A DNA stretch of 64,000 nucleotides from Apostichopus japonicus (taxonomy: Eukaryota; Echinodermata; Holothuroidea; Aspidochirotida; Stichopodidae): the NCBI RefSeq assembly GCF_037975245.1, contig NC_092576.1, positions 37,290,611-37,354,610 of the forward strand. Reading direction: 5' to 3'. Below are positions 1 through 64,000 of the stretch, one piece after another. Numbering within the stretch: the stretch's first letter is position 1; each line of letters opens with the position of its first letter. A program made the translations under genes and the position numbers. The notes below the pieces were generated by a model. That model did not search any database. It was not told where the DNA came from and was given only the letters and a program-made list of their open reading frames with translations.

Positions 1-2357
1 TTTTTCATCTTAGCACCCTCCATTTAACCACAATATCCTCCGTAATGTTTAGAAACCGTCTTTTAGAACCCCTTAGAATCCTGTAGAACCCGTCCCTGGG
101 TGACATGACATCTTAGTCTGCCAGTACAAATATGTCTGTAAAATACCTCTGTATGTATTTAGCCTTTCACCATAACCAATGCATGGACATGATCGGTTAA
201 AAGTGCACAATGTAAGTGTTATACTCTATTGAAAATCTTCATCTTTAAAGAGCTTTATCATCTTTCTCCATTTAACACTTTTTCCACCTTTTCTGCTCAA
301 TAGGATCCCAATGAAGCAGATGAGAGTAACTGAGAATTGATCACAGTTCTTGAGGAAGAGGCAGCAACTTCTGCTCTATATTAAACAGTACTAAATAGTG
401 TTGCTTTCAACGTATCATAGGGACATCTTAGAGTAGTGTCAAAGATTGATTTATATGAACACTTGTTGTGTTAACTCACATGTTTGCCGGAAGAGGATGC
501 TTCGATAAATGGCTACTGGTTTTTACATGTCTTATACTGTGTGTTCTCCTGTTGTACTCTGACCTAGGAGGATTATGATGAACAAACTTTTTGTTATACA
601 CAGCATACAGTTTTGAGGTTATAGTCCATCTGTACGGACTTCCAGTAATGATATATTATATATGCTCCAAGAAATCAAACTTATTAAAACCTTTTGTAAT
701 TTATTAAAGTGCCTGTTAAGATTGATCATATTGCAATGCAGGTAAATTGTTAGACAAATTAGTTATGGATAACCGAAGTCTTTTGTGGCTGGAGTAAACA
801 GTTATGTTTCTAAAAGTAACACACTTTCTCTTATTTTTACATTTGCTGGAGAGGATTATATTTGTTGTTAAATTTTAAGCTAGTTTGTGTCTGTCGAAAC
901 CCTTTTTTTTAGTCTCTCAATGTCCAGTGGAAGGAGGTCATATGGCGCCATTGGCCTTCTAAATCATTTAATTTAGGAGCGATCATTTGGTCATGTTTAT
1001 CAAAAGATTATGCAATCTAACAGAGACTTCTAATATCACAATCTCACTATTGATCAAAAGTGATGTAGCAAAATACTATTGAACACATCGAGTTATAACC
1101 AAATGGTTGATAAACTGTTACTTACCTCCATTGCTGTATGACAGATACAAGTTAGTTTTGATTAAAGTGTTCTGTAAGATTCTGTGTTTAGAGCATAACG
1201 AATCACCAACCTTGAATGGCATTTTTTTTTTAAGTTGTTCTGAAATATTCCAGAAACGAACTCTTTATACGAGGAAGTATAACACAACAAGTCTTTATAA
1301 TTGTTTCACCTGCTATTAAAACGTTGCTTCAATGTGATTATTACCACGGAGAAGAGAAGGAGGAAATAGTGTGTTCATTTATAAGGAAAATGACTGTAGG
1401 AGATCAAATTAAAATAAATGTGACTTTTTTTTAACAAATATGTAAAAATATTGTTTAAAGTATTGAATGTAATTATAATGGCAACTCATGACTGAAAAAG
1501 ACTCACAACTGATATTGCTTGCACATCGTATCTTGGCTTAATTTTATTGTAATATTGGTTCACTTGGGTTGCATATATTTGAGATGACCAATATTACAGT
1601 TGACCATATAATAGACATTCAACAGCAGTCAATTGGTGCTAATGCCTTCTCATAAATTTATCTGACCGTAGCGATATGTGTCAAAAAAATCTAAAATGAA
1701 CTTTAAAATGAACCAACTACTGGTTATGAAGGTAGTGAATTTGCACGGGAAGAGAAAGCAGAATTTTGACGGATTCTTCAGCACACAATTCTTCCTATGT
1801 TGGGTTCATATATGATACACATAACATATCTATGTACATATAATGATGTTACAAAGATACATACTCTGGAAGATTTCGACCTTTTTTATCCCCCCAAAAA
1901 CAATATAATTGATGCCTAATCTTGTCTACGAGAATCATCACTGTTATTAGTGTAGATATGCCTATGCATGTATGGTGGACCGGAGGGAAGATATGTCAGG
2001 GAGATTGGTGATAGAAGGGATGTTTTACTCAATAACTATTCTTCAGCTTTTCCTTCCAATTTCAAGTTTAATGAGTTTTACCTTTAAAAAGTTGAAGAAT
2101 ACAAAGGTTTTGTGGATGAAAGCTGTTGTGAATCTGTTTGTGGAAGCAGCAAGAATCTCAGCTAGTTTGCATTATGTTTGCTATTGAGTAGTTTTTTTTT
2201 TTCAGAAGCATCATTTTCGGGGTGGGAGGCAAATTTAATAAGGAAATGTAAATGATACTGATTGATAGTTTTGTTGGTTTTCGTTCGAAACGCTGGCTGA
2301 TCCGGCCCCTTTAAAATGAATTTGAGAGGGTAACGTCTAAGGTTCGGCCCGGTTTTC
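1..2357. other. Non-coding AT-rich DNA
   Basis: No gene is seen. Open frames on both strands are short (about 70 codons or less), begin and end without splice signals, and show no recognisable domain. Sequence is AT-rich with scattered short homopolymers. No repeat family was recognised, although diverged repeats could be missed by eye. Confidence 0.5.
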
Positions 2358-3245
2358 AGCCCCATAGATCCAGGTTTAACAACAAGTCCCGGCTCTGCTC
2401 ATGATCTTAGTTTGTGATTCCTGGGATATGGTAAGATAAGCTGTTTATCTTTCCCCTATCCAATTGAAGTATGTAATGCTACCGATAAGCAGGAGTAGAT
2501 GTGAATCTAGTCCGATGTGGAGCACCCCTCGGATGTTCCTGCCATGTTTCTACACCCTACCTCGCAGCCCCTCCCCTCCCCGCCCAAAAAACGGATAACT
2601 TAGAAGATTTTCTAAAGTAAACGCTATTAAAAATGCATGTGGTATGTAAAATGTTCTTAGGAAGAATGTAAATCTAGTCTATAGAATGTTCAAGTGGAGT
2701 AAATGTTTGTGAAACTTATAATGTTTGCAACTGTTCAACACCTTACAATATATATGTTACCTATAATGTCACTAGACGTTAGCATGTTCGTCGTCTCGTT
2801 TCATTGTACTGCTTATAGTACGTGTCTAACTCGCCTTAATGTGTTTACCTAGTTATATATTACTGCAATCAATATCGAAAGGTACATATGAACCTTGATT
2901 GGAGATAAAGACCCTGAGATTAATAGAACTGTAAAGGCCGCTCCAACAGCTAATGCCGTCATTATCACTTAGCTTGATCACACGTATACAACATGTGTCA
3001 TTCAGAGTAGTAGTGAGCGCAAAGAAAAATGAGGTGTAAGGGGAAAACTCCCACTACCAACGATAGATGGGGTGAGGAAGAATTTGTTTAGTCGGGACTT
3101 AGTTTACCCCACCCTATAGTCCATTCCTTATGGTGAAACTACACAACCCCCTTAATTTTAAATCTTAATATCACAATGTTCCATATTTTTTATGACCACA
3201 ACAGTATATCACGACAACTAACATACAGTAAAAGTCCCCCACCAA
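2358..3245 (+). repeat. Local repeat, copy A (diverged)
   Basis: This is the first of three related copies. It shares long stretches with 4055-5039 and 5040-5735: the TCTTTCCCCTATCCAATT block, the GTGAATCTAGTCC block, and the GAAAACTCCCAC block. Copies A and B also share a segment at 2820-3005 and 4618-4803 that copy C lacks. No intact coding frame runs through it. The copies differ by many substitutions and small indels, so the duplication is not recent. Confidence 0.75.
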
Positions 3246-4054
3246 TACAATTATGAGTATTCCTCCAGTCCTGACGATACACAACATACACTGTGTAACA
3301 AACCTCAGTTCTATTAATGTCCTGCATTAAGTAAGAAGTAATACAAATATTTAGATATTTTGCAACAGATAAACAAACGATCGGCTACATAATAAGTTCA
3401 AACCATCTTCATAGTATACCACTAACCATGGCTGAAAATCGGATGCAGTTAACGTCAGTTTCAGTCTTGATATCTTTGCGAATATACCTTACTCATTATC
3501 AGTGTCAGATTAAAGAGGGGCAAGAAGGGCACTTGTCTACACACCAGGTTTTCCAAGATCTTGAATTTGCTGTTTTATCATATTCTGTCGGTATATTGGT
3601 TGACCATGCCACAGCAATATTGACAACTGCGATACTTTTATAACGATTTGAAATGTCATTACACATGTAATAAATCTGATCTGCCCAATATTTAAATCCA
3701 TAACGCACTATGGTACGAACGTACTACTACTTGTACCAATGTGACAGACCTATGTCGTTTAAGATTATTCAGTTTGGCTGTATTTAAATTTTGAAAGAAA
3801 CACTGATATTTAGAAAGTTGTTTACCGGTTTGCCATTTATGAGAGTGTCAACGGGCGACGTCAAGCCCTTCATGAAGATTGATAATTCGTTACAATGTAT
3901 GTTGCATACAGTAAATTTGGCAACATGTTATGCAGATACCATAATTACATTTTCAAACACAAGTAGTAATGGGAAATAACATTTAAATATTGAACCACAT
4001 TACATCTAGGTTCTTGATACAAACAACAACAGTTCTCAAAAAAGAGATAAACAG
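3246..4054. other. Spacer between repeat copies, no gene seen
   Basis: Short frames at 3428-3643 and 3791-3979 look like chance openings: no motif, no splice sites. Nothing else is recognised. Confidence 0.4.
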
Positions 4055-5039
4055 CCCGTTAGATCCCTGCCCTAGTTTAACATCAAATCCCGCCCCTGCT
4101 GATACTCTAAGTTTGTGTTTACCGGAACATGGCAAGTTAAGCTGCTTATATACATTCCCCGACCCAATTGAAGTATGTAATGCTACCGGTAAGCAGAAGT
4201 AAACGTGAATCTAGTCCGGTGTTGAGCACCTCTCAGATGTCCCTGCCATGTTACTGCACCCTACCCCCACAGCCCCTTTCTCCGCCCCCCAAAAAACTTA
4301 GAAGCAATCCTTGGGTAAATGTTATTACAAATGACTGCGTTATATAAAATATTTTAGGCAGGTTATAACTTGTTTAAGTCACCAAATGTACGAACAGCAA
4401 GACACAGTAATATTACTTACTGAATAACTGAATTACTGGATAGACCATCCGTTGTTTTACGTTTTTTTTATACATAGAAACATTGTCATGTTCAACTGGA
4501 GTAAATGTTTGTGAAAATTTTGTGTGCCATTTTTCAACACACATAACCCTTGTGTATGGTACCAATAAGGGCACTCTGTCTTAAGCATGTTCATCGCTGA
4601 TTGTACTGCTTATAATACGCGTCTAACTCGCCTTAATGTGTTTACCTAGTTATATATTACTGCAATAAATATCAAAATGTAAATATGAACCTTGATTTGT
4701 AGATATAGACCCCGAGACTAACAGAACTGTAAAGGCCTCTCCAATAGCTAATCCCGCCAATATTGCTTGGCTTGATCACACGTGTGCAACACATGTTATT
4801 CTAAACACTAATGTGCACACAACGAAAATGAGTGGTAGAGGAAAACTCCCACCTCCAACGCGAGAGTGTTGGGGAGGATTTGTTCAGTCGGAACTGTTTA
4901 CACTGCACCCTTTAGACCATTCCTCATGGTGTAACTCCCCAACTTCGCCCTTTTCAACCGCATGCACACAATAATCAGGAGTTTTTATGACCACAACCAT
5001 ATATCACGTCAATAAACGATACGTTATACCAAAGGTCTT
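4055..5039 (+). repeat. Local repeat, copy B (diverged)
   Basis: Second copy of the unit at 2358-3245 and the longest version. It ends with a short motif (CCAAAGGTCTTGG) at about 5030-5042, where copy C begins directly, so B and C are head-to-tail neighbours. The same motif closes copy C at about 5723-5735. Confidence 0.75.
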
Positions 5040-5735
5040 GGTAAGATACGCTGTTTATCTTTCCCCTATCCAATTAAAGTATTTAATTCTACTGACAAGG
5101 TGAGGTTTTTAAGAAGTAGAAGTAGATGTGAATCTAGTCCAAGGTGGAGCACCTTTCAGATGTCCCTGCCTTGTTACTACACCCTACCTAACAGCCCCGT
5201 TCTCCCTTCCCAAAACAAAAGAGGATAACTAAGAAGCTTTCCTTTTATTAAAAATGCCTCTTAAAAATGTTCATAGGAATAATGTAAATCTAGTCTTTAG
5301 AATTTCCAAGTGGAGTAAATGTTTGTGAAAATTATAGTGTTTGTAATTTTTCAACACACATAACCTTACAGTAAATGCTACCTATAAGGGCACTCTGTTT
5401 TTAGCATGTGGAATCGCTTAGTTTCATTGTTCTGTAAAGGCCTCTCCAGTAGCTAATCCCGCCATTATTGTTTGGCTTTATCACACGCATGCAACACATG
5501 TTAATGTGCACACAACGAAAATGAGTGGTAGAGGAAAACTCCCACCTCCAACGAGAGAGGGGTGGGAAGGATTTGTTCAGTCGGGACTGTTTACACTACA
5601 CCATTTATTCCATTCCTCATGGTGTAACTCCCCAACCCCGCAATTTTCAAACGTATGCGCACAATAATCAGTAGTGTTTATGACTACAACCATATATCAC
5701 GACAATAAACAATACGTTATACCAAAGGTCTTGGA
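5040..5735 (+). repeat. Local repeat, copy C (internally deleted)
   Basis: Third copy, immediately following copy B. Relative to A and B it has lost roughly 120 bp between the 'TTTTAGCATGT' block (about 5400) and the 'CTGTAAAGGCC' block (about 5432). The flanking blocks remain collinear. Confidence 0.7.
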
Positions 5736-6671
5736 CAAAACATTCCCAACATGCTCAACCCTATATATCTATTATAACCTATACTTTATGGGATTCATGT
5801 AACATTTATTTTTAGCAGTAAGCTTTAACTTTTGCTCCCAAAAGCAATTTCACACTGTGATTTTGCTCAATATACAAGGAATAGTTAATCATGTGTAAAT
5901 TCACTTTGTTAGTTACCCCATGATTTGAAACTCAATGTTACCAAAATTTATCGGTATAAATACGTTATTGTTTCATTGTTTTAAGTACTAGGTGTTTATA
6001 TCACCCACCTGGTGACCTTCTTACAACTCTCCACAGATAATCGAACATGGACATGAAGGAACGTTTGGTAATTTTATTTTATTTCACTCATTTCTGTTAA
6101 TGACGATTGCTTATTTAAATCTTCCAAAAACAACTTTGTAAATGTAAGGTCTTACTCAGCAGGCCGATGCACATGATCATTTAATAAAAATTGCCTCCCG
6201 ATAACGTTTATCATCAATTGTAATGTAAATGTTTACTCTAAAATCCCTGGTAAGAGACACTCAGACGTAGGTATAAGAAACTATGAACTTTGTTTTATGA
6301 CTATAACTACTATCGCCATATTACTAAACTTCATATAATATAGTTTGGTTGATTACTACTCTACTGAATGTTATACTTATATCTCATTTTATTTTATAAA
6401 TGTATTATTGTCCCTAAAATGTAGCAATATGTGAAAGTGTTATTTGTGTAAACATGCAGTTAATGTTCTGAAAAATAGTACTGAGAAGTAACGGGAATTA
6501 AACCCCGTGACAGTGACTTTGCGCCCATGTACAACACAGCAAAAGAAATCGGTGAAAAAATACGTAATACGCTCTCATTGACAGTTACACTAAGCACCAG
6601 TAGAATCACCGTAGTAGAGTGGTGCGGATTTCTGTCTGTGACATTTATTGTTGTTGTTATTGTTGTCATCT
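5736..6671. other. Non-coding AT-rich DNA left of the 9.6 kb unit
   Basis: No gene, RNA or repeat is recognised. It ends in a TTG-rich run (about 6645-6668) right before the TTAA that bounds the next element. Confidence 0.4.
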
Positions 6672-6675
6672 TTAA

Positions 6676-6693
6676 AGGTCAAGCGACACGTAA
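6676..6693 (+). repeat. Left terminal inverted repeat, element 1
   Basis: AGGTCAAGCGACACGTAA, directly after TTAA at 6672-6675. It matches the reverse complement of 16241-16258 at 17 of 18 positions. Confidence 0.75.
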
Positions 6694-7242
6694 ACTTGAC
6701 TTTGCATAATATTAAACTTAACAATTCTTACATTAACAAAAACCCAACACCGCGATTTTTTTCCGTCTCCAAAGGGGTAGAAATCGGTAAAAAGTACTAT
6801 TACGTAATAGATTCAGTGACGTCACGGGGGGGGGGAGCGCAGAAGAGTGCAAACTGTATATGTTCTGCACAGTGCATTGGGTATGGAGAAATCTCAAACT
6901 TCTCGAAAATATTACCTTTTTCAGCAGTCTGTTACAAGAAAGTTAAGATTTGGATTAAGATGAAAAATCACAAATTGATACATAAGACATCAAACAAAAC
7001 ATCCATTGACTTCTTTTTTCATAAATTCCTTGCATTTTCTTCCTATCAAGCAACAAACAACTCCGCAAAAATCGGCTAGATTGACTCGTTCAGGGAAAGC
7101 CGAAAACAAATGACGTCATTTGTTTACCAAGTCGAAAGTGAATGATATCGTCGCATACGATATTGCTACTACATACAGTTTCTATACACGCACTGTAATA
7201 CGCATATATACACAGCACAGCATAGCTTATACATATCGCGAA

Positions 7243-9117
7243 ATGGCTGCCGGTGGCATTGACACACAGTATTTAGATAGCAACGGCGAAGAAGTAAGGG
7301 AAATGGAGGACATGGTGGACGATCGTGGGGAAGTTTTTCCCTATATGTTCGAACCGGAGACCAGCGAAGAGGAAGCGGGATCGGACAGCGATGTCGAAAT
7401 TGATCGTCTTGACGGAATATAACGGTAACGTTACGCCAAGCGTACTATATATACTTTATATAGGATAGTTGTGTCACTAGTTAGGCCTAGAACCGATAAA
7501 TGTTTCCTAACTTTGCTCATACACTTAGCTAGCCAATTTGTTGATGGGGCAGCAAAATTAACATGAATGTGCGGTCGAGTAAAGTTAAGGAAGTTACTAT
7601 TTTCCTTAAAAGTTGTGGCAGCACATGCCCCAGGAACATGTCACACAGACATGTTTCATTTGGTTAGTAGATTGAAGGAGCCAATTGGAAGACTGCACAA
7701 CAAATTCAGAGGTGGCCTATTATTAATTTCCTAGCAGTTGTAGGACTAGTGGCAAATTAGTGAAGTTACCACAAATCAGGGAAAGGGTGGGGGGGGGGGG
7801 GGAGAGAAGGTGGCACCTCACACCAGCTTTTTGTCATTTATGCTTGAGCTAATTTCATAACCAGATTTTCTCAATCTAGGGAATGGATACAGAAGTGGGA
7901 AAGAGTTGGAAACGAGGCAATATCGGCCTGTTTTATTTTCCTTTACAGCATTGTCCCAACAGAGGCAAGACTTCTAAGAAGAGGCTACCCCTTCCTTACT
8001 AGTGATGTTACTTGTAAGGAGCTTCAACAGTAGATTGCCCTTCAGAGGTGCCCCTTTTCTATTTTGACATGTTAGTACAGTATGCCCCAATAATTGAGGT
8101 CGGTATGAAGTCATTGAATTGGCTCTTTATTATTTGAATTGGTTTGTATTGTTTACAGGTGTCATTGTGGCCAATGTGCTGTGATACCTACAGCAAGGGA
8201 GTGTAGATGCTGCAGCGAAATAGATAAGTAAGGACTGTGATGGATGAAGAAGGTGCTGCATGCATCACCTTACACCCAGGTTTTGAAGCTATGTGCCTGA
8301 ACCCATTGTTTCTTCAGACAGCCTACTACATGTACCGTCAACAGTATTGTGGACGTGCACAGGAAAACAGGATCCAAGAGTAAGTATAGAATACATTATT
8401 TTTGTTGTATACCTTTATTCATTGCTCTGACCTGCTGTTGAAAGATGTAACAATACAGAGGGTGTATTCATAGTTTAGTTTTGTTTCGTTGTGAAAGGAA
8501 TAACATTAAGATATAGATTTGATCAAGAAAATTTGTGCACCATGTTCAAAACCTGCTTCTGATTAGGTCATTTTGACCAAAAACTGGTGTAATGCCCTTG
8601 AGGTTAACCCTTATCATGCTCACTGACATAGTAATCATTAACACTGAGCCATGGAACCAAATGCCACAAAAAAATTGTCCACCATGCTTGTGCACGATCC
8701 ATTTACAAATTTTAGTCCCCGAGATGATGACAATGATCAGTTTGTATAAATGGCATAGCTAGGCTTACTTTAGGGGAGGCAGATTTAGGGGCCAAGCAAA
8801 TTCTGGAAATCATATAGAAATTTATTTTAAAATTGACGTCCCCAGATGGCTACCAAGCTTTTGTGTGTCTTCATCTTTTATAGCTGGTTTTCATATGATT
8901 ATTTTACAGGAAATACAGACACACAGCATACAGACAACGTGCACGGATGAGCTAGCAGTTTTTAGGGAAGGAGTTTTGTGTTGTTCTCCTATCCTATGCA
9001 GTAAGGAGGATTAGAGAAGCTTTACCATCTGAACAGTATGAAGGATTTAAATTATCAAGACTGAGAATGTGGACTGTTTATGCCAAGTCATACTATCATT
9101 TCTGCAAAGTTTTATAG
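7243..9117 (+). pseudogene. P2X7 ballast-type zinc-binding protein, spliced pseudogene
   Basis: Three exons fit by splice sites and phase: 7243-7424, 8159-8379, 8910-9117. The start ATG at 7243 opens an acidic N-terminus containing PYMFEPE, a signature of stand-alone P2X7-ballast-like proteins. Exon 2 gives CHCGQC and CRCCSEID (clustered cysteines, presumably zinc ligands), then HPGFEAMC and LQTAYYMYRQQY. Exon 3 gives YRHTAYRQ and ends at TAG 9115-9117. The family is known from the cytoplasmic ballast of vertebrate P2X7 and from single-domain invertebrate proteins; the role of the stand-alone form is not established. Breaks: in-frame TAA at 7420-7422 just before the first donor, a frameshift near 8227-8236 after SEID, and TAG at 8953-8955 where relatives often have Trp. 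No ion-channel part is present. The gene lies entirely inside element 1. Confidence 0.7.
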
Positions 9118-10254
9118 AAACAGGGTTCAGTGCTGTCTGTTTTGTTGCTGAATGGTGAACATTTTGGAATTCCAGCTTACATTTTTCTGGTTCATGGTAT
9201 TAACTACAATCTTGGATGAAATTTTACATTTTCAAGTTTGGGAAGTACATAACAGTAATAAATAATAAAAACTCAAGTTAATTTTTTGTATGTATTCTCT
9301 CTTGTAAGCAAAGCTGTCACTTCTAGTAGCCTGCCAACAAAATCTGGATGATTGAAATCTCAAATATACTAGGTTAAAATAGAAGAATAGTTTGAATTAA
9401 GTACCCTAAACCACTATGTCAATGGGATCTGGAGAGCTTAGGCTTTCATTTTAATAAAATTGTAATGAGAATCAATCTGCAATTGTTCATTAATCCATGG
9501 AATATCAGGGTATTTCTATAAACCTGGGGTCCAATAGTGTGACGTGGATCCAAAATTTCAATGTCCTTCAATTAAGATGAAATTTTACTTTTTGATAGAG
9601 TTATTATGTGGGTTTTAAAAAATAACAGTGAAGAAGTAAAAAAAAAAGTGCACCTATAGGTCAACAATAGTAATGCAAACCAATATGACGAAAAAAACCA
9701 ACATAACAGGGACACCAAAATCCGAACCTGTCAACAGGGGGAAAGTGACATGCCTATAGGTTACACTGCCTCTGTTATCTGTTTTGCACTAGGTTTTAGA
9801 TGACTTTCAACAATAAAAAAGCTTTAAGGAGAAATGAGTTTCATTCAACAGAAAATTGCAAAAAAAAAAATGACAACATGCTATTTTCCGAAAGCAGAAA
9901 GTGCTTTTTTTAAAACCATTTTTATTACAGCACAATAAACTCAACAGAGTGGAATGAACAGTCCCTAATATAACACTATCAATCATACCTACATATTAAA
10001 ACCACAAAGGACCACCAACACACCCAAGGTTTTCTGTAGTGCAAGTTCTAATACCGCGAGTTGTATGGAAGTAGGAAAAAACTTAAGCATAACGGGGACA
10101 CCAAAATTTAGTGTCCCCTGTAATGAACAACAGTTAATGATTAACAGACGAACAAATAATTTTATCAAATCTGAAATATTTTAAAAGTCAATTATTCATG
10201 CACAGGAATACATCCAGTGTCCAATAGTTCAGAAAACTGTATGACTAGCATAGT

Positions 10255-10416
10255 AAACAATCTGACAAGGTGTCTCACATTTATTCAAATCTCAAACATT
10301 TCACAAGAAAAAAAAGCTAGAAAAGGTAAATCCAAAAACAATCTGACAAGGTGCCTCACATTTATTCAAATCTCAAACCATTTCACAAGAATAAAACTAG
10401 AAAAGGTGAATCCAAT
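10255..10416. repeat. 81-bp tandem duplication
   Basis: Positions 10255-10335 and 10336-10416 are near-identical direct copies, beginning AAACAATCTGACAAGGTG, with a few substitutions and small indels. It lies just beyond the 3' end of the - strand gene, so in its probable 3' untranslated region. Confidence 0.85.
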
Positions 10417-10534
10417 ATTTAACAAGGTGAAGCTTTGACAAGAAAGAAGAAATGTTCAAAATGAAGGCCTTCAAAGTTACTTGATTGAACAATTGTTATC
10501 AAGTGAAACCTGATCCAGTTCATTGTGGCAAAAT

Positions 10535-10886
10535 TCATACACATGCCCTTTGCTCCAGAGACACTGATGGTGGAGACAAAACGCAAATGTCCGACAATGG
10601 ATGAAGGTGACAAAGTTCATTGGTAGACTGGAAGGACCCACTCTTTCGCCGTTGCAAGAATTTCAGTCCAACTTGGCTGTTAGCGATGGCTTGAACCTGG
10701 AATAAGAAGATAAGACGAGCATATTACTTTCAGGAATGATCTCCACATTATGAAGCATAATTTAGCTGCCAAAATGGAGAATTTTGTGTGCATCAGGCAA
10801 ATATTGACTCAACCATACTCACCAAGTAGACAAAGTTCTTCTTGCCAGTAGCAAAATTGATAGCTATGTAGGACCCCACCTGGAGC
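10535..10886 (-). CDS. Last two exons of the - strand gene in element 1
   Basis: Two exons on the - strand fit exactly: 10886-10823 (acceptor TTTACAG, donor GTGAGT, ends at a codon boundary) and 10696-10535 (acceptor TTATTCCAG, stop TGA at 10537-10535). The joined reading frame has no stop for 75 codons and includes VGSYIAINFATGKKNF, then VGLKFLQRRKSGSF, and ends with PPSVSLEQRACV. The alternation of basic and hydrophobic residues looks like a small beta-rich (Tudor/SH3-like) tail, seen in some transposon-derived proteins; this is a resemblance from memory, not a proven domain. It is probably the C-terminus of the same gene as the THAP exon at 15675-15900, but the missing middle means this is inference. 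No breaks are seen here, unlike in the THAP exon. Confidence 0.5.
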
Positions 10887-10999
10887 CTGTAAAGGAAAAT
10901 TACTTTGAGTGTGATTATCTTAGAATATATTTTCGGTAACAAAGTGACCTAGATTTGTACGTTTATCAACTCTGTGCTGGACAAGGTTGAGTAGAGTAT

Positions 11000-13300
11000 G
11001 GAGGTTTTACCTCCATGAGTAGAGGCACATGTTGTGGATGGGCAAGGACTGCTTTCTTGATAAGTCAACTGACAAGTTTTAAGATTAATGTGCTAAGACA
11101 CAGATGGAGCTTCAATATTCTCATAAACAAACCTAATCTATGACTCCACGAAAAGATTTCACGAAAGGTTTATCCATGATATGAGGCAAACAAGTTATTA
11201 GTGAAAAATAGGTTACAGAATACAGTATATAAAATATATATAAAATATGGATCTCCATTCCACTAAGTTTTGTCTTTTTCACCTAGAGTAGGCCTATTAC
11301 TTTAGACCCTAACACAGTGACAGTGCTACCGTAGGCTAGTTGTTTCAAACAAAGTTCCTATCGATAGTACATACAGTGGTAATGGTAATGCCATTGATAC
11401 TCTCAATTTGGGGCCTAGACTATATGTCCATCTGTTTTGGATAATAATTGGTTAAAAATTGCCATAGCGTTCCAATCACATTCCGCTCTTACAAATTAAA
11501 AATCGGGCTGATGTAGTATAGCAGTTACAATTTATTTTATTGGTTTTAACGCCGTTTCTGACATATTTTGTGACCCACGTTAAAACTTTGGTGACTGGGT
11601 TGTAGTTTCGCGAAACTTTCAAACGTTATTTTTAAGAGCGTATTTGTTGATATTGTACGCATGTTTTGACATTATCGTACATATCTCGAATAGAAAATAA
11701 ATTTATCAGCATTTTTGCACAACAAAAAGAAACTTTGTCCTCTTTTTCTACATTTTGCCGTTTCGCGAAATTACCGTAGGCTACCTGTACATCTTATATT
11801 CGAATGTAGCCTAAGCTTAGGCCTAGCCTAACGTTAGTTTAAACTGTTAGTGTTACCATAACGGAGTACACCAATGTAAAATGGTGTCCCCTTGACAGCA
11901 ATTGGCCAATTAATGAATCAACCATTTAAAAAAGTCTCAAAAATCAAATTTATCGATAGATTAACTTTTTATTTAGGTCGTAATTTTAAAATGAAACGTT
12001 ACTTTAATATTTGCACACTCACTTTTCTGGAACTCAACGGGGTTTGCGGCTTCGACGTAACGAAAATACCATCGTAACGCTGGGGTAGATAGGGGACACA
12101 AATTTTCTTCGGTGCATTGATCGATGTAGCGCTGGAGTTATATATGATTGTATATGCCTGCAGACGACGTCTAGGACTTATGAATGACGTCATTCATTCA
12201 TAAAACTATGGGATGTGTTTTTTCACAAATGACGTAGCCTTGAAATTTACCAACGTTACGAGGTCTGAGGGACACGAAACTTTTACGAATTTTCGGGTCG
12301 TTGAAGACAACATTTTTGAGCTAGCTTGAACATCCAAAATAGGCCTATGGAGAAGGGATAAGTTGGTTGTTAATGTCTGATCGTACATCGCGATGCTTGT
12401 ACATGCACACAGGTTCACACAGGCAATCATATATCAATTTACCAACGTTACAGGGTGGACACGAAAATGTTACGTTGGGCATGCACATTTCAATACTTCG
12501 TCATAAACGAGTGGGGACGAAAAAAATACTGAAACTTTGTCAACTTCAACTCTTATTCATGTATTAACTTGTAGTAAATCTGCAAATGAACTTGAGACAA
12601 AATGAACAGTGAGAAATGTTACCAAAGTTAACATGTTTAAATGTCACAGTTGGTACTAAAAATTGTGGGGGACACAAACGGAAACTTGCACTTAAAGAAA
12701 AAAAACGACAAGAGATTTAAACTTTTTTTATATTTAATTATACTCCCTATACAGTAAACTATAAAATGCAACTAGACATCAGGATATTGAAGTGGTAATT
12801 TGCAAGTGATTGGATAGTATTTGTGCATAGTGTGTGGAAACCCTATTGGACCCCAGGTTTATAGAAATACCCATCAAGGTTACTTGATCATAAATGAGAT
12901 AAAAAAAATCATATTTTATCCCATGCGGGGAACAAACAGCAAATTTCTGTCAGATCTTTTTGAGAAAAACCAAAAATTGGCAACATGTTTGAAACACCAA
13001 AGTTGCATACAAATAGTGAGTCAGCATGAAATTTACATTTATGAAGTCTAAGCTCTCTAGAGAGGAATACTTGTTATTGGAACTTTTTCTTAAATATAAT
13101 GTTATCATTACTAATAGTTAGTTACAATGGAAACCAGATGTAAGTAAAACTTGAATGTAAAACTTTAGCAACTTCCCTAAAGGCTGGTAGCGACCTGTTA
13201 ATTAACACTGCTCTGCAGCTGTGCCATACACCATGTGAACAGACGATTCACAGAGTCGATTGCTCCCCACTACAATGAAACAAAATTAGAACTTGGGAGG
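11000..13300. other. Element 1 interior without recognised exons
   Basis: Between the C-terminal exons and the linker exons no convincing coding segment was found. Part of it (about 11550-12500) is richer in CpG than the surroundings and carries GTTACG and CGCGAAA words. A catalytic transposase core would be expected hereabouts if the element is Kolobok-like, but none was recognised, perhaps because of decay or because it is absent. Confidence 0.35.
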
Positions 13301-13317
13301 CCATCAACTACAGTACT

Positions 13318-13642
13318 TCAGCAAAGCTTTTGAAATCTGCTTCGGTGTTGTTTTATGGCATCCTCATTGTTCGGATGAACATAGGAGCTTGCAAGGGGTG
13401 GGGGCTCTTTTCTGACAGGAACAGGACACTCCTCTCCCAGAGTTCCACTTCTGCAGAAGTTGTTGCAAGCAGTCAAGAAGTTCCCATACATAATCTGTAG
13501 AATAGTAAAGATATGAAGAATAATATAATAATAGTTCATAAAAACATACCATTTAGATAGAGGCATTCCAATCACTCCACTTCGGTCAATAGGCATGGCA
13601 CAGTTGTCGGTCAAGTCTTTGGATGCCAAACTAAGGCGACAG
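13318..13642 (-). pseudogene. Possible middle exons of the THAP gene
   Basis: Two coding-like pieces lie on the - strand. The first, 13642-13550, follows an acceptor (TACTCAG) and ends before GTATGT; it reads SLASKDLTDNCAMPIDRSG and so on. The second, 13494-13318, follows ATTCTACAG and reads MYGNFLTACNNFC, later PVRKEPPPLASSYVHP, ending LC and TGA. Joining the two at these sites puts the second out of phase (a stop results), so either the splice choice is wrong or the gene is broken here. No domain is recognised. Confidence 0.3.
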
Positions 13643-14200
13643 CTGAGTACACCTCAATTCGTGTGGATACATGGGTCAGGTTTTACCTGACAACTTGTGC
13701 CTGAAACAATTCCAATATATTTTTTACTGATTACAACAAAAACCCTACACCTGTTTGTGCACCTAATATTATGGATTATGTAATCTTCAGCAGGATGTGT
13801 GGTCATTGTCTCAGTAGCTTAACCACTGTTTATGTAGTAAAGTAAACATGTGGACAGAGTAACATCCTGTCCCATCCCCTTGTAATCCATGGTAAAAGAG
13901 TGTATAAGATGCAACTTTCACCATTTGTATTCAGTAGCAGATATCCAGCCAAGTTAAGATATAATATACTCTGTAAAATCCAACTACTTGTTTGTGCCTT
14001 TATTTCTTGTTCACATACAGCTGTGACAACTCTACCAGATACAGTATGTATATGCTAATTGAAGTAAAGACTGATGGCCTCACCACACATTCCAGACTGC
14101 CCCACAGTGTTGGTGTCAAAATTAATAATGATCCTCTTTCCAGAAAGTTATGGCACCAATTGATTTTCCAGACTAATCTACTATCAATCTTGAAAATTAC

Positions 14201-14438
14201 CTTGAAGGGTCATCTTTGTCATGTTCAGATGTGTTAACTGATGGAGTGTAGTCCGGACTACCTGGCGGTTTTTCGGTGTATCCTGATGTGGATGCCACAG
14301 CAGCAGAGGGACCATCATCGCCACTGTGAGATGGCCCTGGTTGCTTTGATGGTGTTCTTGTCTCTGTTGGTCCAGTCAGCAACTTCAATGGTGGTAGGGG
14401 AACCAGTGAACACTGGACTTCTACATGTGTTACATTCA
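14201..14438 (-). CDS. Linker exon of the THAP gene
   Basis: A - strand exon with acceptor AATTTTCAG and donor CAAG|GTAATT. It encodes a low-complexity, Pro/Ser/Thr-rich, acidic-ended stretch (for example GPSHSGDDGPSAAVASTSG and SPDYTPSVNTSEHDKDD). Such disordered linkers commonly follow the THAP domain in THAP proteins. Its start phase does not match the donor of the THAP exon at 15675, so an exon between them or a frameshift is needed. Its complement at 14241-14537 is open on the + strand, but that is a shadow. Confidence 0.45.
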
Positions 14439-15674
14439 CTGAAAATTAGAATAAACGCTTATTATACCACACACATACAGTATAGGCTGCTCTTGGACAG
14501 GGGTCAGCTGCCTAGATGGTTCACTTATCTTTTCTGAAGGAGAGCATATCCTCCTGCTTTATGTGGCTGCAAAAATATGGGCCACTCACACCATGAGCAT
14601 TGCAAATGACTTCAGCTTGGTTTCATATAGTATAACTACAATGTAATCTCCCTTCTCTCAGTAACTATAGATGTAGCCTTTATATTTTCCTGTGAAGCCA
14701 TCAGGTATAGCCTCCTCAACCACTCTCGTCAGGCAGGCGGATATGATGGATAAAATACAATGTATATTATCCCCTAGTCAGCCTGCCCGATGTGCAGTTT
14801 TGATTGCTATTTTGCTTTCAACGAGTACTGTTTCTAAAATTTTGGCCCCTGTAATCACTTCTGCTATAGAATACTCTATAGATGTATGAAAGTTTTCCAT
14901 TCTTGCTTGTATTACCCTATCTTACACTTCTCTACCACATTTTCTCCCCCAACCCCCCTGCCTCCTTTTTGTCTGGTAGCTTCCCCCCCCCATATACATG
15001 CCTCAATGTTTTACTGGTGGAGATTCCTTGTATCCCGTTCAAAACTGACTACTTAAATCTTTAATGCCTGTCACCACCCTCCCCTCCCCCATTTCCCAAC
15101 TGTTTTTCGGTAATATCAAGCACATGTTTATAAGATCATGCTACCTTTAGATGGAGATGTACATTCTGCAGAATCCTGCCTTTATTTTCACTGCAGTTGG
15201 TTGGGGAACAGCTTCTAGATTAATCTAAGTATTGAAAATTAGGAAAGAAAATAACAAGGAAGTTATGAAAGTTCATTTAAGAAAGCAGTTTGATATGTTT
15301 GAAAGTACCTGTCACAAGCGTTTTCTCTTGCAACAAAAATTGCAGCCCTACCAACAAATATGGCAAAATATAAGGATGTCATTTACTGTGAAACATATGA
15401 GCTATGACTCTTGAGTATATAGATAGGTGGGAGCACATTATAATATTGGGTAAAATGACATGTAAACATCTTATGCTTGTTATTCTGGATTTTTTCATGA
15501 TGTACCACAAATGAAAGTTAATATAGCCCTAGCCTACGCCTAACTTCATCGTCGCCGTACCTAATTTTGGGCCTAACTAACTGAACGAAATTATAAGAAT
15601 CAGGCTACTGTAAGATAGTAATAATACCAAGTTAGTCATTGTTGTAGTAGGCCTAGGCCAGAAAATACACTTAC

Positions 15675-15900
15675 TCTTTTCCGATCCAGCTTCGCAACTA
15701 CTGGTCTACTTGTTTCTATATCTCCTCGAGATTTGAAGATACTTTCTCCAAATAGAGAAGGAACGGCATTGTCTTGTAGACGGCGAGCTGTTGGTGTTCC
15801 AAGTCCAAGTTGCGCGGATAGGCGATAGGAATCGAAACGTTAACTGGTGAAGGGCGCACTGCACACATAAGATTCGCTCGAAGGTCCAAGCCAATCTTTA
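15675..15900 (-). pseudogene. THAP zinc-finger exon with a premature stop
   Basis: On the - strand, acceptor TATAAG (15906-15901) and donor GTAAGT at 15674 bracket an exon that reads KDWLGPSSESYVCSAPFTS, then a TAA stop (15842-15840), then RFDSYRLSAQLGLG and RRLQDNAVPSLF. This is the second half of a THAP domain: the conserved Trp, the C-x2-H pair (here C-S-A-P, so the expected His is Pro) and the AVPxxF box that closes the fold. THAP domains bind DNA through a C2CH zinc site and occur in P-element, Kolobok and host proteins. The N-terminal C-x2-4-C half must be in an upstream exon (15901-16258), but none is recognisable. Stop plus lost His mean this copy is dead. It lies 358 bp from the right end of element 1, reading inward. 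Confidence 0.7.
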
Positions 15901-16240
15901 CTTATAGGCAGCTAGGCTGGCTGAGTGCACTGGTACTAAGCTATCGCTGTATACAGTGTTGACGAACACGAAACTTTCTTGTACTGTTGTGCACCCATTC
16001 TCATCTGATATTTTGTTTACTGTTCGTGACGTTTTGTTTACGGCTTTGATCTCGGTTAGCATATTAGGCATACTTAGTTTTGGTAACATTGGCGGTTCCC
16101 CCGTGACGTCATTATCTTTCGGAATTAGCTTGGTTATTAACTTAATTAAAACAGCAAAGAAACAATTGTGGAACTCCAAATTTGGAATATAGGGTTTTGA
16201 TATGTAGCTTTTCAATTTGTGTAAGTTTGAAGGAAATCTG

Positions 16241-16258
16241 TTACGTGTCACTTGACCT
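16241..16258 (-). repeat. Right terminal inverted repeat, element 1
   Basis: Reverse complement AGGTCAAGTGACACGTAA, followed outward by TTAA at 16259-16262. It pairs with 6676-6693. Confidence 0.75.
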
Positions 16259-16459
16259 TTAATGAGGGTAGTCCTGCTCAGTGCAGAAGCACTGCTTTCC
16301 AGAGGAACCCTCAGTACAAAATAAATATACAATATAATGCAGTAGAAAAACGGTCAACATCAAAAAGCACAAAAAGAACGGCAAAAAAAAGATAGACAGA
16401 AATATGTCAGACATCTAAACCAAATCTATAAGTTTCCATATTGCGTTTAAAAATATTAA

Positions 16460-16484
16460 AGGCACACTCTCAGCTAGGAAATTG
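16460..16484 (+). repeat. Left terminal inverted repeat, element 2
   Basis: Starts AGGCACACTCTCAGCTAGG after TTAA; matches the reverse complement of 26136-26160 at 24 of 25 positions. Confidence 0.65.
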
Positions 16485-17130
16485 CTAATCTTGTCTCAAC
16501 GTATTCCCCGATTTAAAATAAAAACAATGCTGACTTCTTCTCACAGCGGCAACATATTCGTTTCTTCGATATGGCATTCTCATCCTTAGCTATGAACAGC
16601 ATACGGATTTGGGTACTGTTATCGCAAAGTTATCAGGTTTCCGATATTCTAATCCGCCTCTCACAGTGTAGCGTAACCTATGAGCATACCGTGTAATTGT
16701 ACTGTGTGCTATACGAGCAACTTTCTACTTGTTTTGTACGCAATTTTTCGGCTGGCTTTATGGAACAGTGCATATTGTACTGCTGGGCAAACGCTATAGC
16801 AGCTCATAGGTGCAGGGAGTTGTTATGGCAGGAGTCATATGGGCCGTATGATCTCGTGCTGCCGATTTTTGTTGGAGAAATTGCTGAAGAAATAAAATGC
16901 GAATAGTTTCGTCGTGTAATTCTCTATAAACATGTGACTGAATATGTGCTGCTTATGTACTTCTATTTGACGAAACGACTTGCTTCTGGCCTAACGTTCT
17001 TCAACACTTGTGTTCAAAATAAAATAAAACAGTGAGCAAACAGCTTATCCACTAGAGAGCCTGTGTAGAAAAAACACGCACATAATACAGACAGGTTAAT
17101 GAGCATGGTGAACACAAAGAGATAGATGTA
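16485..17130. other. Element 2 left flank, no gene seen
   Basis: No exon recognised. A small inverted repeat, GTTTCGTC near 16907 and GACGAAAC near 16968, could form a hairpin. A + strand frame at 16697-16906 has no recognisable feature. Confidence 0.3.
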
Positions 17131-17375
17131 AGGGGATTAGTAGACAAGGGATGGAGAGAAAAATGAAAGATAAAAATCAAGTGGGGAAGAGAAGAGGTAG
17201 GAGATAAACAGTGGAGGGACAAAGAGAGGATTAAGGGAAGGGGAGAGGGAATAAACTGGAGAAGGACAAAGACAGAAAGGTGTGGAGAAAAGAAAGTGGA
17301 AAAAGCTATGAGAAGAGGAGTAATGGGGGGGGGGGCAAGGGGAGAAGGCGGGGAAAGGAAGAAAACTTAGTCATG
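17131..17375 (+). repeat. Purine-rich tract
   Basis: About 240 bp in which the + strand is almost only A and G (GGAGAGAAAAATGAAAGA, GGGAAGGGGAGAGGG and similar), including a G run near 17326-17335. Such tracts can adopt triplex or other non-B structure. No repeat unit of fixed length is seen. Confidence 0.7.
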
Positions 17376-20300
17376 TCCTTCTTGAATGTTGAGCCCATGA
17401 GGTTGAATGGTGTGAAGGCGTAGCATCCACAACCTCTCTCTGCTGATTCGCACTAGCTCAGGACGGCTACCTAAGGATTCAATCCCCTATAGAGACATGT
17501 CGTTAATGGTATGGTTGCATAGCTCCCAACTCTTGAGAAGGCAAATGCTGGTCCGTGCAACGAGTTGCCGTCCTGGGGGAGGGGTATATGGGGAGTGGTG
17601 CCCCCTACCCTTTTGCTTTTTTTTAATCCTGGTGATGCTTACATGTAAGAGGGTGGCACCTAGAAAGGCTTATGTTACACCAACTTTTCTGAGAAATATT
17701 CATTTTTTTTGTGTGTAACATCAATAAATTGAATAGTAGGTGATAATTCATTCTTTCCCGTGGCATGAAAATGTTCGCTGCTCGCCCCAATGAAATGAAA
17801 TATAGCCTAATTTGAGGTTCAAAGGATGATGTAAAGGAGGTTTTATACTCTATTATGCTAAATGCTAAAGAAAAGATGGTTGCTTAGTCAAAATTTGATG
17901 CAATTTTTTTTATGTATACTAAGTCTTGTCAATTACAATGCGGGTTTCTGGGACGCTTGCGCGATTCAGCGGGTTTAGGTGTTAGAATGCTGGTCCAACC
18001 CGCGAACTGGGGTCAGTTGGGAGCTCTGTGGTTGGGAAGATTAAAGTGTTCTCCAAAAAAACAAAGAAAGATGAATGACCTTCGACACAGGGGTTAACTG
18101 GACTCCTCCAGCTGTTTTTACGACATTTCACTGCATTACTACAAACATTTGGTGGCTTCCACGGCAACTCTCGACCAGAGTATGCTGTATTGACCACAAA
18201 TAAACCAGATAATCAAATATGGTTACCTTTGGTCAAAGTTTTGAAACTGGTTTTATTGCCACCTTCGAGGAAATTGACCTCACAGGGACATCACTGGGAC
18301 ATTCAGGCATCTTATGCTTTCAATTAGAATGCCTTAGAACAATTTGGAAAGTAAAGACCTCTAGGAACATTCTTTTTTTTAAATATTCAAGCAATTATAG
18401 CATGCTAAATTGGGGCCAATACTACATAGCCCACCTTTAAAATATCATGTAACCTACTCTGGATAAACACTATCTAAAATGGAAGAAATGCTTTGGTTAA
18501 AGTATGAATATGGTCACTTTAACATTAAGAAATGCAAGTGAGATAGTGGTAAGTTTTCCCTGCTCATGGTTATTGTACATAGTTGAACTCAATGTACAGA
18601 ACTGTACAGAGGCAATCAATGTGTTAAAAATAAAACATGTTACAATACCAACTTTCCTAACTTTAGAATAAGCAATGCAAACAATAGTAGGGCAGTGTTC
18701 CAAATACAGAATGCAAGAACATACACCCAAATAAGGCTAGGATACGCCATGCCCTCATTGTGGAACTTCTCCATGATAAGTATAGCAGCTTTACATGCAA
18801 AAGAAACTTTCCCAAAAACTTCAAAGAACCTATAATGTCCCCTGCATTTCAAACATCTCCATCTGCCACTATCTCCACTTGCCACTGGGGTTATCATGAG
18901 AGCACTGAATGAACTGTTTTATCACTACTAGCTGCAAGTTAGAGTACCTCATCAACACTCCATGACATCACAATATATGTTATGATTAAATTGATCTCAC
19001 ACAATACAAACTAAAGACAAGTTATTCTGTACCAACAATAAATAACCAAAGACCAATGTCACATTAGAACTACTGGTATGACTGAACAAACTACAGTAAG
19101 TAAACAGATCACATATTGCTATAATGGAAAGCCAAATAGTATACAATAAAGTATGTAGTGGAACCAATATTCAGTCATTTCGTTAATTAATACGACACAG
19201 TTGTAACTTTGATGACATCAATTATGTTGTTTACTTACACTATGAATGAACATGCAAATCAATGCTAAATACTACAGAAATGAGTAAGATACATAACGCA
19301 CTGAATGCAACAATCAATGTTTGACACCATGAAGAAGATCAATTCTTATGATACATTGCACTAGCTTAGTAACTTCATTTTACTGAGACACCATGTTTGT
19401 TGTTGCCCGTTATGGTAGAGTTTGTTTAATTGTCTTGAAGCCTTGTGATATCTACATTCTGGATGCTTGTTACTCCCATTGTCCACTCTTGTGTCATTGA
19501 TGTATGTTATTTGAATAAGCTGAGAAACTGCTTTGACATCAGCTATTTTAAAATTGTCCGTATCCATGTTAACAACGTTCACTATGCAAATCCATAGCTT
19601 TCACTGGAGAACAAGAAATATGAAAATCATCTTACATAAAGTAGAGAAGCACACGTTTATTAATGAACAATCCAACACAAACATTTCCAGTTCCAACCCT
19701 TATATCTGCTTGCAAAACATCCATCATGCAATAACGCTATGCTGTGCTGTACTGTTCCTCTAAAGGGTGTTCTGTGAATATGTAATGTGAAATGAAAATG
19801 AAAAAAAAAGACATATTTATGGCATTGTGTGAGGACAGAAGTGTCACAAAGATACACCTGTTCAAATGATTTTCCAAGGTATGATTCATTTGATTTTAAT
19901 TGCAAAAGAGACATTCACGCTCATAGCCAAGGTAACTGGGTTGGAGCCAGCATGAATGTTATGTTTGTTTATTCACTGAGATTGTAACTTGCACTCATTG
20001 TAATAACTAAAAAATTATTGTTCAAATCTGGGTGAAAGTAGACCCCTTTATGATGCCCCTAACATGTTAAACTAGAAATATAGCTCACACTCAAAATGTC
20101 TTTGCTGATATGAAACTATATGCACATGACAACCTGATCAGCTGTCAACTACAGTATAGGCAGTTAAGAGTAACTATCTTTAAGCAGTGCAAGAACTGTA
20201 TGTACAATGATGCGACATCATCATGAAACATAAAAAGAAAACATAAGCAAAGAATAAATGTGCAATTTTTGAACACAAACTGCTTCAGACAGGTAGGTAG

Positions 20301-21997
20301 CACATTTTAAAAGATTGGTAACTGTCTTTATTTTTCAGAGATAAGGAAAAATACTACAGGTACTGTTTTCATTACCTTGTGGGATTTGAATAGTTTTGGT
20401 TCCCTCACATTTACAGACCTCCAGTGGCTGTAGTAGCACCATATTTAGCACTATGTCTATGACATTAATGTAACATAATACAATAAATGAATAAATGTGT
20501 CCAATGTCCTAAATCTGGTTAGTCATATACAGTCCTACAGTAGTAGACTGTAGACCTAGTTGAAATGTAGACTTATTTACAGCATGGAATGGTTACATTA
20601 TGTACATCAAAAATTGCCAGTCTCCACTGGGGTACAGCTGCTGGAGTGCATTGCTGCATTTCTGGTGGATCAGTTTGGAAACCAACCTCTAGAGTTTCTT
20701 AATTGGGCACACACATTCAACTGAAAAAGACAAATAATACAGGGATGTCCAAAGTTAATAATATATCAGAATGCATACTGTACACATAGCAAGGATGTGC
20801 TCATGAATATTTGAGTGCCTGGCAGATTGTGCGGTAGTATGATCCACATCCTGGGAAAGGGATTTTATGGGTGGGTTACCCCCCCCCCCCATGGAAAACT
20901 TTTGCACATGAAGTATGCTTAGGTGGTGCTATATTCCTATTCTGTGCCATATACTCTTCCAGATTTTGATTATGGTAAAACTTATTAAATTATCATCAAA
21001 AAATGCTGGGCGAAAAAGGTTACAATGCTGTTTGTGCGGGGCGGCATTCAGAACTGCTGGGCGCATCCGCCAAGTTTGGGCACATCCCTGACATAGTGGA
21101 TTATATAACTTCCAACATAAGTAACTGAATACCACATTTTGCCCTTCACTAAATAGTCAACAATTCAAATAAAATTTGCAAACACAGAACGGTAATTACA
21201 CTACTAGTTACAGAACTTTGCTATTGGCAGCATAAATTCATCACATCTGCTTTATGATTTACAGAATGTATAGTGTCAACTCTTCAAGTATTCAAGAATG
21301 ATTCATTTACTAATCGAGTGCAAACCTAAACTAATGATGTGCAACAATTTCTATTTTAATTCTTATTTCTATGTTATTAGTATACACCTGCAGTATTATA
21401 ACTCATCTACTACTGCCTTACATACACTAAATGTCATAACGTTTGATGTTACAATGGCAATGTCCCAGTAGGCCTGCTCATACACTAATATGTCACCAAA
21501 TTTCAAAGTGTTCAGAGATGCATAATTGCTTTCAAAAATATAGTTAGGCTTTGCTTATTTTCAAGACTAAAAATTACGGAATATTCTACATGTGTGCCCT
21601 GAACAATGAAGTATTTAAAAGATATAATAGAAACATGATATGGTATATTATGGCGACCATTATAGTTCTCTCACAAATCAGTAGTATCATTTTCATTTTG
21701 TATAATTTTTAGAACTGCATGATCAGATTATGTGAAAAGCTATGAAGCCTATGATGTTGTTATATTTAATTATGAAATGCATAGAAAACTAGCTGAAAAC
21801 CTGTCATTACACTTGTTTTATTTTACGCCTCATACTACTAGTCCTACTTTAGTAATACAAACGAAAAGCACACATCACAGTCCTGGCTAGGCTAGATTAC
21901 AGACGCACAACTATAGCATCAGGCCTACATTAATAGATCCTTCAATTAAATAAAGTAGGCCTACACATGAAATGATAATTTATGCTTCACTGATCTT
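17376..21997. other. Element 2 interior, no gene recognised
   Basis: Several short frames exist on both strands, but none shows a domain together with splice sites. One - strand frame at 18640-18897 and a short - strand stretch near 20620-20700 have protein-like composition, too weak to call. A C run of 11 is at about 20879-20889. Confidence 0.3.
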
Positions 21998-22310
21998 TTC
22001 AGGTTTGCCAAAAGTAGTTGTACCAGAGGTCATTGTCTTAAACTCCAGAAGTTACAAAGTAGGATTAATATTCGGCATAACTTTTTCTCTAAAGTCTAAT
22101 AAAAGGGTTGTGAATGGATGGAATGGTTTGCCTGAGAAGGATGAATTGCAAGTAGTGTGAATGGGTTTAAGAATGCTTTGGATGAGTACATTAAGCATTG
22201 TAATTGGGTATGACATTTGATGTCCTCGGTTGTATTCCTCTCATATAGCCTTAGGGTCCTTAATGGGGACTTGAATGTCTCTCCTGGTCTTTTTTTCTAC
22301 TAAACTAAAC
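21998..22310 (+). mobile_element. CR1-like LINE, 3' end fragment
   Basis: This stretch is collinear with the reverse complement of 62551-62850: the AGTAGTTGTACCAGAGGTCA block, the TAATATTCGGCATAAC block, and the final TTCTACTAAACTAAACTA tail. Both are therefore 3' ends of one LINE family; the copy at 62551-64000 also carries reverse transcriptase sequence. The residual frame includes RVVNGWNGLPEKD, matching the WNxLP box typical of LINE C-termini. It is 5'-truncated, as LINE insertions often are, and sits inside element 2. Confidence 0.8.
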
Positions 22311-22950
22311 TATATACTTGAGTGTAGGAGTTAGCAATAGTTGGGAGTCTGTGGGAAAACCTAAGACTGATATTGTGGTGTTAATGTCTCAGGAATGTAC
22401 TTACTAGGCTCTAGTAGGTGCAACAGATTGAATGGGTCTGTCGAGAAAAAAAAAACCCTGCAACAACTGAATACTGGTGTATGTTGTAGCTTATGTATTT
22501 TCCATTAACATATATACTATACGGTCATGTCCTTAATAAGGTTTCATGGATCACACTGACATAGTGTGCCTACTTGTCAGTGTTGTCAACTGAGCACAGG
22601 GCTGATGACATCATTCAGTTTGTTATTATGCAGACAGCAAATGGCCATAATGATAATTATTAAAATACTTATTCTTCATACTGCCCTTACTGGCCTTACC
22701 TGAACAGTGATGTATAAAAATGCAAGAAGTCGTTAAGCTTTTCATTTAAGAATCGTTTCAGCCTGTCCTATTTCAAACATATGATTGGTAGGTTTCCACG
22801 TTACATAGCTTATCAAAATGGAGCTGTTCTGTAAAGCAAGAAAATCACACATATGCATGCATACAAACACACTCATATAACAATTTCTGAATATCTTTCA
22901 GCTGCCCAAAGGTACTGGAATGCAAGCTCTGTTGGGTGAATTAAAAAACC
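22311..22950. other. Non-coding, nothing recognised
   Basis: AT-rich sequence between the LINE fragment and the coding-like patch at about 23.1 kb. No exon, repeat or RNA is recognised. Confidence 0.3.
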
Positions 22951-23079
22951 CTCATTGTACTCTTTAATTATGGTCGGCGTAGCTGGAACCAGCAATGAAG
23001 GTGATGTGGATTTGACAGTACCTAGACAAGAATTCAATAGCTGCTTTGTGTTGAAGTTGGTTCAACTTGCTCAAGGCCA

Positions 23080-23533
23080 TGACAGGATGACGACTAGACA
23101 TCAGGATGAATTATCTGTTGCAGAGCTCTATAAACCAGGCAGCAGGCAGTTGTTAAAACATCCATTGGGTGACCCTCACAGTCTACCAGGCACTGCATCG
23201 CAGAAGCAAAATGAAGTGTGTGTGATGCCTTCATCTTATGAGAGTGGAATGGTATCAGTGTGGCCTCTGTCAATTTGGCTTCAAGTCTTTGTTTTCTTGA
23301 AAGCTGAGAGGATCTTTCAGTGGTTTCACACTGACCTCTGTACTTGACAATTCATGTGTATTTGCCAGCTCAGGAGGAAGCCAGATTTTAATTACATTAA
23401 CCAATGCTGACTTTTTGTTTGGACATGTGGTACATCTGCAAGGAGGTGAAGGGAGCAGTTGGAGTTGCATGGATGTGGAATCTTGTTGATAGTCTGGCAG
23501 TCTTATCCACAAATTATCCCAAAGCTTCTCCAC
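23080..23533 (-). other. Possible decayed coding patch
   Basis: On the - strand two overlapping frames are open. One (23533-23270) starts MEKLWDNLWIRLPDYQQDS. The other continues from about 23348 to a TAG at about 23100 and contains LIPFHSHKMKASHTHFAS and CLVDCEGHPMDVLTTACC. The composition looks protein-like, and a switch from the first frame to the second would need one frameshift or a splice. The + strand is also open over 22955-23347, so at least one of them is a shadow. No domain is recognised. It may be what remains of an element 2 gene. Confidence 0.25.
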
Positions 23534-23800
23534 ATTGCCACATTCAGAACTTATTACATTGATAAACTTGAAAATTGCAGGAATCTAACGAAGCACCCAT
23601 CAAGGGAATTTGTTTGTATAATTATTGAAAGCTGTGACCTTCTGATGTGACAGACTAATGTGAAATAAAGGGCAGTAGATTACCTTGTAAATGAACCTTG
23701 TTATTGTTTGATCGTATCTAATGTTTGCAAAATTTTAAGTTGCATGCTACCAATTGAAACATAATTCTTTCTCTATTAATGGGATATAAATACTTCTCCT

Positions 23801-24162
23801 TAAAGGGTGTGAAGACTCCCGCACAAAGAAACGTCTCATGCCGGTTATCTGACCTAGTTTCGAATGCGGTGTAACAGAAGTGTTAGACACCACCGTTTAT
23901 CCCAGAAAATACACACACAGCTTGCTACCATCTGTAAATAGACTTTATTGTACAGTCAATACAAACATCACGGTCAATACCCACAACACAGTGTACATAG
24001 CAGCGTGGACATCTCAGGTCTAGATAAAAGATAACAAGGTATCAGGTTTCATTACTGTCTGCATTTTGTAGCGACACAAAAAAAAACTTCACTTGCAAGC
24101 AACGGAAAGTAAACTTTTTCAGAGCGCGGCATGCGGTTTAGGGCGAGTCTTCAATACCTTTA
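23801..24162. mobile_element. MITE of about 360 bp with terminal inverted repeats
   Basis: The left end TAAAGGGTGTGAAGACTC (23801-23818) matches the reverse complement of the right end (24145-24162, TAAAGGTATTGAAGACTC) with few mismatches. Both ends begin with TA, which could be the target duplication. There is no coding sequence. It lies inside element 2. Confidence 0.6.
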
Positions 24163-24880
24163 GATATACTGCATCGGTTGTTGTCACTTGATCATTTGCT
24201 TGTGTGTGAGCTAAACAGCTTAAATAATATGTAAAAAAATAATACAAACTTTCAAATTGCCAGATATTTACTTGCTCAAAATCATTATCCAATCATGATT
24301 TGTTGCTATCCTTGAGTCCATTATTCAGATGATGAGGCAGATTCCCTTCAACTCTCCATGATGAAGGTAAAACCTTATATCTGAACCAACTGCCATTGAG
24401 TGTCCATTTGAAAGTTTCAAACACACAAGTGCATTGATTAAAACAAAGACTTTATTGCTGTGGTTGCAGGAACTGGATTTCAGTCTAGTAGTCACTCACC
24501 AGGTTCGTCTTTATCACAGTCTGCTAACTGTGGCTTTTTATGTTAGGAGTTTTTCTTCAGAGCACATGTTACCTTTGATTTGTAAAAAAAAGTCCTGAAA
24601 TTCAGGGAGTTAAAATTTACTGTCTAAAGATAATTTAAAAAGATTTGTTTAACTTCAATCGTCAATGTGGGTGTCAATTAAGGGAATAAGGAATTACTGA
24701 TGCAATGACTTTCTGGCATAAGTGCATTTATAATGTGTTAAAACTTGAAAGGTGTATCATACTGCACCCCCCCCCCCTCTTAATTTGCATTCCGTTGGAA
24801 TGCACAAACAGTTTTGCTTATTAATGAAATACCAGTTAACACTAAATTTTCAAGTCTTCCTTTAAAACAGTCAAACGAAA
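24163..24880. other. Non-coding, nothing recognised
   Basis: No exon or repeat is recognised; a C run of 11 lies at about 24767-24777. Confidence 0.3.
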
Positions 24881-24889
24881 CCGTGCATT

Positions 24890-25800
24890 GTCTAAGCTAG
24901 GCCTACGCAATAGTTCGAACATTTCTTTATCAACATGTGGTGACAGGGCTCTTAAGATAATTCAGTGACCAAGACAAGAGTGTAGGGTAGTCTTTGCAAT
25001 AAGCATGACTAAGGCTATGCTACCAGTACCATAATTAGCCTTGGCCTAGTGGTCTTTGAAATGTAGCCTAGGACCCTGCTACTTTGATAAATGATAGTTG
25101 ACTGCATCCAAATTAAACCAAGGCCTAGGCTATACTTTTGAAGAAGAAAAAATTAGGCTGAATTCATGTTAGCCTAAAAAGGCTAGGCCAATGCTGACAA
25201 TTAACACAAACCAAGATCATTTAACCATTTGGGCACTTGTTTATGGCATACTAAAAGGGTCTATATAATTAAGCCTGTATGTGTACACAACCCACAAGTT
25301 GCCAATGAGTATAGACCTAGCCTAACTAGTTTAGGCCTAGGCTACTTTGTTTTCCTTAGGCCTAGTTTAATTGGGCCTTATACTGTGCCATATTATGTAA
25401 TGTGCTATAAAAATTGTAGTAATAGCAAGAATGGTTCAGGTCTAACTAAGCCCAGGCTTAACTTATGCTTCGGGCTTAACTAAGGATTAGGGCTTTACGT
25501 GATGCCCAGAAGCTAGCCCACCCTTTTACATTAAACTAAAAGTGATACATTTTTAGGCTAGGCATAGCCTAGGCATGCAATAACTAGGAATTAGGATAAC
25601 TATATGTGCGACTGAAACTGCCATGCCTATTATTAGGAGAGCTGGCATAATGAAATCGAATTTGTGGATCGTAAAACGAGAGAGAATAGCCATGTATGTA
25701 ATTACAGAAACCAGTCTGAACGTAAAATTCTCGCATTGCTTGTACATTACTCGTATTATACTAGGGCCTATGGCTAGTATGGGCCTAGGCTACACAGACT
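24890..25800. repeat. Cluster of GGCCTA palindromic motifs
   Basis: Words such as TAGGCCTAGGC, GCCTAGGC and AGGCCTAG recur many times over about 0.9 kb (for example near 24898, 25045, 25122, 25318, 25334, 25355, 25566 and 25780). The same words occur more sparsely near 11820, 15530-15660, 21880-21965 and 35910. They are short and irregularly spaced, so this is not a tandem array. Confidence 0.5.
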
Positions 25801-25830
25801 TTTTTTCATTAGATCTCCATCTTGTTCTTT

Positions 25831-25925
25831 CTACTTCCAAAAAATTCCTCTTCTTTTATGGTCAGTTGGATAACCAAACAACAATATCCATGTTCTGACC
25901 GATTGCATCATCCCCAGCACCATTT
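25831..25925 (-). pseudogene. Broken THAP-like N-terminal half, element 2
   Basis: On the - strand, one frame reads KWCWG, a stop (TGA), then CNRSEHG; after a one-base shift the next frame reads FGYPTDHKRRGIFWK and a stop. Together this resembles the first half of a THAP domain: the C-x2-4-C pair followed by NRS, the F-x-x-P box and a Trp. The disabled frame, short length and lack of the C-terminal AVPxxF half keep confidence low. Its position mirrors the THAP exon of element 1. Confidence 0.4.
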
Positions 25926-26135
25926 CTTTCATAATTTCGTACTTTTTTTCGTGTACACAAACGATAGTCTATACACTGTGAGTATGCGTGTCGCCTGCTA
26001 TAAAGTTTTCAAGTGGACCTATTTTACCACCCTGTGTGGGCGTTTTCCCTCTCGACCAATCTAAATCGGTTACATGCTTGGCCAAACTCTCTCTATATAC
26101 GGCTCTGAAACTTATGAAATTGGCCCGCCCTCTAT

Positions 26136-26160
26136 CAATTTCCTAGCTGAGAGTATGCCT
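26136..26160 (-). repeat. Right terminal inverted repeat, element 2
   Basis: Reverse complement starts AGGCATACTCTCAGCTAGG, with TTAA outside at 26161-26164. It pairs with 16460-16484. Confidence 0.65.
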
Positions 26161-26227
26161 TTAACATTTGGCAAGCATTTCAAGTTTGGGGGAAGACTGC
26201 ACCACGACCTGCCTCCAGATAATTTAA

Positions 26228-29110
26228 AGGACCTTTAACCATTCCCAGATCTAATAGGAGCAAGTGAAACATTATTAGAGCAGCTGTATCTAGTTCTGTA
26301 CGAATGGCCATCTCTCAGTAAAATAGTATTTTCAGTAAGGTAATTTGGAGCCAGGCCGTGGACAAATCTATACATTAGAATATTCCTGAAATGTAATGCA
26401 CGTTGACGGACATTTAGCCAACTCAATTCAGCTAAAATATATGTAACATGCAAATGCTGAAGCCCACATCCCAGGACTAATCTAGCTGCACAATTTTGAA
26501 ATCTTTTAACCCGGTCAACCAATTTGTTCGTCACAGTAGTCCAAACGGCAGAACAATTATCGATATGGGATACAATTAGAGCGTTTTAAAGAGCATTGCG
26601 TGTATGCTGGTCAACACACGAATTAGGGTTTTTAGAATGCCCAGTTTCTGTGATAGTTTTGGAGTAATTTTGTCAATATTTTTTTCCTATTTGAGAAACG
26701 GGTCGAACCACTTCCAAGGTATTTGAATACATACTGTTACGTTGGAATGCGAGAGGTCTCGATAATTAATTTTAACGAGACACAAGCCTGGGTTCGTTTC
26801 CGTAAGGAACACAGACAAATTGACGAGTCTAGAGATTTTAAATGAAACGTAAACTATATTGAACAATGGATTTCGAACCAACAACAACAAGTGGTAATTA
26901 CAAATATATAGAAAATTACTCATAAACTTAACAAGATAGGATACACTTTAAAACACGCTGGTCTCTTCCAACGGCGATATCCCTCAGCGGCCACGACCTT
27001 GATGACGACGATTCTCGGTCCGTTGTACCGCGAAATTCACTGGTCCTCGACGAAGTTTCTCGCGATCCCAGAAACAGCACTCACCTTCTTTCCGGCGATG
27101 CTCCAAAATAGAAGACGGCCTTCCAGCCACAATCGAGTGAAGCACAAGTCGAACTTCTCGCCGACTAAATATTACCAGAGTCAGTCCAAAATCAGCTTTA
27201 TAGCCACCAACTCCTGGCGTAACGAACTTCCTCAACGGAGACAGAAATTCTTCACCTTCTCCGAAATAAAGACTGGCACACTGTACTTTCACAGCAAAGT
27301 CCTCTTCAAACTTCTGAATGGAAGTGTAGAATCAATCTTGTTATCGATATCTCAATCCCTCAGAAACTACTGGTAGTTAAGCACTGACGATATATAATGG
27401 AATGGTATAATATGTGTCGTCGCTTGTATTCGTTCAGAAACTGAGAAACTCTCCGATCTGGGCGGGTTTATATACGATTCGCCAGGTCAAGAATCCTCCA
27501 GATCTTTCTCGATACACCTGAGTAACAACGCGACCCGGTTTCTACGTTTCGCGGAAGTCCTTTGCACATCTCGCGAACATTCCAGAGAATCCACGAAGAT
27601 GTGCACAGCTTACACGCGATCTCACGTAAACCGATGTTCACCCGAGACCAGCGCGTCATCATAAGGAATATACCAGAACAATCGTGTATTATAACATTCT
27701 GACGCGGTCACCCGATCTAATTTCTCAAATAATGATTGTCACGTAGGCCATTTCAAAGACTTCCTATATAATAACATTAGGTTCCTCACTAGCAGTAACT
27801 AGCGTTAGGCTACAATGGGCCCTCGTAACAATACAGAGCTTCAAGAATATCATTATCAAGCTTTACATTGAGGGGATTAACATTTTTTTTATAAGTTGAG
27901 AAGAGCCACATGTAATACCCTTGGTTTTAGAAGCATTAAGTGTCAGCTTATTAGTGTTCATCCAATCAGAAACAGCCTCCAGGTCGAAATGTATGACCGG
28001 TAAAATATCTATCATCGTCATAAAGAAAAACCTTACAATTCGAAACTACAGTAGGAAGGTTATTAATAAAATGATAAATACGAGTTTACCTAGTCCCTGG
28101 GGTACACCAATTGTAACAGGTCCTGCATCATATTTAACCCCACCAATAATAGTATTTTTTTTTCTCTATTTGACAAATAATTAGAGAACCAGGCCAGCTC
28201 ATTATCCCGTATCCCATAACAAGATAATTTATGCAGAAGCATCTCATGGTTGACTGCAGAAAGGCCTTTCTTAGGTCCAAAAACACAGCACCAGTGATCT
28301 GACCCTTGTCCATAATATCAAGAATGTAGTCAGTAACGCCAATGATAGCAGCAAGCGTAGACTGTTGTTGTCTGAATCCAGATTGTGCCGAACTTAGAAG
28401 CCCATTGTTTTAAAGATGACCATAAACTTGGGCATGAATAGCTTTCACAAGGTTTTTAGTAATAACAGGTAAAACTGAGATGGGCCTATAGTTACCACAA
28501 TCTGTTCTCAGCCCATCTTTAAAAATAGGGGAAACAGCTCTCTGTTTCCACTCAGCAGGAATGGATGCTCTACAAATAGTAAGATTAAGAATAAAGGTAA
28601 ATCGTTTGGAAATTTGATAGCTTCCTGTTATCAAAAGTGTAGCACTTATGCAATGAATACCAGTAGATTTACCAATTTGAAGATTTGCAAGTTGTTTCTT
28701 TGACAAAATCCTCACTAATTTCAATAAATTTTAAAAACTCGTCAACATACTTTAACTTCCCAAATAACCGGGCAAATTCATTACCAATGTCTGTAAAAAA
28801 AACAATGAAAACATTAGCCATCCCACTAAGAGTCTCAACTTCTTTGTCATTGAGTAAAATCTTGTTAACAGTAGCTTTATCTTTTGTTGGAAGAATATAT
28901 TTAAATGATCTTCCACATCTGCTTGCTATTACCCTTGTTTTGTTCAAAATTACCAGTATAGTATGACTTTTTGGCTTGTTTAATAAGATTATTAGTTTAA
29001 TTTTTGAGATGATGAAAAAAAGTCTCAGTCACTAGACGTTCCATATTTTTGAACAACACGTTTATATTGGTCATGATCCCTAATTATAGATATGATTTTA
29101 TCATTGTGAG
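26228..29110 (-). mobile_element. Decayed LINE, - strand, split by a solo LTR
   Basis: Read on the - strand, reverse transcriptase motifs appear in order. Around 28.6-28.4 kb: WKQRAVSPIFKDG and NYRPISVLPV. Around 28.3-28.15 kb: a piece with FSAVNHEMLLHKL. About 27.95-27.86 kb: the NKLTLNASKTKG box. Then, after the LTR insertion, the FKYLG box near 26720. Finally RFQNCAARLVLGCG, the LSWLNVRQRALHF block and a C-terminal stop at 26235. These are the RT and C-terminal parts of a CR1/Jockey-type LINE; no endonuclease is seen, so it is 5'-truncated or too decayed. Stops and frameshifts are numerous. Removing 26735-27830 makes the two halves collinear. Confidence 0.75.
26735..27830. mobile_element. 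Solo LTR, 1096 bp, with 4-bp target duplication
   Basis: The segment starts TGTTACG and ends CGTAACA, the standard TG...CA LTR ends, and is flanked by ATAC on both sides (26731-26734 and 27831-27834). It interrupts a LINE reverse transcriptase at the FKYLG box. No gag or pol is inside, and no second LTR was seen, so it is a solo LTR left by recombination. TGTTACG ends are common in Gypsy elements, so that class is likely. A TATATAA motif lies near 27390 and AATAAA near 27264. The short open frames in it (26984-27376) are not genes. Confidence 0.8.
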
Positions 29111-30933
29111 GTCCAGTGTTTGATTCCCACCTTCTTTTAATCAGTCACAAATGGAAGAAACCGTTGGTGAAGTCATGATTGTTCTGGTGTGTTATTCTTT
29201 ATTCAGTAATATTAGAAAACGTTTTGTAAATGACTTTCAGAATCCGGGAACTCAGTTACACTCAGTTACTATGCCATTTTATATTGAGCCTTGTTATATG
29301 ATTGATCTTTAACACATTACCAGGCTATCAAGATAGCGTACAATACGTTATTCTTTACTAATCGAATTTCAAAGCATATTGTATGGCAACAAGTTGCTTA
29401 TTAACAAAGTCACCGCAAGAAGATACTTTAAAATAATTGGACATTGCGCCAGAATCTCCATCAACTATCGCAAAGAGATTAAATAAAATAAATATAAATA
29501 GATTACAATTATAAACACTAGATTAGCTATCTTTATTGCACCAGCCAGTGCCAATCAGTAGTTGCAGATTATTCGACTTAAGCGATTAGATGCAGCTATA
29601 TAGTGAAGTCTTATTTTTTTAAGGAACGCTATTTTATCTTGCTCCTCTGGGACGTAATTAACATCATTTACAGACGAATTAATTCCACGCTATCGGTAAG
29701 TTTCTTGATATCAGACTCATATGAAAACATAAAAGCTACTACTACGTGTAAGCTTATACATTGTGTAATTTCTTATACTAACAGTGTCAATAGCAATTTC
29801 TATTCATGTCTCTTGGGCAGTGTCCTTATTCATCATTCATGAGAGTTCGTAAGTCTATCGTGTTCATAGTATCGTTCCTAACTTTATAGGGACTTAAGTG
29901 TGCTTAACTATGTTCCTTTTCAGTGGTCTTACGCACTGAGAAAGATTCATTTACAGTCTTTAAATAACAATTCCTCTTGTTCATGTATTCTTCGTTCTGC
30001 GGTTGTGCTAATTTCGTTTGAAATATTTTCAATTATGCATGAAACTTTGTATACACATAGACAATTATGTTGCTGTGTGTAATTGACTGACAAAATCAGA
30101 AAGTCTCCGTAAGATAACAACATGTAACATATGAACGAACATAATATGGTAATTAAAAGTGCGTGCATGCGCGATGCAATACAAAATGAACGTAAAAACT
30201 GTCACAATAAACCTGCTCTGAGTTTTCACGACAGCCTATTGTGAAATACAGGTCAAAAGTTAAAGGGCGTGAGTTGCTTAGCGTCTTAGTTGTATAACAT
30301 GGTCTTGGTTGTACCCACATTTGTAAACATTCAAATTCGTCCTTATGTCCAATTCTTTTCAGTTTTTGTTCCTTACAACGACTTAAGTACATCATATTAC
30401 CACATTTAATGTTCGTCGTTATTTGTTGGCGTTTCCCTTCAACTGTTTACTAAAACTTGGTGACACTGTTTGAGTATTGTCTAGTCCACTGTCCATATTA
30501 ACATTTCAACTATAGTAAATACTAATAGAAATTACGACAATTTATCTTGTAATGTTCTAAATAGATTTTAAATATTTTTCTGACATATTGATGGAATTTG
30601 CAAGGGGGTTGGAAAGTTAAATGTTTACTAAATATCCACGCTGCATATCTCACAAATACAGGTAGCCTAATGTCGACCTTGACAACATCTATTTTGTGAG
30701 TACACCAGTAATGACAAAGCAGAAAGCTGTGATGATATAAGGGGATTGAAATGATCAATGTTTAACACAAATAAAAAAAAAATGAATTATTAGGGATTTT
30801 ACTGATAAGTTTTATCACAGAATATCACACACATTAAATTACCGCTGGTTACAGAATACAATGTGCCTGATAAATAATGACCTTTCATTTGACTAACGGT
30901 CAGGATTGCATGTATAAAACAGCAAATTGTCAA
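29111..30933. other. Non-coding, no gene seen
   Basis: Short frames only, none with splice sites plus a domain. No repeat recognised. Confidence 0.35.
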
Positions 30934-31012
30934 GCCTCGACCGGGATTCGAACCTGGACCTCCCGCTTTATATGCGGACACCATTAAAAAAGGTCGTAAT
31001 ACCACCATAGGC
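30934..31012 (-). repeat. tRNA-derived relic (tRNA pseudogene or SINE head)
   Basis: On the - strand the sequence contains a good B box (GGTTCGAATCCC), an anticodon-like hairpin TCCGC-ATATAAA-GCGGGA, whose loop would read ATA, and ends GTCGAGGC, which pairs with GCCT at the start at four positions. The D arm and much of the acceptor stem do not pair, so a functional tRNA is unlikely. The whole looks like a tRNA-derived SINE or pseudogene. Confidence 0.5.
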
Positions 31013-33514
31013 ATTTGTCACCTGTTTGTAACAATGCTAGCTGTGTTGGTGACATGTCTTGCTTTACTCTAGAGATCAAACAATATGCTAACCAAGTACA
31101 ACATTGCAAGCTCGGTCGTTTTTGGCTAAGATCTATTTCATTTGAGAGGGACTGGTGATACAAATTGTACATACAATCCTCATGACCACACGGTTCCAAT
31201 ATGGATGTGATTGGACTGAATGTTGATTATTAAGATCGTTTTATATTCGTGCACAGGCGTAATCTTTTATACCAGAAACGTTTTTTCAAAGCGAATCAGC
31301 TAAGACAACAAACACTTAATTTACACGAATAAAATTGAGCAACAAATAGTCTGTCTAATCTATTGCCTTTCCAAGGGACTTACGATACACCTTTGACGTA
31401 ACAAGTCGTTTGGTTTTCGTTCCTATAGGCTCTTGAGTCAGTTTTTATATGAAGCACATGATTATAATAACCTGTTTGATACCAAGTTTAAAATGTTTTT
31501 TTTTATTTTTTTTTTTACAAGAGAATCAGGGAACAAATTCCTACTTGGGATTAACTCAGCAGCATCTGTCTATAGCATGTATATGACATGATTAATTCAA
31601 ATCTTATACACCCATCAAAGGATATGACCAACCAGAGGGCATCGACGTTTGTATTCTTACTGTGCATTCGGGAGGTGGACAGGGAGATTTAGAGATTGTC
31701 CTATTGGATTTAAATCATTTTACAAACTATACTATATATGCATAACAATTTCTCAGAAGATAATCACATATTAAACTCAAGATAGTCCTTAACTTTCGAC
31801 GTAACATAACCATGAATATGAACAATAAAGCAACGAGAATGTTGGCAGAATATTCCAGCAAGAAAGATCACGAGGTATTAGTAGGAGACATGCGCACTTG
31901 CCACATCATTACATCAGCAGATCTGTTACCATATTACGGTGATGACATCACTTGGTAGTTTCGCTTCTGTTGAACCTTGTGATGTTTAATATATTCTACT
32001 GATCTAATAAAATGAGTGTTTGTTTTACCATCTTGAGTAATATGTTTTATTTAAATCAATGGCTATTTTCCTTTTTTGTTGGACTTTGTTGTTTATTTTA
32101 CTGATAAAGCACCTGTCTGTGCTTTACATTGGTGTTAATGTCATACACCAAATATAACCATTTACTCTGAGATGGTATAAAGCGTGTACTTATTCATATC
32201 AACGAGCCGCGCTTGTGTTGCAGCAATCCATGTATATATGCCTGCAGTTAAATTGCGTGTATATCAAGCCAGTCGTATGCAAGGATTTATTTCTTTCATT
32301 GAATATTTCGATCTCACCCTGATTAAGTTGAATATCACAGTACCATAAAAAACGATTAGGTATGTGGGAAGACATAAAGAGGCAGCAGATTGCTCATTGA
32401 TATACTTCGTATTATGTCAGCACTGAAACGTTATATACTACACGATTCAAACATATTGCAATCTCATCGCAAACACACTTCACGAATAATTGATAGTTGT
32501 AATATAAGAGGGCAACGTTTGTATATGCAACAACTCTGGTCTGGTTTACAAACGTGTTTTTGCTTGTTGACCTCATTTTCTTCTTCGTTAATTGGCGACA
32601 GTGATGGATGCTGTGGCCATGGGAACGGGTGTATGGCAGGAACAAACTTTACATAGTGGTGAAAGAAATTGATGTTCCTAATATTTCCACTGCTTCCAAA
32701 TTTGCTTGCGACCTTCTCTCATGTTTCAGTGACTCTACAAAAGGTGGCGACCCCTCTTCGATGCATATGCAATGCATATATCGGTTGGTTGATGTATAAG
32801 GTACTTTATATCTGTACAAGGAGTAGACCCTATTCTAGGTTTCAGGATTTAGTTAAAGTGTACTTGCTTCCCTTCTAATATGATTGTCATACATATTTGT
32901 CATCGTTAACAGGCAGTTCACATTGCACAAGGTGTGCGAAGGCTATGGGGCGTGTTAACGCCGCTGTTATATGTAGATGCTAACAAGCACATCGTGCGAG
33001 CGAGAATCTTTTAATAACTCCGAGGTGACTAGAAAAACGGAAATATGGATCGGATCAGACGACTGGCAAGAAATATTTCCCGTCAGCCTACCAGATCGAA
33101 CCAGTCCACTTCTGTAAGAGCTGAGCCATCCACCCAACAAACACTGACTTTGGAAGGTCCGTATAATCTCGCTCTGATGCAATCATACTATCAAAGACAA
33201 ATTAAAAACGAATGACGTTACTGATATGTAATCGTATTCTAAATCAATAGCATAAACTTGTATGCAACAGTGGTCTTAATTCCTTAATATTTTATTGAAG
33301 TCTTTCAAGTGTTGCAAATTCCCTAATTTCCGTAAGAAATGTATATATTCTTTAATAATTACATACGTGGCAAAGAGGGTGGGGGCGGTTTTTAATGGTC
33401 TTTCAACTGAAAAGCATATCCCACTTTAATATGAAGTATTGTTGCATTGATCGAAGTTAATACCGTACGTCACTATTGATTTCATTGTTTACTTTTCAAT
33501 TTCATTTTATTCAG
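31013..33514. other. Upstream of the NACHT exon; no exon recognised
   Basis: The NACHT exon begins at a splice acceptor with two bases of a split codon, so at least one upstream exon must exist, but none was identified with confidence. NLRs usually carry an adaptor domain (death-fold or Ig) N-terminal to NACHT; a short exon could be hidden here or lie beyond the window. Confidence 0.35.
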
Positions 33515-35037
33515 AAAAAAAAGAAATCTTTCTCACAGAGCTAAAGTCTACGTACAAGGAACGATTTGACGCAGTTCAACCGATCCCTTATATCAAAGAT
33601 AGACTCTACTGTGTAGATAAAGTATTTGTTGAGGGCAGCATTGAGGGTTTCATCGAGAAGCGAACCCCCTTCTCGCCCGAAGGATCATGGAAACGTTTGG
33701 CGTCATATAATCATATTTTCACTGATCCGCGTATTAAATCAGTACGTCGAATTATAGTGGGTGAACCAGGGTACGGTAAATCAACCCTTACCCTTCAGTT
33801 AGCCTATGACTGGTGTAACGGTGTTAAGGAATCCCCTTTCTCTGATGCAGATGTGTTAATTCTACTACGACTGAGACAGCTGGGTAATGTGAAGTCCATT
33901 TACAGGGCGATCAAACTGTTTCTACTTCCTAACGAGCCCCGTGTGAAACAATCTGACATTAGAGCTATTCTGGAAGGCTGCCATAGAGTTAAAGTTCTCC
34001 TGGATGGCTATGACGAGTATCCTGAAAGAGATCAAACCACAGGAAGTGACGTAGATCAGATCGTCAGATTAGAGAAGTTTCGAAAATTTGAAGTTACCTT
34101 GACGACCAGGTCTCTACCAAAACACTTTGACAAGTCAGAAACCAAACTAGTCAAGTTAAAAGGTTTTGATGAAACTGCGCGTGATCAGTACATTCGCAAA
34201 GCCATCGCTGGAGACAAAAATGAAAAGTCTATTGATAAAATTAAACAAGGTTTGAAAGGAAATCCAATTCTTGACGATCTCTGCCAAGTTCCTCTATTCT
34301 TCGTTACGTTCGCTCACATGACTGATGAAAGAAGAGACTTTCAGAAATTTAAGTCTGTTACGGAGTTTTTCATCTACATGATGAAATGTTTCCACAGTCA
34401 CACCAGAAACAAGGCAGCGGAACGTAACGTTATGACCTATGAAGTAGAGTTCGAGTCTAAACATGGTGAACTTGATAAAATAGCATTTGAAGGTCTCAAT
34501 AGTGAGTATCAACAGATTGTGTGGGGAAAAGATGCGTTCTGTAAACGAGTTGGTCTAGCGTTTTATGATCACTATATCCGTGTTGGTATTTTAGTAGAGG
34601 AAAAGGTCGTTGATATTCCCGATGGAGAAACTCGTGGTGATAGCATTAATACCAAGATTGAAGTAAGCTTCTACCATAAACTATTCTGTGAGTGGTTTGC
34701 ATCATTTAGGGTCGCGGATATCGCTGCTAATGTGAAGCGTTCAGCCGAATTAGAAAAAACTCTGGGTAAGATGGATCCATTTGACCTCCAGTATGTCTTT
34801 CGATTCGCATGTGGACTAAGCCGCACAGCTGCTCGTAACATTATAGAATATTTGAAGAAGAGAAAAGATTGTGATAAGTTTGCAATCCTCTGCATCTTGG
34901 AACAAAATGGAGACATTGAGGAGATCCGGAAGACTATTACAGAGCTCTGTGCTGACGATGTTGCTATCAGTTACGATGACAACAACTTACTACAAAGGTC
35001 TACCGTACAGCTGTTACAGATAGCATCAAGTCATGAC
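33515..35037 (+). CDS. NLR-type receptor, NACHT exon
   Basis: One uninterrupted 1.5 kb exon (acceptor TTTATTCAG, donor GAC|GTACGT, phase 2 in, phase 0 out), about 507 codons. In order: an N-terminal lead with PYIKDRLYCVDKVFVEG, Walker A GEPGYGKSTL (about residues 83-92), sensor-like FILLRL-type segment (LILLRLRQLG), Walker B/Mg site VLLDGYDEYPE, the TTRS sensor 1 box, GNPILDDLCQVPLFF (winged-helix region), then helical NACHT-associated sequence ending LLQIASSHD. NACHT NTPases drive oligomerisation of cytosolic immune receptors. Similar exons are expanded in sea cucumbers and other echinoderms (from memory). The frame continues 19 more codons past the donor; I prefer the donor because the matching exon at 46935-47093 ends at the same point with GTAAGT. 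No stops; probably functional. Confidence 0.85.
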
Positions 35038-36389
35038 GTACGTATTATCGAGGATACTCATTCCTTAGTATTTTTTGATATGTTATTGTCTTGTTAAATA
35101 CTTGACGAACCTCCTTATGTACATCAGTTCCAATCATGTGAAACATATTACTACAACCCCACTCTGGTAAATAAGACCAACTAACCATTTCCCGTCATGA
35201 ATAATACCGAAGCACGTGATTTATTATAAGTATAAACACATTTTAATCATGTTTTTTAATTTGTTATGTAGATTGACCAAAATTAAAAATAAATACAGTT
35301 TTTGTCTTTTTTGACATATAACAGTATAGTGTACGGTTCATGCATGCTGATGCAATCAGCTTGCTGTTTCACTACGCAGTAATTTAGGACTGAATAACAT
35401 TTTAACCCGTCGCGATAAACTCATTTATAATCCATTTGCCTATATTAAGATACCTATGAAAGGTTGCATCTTTCTACTCAGTAATGTGTTGCCTGCTGTC
35501 GCACTAAATGTAGAATAAACTTTGTTTTTCATATTGTATCTTACTTTGTTTCTACCACTTATGTTACGCATAGCTTGTACTCCCCAGCATGATTTTTCCC
35601 TTGTTGACTTACTAAATGTATAAGAATCTAAACTTAAAATTCCATACCTCGTGAGATGACTCAGAGAACCATCTCTAGCGTGTAATTTATTTGGTTAGTC
35701 CTTCGTGTTACCTACCTTGTTTTAGTCAATATTTTACTCAAAACGTGAATTCGGACAGGAAACGCTACTACTCATTGCTCAGTAGACTATTTACTGCCTA
35801 TTAGAAACACCTGGTTATATTTAAATTAACACTACTACAATAATGTAACAGGTGTTGGTATTTCAGTCATTCAGCTTGCCGCATCATACCAAGCGAATCA
35901 ACAATTACAACATAGGCCTAACGGTTCTTTGATTGCGAGTTTTTATATTGACATACACATTTATGTCATGTCTTCGCATATTTATTCATCAAAGCTGCTT
36001 TAGGAATCAGTCTAATAAAACAATATTACTTTCAAGGTAAGTTTAATTTTTGCTAGTGCGAATTGTGTACCGGAAATGTGAATGGTTAGGCCTAGGTCTA
36101 GGCTTAACAGGTTTTTTTTTATATATTTTTTTTCGACATTATGTCGGACCTTATCACTGGACTTAAAACATAGCTGAAGGCTTATTTAAATAACTTGTGT
36201 TAAAGAATATTTTTTTTTAGAATAATTATTAGTTCGACACTAAACCATACGTATAAATGTTACATATCGGTAATGGTCCAGCATTCCGATAGCCGAATTA
36301 GCCTGGTAGTGATAATGACTTTGGTCCTGCGGTCATGTTGAGAGTGGTCACAGTACATGGATTAGGGAAAATGTCACTCACTTTCAGCA
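35038..36389. other. Intron sequence, no feature recognised
   Basis: Non-coding AT-rich DNA after the NACHT exon donor, up to the Gypsy relic. A few GGCCTA words occur near 35910 and 36090. Confidence 0.4.
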
Positions 36390-36713
36390 TAGACATTAAC
36401 TGACGCAAAAGTAGTTCATTGTTTATTATTGTCAAACGATATTTCAGCCTGTTGAATGAATATCGCCCGAACGGTGTGGAAAACGTCCTTAGGGTACTGA
36501 TTTCGGTGTTAGTGGAATATGTCAGAATCCACTTTTGGCATCCGGTATTGAAAATATATTAGTTCCATTCAGCTGTGCCAGTGTAGGTTCAACGGCTGGC
36601 AATGTGTGTTTTTTCCTACACACGCCTTTATTCAGCTTGACTCGATCTACACAAATGTTCACCTTCCCATGAGTTTTTGGTACGACAACTATTACTGCGC
36701 ATGTTCCGACCTT

Positions 36714-36715
<2 letters not shown>

Positions 36716-36756
<41 letters not shown>

Positions 36757-36824
36757 ATATATATATGTGTGTGTATATATATATATATGTACATATATAT
36801 AGGTATATATATATATATATATAC
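36716..36824. repeat. (TA)n microsatellite, left part
   Basis: About 110 bp of TA dinucleotides with small GTGT and ACAT interruptions. Together with 37109-37189 it flanks a MITE and was probably one tract before insertion. Confidence 0.9.
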
Positions 36825-36834
36825 GCATAATATG

Positions 36835-37098
36835 TACCTTAGGTCGACTGTTTATGATAAAAAGTGTACCTTAGGTCAACAGTGTACCTTAGGTCGACAT
36901 TTCAGTGTCGACCTAATGTTTTCACTACCATTTTAAGACACTTTATTATCGTCGCAAATAGCTTTATAATGTTCTCCGTCCTCTAAAACGTTCATTTAAA
37001 AGTTTTGGTTAGGGTCGGTTCAGGGTTAGGGTTAGAAAAAAGGGTTAGGGTTAAATTAAATTTAGTGTGTAAGTCAATGTAACTGTCGACCTAAGGTA
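36835..37098. mobile_element. 264-bp MITE inside a (TA)n tract
   Basis: Ends TACCTTAGGTCGACTGT (36835-36851) and its reverse complement at 37082-37098 differ at one position. Inside, the motif TACCTTAGGTCRAC repeats at about 36868 and 36886, and its inverse at about 36906. A telomere-like run of TTAGGG units lies at 37006-37057. Flanking DNA on both sides is (TA)n, consistent with a TA target. Confidence 0.65.
37006..37057 (+). repeat. Interstitial telomere-like TTAGGG run
   Basis: Contains GGTTAGGGT, CAGGGTTAGGGTTAG and AGGGTTAGGGTTAA, about six near-TTAGGG units with interruptions, inside the MITE. Confidence 0.7.
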
Positions 37099-37108
37099 GG
37101 ATCCATAG

Positions 37109-37189
<81 letters not shown>
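37109..37189. repeat. (TA)n microsatellite, right part
   Basis: About 80 bp of uninterrupted AT repeats just right of the MITE. Confidence 0.9.
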
Positions 37190-37190
<1 letters not shown>

Positions 37191-37689
37191 CCTTTGTGCT
37201 TTTGCGGTGTGAGGTCTGTTTCGAACTGTTTTTATATTTGATGACGCCCCTATATCATCCTTAATATGGAGTAGTGACTGCTACTGTTTTAAAAAAAAAA
37301 GACAATGCGGTTTCTTAGCATTTCATATTTTAAGGAACTGTAACTACAATTTTCAATCAGGCTGTAGAGGGCAGTAATAAAGTCATCTGCAAATTTGTCC
37401 TCTTTGTGATATCTTAATTGGGCCCGTTCGAAAATAACATTTCTTTTGCCAAGGAAGTGAGAGTTGTACTTATCTTTTACCAACTTGCATTTTTTTACCG
37501 TCGTCTGTACTCAGACAAGGTAGGCCTCTCTGTGTGACACAGCTTTATGTATATGCACACTTTAGCTCAATTTCCTTTCAATTTTATTGTATTTAGGGAC
37601 ACTGGTGCTCCCTCTTTAATGCGTGGTCCGCCTTTCTCCCTGCAGGGAGTTCTTATTACCGGGTGTAGTTATTTGTTTATTGATCGTGA

Positions 37690-38905
37690 ATCACCTCAAA
37701 CGCTGCCTACTTACTATACGTTCATACCGTTCGGGCTTTAGTCTTGTGGAATGCGGTCTACACTTGCATATATTAATACTGAGGATGCTATTTTATTAAG
37801 CCACGAAAAACTGTATTCACATCTTAAACATACAAATTTGGGTCATTCTGCTACAGTTATGTTTTTTTATCTGCTTTTAACACTATTCAGCCCCATATTT
37901 TAGTCAATAAATTATTAAAAATGAATGTACGCCTTGCAATTTTTGGGTGGATTTTTAATTATCTCTAGGTCTCCCAATTTTATTTTTTAAAAAGATGTTT
38001 AAACCTACACTAAACACCATGCATACGGTAATTGTTATTGTTTTATATAGGCTACATATATATGTATAGATGTAGTAGAGTCAGTTTCTTTATTTGTTTT
38101 CCCTTTCTTCCGCCATTCCCTAGCAAGTTCCCTCTCCTTTTCCAAGCCACTGTTGTTTCCCTTAGGCGCCATATTGTTATTGCGTTGAGGTTTGTGTACC
38201 TATTCAATTCACAACGTGTGCGTTGTGTGTCCGTACAGTGTGAGTTCGTTACAGTGTGTGTTCCGAAGGCAATTCGTACCGAGTATCACAGATGGTTTGA
38301 AATTGAGGGGGTTATTGTGGCATGGCTGAGATGCTGAAGGGAAGATGGGCTCTAGAACGAACTTTCGGAACACCCTATAGCAAAGTACGGTTTTAGTATC
38401 ATTCTTATTATACTCTCTGTATACATCGGATGCAAGGGCAACTCATGAAAATGCTAGTTATTTTAAACTGCAGATGCCTTATTGGGTTTGATGACACAAT
38501 ATGATGATACAGCCAATCTAGAACATATAAATTACTTTGTTAATTATTGTGGGCAAAATTGTCTAGAACTCAGTATTAGTAAGACAAAAGAAATGGTGAT
38601 TCATATTCGGAAGCCCAAAAGGGTATTAAATTATGTCATTATTAAAGGTGTTCTCTCGAAGTGATAGGATGAGGCTAGTGCAAATAGGCAACCCTTATTT
38701 TTTATACCACAATGTATAACACTTCATAATTTCAATTTGAAACGCTCCTATACCAATGTGCATTGTTTGTATACGTCCTGCTTAGTTTATTTGTTCTTGC
38801 CCTTTTGTAACTTCTTAGTATATTCGTATTTGTGTAATACTGCTTTATACGAGCATTCTGCTACCCTTTGTTGGTTTAATAAAGTTTATCTTATCTTATC
38901 TTATA
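37690..38905 (+). mobile_element. Decayed LINE, + strand
   Basis: On the + strand, pieces of reverse transcriptase in different frames appear in order: NTEDAILLSHEKLYSHL near 37.78 kb, SAFNTIQPHILVNKLL and GWIFNYL near 37.87-37.97 kb, then DDTANLEHINYFV and LELSISKTKEMVIH at 38.50-38.61 kb (the NxSKTK box). The 3' end is AATAAAGTTTATC followed by (TTATC)n up to 38904, a LINE-type tail. The stretch at 38.0-38.4 kb contains no recognisable RT and may be an insertion. Dead. Confidence 0.65.
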
Positions 38906-39222
38906 CTCCATGCTGTCTCGTACTTAGTGCGAACTGGTTCGTTTTCCTCTTTTATTGGTGAAAAACAACACGTAGTCTACCACGGCTTGTGTCGTTTGAT
39001 TACTTCTGACACCATGTATTACTGGCGAGCGATATGTTCGCTTTCAAACAGAGACTCGGCACATATTCTACGGTGTAATGTAATGTAATGTAAATAAAAT
39101 CTTATATAGCGCACTACGCGCGATGCATCTGTGCGCTTTACAAACAATCTAGAAAATACAATGCCATAAAACAGTAAAAGTAAAAACAGTAAATACAGTA
39201 AATACAAAATACCAACTACAGA

Positions 39223-39547
39223 AATAAACAGGACTATGAGATCGAAAAACTATTAAAAGTACTGGTGCAGCGAAAAGCGATAAAACAGATTGACTACAAA
39301 AACTACAATATGAATGCTAAAAAGTGAAAAATCCAATTGAAATTAGAACCTAAAAGACCAACACGACAGAACAATATAAAACAGATATAAACAGGAATAT
39401 GAGATCGAAAAACTATTAAAAGCACTGGTGAAGCGTAAAGCGATATAACAGAATGATTACAAAATCTACAATTTGAATGCTAAAAAGTGAAAATTCCAAT
39501 TGAAGTAAGAACCTAAAAACCAACACGACAGAACAACATAAAATCTA
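39223..39547. repeat. 163-bp tandem duplication in the LINE 3' UTR
   Basis: 39223-39385 and 39386-39547 are direct copies (AAACAGGACTATGAGATCG against AAACAGGAATATGAGATCG) with about 10 percent differences by eye. Confidence 0.85.
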
Positions 39548-39564
39548 AAAAATCCTAGAAACCA

Positions 39565-42500
39565 TCATTTGTAGTGCTCTTGAAAGAGATGCGTTTTAAG
39601 GTGTGACTTGAAGGAGGTGAAGTTCGTGATCATCCGAATTCCGGGAGGCAGCTCGTTCCAAAGATCAGGTGCGGCGACCGAGAATGCTGTAGGGCCATAG
39701 TGCTTCTTGTTATTGGTGTTGCGCGGAACGAGAGTGAACGGCTTAGAGCGAAGGGCGCGTTTGGGTACCCGAGGTGTGATCAGCTCAGACAGGTAAGACG
39801 GTGCCATTCCGTGTATGCATTTAAATGCAGTAATTAAAATTTTGAATGTTATGCGTTGGTGTATAGGTAGCCAATGTAGATCATAGAGGATAGGAGTGAT
39901 ATGTTCGTGACGTCGTGAACGAGTGATCATGCGAGCGGCTGCGTTTTGGATAGTCTGTAGAGGATGAAGTGCAGTTTTAGAAAGACCGTTCAGAAGAGCA
40001 TTACAATAGTCAAGACGGGATGTAATAAAAGCATGAACTAAGCGTTCTGTGAGGGTACGGTTTAAAAGGCGACGAATTCGACCAATCTTCCATAATCCGA
40101 ATGAAGCCGATTTGCATATTTGATTGATGTTCTCGTCCATGAGGCCAGATTGATCGAAATATACTCCTAAGTTGCGAACTAGTGGTACCGATGAAACTTC
40201 GGAAGATCCTACACGAAGCGATTCTAGTTTATTAGAGGCTTTAAATTTAGAAGTGAAATGAATAACCTCAGTCTTGCTGTCGTTTAGTACCAGTAGATTC
40301 TCTCTCATCCAGACTCTTATCTCATCGATACATGCTTCGATTCTAGATTGAGCGTCGCTCTTGCGTTTGAAAGCGATGTATAGCTGGGTGTCGTCTGCAA
40401 ATAACATGGGTTCCAATCCGTGACGAATGATGATCTCCTCGAGTGGCGCCGTGTAGAGGATGAAGAGTATTGGTCCCAGCGTTGTTCCTTGCGGGACGCC
40501 ACAAATGGGTGTGGTCTCGTCTGATTTGTTGGACGCAACTGCAACGTACTGCTTCCTGTCTTTTAGGTACGAACTGAACCAGTCCAAGACGGTACCAGTG
40601 AAACCAAAGGTGAACTCAAGACGATGTAGTAGGATATTGTGATCAATGGTTTCGAAAGCGGCACTCAAGTCCAAAAGTAGCAATAACACGTCCAGTTTCT
40701 TATCTAGGGCCAGCATTATGTCGTTATGGACACGTATTAGTGCGGTCTCGGTACTGTGGTTCACCCTATATGCTGACTGAAATTTCGGCAAAAGTCCATG
40801 TAGAGCGAGGTGCGCGTCGATTTGCTTCTTCACAGCCTGTTCTATGAGTTTTGCTATGTATGGAATGTTTGCAACTGGACGATAGTTCTTCAGCACGTTC
40901 TCATCCATATTTGCCTTCTTTAGCAGAGGGCGAATAACTGCGAGTTTGAGACTTCTTGGGAAGATTCCACTCATGAGAGAAGAGTTGATGATCCTAGTCA
41001 ATATCGACACTGTGACCTCCTTGCAGTTTTTCACAAGTGTGGTTGGTAAGGGGTCGAGTCTGCAAGATTTTGATGTTGAAGATCGGATTAGTTTCTCCAC
41101 AAACTCGTCAGTAACTGGAGTGAATTCTGTTAGGTGATGAGGTGGATGGCCAGGTTTATGTGGTGCTACAGGAACAGGTAGATGACTTCTGAACTCGCGC
41201 ACTCGACTGTCGAAGAATTCGGAAAATGCGTTAGCTACTTTGCTCATTGGAATATTAGATGGCATTACAGCGGTTACAGCTTTTTGGCCGCCAATCAAAT
41301 CGTCAACGACGTTGAAAAGCTGTTTGGAAGACGCTGTCTCAATCCTACCGCGATGGAAGGCAGTCTTGGCCGTGTCGATGTTCCGATGATACACGTCCGA
41401 AGCGGTTCGGTAAATCTGCAAGTCGATTGACATTTGAGACTTTCGCCATCGTTGTTCCAGCCGGCGGACATTCTTCCGCTCACCAGTGAGTGCGTCCGTC
41501 CACCATCGAGCACGTGGTTTGTCAATAACTGTCTTCTTCTGGATAGGGGCAAGTTCATCCAAAGCCTCGGATGCAGCATCAAAGTATGCACATGCCAATG
41601 CGTCGGGATCGGGATTAGGCGGGACTGGGGCATCGCCTTGCTGGGACTTGTTGAAAGCTTCCTCCAGTTTCTTCGCCAGAACTTCAGTGTCAATTCCCGA
41701 GAGACGGCGGCGTTCAATATCCACACGGGTGTTGGGCGGACGGCGAACGTTTAGGCCGAAATGAATGCAGTGGTGGTCAGACATCATCCTAGGTCCCACA
41801 ATCCAATTAGACACGATTGTATCCGACTCGCGCGTGATGATCAGGTCTAATGTATGACCGCTTTTGTGCGTGGCTCCAGAGACCAATTGGCGTAAGCACA
41901 ATCGTGACAGTAAATCAGCGAATTTCCGATGGTCTGGGTCGTTTGGGTCATCACAGTGAAAGTTAAAATCACCAGTAATCAGAAGGTGACCAGGACTGTC
42001 GAGAATATTCTCCATTAATGTAGAGAAGTCCGGGAGAAAATGCGAAATCGACGAGGATTTATTACCGACTGAAGGTGGCGGCCGGTACACTAACACAGTG
42101 CGTAGGAGCTCAGAAGAGGTGCGAATGTCAACAATGCCGTGTTCGAACGACTTGAACTTTGTCGAAGGATGCCGTTTCAATGTTAGATTTTTACGTGTAA
42201 TAAAGGCGACACCGCCTCCTCTCCGTTGAGCTCTCGGGAAGTGGGTAACGTCGTAACCAGACAAACTCAAGCGGAGGTCTCCAAGCGTCGGATCGTTTTG
42301 GTTTTTGAGCCATGTTTCAGTGAGCAGAAAAATATCCGTTCCATTTTCTAAAATTGAGCCTATCAAGGCACCGGTTTTCTCTCGGATCGATCTCGCGTTC
42401 CACAGAGAACATTGAAGTTTTAACTTGGTCACAAAAGCATCCTCACGTGGGATTTGACGAATGACGCTCAGCTGATTTCTATTCAAATTAACATCCGAAC

Positions 42501-42822
42501 AAAGAGGGTGATACCCAATGACAGTTTCAATCGGTTTAATGCAGTCAACAAGAGTCAACACTCGAGGCCGGACAGTGCGTGACGATTGATTCACAGGTCG
42601 AACTTCACTGAGAATGCTTTGAATAGGCTGGTTTGGTGCAGTACTCAAAGACGGGGTATGTCTTTTGTGCTTTAATCCCGATTTAGAGCCACGAGGTCTT
42701 ATAAAATATTCGATTCGTTTCCCTGCTTGAATACCTATATCTGAGTTGAAGTTATTGTTCCGCAGTGACAGTAGTGTGGAGCGAGAGAACACCGATCTGG
42801 CGGCCATCTCAATCTTAGACAC
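39565..42822 (-). CDS. LINE endonuclease/reverse transcriptase polyprotein, intact
   Basis: 1085 residues from ATG, no stop or frameshift. A basic N-terminal region (1-130) precedes an APE-type endonuclease (about 137-350) with WNARSI, TETWL, GDFN, THKSGHTLDLI and the catalytic SDHH box. Next a linker, then reverse transcriptase (about 590-860): RPLLKKANMD, NYRPVANIPY, SAYRVNHSTETAL, LDLSAAFETIDH, GVPQGTTLGPILF and the catalytic FADD (808-811). The C-terminal part has SRLDYCNALLNGL, NAAARMITR, HWLPIHQRI and DLWNELPPGIR, typical of the CR1/L2 group. It nicks target DNA and primes reverse transcription there. All key motifs look intact, so the element may be active or was until recently. The absence of the usual separate ORF1 is common in L2-type elements. 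Confidence 0.9.
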   Translation of the reverse strand: MSKIEMAARSVFSRSTLLSLRNNNFNSDIGIQAGKRIEYFIRPRGSKSGLKHKRHTPSLSTAPNQPIQSILSEVRPVNQSSRTVRPRVLTLVDCIKPIETVIGYHPLCSDVNLNRNQLSVIRQIPREDAFVTKLKLQCSLWNARSIREKTGALIGSILENGTDIFLLTETWLKNQNDPTLGDLRLSLSGYDVTHFPRAQRRGGGVAFITRKNLTLKRHPSTKFKSFEHGIVDIRTSSELLRTVLVYRPPPSVGNKSSSISHFLPDFSTLMENILDSPGHLLITGDFNFHCDDPNDPDHRKFADLLSRLCLRQLVSGATHKSGHTLDLIITRESDTIVSNWIVGPRMMSDHHCIHFGLNVRRPPNTRVDIERRRLSGIDTEVLAKKLEEAFNKSQQGDAPVPPNPDPDALACAYFDAASEALDELAPIQKKTVIDKPRARWWTDALTGERKNVRRLEQRWRKSQMSIDLQIYRTASDVYHRNIDTAKTAFHRGRIETASSKQLFNVVDDLIGGQKAVTAVMPSNIPMSKVANAFSEFFDSRVREFRSHLPVPVAPHKPGHPPHHLTEFTPVTDEFVEKLIRSSTSKSCRLDPLPTTLVKNCKEVTVSILTRIINSSLMSGIFPRSLKLAVIRPLLKKANMDENVLKNYRPVANIPYIAKLIEQAVKKQIDAHLALHGLLPKFQSAYRVNHSTETALIRVHNDIMLALDKKLDVLLLLLDLSAAFETIDHNILLHRLEFTFGFTGTVLDWFSSYLKDRKQYVAVASNKSDETTPICGVPQGTTLGPILFILYTAPLEEIIIRHGLEPMLFADDTQLYIAFKRKSDAQSRIEACIDEIRVWMRENLLVLNDSKTEVIHFTSKFKASNKLESLRVGSSEVSSVPLVRNLGVYFDQSGLMDENINQICKSASFGLWKIGRIRRLLNRTLTERLVHAFITSRLDYCNALLNGLSKTALHPLQTIQNAAARMITRSRRHEHITPILYDLHWLPIHQRITFKILITAFKCIHGMAPSYLSELITPRVPKRALRSKPFTLVPRNTNNKKHYGPTAFSVAAPDLWNELPPGIRMITNFTSFKSHLKTHLFQEHYK

Positions 42823-43010
42823 AAATTATAGAAACATTAAACGTCCATTTAGCCGAAATACTGGCTAAAATCTCGAAAAACAGTGCACAATATAAAAGTT
42901 CATGAACTACAATAGCTCTGTGCTTAAACTCAGCGATGAAACAATCAAGCAGCTGAGTAAACACCGAGAAAATGCGAGAGCGACTTAAAGTTGGCAGCCG
43001 TCAACACAGC

Positions 43011-44113
43011 GTCAACACAGTGCCTCCTTTTCTGGTGTTTCAAGATTACATGCGATGAAAACAAACCCCACCAATGTTAACATCTTGTTAACAATTAAAA
43101 ATAATAACCCTTCGGTCCATATCCATGAAACATATATCTCTACAATTTGCATAAGCACATTAATACTGTAGATATGGCAACAAATCAGTATACAACAAAT
43201 ATTGTTGAGATAATATTGTATGGATAGAAAGTTTTCAAAGTTATAAAACAACATATTAAAGCATAAACTAGCCTCTTGCTTGATTTTACATGGCCGTAAC
43301 TTGTGAGCTGTTCATACGAGCGTGTGTCGGTCGATTTACTCCGTGTGTATGTCAGGAGGAAAAGTACGTTCTTGTGGTTACATTATGTCGATTTATGGCA
43401 TTACAACCGCGCTTATATTGATGTGGTGAGCGATGAGTGTGCAGAGTACAACGTGAAAAGAAATAGGCTTAGTCTCAATTGACGAATACGTTATTTAATA
43501 TAAAAATGTTTTAATGTATTTCATAGCATGTTTTCTGTCAAGACTGGTACACATGACTTTGGGTTCGTAGACCAACTAAATGCTTTCATTTACTTGCTAC
43601 TTACCACAAGCCACTGATAATAGTCGTGTTGTTTGGTAAACTGGTTTATTATCATGTAAATCACCCACTCGGCATGTGTAATGTTCTGTTCGTGTGGAGG
43701 GTTGGGAGGGGCGATTGAATTGTGGATGGACCATGGTCTAGATGAATAAATCAAGATTTAAAATCACTTGTATGAAGTGATACTCGAGGCTATCCTATAT
43801 TTGTTTGGGGAATTTCAGAACTTTTTCTTGTACATTCTAAGCCAAGCTTGGTTTTTGTACCTAATTGCAGTGTTTATTGATCCGATCGTGTGTTAAATAT
43901 AATTTTTCTTTTTGTTTCATTTATTATTTTTCAGTTTTAAGGCCGTTTATATTTGTTTCTATTTTGAGGGAGTGGGCGGAGCATCGATTATGGATTACTT
44001 TGAATTTCTATAAAAAGCTAATATCCTGTAAATAAGTATGTTCAATAATATCTACTGTCAAATGATTTCATGCATGTAAACTACAGTTCATTCTACTAAT
44101 CATCTTTCTTCAG
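43011..44113. other. Intron of the NLR gene, nothing recognised
   Basis: Non-coding AT-rich DNA between the LINE and exon B. It ends in a polypyrimidine stretch before CAG at 44111-44113. Confidence 0.4.
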
Positions 44114-44316
44114 ATACCAATACCTGATCTAAAGCTGGAGTGGTCCTTCAGTAAGGTTGTGAACAATACCATCATCCTCAAGTCTGGTATTGCTTTACCA
44201 AGGCTCTCATCACTGGAGAAGTTATTGGTTAATGAAGACCAATCAGAACTTACTGAGGACGACATTGTAGGATTATTGAACTATGTTTTGCCGGCTAAGA
44301 AATTCAGGATACTTTG
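44114..44316 (+). CDS. NLR gene, repeat-type exon B
   Basis: Exon with acceptor TTTCTTCAG and donor TTTG|GTATGA, phase 0 in and 2 out. It reads IPIPDLKLEWSFSKVVNN, ILKSGIALPRLSSLEKLL, EDDIVGLLNYVLPAKKFR. Its phase matches the NACHT exon's donor and exon C's acceptor. It is homologous to exon E at 48483-48691: both start IPI, carry SG(I/V)(A/S)LP, SSLE, and end with a NYV motif. The leucine pattern suggests an LRR-like unit C-terminal to NACHT, the usual place for ligand sensing. Confidence 0.75.
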
Positions 44317-45226
44317 GTATGATAAAATGATAAAAGATGAAATAAAAACGAGGAGAGGAAAGTGTGGGATAATTACAAAAGATTTAATAAATTATGCAAC
44401 CGTATAGTCCTGTAATCGAGCCGATAGACGGTAAAAGACAAAGAATATCTAAGGTGCCATCATTGAGGGACGCTATGAGAAGGCCGGATGAATTGGAATT
44501 TTGAGGTCATCTGAATACAAAATGTTAGATTATATAACTTAACAGGAATCTGATATAGCTATACAAATAAATACCAGCAATAATAGTCATCCTATATCGT
44601 TATAATTCTAGGTTCGGACAAAATACTGAAATATTCGAAGTAGTTTCCTATTTCCACAGCCTATGTTTACTTATATTCAATGTACGATATTTTCAGTCAA
44701 TAATGAATTAAACATAAAGATTGCACTTTGAAATTAACTTGACGAAAAGAAAAAAATAATTATACACCAAATGCATATATGAACACTCTTTTAATCGTCC
44801 CATATTTTCTTGTAAATATGTTTTCTTATAGCAAGATGCAATAACATGTATATTTAACAACGTTGACCAAAACGTTCAGAACATTTCTCTGTCATATAGG
44901 ACAAACAGTATATTATTGAGGGTGTGGGAGTATGAATATTATTCATGAATGCAAATACTTCACTATTATTTCAAGCGAAATTAATTAAGTTGAAGATGTT
45001 TTTTAAAAATATAACATTTTTCACTAAAAGGCATTAACTTACTCTTCTGCATTTTCTGAGACCAAAGATATCCAATAAACGTAGATTCAACAGAACTGTG
45101 TCATTTATTTGTATATATTTGCATATTGGTAATACAATATAACTATGCTTTTTTCTGTTTATTATTCGGTTACCTAGAAGTATTTCAAGAGAAGCACAAG
45201 TTTACTTTATATGTTTATTATCACAG
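44317..45226. other. Intron between exons B and C, nothing recognised
   Basis: AT-rich, no repeat or RNA seen. Confidence 0.4.
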
Positions 45227-45303
45227 GTTTACTAACTGCACACTACCTGCATCTATCAGACCAGAGAAAATCCCAGAAGAATTAAAAAGAAAGAATGTAA
45301 AAG
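45227..45303 (+). CDS. NLR gene, short exon C
   Basis: Acceptor TATCACAG, donor AAAG|GTATGG, 77 bp, phase 2 in and 1 out. Joined to exon B the codon across the junction is W and it continues FTNCTLPASIRPEKIPEELK. The FxNCxLPxSI pattern looks like one repeat unit (beta strand plus helix) of an LRR-like array. The next exon was not found. Confidence 0.65.
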
Positions 45304-45641
45304 GTATGGCTATGTGTGTACAAGGTATGGCTAACACTAGAGTATGTGAACATAAAATTTATACTGGTAACAGTACATAATGGGTAAGGTAACAAACACT
45401 TGTTATGCCACAATTATATTAAACTACTTTTCTGTGTTGTGACGATCATACATTTTTTATAAGACATTTAACATAGATGTGTTTATGTTCATCAATAACA
45501 TACTGGAATGCATGTCTGTTAGAAATTATGAGATGAGTATTGTGACGTCATTAGTGATTGTAATAATAAATGCAATTATTAAACAGGGCTTGTGAAATGG
45601 TAGAATGGAAATAATATTAAAAAGTGATATTCCACCACCAC

Positions 45642-45910
<269 letters not shown>

Positions 45911-46572
45911 CAAAGCTCTGGTTAGGTTATTAAATTCACTTTTACTGTTTATTTCATGTTATGTCGTATTCTAGTTTTTTGGTCGTGTCGTGCCTGTCAT
46001 CTTGATCTCCAATCCGGCCAATGGAAGAAGGTTGGTTACACTTTTGTTTTGTGTTGATTGAGTTTCCTGATCATGAATGTTTGCGTGTTTATTCATGGAG
46101 TGGGAATGGGGTCTGTGAACGAGGGTGATAGAAATAAGGAGCCTCCTTTATTTCCCCGTAAACTATTGTGAATAACCGACTGTTTTTCCGGTAATGTCTA
46201 CAAAGAACAATTACAACTTTTCCCCGATGGCTACCATGGACAGTTAAGTACGATTTAATATCAAACGTTTATAATTGCACTAATTTATGCATCTTGAACA
46301 AGACTGGTTGTCATGGCTATATACGGCATGGTGTTGTTTTTACATAACGGACGTCAAGAGTTGGGTCATAAAACAAGTTCTCCATGTACTTTTTAGTGCC
46401 CACACAGGTTAAAACCATCTTGCCTCATCACACTGTACAGGAATCTTCATATATATTTGTTATCATTGTAAGGAACAGTAAAGTGGGGCTTCGTCATGTA
46501 TGCTATTTTAATGAATACTATTATTATAATATTACTATTACTATATAATTACTATTATATATTTATCATAAT

Positions 46573-46920
46573 AAAATAGAACTTATATAGCGCGTTCATT
46601 AGCAACGCTGCTCGGAGCGCTCTACAGGAATTGAAACAATGAATACACAGTAAACATTTAAAAACACAGAAAACATTCAAGAGCAAGTGGTAAAAAAATA
46701 TCGCCTAAAGGGTATGTATCATTAAATTTATAAAAGGATTGAAAAATACATATACGCTATGGTAAACACAAAAAAAAAACTTTACAGGAATTGAAACAAT
46801 TAATATACAGTAAACATTTAAAATACAGGAAACTTTCAAAAACAAATAATACAAAAAAATATCGCCTGAAGGCTATGTATCATTAAACTTATAAAAAAAA
46901 AGAAAAATACATATACCTTA
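46573..46920 (-). mobile_element. CR1/L2 LINE 3' end fragment
   Basis: The segment begins AATAGAACTTATATAGCGC, the same terminus (CTTATATAGCGC) as the LINE at 39074. Two direct copies of about 160 bp follow (46624-46783 and 46784-46920, each starting ACAGGAATTGAAACAAT). It is thus a 5'-truncated antisense insertion of a related family with the same duplicated 3' UTR design. Its right edge abuts exon D. Confidence 0.7.
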
Positions 46921-46934
46921 TCACCATCACCTAT

Positions 46935-47093
46935 CATTTGTTATTGCTTAAAAAATGTGTATCTTGCTTAAAGCCTGACGACGTCCAAACTATTGCCGAG
47001 ATGTGCTCCCAAGATATAGCCATCAATTGCAAAGACCATGTGTCAGTACACAAGTCAGTCATAGAGCTCCTGCAGAAAGCGTCCAGGAATAAC
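46935..47093 (+). pseudogene. Truncated copy of the NACHT exon end (exon D)
   Basis: Reads LLLKKCVSCLKPDDVQTIAE, CSQDIAI, VIELLQKASRNN and ends at GTAAGT in phase 0. It is homologous to the last about 55 codons of the NACHT exon (ending VQLLQIASSHD at the equivalent donor). No acceptor is seen; its upstream part is replaced by a LINE fragment at 46573-46920. The 53 codons present have no stop. I read it as the surviving end of a second NACHT exon, hence a partial gene duplicate; it might still be spliced as a short exon if a hidden acceptor exists. Confidence 0.65.
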
Positions 47094-48482
47094 GTAAGTA
47101 CACTGTCTACGGGTGAAGTGAGTATAGAACCTGTAGAAATATAATATCACCATACAAATAACCTTCCATCAAAGATTAAACACAAAGCTGTCTTCCTCAA
47201 TCATCCAATGTAATTACAATTATTTGTAAAAGGACTAAAGTAGACCGTAGTGTTTAGGAATCCAACAATACAAAACATAACAGACGACATTCGTTGCAAA
47301 CAACCTCCCCAATACCTTGCCTTGCCCTCATTACTTATCACACCTAAACGATTAATTAATACAAGTACTAGAGTTTCCTTAGCTGCTATAAAGATATGAA
47401 CATCAATACATTTACAATACCACAACCAATTACCAGCACCCCTTTCCTGCAAACATTCAATTGCCACACAACTTTATTTAATAAAAGTTACCCTACACTC
47501 CAACCCTTATATAATTATATTTAAATATCCACTCCATAACAATTTTCCCTTGTGAGAAAAAAAGATATTTTTGAATAAACTACTGTCTGTGATAACAATG
47601 GACAGAGATAAAAGAAAACTTGGTTATTGGTCTTCACTAAAAATAAAGAAAAACAATTGTTTATGAAATAAAACAAAAGAAACGTATAATGTCACCCTCC
47701 TAGTATACACTAAATAGGAACAAATGTAAACACGTTACATCGATTACTGCCATAACTAGATTTTATCCATCTGCTATAATGGAATGTTTATATTTTCAAA
47801 GTAAACAGTAGAAAGCAGAAAATAACACATGTTTACGATTTTTTTTTTAATTCATCGTAAACAATTGATTATAAAATAGCTTGCAAGTTGGTTTATCAAG
47901 TCAAAAGGAAGCAAATTTTATAAGACGTATGGGACTACACTGCCAATAGAATTTAACCCAAAAAAAACGTTGGTAATATTGAAAAGTAAATACATGAAAA
48001 AGTAAACAAAAATATTTTTTCGTAACAAAGAATACAATGAAACCTCATTTTCAAACATAGTGTACGATAATAACTTTGCATTAACTTTAATATTACTCAC
48101 CCTTAACATTCCTGACTTGTGGAAAAAATGACTTAAAAAGCAGTGATTACTAGTTAACAACAGAGAACAGCAATTTATTTACGTATTATGTCAATGTTTA
48201 TTAGTTTATTAATAACACGATGTTGTTGTGTTTTCTCCAAATGCAAGAATTAATTTAAAGACCATTACTAACCAGACACAGCACCCTGCTTTGAAGTCGA
48301 AATATATTTCAAAGTAAACAACAAACAACACTAATTTACATGTTTAAATATATTCTTTAACACAAACACAAACTTTTGTTATATTTATTTTTTTCAACAA
48401 CAACAACAAAACATAGTATGTGTTAAACTGTAATCCCTGATAACGCAATAGTCAATTAATTATATTAATTTCTTTTCTGCAG
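47094..48482. other. Intron between exons D and E, nothing recognised
   Basis: AT-rich; several frames open on the - strand have no support. Confidence 0.35.
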
Positions 48483-48691
48483 ATTCCCATAGACAATGTA
48501 GATATTGGATGTTCCTTTCATAAGATTGATAAAGATGGAGACATTATCCTCTCCTCTGGTGTCTCTCTACCAATTGTTTCATCATTAGAGGGTATGCTCT
48601 TACAGACAGAGGAAGGGAGAGAAATGAATGAACGTGAAGTTAATGGAATATTTAACTATGTAAACCACTCTAAAATATTCAAGGCACTGCA
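48483..48691 (+). CDS. NLR duplicate, repeat-type exon E
   Basis: Acceptor TTTTCTGCAG, donor CTGCA|GTAAGTA, phase 0 in and 2 out, no stop. Reads IPIDNVDIGCSFHKIDKDG, IILSSGVSLPIVSSLEGML, NEREVNGIFNYVNHSKIFK. Homologous to exon B at 44114-44316 and placed after exon D exactly as B is placed after the NACHT exon, which supports duplication of the exon pair. The phase-2 exit would accept an exon C-type partner, but none was found downstream. Confidence 0.7.
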
Positions 48692-51555
48692 GTAAGTATA
48701 TCATATATATTGATGTTAGTAAATATTAAAATAACTAATTAAAAAATGTACAATATAGGAATTATCAATATAGTTATATTTAATTATTACTGGAGGGTGT
48801 ATTTATATATTTTGATAGTTGTATAAGTAAATTTAAAACAGAAAGTGAAGAAGAAATTTAATAAAGACATAAGCTAACAATGAAAGAACAATCATCAGGT
48901 AAGGTATATGATAAAAGGGGAGAGTTTGTCATTTACAAAATGAGACAGTAAAACCAAAATAATAACGAGAAATTCTTCAGAAAAATGAAATATTTTGAAA
49001 TAAGAAAGACCTAAAACTGAAAATTGTAGTATATGTCATTGACAATAAAAGGGATTGAATTAACCCGATATATGAGGAATCAGTATTGCATTGTTTCATC
49101 ATCTTAGAGTAAAAACTTTTGCCAAAGCCAAACCACCATTTTAAAGCGCACACTTTGATAACTTAGATTAATTTAAAAATGTACGGAGATAAAAAAGGGA
49201 GCACCCAAAAAAACCTTAAATTTGTTGGCTGAAGTCCAATATGTTCCTCTTTTTTATCAGAGGGGACTCTTTCTTAATTATTGTATAACTCAACTGATAG
49301 TTAATACACATTGATGATAAAGTAGACAAAAATACATTGATATCAATTAAACAGACTGTAATTGTTTTCATCCATTCATATTGCACCCTTCTCAAGTCAA
49401 CTACTTTACGGTTTCCCTAATACCCCCACAACTATACCGGACCCCATTCCCTTAATTTCTGTTTATAACACTTGGGTTATCATTTATCCCCACTCAACAG
49501 ACCTTCCCCACACCCGCATACATACTCACCAAGGGTTTTTTTCTGTTAAACTATCAACGACCCTTTCTTCTGTTTAACAACCTGTCTTCACTGACTCCAA
49601 CCCTTGCCCACCCACTCCCACCCCGATGCAACAGAAAAGTATGCCTGTTTTAAACCCACACAACATTACAGTTAATCCCCACACAACAGAGATCAATAAA
49701 AAAAAATCATTCTCTATGTGAATTACACTTTTAACTGTAGATCCTTTCTAACATTGAGATTTTCTCGTTTCACCTAAAACTCAACCTCAAAAGCCAAACC
49801 CCAACCGGTCCCTCCAAAGGGCCAATAACTTTTTTATATCTCTATATATTGCACATTGTGTTGTCACCATATTTCGATTCGTAAAAAGTCACCTTTTATC
49901 ATAAACATGCTATTGTTACGAAGTCAGATACAGGTTGAAGTTAATTTTAGGTGTTGTTGTCGGAGAGGGAAAGGAATCGGCAGACGAGAAAGTAGACGAA
50001 AGGGTACTTATATGTACAATGAAATAGAGTAGAACTGTACTTGTAATTACATCAAATAATACAACAACAAAAAACACAACATACCGGTACTTACAAACTT
50101 AAAACTTAAGTTAACGCGCGCACAGGTACCTCCTTTCGGTGGGGTCTGGTGGTGTAGGGGCTGGTCCGGCCGCTTGGTACGAGACTGTTTAATGTGTTTT
50201 CTACAGGTAAGTAATAATACAAGTTCAGGTAAGCAGGTTATTCATGTTGATTGATTACGGTAAAGATGTAGGTGCTGAGCAGGGTTGCAGGATACTAAAA
50301 TAACCAGGCAGGTTCACATGTTATGGCAAGAAGGAATACTTGAAACAGCAGCAGCGGAGCAGCAGCCGAGGATCCGAGAAGCTGCGCAAGTCGAAGTGTT
50401 CTTGACCGGCTTGACAATAAAGAAATTCGCCCACATACTTAGAATAGTAAACACTGTATACATAAAAAACAAATTGACTTTGCATGACACTATGTCGTAC
50501 ACATTTACATCATACATTTGTACGTTGAAATATTTCTAATGAAATAATTTCATTTGTTTTTGACTTTCTGAAGATGTACAGTGATCTTTTACTATTACTG
50601 ACACTTTAACAAAAAAATTCTTCATCACCTGCCAATCAATTATTTCAACAATGAAATAAAAAGGAGTCCTTTTCCATAAATGAAACGCGTTCCTTTCAAT
50701 TTAAAGACGTTGTATCTATTAAAAGAGAAGCTCGTCGTTATAACAAAGCAAAAATAAAAATAAAAATATCCAACAAAGAAATGAAGGTTGCCATAGGTAC
50801 GTCTAGACACTGTCTGGTTCATATCGTTGAAGATAACTGTGAAGTCATTTCTGTTTTATTCCCTCAAAAGTATTTATTCTTTCTGCAAAGTAATAGTTAT
50901 AGAATAAAGAAAAGATAAGGCAATCTATGGTAATAGATCGAACTGGAACAAAAGGGGGAAAAGTTTATGGAGAAAATAAATAAAAAGACAAATTAGAGAT
51001 AAATGTGTAAAATATTCAACAGTTTAATTAGTATAAATTTGATATTGATTGTTTTAATAATTCATATATTATTTTTTTCTATCCACTAAATTTGGATAAA
51101 TATTAAATAATCTACTAGTTAAGAACTATGGACATTTCCAAAACAAACCAAACAATGTCAGTAGCTCTTGCCACTCTCTGTGATAAAGCTAATCATTTTA
51201 ATGGAATTGTCACCAACAAACATCCCTCTCTCTTTATGTATTTGTTTACCACTGACATGTTGTTATTTAAGTGAAAGTGGTGAATTAAATTGTGTCCTTT
51301 CATGGGTGTCACTGTGTGAGTGGGGGTGGGTAAGTGGCAAAGGGTAGTATTTATATTTTGAAAGGAATATTCGACAATACATATTTACTACCTTAGGTCT
51401 CCAAATACTTTAACAGTTGTTTCAAAAAAAGCTTTCTTGCCAAGGACCATGTCCTTTCTGAGAGTCCGTAAGCTTTAAGGCCTAGACGGTCTACATCTAC
51501 GGCATTATTAACGTTACTGAAAACATTACTAAATCACTTTATGATTAAACTCAAC
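48692..51555. other. Non-coding, no gene recognised
   Basis: No exon with matching phase to exon E was found. A GC-richer patch at about 50110-50420 with CAG-rich sequence (50345-50375) follows TGTTACGAAG at 49915, which looks like an LTR start, but no matching end was found. Confidence 0.35.
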
Positions 51556-52090
51556 GTTTGTATTTGTTGTTGATCTGAAAAGGAGTTTTTGACACTGATG
51601 GCCATTGTTTATTACTTATAAAACTTGAGCATTTTGGAATTTGGTGAACGTTTGAAAACTGGCTAAAGAGTAATTTGCCCAAAAGAAAGCAATATGTTCA
51701 AAACAGTGATTTAAATTTGGTTTTGTTTATGTACGATGCGATGTGCCTCAAGCGTCTATTGCACCCATAGTATTTATCCTGTATATATACGACGTGTATA
51801 TCATATCCAAATGATTATATTTTGTACTTTTCCTGAGGAATGCTCGTATGATAACATCAAGGTACTTTATATAACTGTAATTAGGGAACTCCAAAAACTT
51901 AAAGTGCAGGTCGCAGTTAACAAGTTATCTCTCAATGTTAGCAAAACAAGTTGCAAACTATTTTCCAAAATCCGTATGAATAGTGATCTGGACATAATTA
52001 CTAATGAGGTGAATAAGCAGGAAGGATTTATGTGACGAAGTTTCTTGGTTTACATATAAAAAATTAACTGAACTTGAAAGAAAACATTTT
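51556..52090 (+). mobile_element. LINE reverse-transcriptase relic, + strand
   Basis: Pieces in changing frames appear in RT order: VFVVDLKRSF then DTDGHCLLLIKLEHFGIW, WLKSNLPKRKQYVQ, VPQASIAPIVFILYIYDV (the GVPQGS-LGP-LF-LY box, catalytic region altered), and VNKLSLNVSKTSCKLF. The FADD box is not recognisable. 5' and 3' ends are not defined. It lies near the duplicated NLR exons, in the same direction. Confidence 0.7.
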
Positions 52091-53103
52091 AAGAATTAAT
52101 CACACATATTTTCTAAACGTATGTGAATTTTACATAAAGCCAGCCAGGTATTAAATAGCGGAAAAAAATGACGATGTTAGGTGTCGAACAGCAATTAAAA
52201 TGGCGTCCTTTCATAAATTACTATATTGTTTCTTAATTCTTTACCGGACAGCAAACATTGCATAGCTGGTTACTTTATTGACATATCAAAAGTGAATGAT
52301 AAGGTAAAGAACACGTCATTAATTGAAAAAATAAGAACAAGAAGCTAAGACTCCGTGTAGCTGGTACACTGTATAAGAGGGGATGATCTTATACTAAAAC
52401 TAATTTTAAAATTTTTGAATCGAGCGTCTTATCAGCAGAGAATCCATGATTTGTCTCTTTGTTAGTCAGGTATATCTTTCTTTAATCGTCAGGTTTCATC
52501 ACTGTCTGCTGCCTCGTGCCTTGTTCAGATTACAATCAAAGAGCATTACAGGTACAGTAACGATAATTACGGATTTAATAGTTATTGATTGTTTAACTTT
52601 TGCCTTCTTATGTACAGATTGTTATTTCTTTTTCCTCTTGTATTTCAATTAAATTAAAGAGACAACTTAAATCATGCTAAGCCCCACCAGAATAGGTCCA
52701 CTTCTGCTATTAACACATATGCAGAAAGATATGGTAACGTCAATTCTCAGTCTGGCGGGTAATCTTTAAAATTTGGGTTGGCGAGAGCGAGTTTCGATAA
52801 ATTTCGAAAAAGAAGATGGTAATGTAGAAGATATTCAAGTGCCCGTGGCACAGTGGTATCGTTTATTCAGACGTCCTTTAGCATACAAGGTTCTTAGTGT
52901 AATTTGCTTAAAATATACGGCTGTCAGTTACCATTGCATTACTTAGAGCGTTACTGTTTACGCAATTCCTCAACACGACGCCCAGCGCAGCAACCCACGT
53001 GGCGCCACACGCAAAGTATAACAAAACATATATAGAACGCGGCGTCAAATGCAGCGTCCAAATATGAAATCAGATTCATGGTTTCAAAGGTAACTAAACT
53101 AAC

Positions 53104-53104
<1 letters not shown>
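52091..53104. other. Non-coding, one possible SINE head
   Basis: At about 52839-52900 GTGGCACAGTGGTATCG fits a tRNA-type A box, and GGTTCTTAG about 35 bp on is a poor B box. It may be the 5' part of a tRNA-derived SINE. Otherwise nothing is recognised. Confidence 0.3.
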
Positions 53105-53105
<1 letters not shown>

Positions 53106-53171
<66 letters not shown>

Positions 53172-53182
53172 TGTATATATAC

Positions 53183-53271
<89 letters not shown>
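53106..53271. repeat. (TA)n microsatellite with ACATATATGT interruptions
   Basis: About 165 bp of TA repeats, interrupted near 53165-53205 by ACATATATGTATATATACAT, itself self-complementary, so the tract could fold as a long hairpin. Confidence 0.9.
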
Positions 53272-53272
<1 letters not shown>

Positions 53273-56200
53273 CCCCGCTAATACACAAATTAACAACCGT
53301 GAACTAAATGATTGTAATTTGCATTATTTAACCCAGCTTCCCATCGATAGCTGAAGTAAGACTAGTGCACCAATGTTGATTATAACGGACTTACTGTAGT
53401 TATCCATTCACAGCAGAGCACTGATCCTTACAAGCGTACACGTAGTTCAGAGCGCAACTAAATTATGATAATAACGTGAATGTTAACAATCGGTTAAGAA
53501 CGCTAATCCTGAATAAGTGAGCATAATCACATTCAGAGCAATGTTGCAGTTTGCTAACAATTCACACGACTCACAAATGTATTAAACAATGCCCTGAACA
53601 CTTACGATTATAAGAAGAGTTAAACAAGATACCGTGGTATTAGGAACATACCAACTTGATAGAAATGATAACATAACGTACCGTAAGTAGACTTATAACT
53701 CATCTTGTATGAGATTTTTTAAAACAATATTTACACAATAAACATTACCATCAGCTCCTTTTACACTAGCCTGATCCTTGGCCTAAATTTATGCTCGCGA
53801 GAATTTACTACTTCGAAGAACAACGCCTCTGAGTTGCAGTCATCAGTCTTTTGGTTTAATGCATTTCTCCTACATGTTGACATGCAGAAAATGGCTATTT
53901 TTTTTTATAAGAATTTTTGACCTTTGAACTCAAACATTTGATATATTACGTCATCAATCACGCAGAAACGGGTTTACATGGCCAGGCACCTACTCTCCAA
54001 ATTTGAACTAGATGGAAATTAACGTCTAGGAGGAGTTTGCGACTCACATTTTTGCTCACTTACACACACAAATTCACATGCAAGTCACTCACACACTTCT
54101 TCAGTTTTCTGATATTTTCTGATATGTACAGTACAATCAAATGGCTACTACATGATATAATAATGGAGGAGCTCGCATATCTTGGCCTTAAAGAGATTTA
54201 TCCCTTGTTCTTGAACATAAAACAGGTGAAATGTAGCTTGATTACATCTTCATCAAGGTATTTCACATTACATAGTACTGACCAGGCACCCAATACATCC
54301 GTATTAAGGGGCACATATGACATGCAACATCCAGGGTTTATTGACAATTGCTCAAAGTATTGTAATCGTACGACTTTATATGACTTTGAACAGTTGTAAG
54401 TAGAAGGTTAGACCAATGTATAACGAAAATGTGATTTCCCAGATTAAGTTTACATTTGAACTTGTTTATCAAATTAATAATGTTACCCCCTACCCGCCAC
54501 CACCGACTCCCCTTCCTTTCAATCTAACATTCATATATCTACAATGTTTACCTCTCTTACTTTTGAAGAGTAATTGGTTTGGGAAATTGCTTCCTAATCG
54601 TCATTTTGATTTGGGAAATTGCTTCCTAATCGTCATTTTTGTCATTTACAATGTGTATGATCAATGTCATAAATGTCAGAGGGAGATCTGAAACTGAAAT
54701 TTAGATTAAACACGACGAATATACAGTTGTAATAACTTTATATATCTGATAAAGAATTTCTCAGACCAAAGATTCATAACTTTAATCCAACATATATCTT
54801 GAATACATATATATTTAGATATCTGCTATCTTAATTTTAGTAACTGAAATGAATACAGCTATTTTTGTTTGGCCTGTAAATATATGAGAACCTATTTTTG
54901 TTTAAATGAAATTGAAATAAAAGACGTTAAGTTAACACAATGCAATGAAATGAGAAAACCATCACACAATTAGTAACTGAGAGCGCTCTTACCCTTGAAT
55001 AATACCGAGACAGAAAAATGTTTAAAAATAAAGGAAAATTACTGTCACAACAAATTAACTTTCACTAACAATAATTATGTAACTTGTGCAGTGAAAGGGT
55101 GAGGATTCATCAGTTTCAAATACACATTATAACTAATCAATGTAAGCATTGTTAAAATTACATTACAAACGCCCATACAATGTTTGAAATGAACAATGTA
55201 CACAATTTATGTTTGCTTTATGATACAAACATATATACAATTCATGCACCATAAGAGAGCTGATGCTGCTTTAACGGAGAATTCTGTCTCAAACATAGTT
55301 AAGTGTTGATATGCAAGCAGAAAACCAAAAGATATATCTCTGTGATATAATTCTGTCGGTTTAGTTTTGGAGAAAAACACTGAGACAAAGTCCTTGCTCC
55401 GTTTGGTGTTTCTACTTGCACATTATTTAAATCTTCAGGTAACCAATCTAAGTTCAGACGAAACTTAATTGTTATAAAATAACAAAGAAACATATAAAAG
55501 TAACCTCACTTACTGTTCTGATAAAGCATATTGTATGAATAACTTCATTTAAATTGTCATTTCCATGAAATACAGAGAACAACTGTTCACTGTGTTTGTT
55601 TCAGTACATAACTTTATGGCAGTTTGACCTGATCCAAACATAGATTATAACAATGACTGCCGTTCCGTCCTGTTTAATTTGTTTTGTTTGTTGCTATTGA
55701 ATACTTACTCTAATCCTGCTTTTCTTTATTCATATATTAGTTGTATGGATGCCTTATGGATATAGCGGGGTGACTTACATTCTAAATATCCAATCTGGTC
55801 GTTGGACGCTGGCATCTGAACGTCATATACTCTTCCCGGTATTTATCTCACAGTGTGCAGTTGAATAAGAACTATTGATGGTTCAACTCATTAAAAGAAA
55901 CCCACCGAATTGAAGTTTATATTTAAATAAATACATGTCATTCCCAAAGAAAATGTGGAGACTAATACTATTTTGCACCCACCGAATTATGTTATGGCGG
56001 CCCTAGCTCAGAAATGTGTGTGCTCACTGATGTTTACGTTTTTTAGTGACAAAGAAGTAACATCACGATGAAAAATAAATCATCACAAATATACCAGCGG
56101 CGATTGATGACGGAGAGGGGCTGTATGTCATTTCCGATCAATTTTATACCTCATGTTCAAAAGTGAACAACATACTAATCTTTCTTTGTCTAAATATTAT

Positions 56201-56848
56201 ATGTTTCATATGCTTCTGACGACCAGCATCGGAACTTTTGACAATTTCAAAATCTAGAATATTGTTTGGTTACTGACGTCATGGTGTGATAAGAGGTCGA
56301 TGAAAGATAGAATGGTTTATCAGTTGGATAACAGTACCGCTATACTATTCTTTTGAAAGGAAATTCAATTTGAAAATGCGGTTAAGGAAGTGGTTGTTAT
56401 CTGATATATTTTTCACAACCGTGTGCAGGTGTATCCTTGAGCAATGACTCTATTTATTGTTTAGGGGAAAAAATACCGGTTAACTGTTAAAATTTTAAGA
56501 AATGTTTAACGATAAACAATTGCAGTCGTAACTTTATTTACTAATCATAATATCATAATAATTACGATTGTCATCGAAAAAAAATATGACGATAATGATT
56601 AGGATGAATTTCAAAAAAGATGATCTCTTTCTTCGTTGAAAATAAATCTCCTTCAACAATTTCATCGGCAAAATCTATATCATTCCTGCTGGATATCATT
56701 CATCATTTTACAAGGGGAAAACAAATAGCAGCATGTCTCGTTTTTGGAAATATTATTTGCGTGTCCTATTTATAAATGTTGTAATTGAAACTGGAATATA
56801 GAAATTGAAAATGCTTACTACATTCACATTACCATTTGTTATTTACAG
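53272..56848. other. Non-coding, one weak exon candidate
   Basis: A frame at 54257-54396 after CATCAAG and before GTAAGTAG reads YFTLHSTDQAPNTSV and ends TTLYDFEQL; splice sites are plausible, but it has no family match and no phase partner. A 32-bp tandem duplication is at 54578-54641. Nothing else is recognised. Confidence 0.3.
54578..54641. repeat. 32-bp tandem duplication
   Basis: TTTGGGAAATTGCTTCCTAA plus 12 more bases occurs twice in direct succession without a difference. Confidence 0.9.
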
Positions 56849-59800
56849 ACGAAACCCATTAGAGAAGAATTGACGGATGTAGAATATCGTCAAGAGGTAA
56901 TATTATGGAAAGAGTTATTATTATACTTCATTTGGTAAAATGTTCAGTATGATACAGACATATACATGTGTACAGTGAAATTCCTGTGTCATTTCATATT
57001 TAATAGTCATACATTAAATCAATGAAAGCCATACCACATGTTCAATATGAGTCACAACTTTTTTACCATTCAGAGTTTTCTGTCATCAACCTACGTTTTG
57101 GTTACTTGTCTTAGGCAGGCAAGTAACCAATGCAGTCAAGTTTGTGTGTGGACGTATGTGGGTAAAAATGATACTTCAAGATAGACAACCTCTGCAATAT
57201 CCATAGGTGACATGTGGCTTTCCCATAACCAGGTCAAGAATCGTATTGTTCTGTGTGCAGGTCATTTGGGGTCAGCAAAGGTCACATCATTTAAATGTTA
57301 TAATCATAAGCCCTATAAACACGATATACCAATAAAGGTAAATTCAGATAGCTAATATTTGACATGTCTTTCTTTTAGTGAGTATGGGAACCATGTTATT
57401 TTTGGTATAGATCAAAGTTCATTTCATGTCGGTAAAATAACATATGGTCAATATATCAAAAATCCTTTATCTTGAGACCGTTATCTTGAATATATATTAT
57501 ATGCATTGTAGATTACCCAATGAAAAGTAAGATTACTCTACACTTTGGTTTAGGTGAAAGCTCATTAAAGAATTAAAGAAATCAAAACCTTCAAAATATA
57601 TCAATTAAGATTTGAATATTATGCTGATTTGACTTCCCGATATGTAGTAGAACCTCTTTGCTGTTTTAGTTAGGTCAAAGGTCAGCTTAGGTAAATCTGA
57701 CCGTATGAACTTCAGCCAAGGTTAACGTGCGATATACTCTTCTGTTGCGTATGTAATGTGTGTAAAGGCATGTATCCTCTTCCTTTTATTATGGAGGGGG
57801 GGGGGGGGTTGGGGATTCATTACAAGCTTGTTAAGGATATATTTTTTTTACTGGGAGCTTGTTGTTCACATGATATCACTTTTGTATTTAATAACCGAGC
57901 ATTTTAATGCAAAAACGGTACATTGAAGCATTGTAATAAAACATTCAACGAGGAACCGAAATGATCAATCATTGAACTTTAACAGTGTGATTCTAATACT
58001 TATAGGCATAACCTACTTGAAATCTAAATTGCTTCAATATGAAATATCTGAAAAAAAAGTAAGAGCTCTTAACTTACCTTTTTGGTAACACTGTGACATA
58101 TCAACACTGTTCTGTTTTTCTGTCTTAATGCATTCTTTTTAAGTATGTTTTAAGTACTTGGTAGGATGGATGTTGTATGGTGAATAGTAGTATCTAAGGG
58201 TGGGCACAACATTAATTATCATGTATTGTTGACATTTACAATACAACTTATCAACATCTAGGTTAACGATGTCATCGTCACATCAAAGTGTTGTGATAGG
58301 TATCACGAGCAGCAGAGCAGTGAATTATTAAGTTTAATTTAATTGTTCGAGGTTGCTTATTTTGATACAGAATGTGGCTATATGTGACAGCGTACTAAAA
58401 CATATAGTTTATACATGAGATGGTTTAGTTCGAGAGTTTTGTATCGACTAATGATGTTTGATTATAAACTACCTTATATTTCTTAAAGGTAATTATGATG
58501 ATAGGGAGTTGATTCAAAATTGATGCCATTCGTTACATGCATACAATAGTTTGTGTGTTTTGAGCGAAAGTAGCACTTTAACAGAAGCAATTAACTCATC
58601 GCTTATATGAAGTTTTTTATCGACTAGGATTCATTGTGGCAATGAGGGAGAGGTTTTCTGCATGCAGGGAGGAGTTCGGGCATCTTTCATGTTTTTTTTT
58701 CTTCTTATTTTTACGTTGTTTCCTTCCATTTTTTTAATTTTCCATAGGTGAAAAGCTTCCGTCATCGCTACAGGTAAGGAAATATGGTTATAAAATGCAA
58801 GTTCTAAACATTACAATCAAACATAAAAAGGGGCGAATATTTTTCATCCCAACATAGAACATATCGTTATATCCACGGCCATTGCACCCACATAAATACA
58901 ATGTTAAATTTGTAAGACCTTGTTTTCATTTAAGTAAATATCAAGTTTGAAGGCTCAAATTTGTATTTAAGTAAACATAAACTAATGCTGATGTAAATTT
59001 AAGGTGACTCCGAATGTTGTAAATAACATCTCAGCGGATTATTATTGTTATTTGAACCAATGAAAACAGGCGAAGACTCTTGTGACCATTCAATCAAATT
59101 GAGATATTTATTCATTTACTGTTTAGACACATACAATTGCTGTAGTTGCGTATTACATTTTATATAAGTAAGATTATGGCAATTTGGTAACCCTAAACTC
59201 TATAAATAATGATAAATTTGATGAAATTACTCGCAATAAAAAATGAACTGGCTTCATTAAAAAGGTGGATTTGAAGGAATTTTAATTTTGTGTCACTCTG
59301 CTATTCTTATATATTTTCAGAGATTGATTTGAATATTTTTACCTTGTCAAAGGCAATGTGGTTCTGAGTTGTCAATTGCCAATTCATTCACTGATTATAG
59401 GGAACTAGGAGAGCAGAAAGTCAAACATGACATGATTGTAAAATGTCAATGTGATTAGTATTGAAATTTTCCAGAAAGGGTACAGCATGTCATGTATACA
59501 ACTTACGAACGTTTTGGTCGATCATATGTTTTTAAACAGATTTCTTATCAACGAGGCTTACATAGACCAGACTAAATTACATTGTGTAAAGTTATTGTAC
59601 ATAAACAAGTTACTGTCACAAAATTGATAAACAAATGAGAATTTGACAGCACTCTCTTTGCGGAGGACAAAACAGTAATGTATCAATCGGCGCCCCTTAA
59701 ATGACCACCCTCACCCAATATCAGCTTCAATCTGAAACTCATTACTGATTCTTAACATGTGCATGACTCTGAGCTACCACTTTTGTTTTCCAAGATCATG

Positions 59801-60221
59801 ATGCTGATTTGAATCTACACATGGTGTCACTCTGTTGTTCTTCTAGATTTTTAGAGTTAGATTAGATATGTTTACCTTGCCAAGGTTAATGTAATTCTAA
59901 GTTTCATTTAAAATGAAGCTAGCAATTGCAGAAAAAAAACGTAGACTAATTGTTAATTCACTCACTGGTGATAAATTATTTTAGTATAAACTTATATTTT
60001 ATTTGATCGTAAGCTATCAATCTGTTTTGTACTAAAAATGATATTGGAGTGTTTTTATATGTCGGTTATAATTATACACTAGTTGATCTTACTTTATTCT
60101 ATACAGAAATACCACATGGCAGCAGACCTGGATAGTCTCTAGAGGAAAGCGAAATCTTGAAACAGAATTAGAAGATGACGATACGTTACCAAGTACAGTG
60201 TACACTGACTCGAATATTTAA
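56849..60221 (+). CDS. Three 3'-terminal exons of an unidentified gene
   Basis: Exons 56849-56896 (16 codons), 58748-58773 and 60107-60221 have good acceptors (TTTACAG, TTCCATAG, TATACAG) and donors (GTAATA, GTAAGG), and join in one frame with no stop until TAA at 60219-60221. The protein end reads TKPIREELTDVEYRQE, then VKSFRHRYR, NTTWQQTWIVSRGKRN, LETELEDDDTLPSTVYTDSN and I. It is basic then acidic, with tyrosines in EYRQ and VYTD context, as in cytoplasmic tails that bind SH2 proteins; that is inference. No membrane segment or domain was found immediately upstream. It could be the 3' end of the NLR gene or of another gene starting between 48.7 and 56.8 kb. Two short exons make the call dependent on the phase match. 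Confidence 0.5.
56897..60106. other. Introns of the 3'-terminal exons
   Basis: Two introns (56897-58747 and 58774-60106). They contain a perfect AGGTCAAAGGTCA (57672-57684), a G run near 57797-57808 and no other recognised feature. Confidence 0.35.
57672..57684 (+). promoter_or_regulatory. DR1 nuclear-receptor-type motif
   Basis: AGGTCAAAGGTCA is two AGGTCA half-sites spaced by one base, the consensus for RXR, HNF4 and COUP-TF type receptors. It lies in an intron and could be chance or part of a repeat; a related pair of half-sites, AGGTCATTTGGGGTCA, occurs at about 57260. Confidence 0.3.
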
Positions 60222-62550
60222 GTCAGTTGTCGTAGAAAATGCAGTTCAGCTTTCCACCAACTTACTTCATTGTCGAAAGCTGCATGAATTCCTCATCATT
60301 GGGGCATTAATTAGGGTCAATGGTAGTCTTAGAGCAAGGCTTTGGTATTGTAGAGATAATCTCGAAGTTGTGCATGCACCCCCTGTTCACCCCAACCTTT
60401 ACGCACGCCACTCGGAAGCTGTTTGTAATGACTAAAGAATCACAAGAAACGTTTCCAGCACAATTAAAGAATGATAATTACGTGTTATACTAATTGGTAT
60501 GATGCCAGTCACCTGTCTTCAACTAAATTAATTGCGAGGAGAACAAACTAAAATGCTTGACATCACTTTCTGTAGTATAAGTCATGCGTTTGAAAGATAT
60601 GACTCATGTCACCACTAATTAGTAAAAGCAGGTGGGGCATCGGAACCCTTTGTCGCTGTTTCTACTCGTTTGTTTAACTTGTACTTCGTTATTTGAAAAA
60701 AAATACATACCCACCTATTTGATTGAGCTGTTGATCCGCATAATACCGTAGTTATGAAATGAGCCTAAATCTCCCTGAAGCTCGATTTATATTGTACGTG
60801 TTACTTGCAATTCGCATTTTTGTTTGCTTTTTTATTGTAAGATAAGTTTACCTTTCTCTGATTACGTCATCGTGATATTACTGCCAGACCAGGTACTGAT
60901 CGCATGCTGCTTGATACATATTGTAGTCCTAGGCATTTAAAGCCAAAGGCTGCCAGCCCAATTGGTGTTGGTAAACTACTGTCATAGTTTGACGCAAACT
61001 TAGTCTCATTTTTTTTGTATGGAAGAAATTCGAGTCTCACGACTAAAGCAACTGGATTACTAGTCTAGCAGCCACACCATTCATTCTGCTGTCACTAGAA
61101 GTATCACAATTTTAAACAGCATAACTCTTGTAGAGTATCAAGTAACACGTTCGTTATAAAATTACGAAGGCACATAGTCTAGTTGAAAATGAAAAAAAAA
61201 ATCTGTTAAATCAGTATATAATATTGATTTGGGTGAGTAACAAATAAGGCCTTATAAAATTTGATTACCAAATTAACATTATTTTAAAAAGAGGGTTGAC
61301 GTCATCATCGAATTATGATCAAAAGAACATTTCAAACATATTTTAATTGCGAACTTCCGAAAAACGGGAATATGTTTAAAAAGATACATCGGAATAATAT
61401 TTTCTTTTTCTATTTCTGAAAACGAGACATATCAATAATATAATTCTTCCTAAAGTCGTGTTTGATGTTTTGTAAAACATCATATATACCGACGACTATT
61501 TTACTACAATAACTGCCAAAGGATTCCTGAAGTTAAGGTTTTCTGAATTCAAAGGATAATATGAAACGGAGCTTGTGAAACGAAATACGTCCAAATACGT
61601 GGTGAAGATGATTGCAAGAATAAGGTCACGTGATCATACCTTAGTTATATCAAATAGCATCCCAATGAGAGATGATACGATTAATATGTTTTATCATATT
61701 CAATGTGGTAAATGTTTTGACATATGGATTTAAATCACACAAAATTTTTCGTTTAAATGAAATTGAAAAACTGTATTTAATCAATAAACATTTGTTCATG
61801 GTAATACCTGAGCTGTAAAACAAACCATGCATGTTTTAGTGGTAAAGCCTCGTATTAGTATACGTGTAAGTATTTGTATTACTTTTCTTATCATTGCCCG
61901 TCTTAGCTTCTTAAGTTTTGCAATTTTTTTGGCATAGAGTCTTCCTGAAAAAAATAAGAAATGTAAAGCGGGAATTTAAATCCCATTATGTCTTAGATCT
62001 TCTAGTTATAACGATAAAACAGAGTGCTACATAATCAGATAATTTGAAATGATTTTCTGTAATTATAAAGGTAAGAAGACGTTACTTTTTGATTTAAAGA
62101 CATGGTGCAACATGATCCATTTGGTAAAATATCTCAGAATAATTTTGTCTTTTAGCTTTATATTGTTGCTTTGTAAGTGCTTAATAATATTGTTTCCTTT
62201 TAAAAGATTTGATTTGATTTTATATTGGTTTTCCTGTCAAGAAATTGAAACATGCAGTATAATCCTCGACATAATACAAACTTACTTTAGCCTCTAAGTA
62301 GTAAAAAAAAAAATGGAACTTCATTTTTGCAAATTGAAAACAAATTAAATTCCAGGAATTATAAATGAATGAGAGTTAACTTTTTGTAAATATTATGATT
62401 GTACTTATCGATCATTGAATAGATTAAACAGAAATTAACCTATTGAATTACATTTTGTGTATTATGTATAGTTTTGCTTCTGCTTTGTTACGCATAGAAA
62501 GCAAGTATCTGTACAATTATTTTGAAGTTCGTTAAAATTGACATTTAGAC
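60222..62550. other. Probable 3' UTR then non-coding DNA
   Basis: Sequence after the TAA at 60221 would be 3' UTR of the last gene; the end is not defined. Further right nothing is recognised. Confidence 0.35.
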
Positions 62551-64000
62551 AGTTTAGTTTAGTAGAAAAAAGGATCAGAAGGGACACTTAAGTCCCCATC
62601 AAGGACCCTATAGAGAGACAAAAAAAACTGAAGACACAAACACTTAGACCCGATAACAATGCTTAAAGTGCTTGTCCAAAGCATACATAAGCCCATTGAT
62701 ACTACTTGCAAGTACAACTATCTCAGGCAAATCATTCCACTCATTCACAACCCTATTAGAAAAAGGTTATGCCGAATATTAATCCTACTATGTGAGTTTT
62801 GGAGTTTAAGACAATGACCTCTGGTACAACTACTGCTAGCAAACATGAAAAAGTCGGTAAAGGATAAATTTTAGAATCCATACACAACCTTGAAAACTTG
62901 GATCAAGTCCCCACTTACCCTCCTAAGCTCAAGTGTGGTGAGATTCAACAGTTGTAACCGCCTATTATAAGGAACACTATTTAAGAAACTAATCATCCTA
63001 GTAGCCCTCCTCTGGACCTTTTTAAGTACTTCCTTATCCTTAGCAAAATATGGGTTCCAAGCCTGCCCCCTCCCTTCACCAGATGAGGCCTAATCAACTG
63101 CTTATAAAGCCTCACTACGATGTCCTCTTTCAGAAAACTGAAGTTCCTCTTGATCATACCTAAAACCCTATTACCTCTTTAAGCAGCTTCAAGAAAATGT
63201 TTAGAAGGTTGCAGAGATGAGTTAATGTAGATACCTAGGTCTCTTTCAACAGAGACCTCCTGTAACTCCACACGATTAAGATTGTATGTAAACTTTTGGT
63301 TACTACTACCAATGTGCATTACCTTGCATTTATCAATATTAAAAAGCATTTGCCACCCTAAAGACCAGGAAAAAACCTTATCCAAATCCGTTTGAAACTT
63401 CTCAGAATCGCTTTTGGAAGAAACCGCAGAATACAATTTGGTGTCATTGGCAAACTTCTTAGCTGAACACGGAATATCTCCGTCGATGTCATTTATATAG
63501 GCAACAAACAACAAGAGACCCAATACAGACCCTTGTGGAACCCCACTAGTTACATCCTGTCAAGAAGAAGCACAGCCTTTAATTACCACCCTCTGTTTCC
63601 TATTACCAAGTCAATTCTCTATCCAAGAGAGTAAATTCCCATTGACATCCATGCTCTTCAGCCAAAGTAAAAGACGCTGGTGGGGAACTTAATCAAAGGA
63701 CTTCTGGAAATCCAGGAACACAACATCTACAGACTTGTGCCTATTTAGTGAGCTTGTTACATCTTCCATAAACTCAAGGACATTAGTGAGACAAGACTTT
63801 TTTTGACAAAAAACATGTTCAGACTCTCTGATCAGAGACTGACTGCTGAAGTGACAGACCATAGACTTTTTAACAATAGACTCCATTACCTTACATACAG
63901 TACTAGTGAGACTAACGGGCCTATAATTACAGGGCTTAGACTTATCACCCTTCCCCTTCTTCATTCATAAATTTACTAAAAACCAATGAGAGTGGAACAC
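62551..64000 (-). mobile_element. CR1-like LINE, decayed, continues past the window
   Basis: On the - strand from the right edge: CNYRPVSLTSTVCKVMES, FLDFQKSFD then a stop where VPH follows, SGVPQGSVLGLLLFVAYIND, KFANDTKLYSAV (catalytic FADD altered to FAND), FNIDKCKVMHIGSSN, VELQEVSVERDLGIYI, then RPHL and a WN-type C-terminus in other frames. The 3' end TTCTACTAAACTAAACT is at 62551. Its 3' 300 bp match 21998-22310. Stop codons (at least three) and the altered catalytic Asp mean it is dead. The endonuclease would lie beyond 64000. Confidence 0.8.

Follow-up and report, generated by a model that had tools for sequence, protein, structure and literature searches.

The locus examined here raises the question of whether a TTAA-bounded stretch with a P2X7-ballast-type gene on one strand and a THAP gene on the other is a transposon with two working genes, or the remains of one. 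The window denotes the whole 64,000-nt stretch of DNA that was analysed. The answer that we favour, with a probability of about 0.92, is that the element is a recently amplified, non-autonomous Kol0-type Kolobok DNA transposon, which was presumably mobilised in trans and carries the relics of KolX and of a THAP-DDE transposase. The ends, the TTAA flanks, the many copies, the broken genes and the existence of relatives with the same layout and with transposase core exons were all observed directly.

The element extends from 6676 to 16258, with TTAA on either flank (6672-6675 and 16259-16262), a target-site duplication seen in the window sequence and in genomic copies. A repeat search of the window revealed 18-bp terminal inverted repeats: the left end, AGGTCAAGCGACACGTAA (6676-6693, + strand, starting with AG), is identical to the inverted right end (16241-16258, - strand, where the element ends in CT) at 17 of 18 positions, with one mismatch. 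The same search revealed two inner inverted blocks of 14 bp each, TGACGTCACGGGGG at 6817-6830 (+ strand) and its inverted counterpart at 16098-16111 (- strand), which start 142 and 148 bp inside the element ends and are 14/14 identical; by itself, this inner pair is weak (E 0.034). All of these structures had been reported in the initial annotation and were borne out.

The genome searched comprises 671.6 Mb in 35 contigs, the window lying on contig C16. A 21-base pattern made up of TTAA and the end, with up to two mismatches allowed, was found at 89 + 98 places genome-wide and the reversed control at 2 + 0; given this difference of 187 to 2, the inverted ends are not a product of chance. With regard to the left border, 40 of 136 candidate matches were scored, 39 of them besides the window copy. 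Among these 39, 29 start at query position 72 or 73 (corresponding to 6671/6672) and 35 at 69-73, the four outliers starting at 38, 64, 66 and 105. On the right, where 40 of 645 candidates were scored (again 39 besides the window copy), 29 copies stop at query position 623 or 624 (16262/16263), 38 stop within 619-629 and a single outlier stops at 650. The expectation that other copies would share these ends was thereby confirmed. TTAA was present on both flanks in 23 of the 25 copies examined, the exceptions being L025, with TCAA on the left, and L036, with GAAG on the right.

For the survey of copies, 26 further copies were fetched, two of which were in halves and were dropped, leaving 24 copies and that of the window, i.e. 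25, for the gene survey. The typical length among these 25 copies is approximately 6.2 kb. Pairing of the ends drew on the first 100 listed of the 187 end-pattern places; 74 of the 100 could be paired, resulting in 37 elements shorter than 20 kb. Within this set, 21 of the 31 elements with the two end types of the window copy measure 5.5-6.7 kb, and six carry a variant end, one of which is 11.3 kb long (C4:22171422-22182687). The mean pairwise divergence over 17 copies is 2.3%. Since the distance from the majority sequence is 0.6-1.5% in 16 of these 17 copies and 4.2% in the remaining one, L022, the set represents a recent burst together with one older copy.

The window copy is longer than usual because another repeat, with a length of 3365 bp, is nested in it at 9508-12872. 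The insertion was delimited by comparison with sister copies and by repeat and frame searches; it has 33-bp inverted ends beginning with GGGTATTTC and is flanked by an ATCA target duplication (9504-9507 and 12873-12876). The insertion site is uninterrupted in the four sister copies aligned, one of which, L022, holds a different insertion nearby. What had been taken for a single 9.6-kb element is accordingly a 6.2-kb element plus a separate insertion that is missing from sister copies. The nested repeat contains no frame longer than 87 aa and no recognisable protein, and a comparison of ten of its short frames with Pfam yielded just two matches, both sub-threshold. Insertions were also observed in L019, L022, L028, L030 and L031; inspection by eye of their frames of at least 90 aa did not reveal a core of this Kolobok family, and the frames of the L030 insertion resemble those of an LTR retrotransposon. 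A further insertion, of roughly 5 kb, is split between L031 and L032. A 154-aa frame located elsewhere in the window, at 26912-27376, recurs nearly identically in a 1.1-kb insertion inside copy L019, and as this insertion has inverted ends (TGTTACG...CGTAACA), the frame is part of a mobile repeat.

On the + strand, the element carries four pieces of a KolX/P2X7-ballast gene. The putative exon 1 (7243-7419) is an open stretch, MAAGGIDT...RLDGI, followed by a stop; it was assigned by position only and has no Pfam match. The exon-2 part (8160-8228; CHCGQC...CRCC), the exon-3 part (8237-8379) and the last exon (8910-9073; KYRHTAYRQ...YEGFK), which has an in-frame TAG at 8953-8955, were identified with the Pfam profile and by comparison of copies. 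Joined from 8160 to 9073 with the breaks written as X, the pieces score 25.0 bits against PF20478 (P2RX7_C; cut-off 23.5); with only the first part of the last exon included, the score falls below the cut-off, to 18.8 bits. A search of solved structures with the ballast pieces gave no matches. The gene is broken in the copies surveyed: not one of the 24 in which both exon 2 and exon 3 were found has them in a common frame, and the last exon has a stop within its first 16 codons in 25/25 copies. In the four KolX exons and the transposase tail exon described below, 117 changes alter an amino acid and 31 are silent, with 108.8 altering changes expected (p = 0.14), so that the changes look neutral and fit an absence of constraint. 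The + strand gene is a KolX/P2X7-ballast relic and not a working gene.

The - strand carries three pieces. The one at 15675-15900, whose borders are approximate, is probably a relic of a THAP domain of which the C-terminal half remains: in a profile search it covers positions 46-87 of the 87-position profile with 15.2 bits, which is under the Pfam cut-off of 23.9, and it is 43% identical over 49 columns to the intact THAP exon of a related locus, L054 (E 1.6e-5, for one 10-kb locus). A stop interrupts this stretch in 23 of the 25 copies, the exceptions being L036, which lacks one, and L015, in which the frame changes instead. A Pro/Ser-rich piece at 14197-14445, recognised by position and make-up only and having no Pfam match, is a putative remnant of the exon that links THAP to the catalytic core. 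The third piece (13321-13494; IMYGNF...HRSRFQKLC) has no Pfam match either and is what remains of a transposase's last exon, matching the C-terminus of the L051 transposase (32% over 44 columns, E 8e-4) and L054 (50% over 24 columns, E 1e-6, for one 10-kb locus). No catalytic exon was recognised in the window element. The L054 core exon has 81 matches in the genome, and not one of them falls within the 37 paired-end elements, although a very divergent core would escape this search. The three pieces are a transposase remnant (half a THAP domain, a linker-like piece and a C-terminal piece). The convergent pairing of ballast and THAP sequences in the initial annotation thus holds, including its orientation, whereas neither gene is intact and the THAP gene is no gene of its own. 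Full-length copies encoding both proteins and a DDE transposase, which it had proposed to look for, were not found: both genes are relics in the 25 copies read, and the 37 paired elements contain no match to the L054 core exon.

Related loci elsewhere in the genome have both genes in the same convergent orientation, together with transposase core exons. At L051 (contig C5), an uninterrupted 550-aa transposase frame, assigned by Pfam to the Mutator-like type (33.2 bits, cut-off 26.5), faces a KolX frame of 169 aa that is likewise uninterrupted. A search of the 8 kb of this locus for inverted ends flanked by TTAA found none, and for L054 no definite pair of such ends emerged. L052 (C9) is 99.8% identical to L051 across the whole 8 kb, and the two loci are thus not independent. 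At L054 (C17), THAP, linker-like, core and tail exons face a KolX exon. Its THAP exon scores 64.9 bits against Pfam and its KolX exon 42.3 bits against P2RX7_C, and a piece of this locus matches the last KolX exon of the window element with 46% identity over 54 columns (E 4e-12, for one 10-kb locus). The L054 core exon gave no transposase match in Pfam, only sub-threshold zinc-knuckle matches; it matches the L051 transposase directly (28% over 141 columns, E 2.5e-16). Kolobok transposases are marked by a C/DxxH signature and by a zinc finger between the second D and E; a DVWH motif was noticed by eye in both L051 and L054. We infer that L051 and L054 are Kolobok elements, a name that was given to them by no tool. 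Another locus, L053 (C12), where KolX and THAP matches face each other 9 kb apart, was set aside: the L051 transposase query found nothing there, and its THAP exon is followed by reading frames that look different by eye, but a weak match (E 3.4e-4) to the L054 core exon lies 1.4 kb past its end.

The same layout recurs across the genome. Pairs were counted among all scored matches, including 150 to KolX and 145 to THAP. KolX and transposase matches lie within 12 kb of each other in 39 cases, compared with 0.43 expected under uniform placement, an expectation that ignores clustering and duplicated segments and hence overstates the contrast with the observed pairs. Of these 39 pairs, 37 are convergent, one is on the same strand and one is divergent. 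THAP and transposase matches form 27 pairs (0.42 expected); in 24 of these, both are on one strand and THAP is the upstream member. KolX and THAP form four pairs (0.78 expected), all convergent, two of which come from L053. An element with the exact ends of the window copy and a core was not found.

With regard to the ballast domain itself, a search of the genome with P2RX7_C gave 471 candidates, of which 150 were scored; all of these exceed the cut-off, and the top 16 contain no interruption. These matches were obtained exon by exon, and their number hence differs from that of the genes. The 37 paired-end elements contain none of the 90 best among the 150 scored matches, and the KolX relics of the window's own family are thus too decayed to be listed among them. 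The last 60 matches form a set of their own: they score 28.9-31.3 bits, many of them equally, correspond to the last ballast exon and contain one TGA each. None of them has a transposase match closer than 12 kb, and they are perhaps another high-copy family with a dead KolX exon.

Membership of the Kolobok superfamily, which the initial annotation had derived from THAP and TTAA, is supported by the TTAA duplication (both flanks in 23/25 copies) and the 5'-RR...YY-3' form of the termini (AG...CT); the KolX relic points to the Kol0 group. Members of the superfamily encode a DDD/E transposase; in contrast, the window family lacks it and retains only the THAP-half, linker-like and C-terminal relics, and it is thus a non-autonomous Kolobok derivative rather than an autonomous member. 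According to the passages of Kojima and Bao 2022 on Kol0 (PMC9587614), elements of this group, including Kolobok-1_XT, encode a transposase and an adjoining KolX with a ballast fold, have TTAA targets and RR/YY ends, and occur in vertebrates, annelids, cnidarians and sponges, among other hosts; THAP and the relative orientation of KolX are not mentioned in these passages. The window family shares the target site, the ends and KolX with this group and differs from it in being non-autonomous with both genes reduced to relics; its likeness to Kol0 is one in which KolX is present as a broken relic only and there is no core to be placed in a transposase tree. The presence of THAP within Kolobok transposases has been described for Xenopus in the relevant part of PMC6004289, where the domain is joined to a DDE core, whereas the window family has half a THAP domain and is coreless. 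KolobokP, which has long terminal direct repeats of approximately 450 or 660 bp, was rejected, as no ungapped direct repeat in 6500-16500 is longer than 43 nt.

The P2X7 ballast or ZCD domain (PF20478), as presented in the sections of Rump et al. 2020 on the domain and its occurrence across animals (PMC7016195), shares the Cys-rich motif and the YRHxAYRQ region with the window relic; there it is fused to the channel in P2X7, while in the window it is part of a transposon relic. The window family is unnamed in the titles and abstract openings of the papers retrieved by full-text searches on Kolobok with KolX, THAP, echinoderms or sea cucumber, a comparison that leaves Repbase and Dfam outside. 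The element probably represents a new family of a known kind. The pairing of genes, which had been put forward as perhaps undescribed, is real and has already been described: the Kol0 passages of PMC9587614 cover KolX with the transposase as well as the origin of P2X7 from a P2X4-like gene that became fused to KolX.

Three other explanations were weighed against these observations. The recognisable coding pieces on both strands, with borders that look splice-like by eye, could be taken to mean that the element is autonomous and encodes two functional proteins. This is refuted for the 25 copies read, in which exons 2 and 3 never share a frame (0/24), the last KolX exon always has a stop (25/25) and the THAP stretch nearly always does (23/25); no core exon was found, the changes look neutral, and an autonomous element is accordingly exceedingly improbable. 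The TTAA target site would equally suit a piggyBac-type element. However, the AG...CT ends are of the type by which PMC9587614, in the relevant passage, distinguishes Kolobok from piggyBac, and the minus-strand relics match a THAP-bearing transposase; piggyBac was rejected on its ends, and we regard it as just as improbable as autonomy.

It could also be supposed that a transposon captured two genes of the host, one encoding a ballast protein and the other a THAP protein, given that animal proteins consisting of the ballast domain alone exist and that the gene neighbourhood is common across animals, as stated in part of PMC7016195. Both pieces, however, match the corresponding genes at L054 in the same layout, and the convergent arrangement recurs genome-wide, which makes capture very unlikely, if marginally less so than the other two.

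The non-autonomous Kolobok transposon would have arisen as follows. Its ancestor would have carried two converging genes on opposite strands, one for KolX, a zinc protein with the ballast fold, and one for a THAP-DDE transposase. The lineage would then have lost the catalytic exons of the transposase and half of the THAP domain, while KolX gathered stops and frame breaks and the ends of the element stayed. As the ends were kept despite the lost core, the element was presumably moved by a transposase from another element, which would have cut and pasted it into TTAA sites; both the mobilisation in trans and the identity of this helper are suppositions. The 3365-bp insertion entered the window copy later. 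KolX may itself have had a role in transposition.

In this genome, ballast-type zinc proteins thus lie beside THAP-bearing transposases in a conserved face-to-face arrangement, and a many-copy TTAA element contains what is left of such genes after their decay. The pairing agrees with the origin of the P2X7 C-terminal domain published in PMC9587614, in the passages concerned, and the proposal of a transposon route is hence not new. It fits poorly with a statement in Rump et al. (PMC7016195, in the part concerned), a paper in which the stem 'transpos' appears 0 times. The genome offers many intact KolX versions for comparison. Ballast-like matches number at least 150, the top 16 being free of interruptions, and KolX faces the transposase in 37 of the 39 close pairs. 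Tentatively, the genome might on this basis serve as a natural test bed for the published route from KolX to P2X7, with KolX as a co-selected transposition partner and with relic-bearing non-autonomous families spreading ballast exons as a standing supply for domestication; we consider this wider proposal possible, although rather doubtful.

The remainder of the window contains several other features. A 548-aa open frame at 33451-35097 has a NACHT domain (44.8 bits) and resembles NLR-type innate immune receptors. On the - strand, a frame of 1086 aa (39565-42825) runs without interruption and contains an endonuclease and a reverse transcriptase domain, which makes it a possibly intact non-LTR retrotransposon frame, and a 126-aa frame (63179-63559) resembles, by eye, a reverse transcriptase fragment. 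A frame at 45526-45921, also on the - strand, includes a run of approximately 90 aspartates, which presumably originated from a GAT-type microsatellite.
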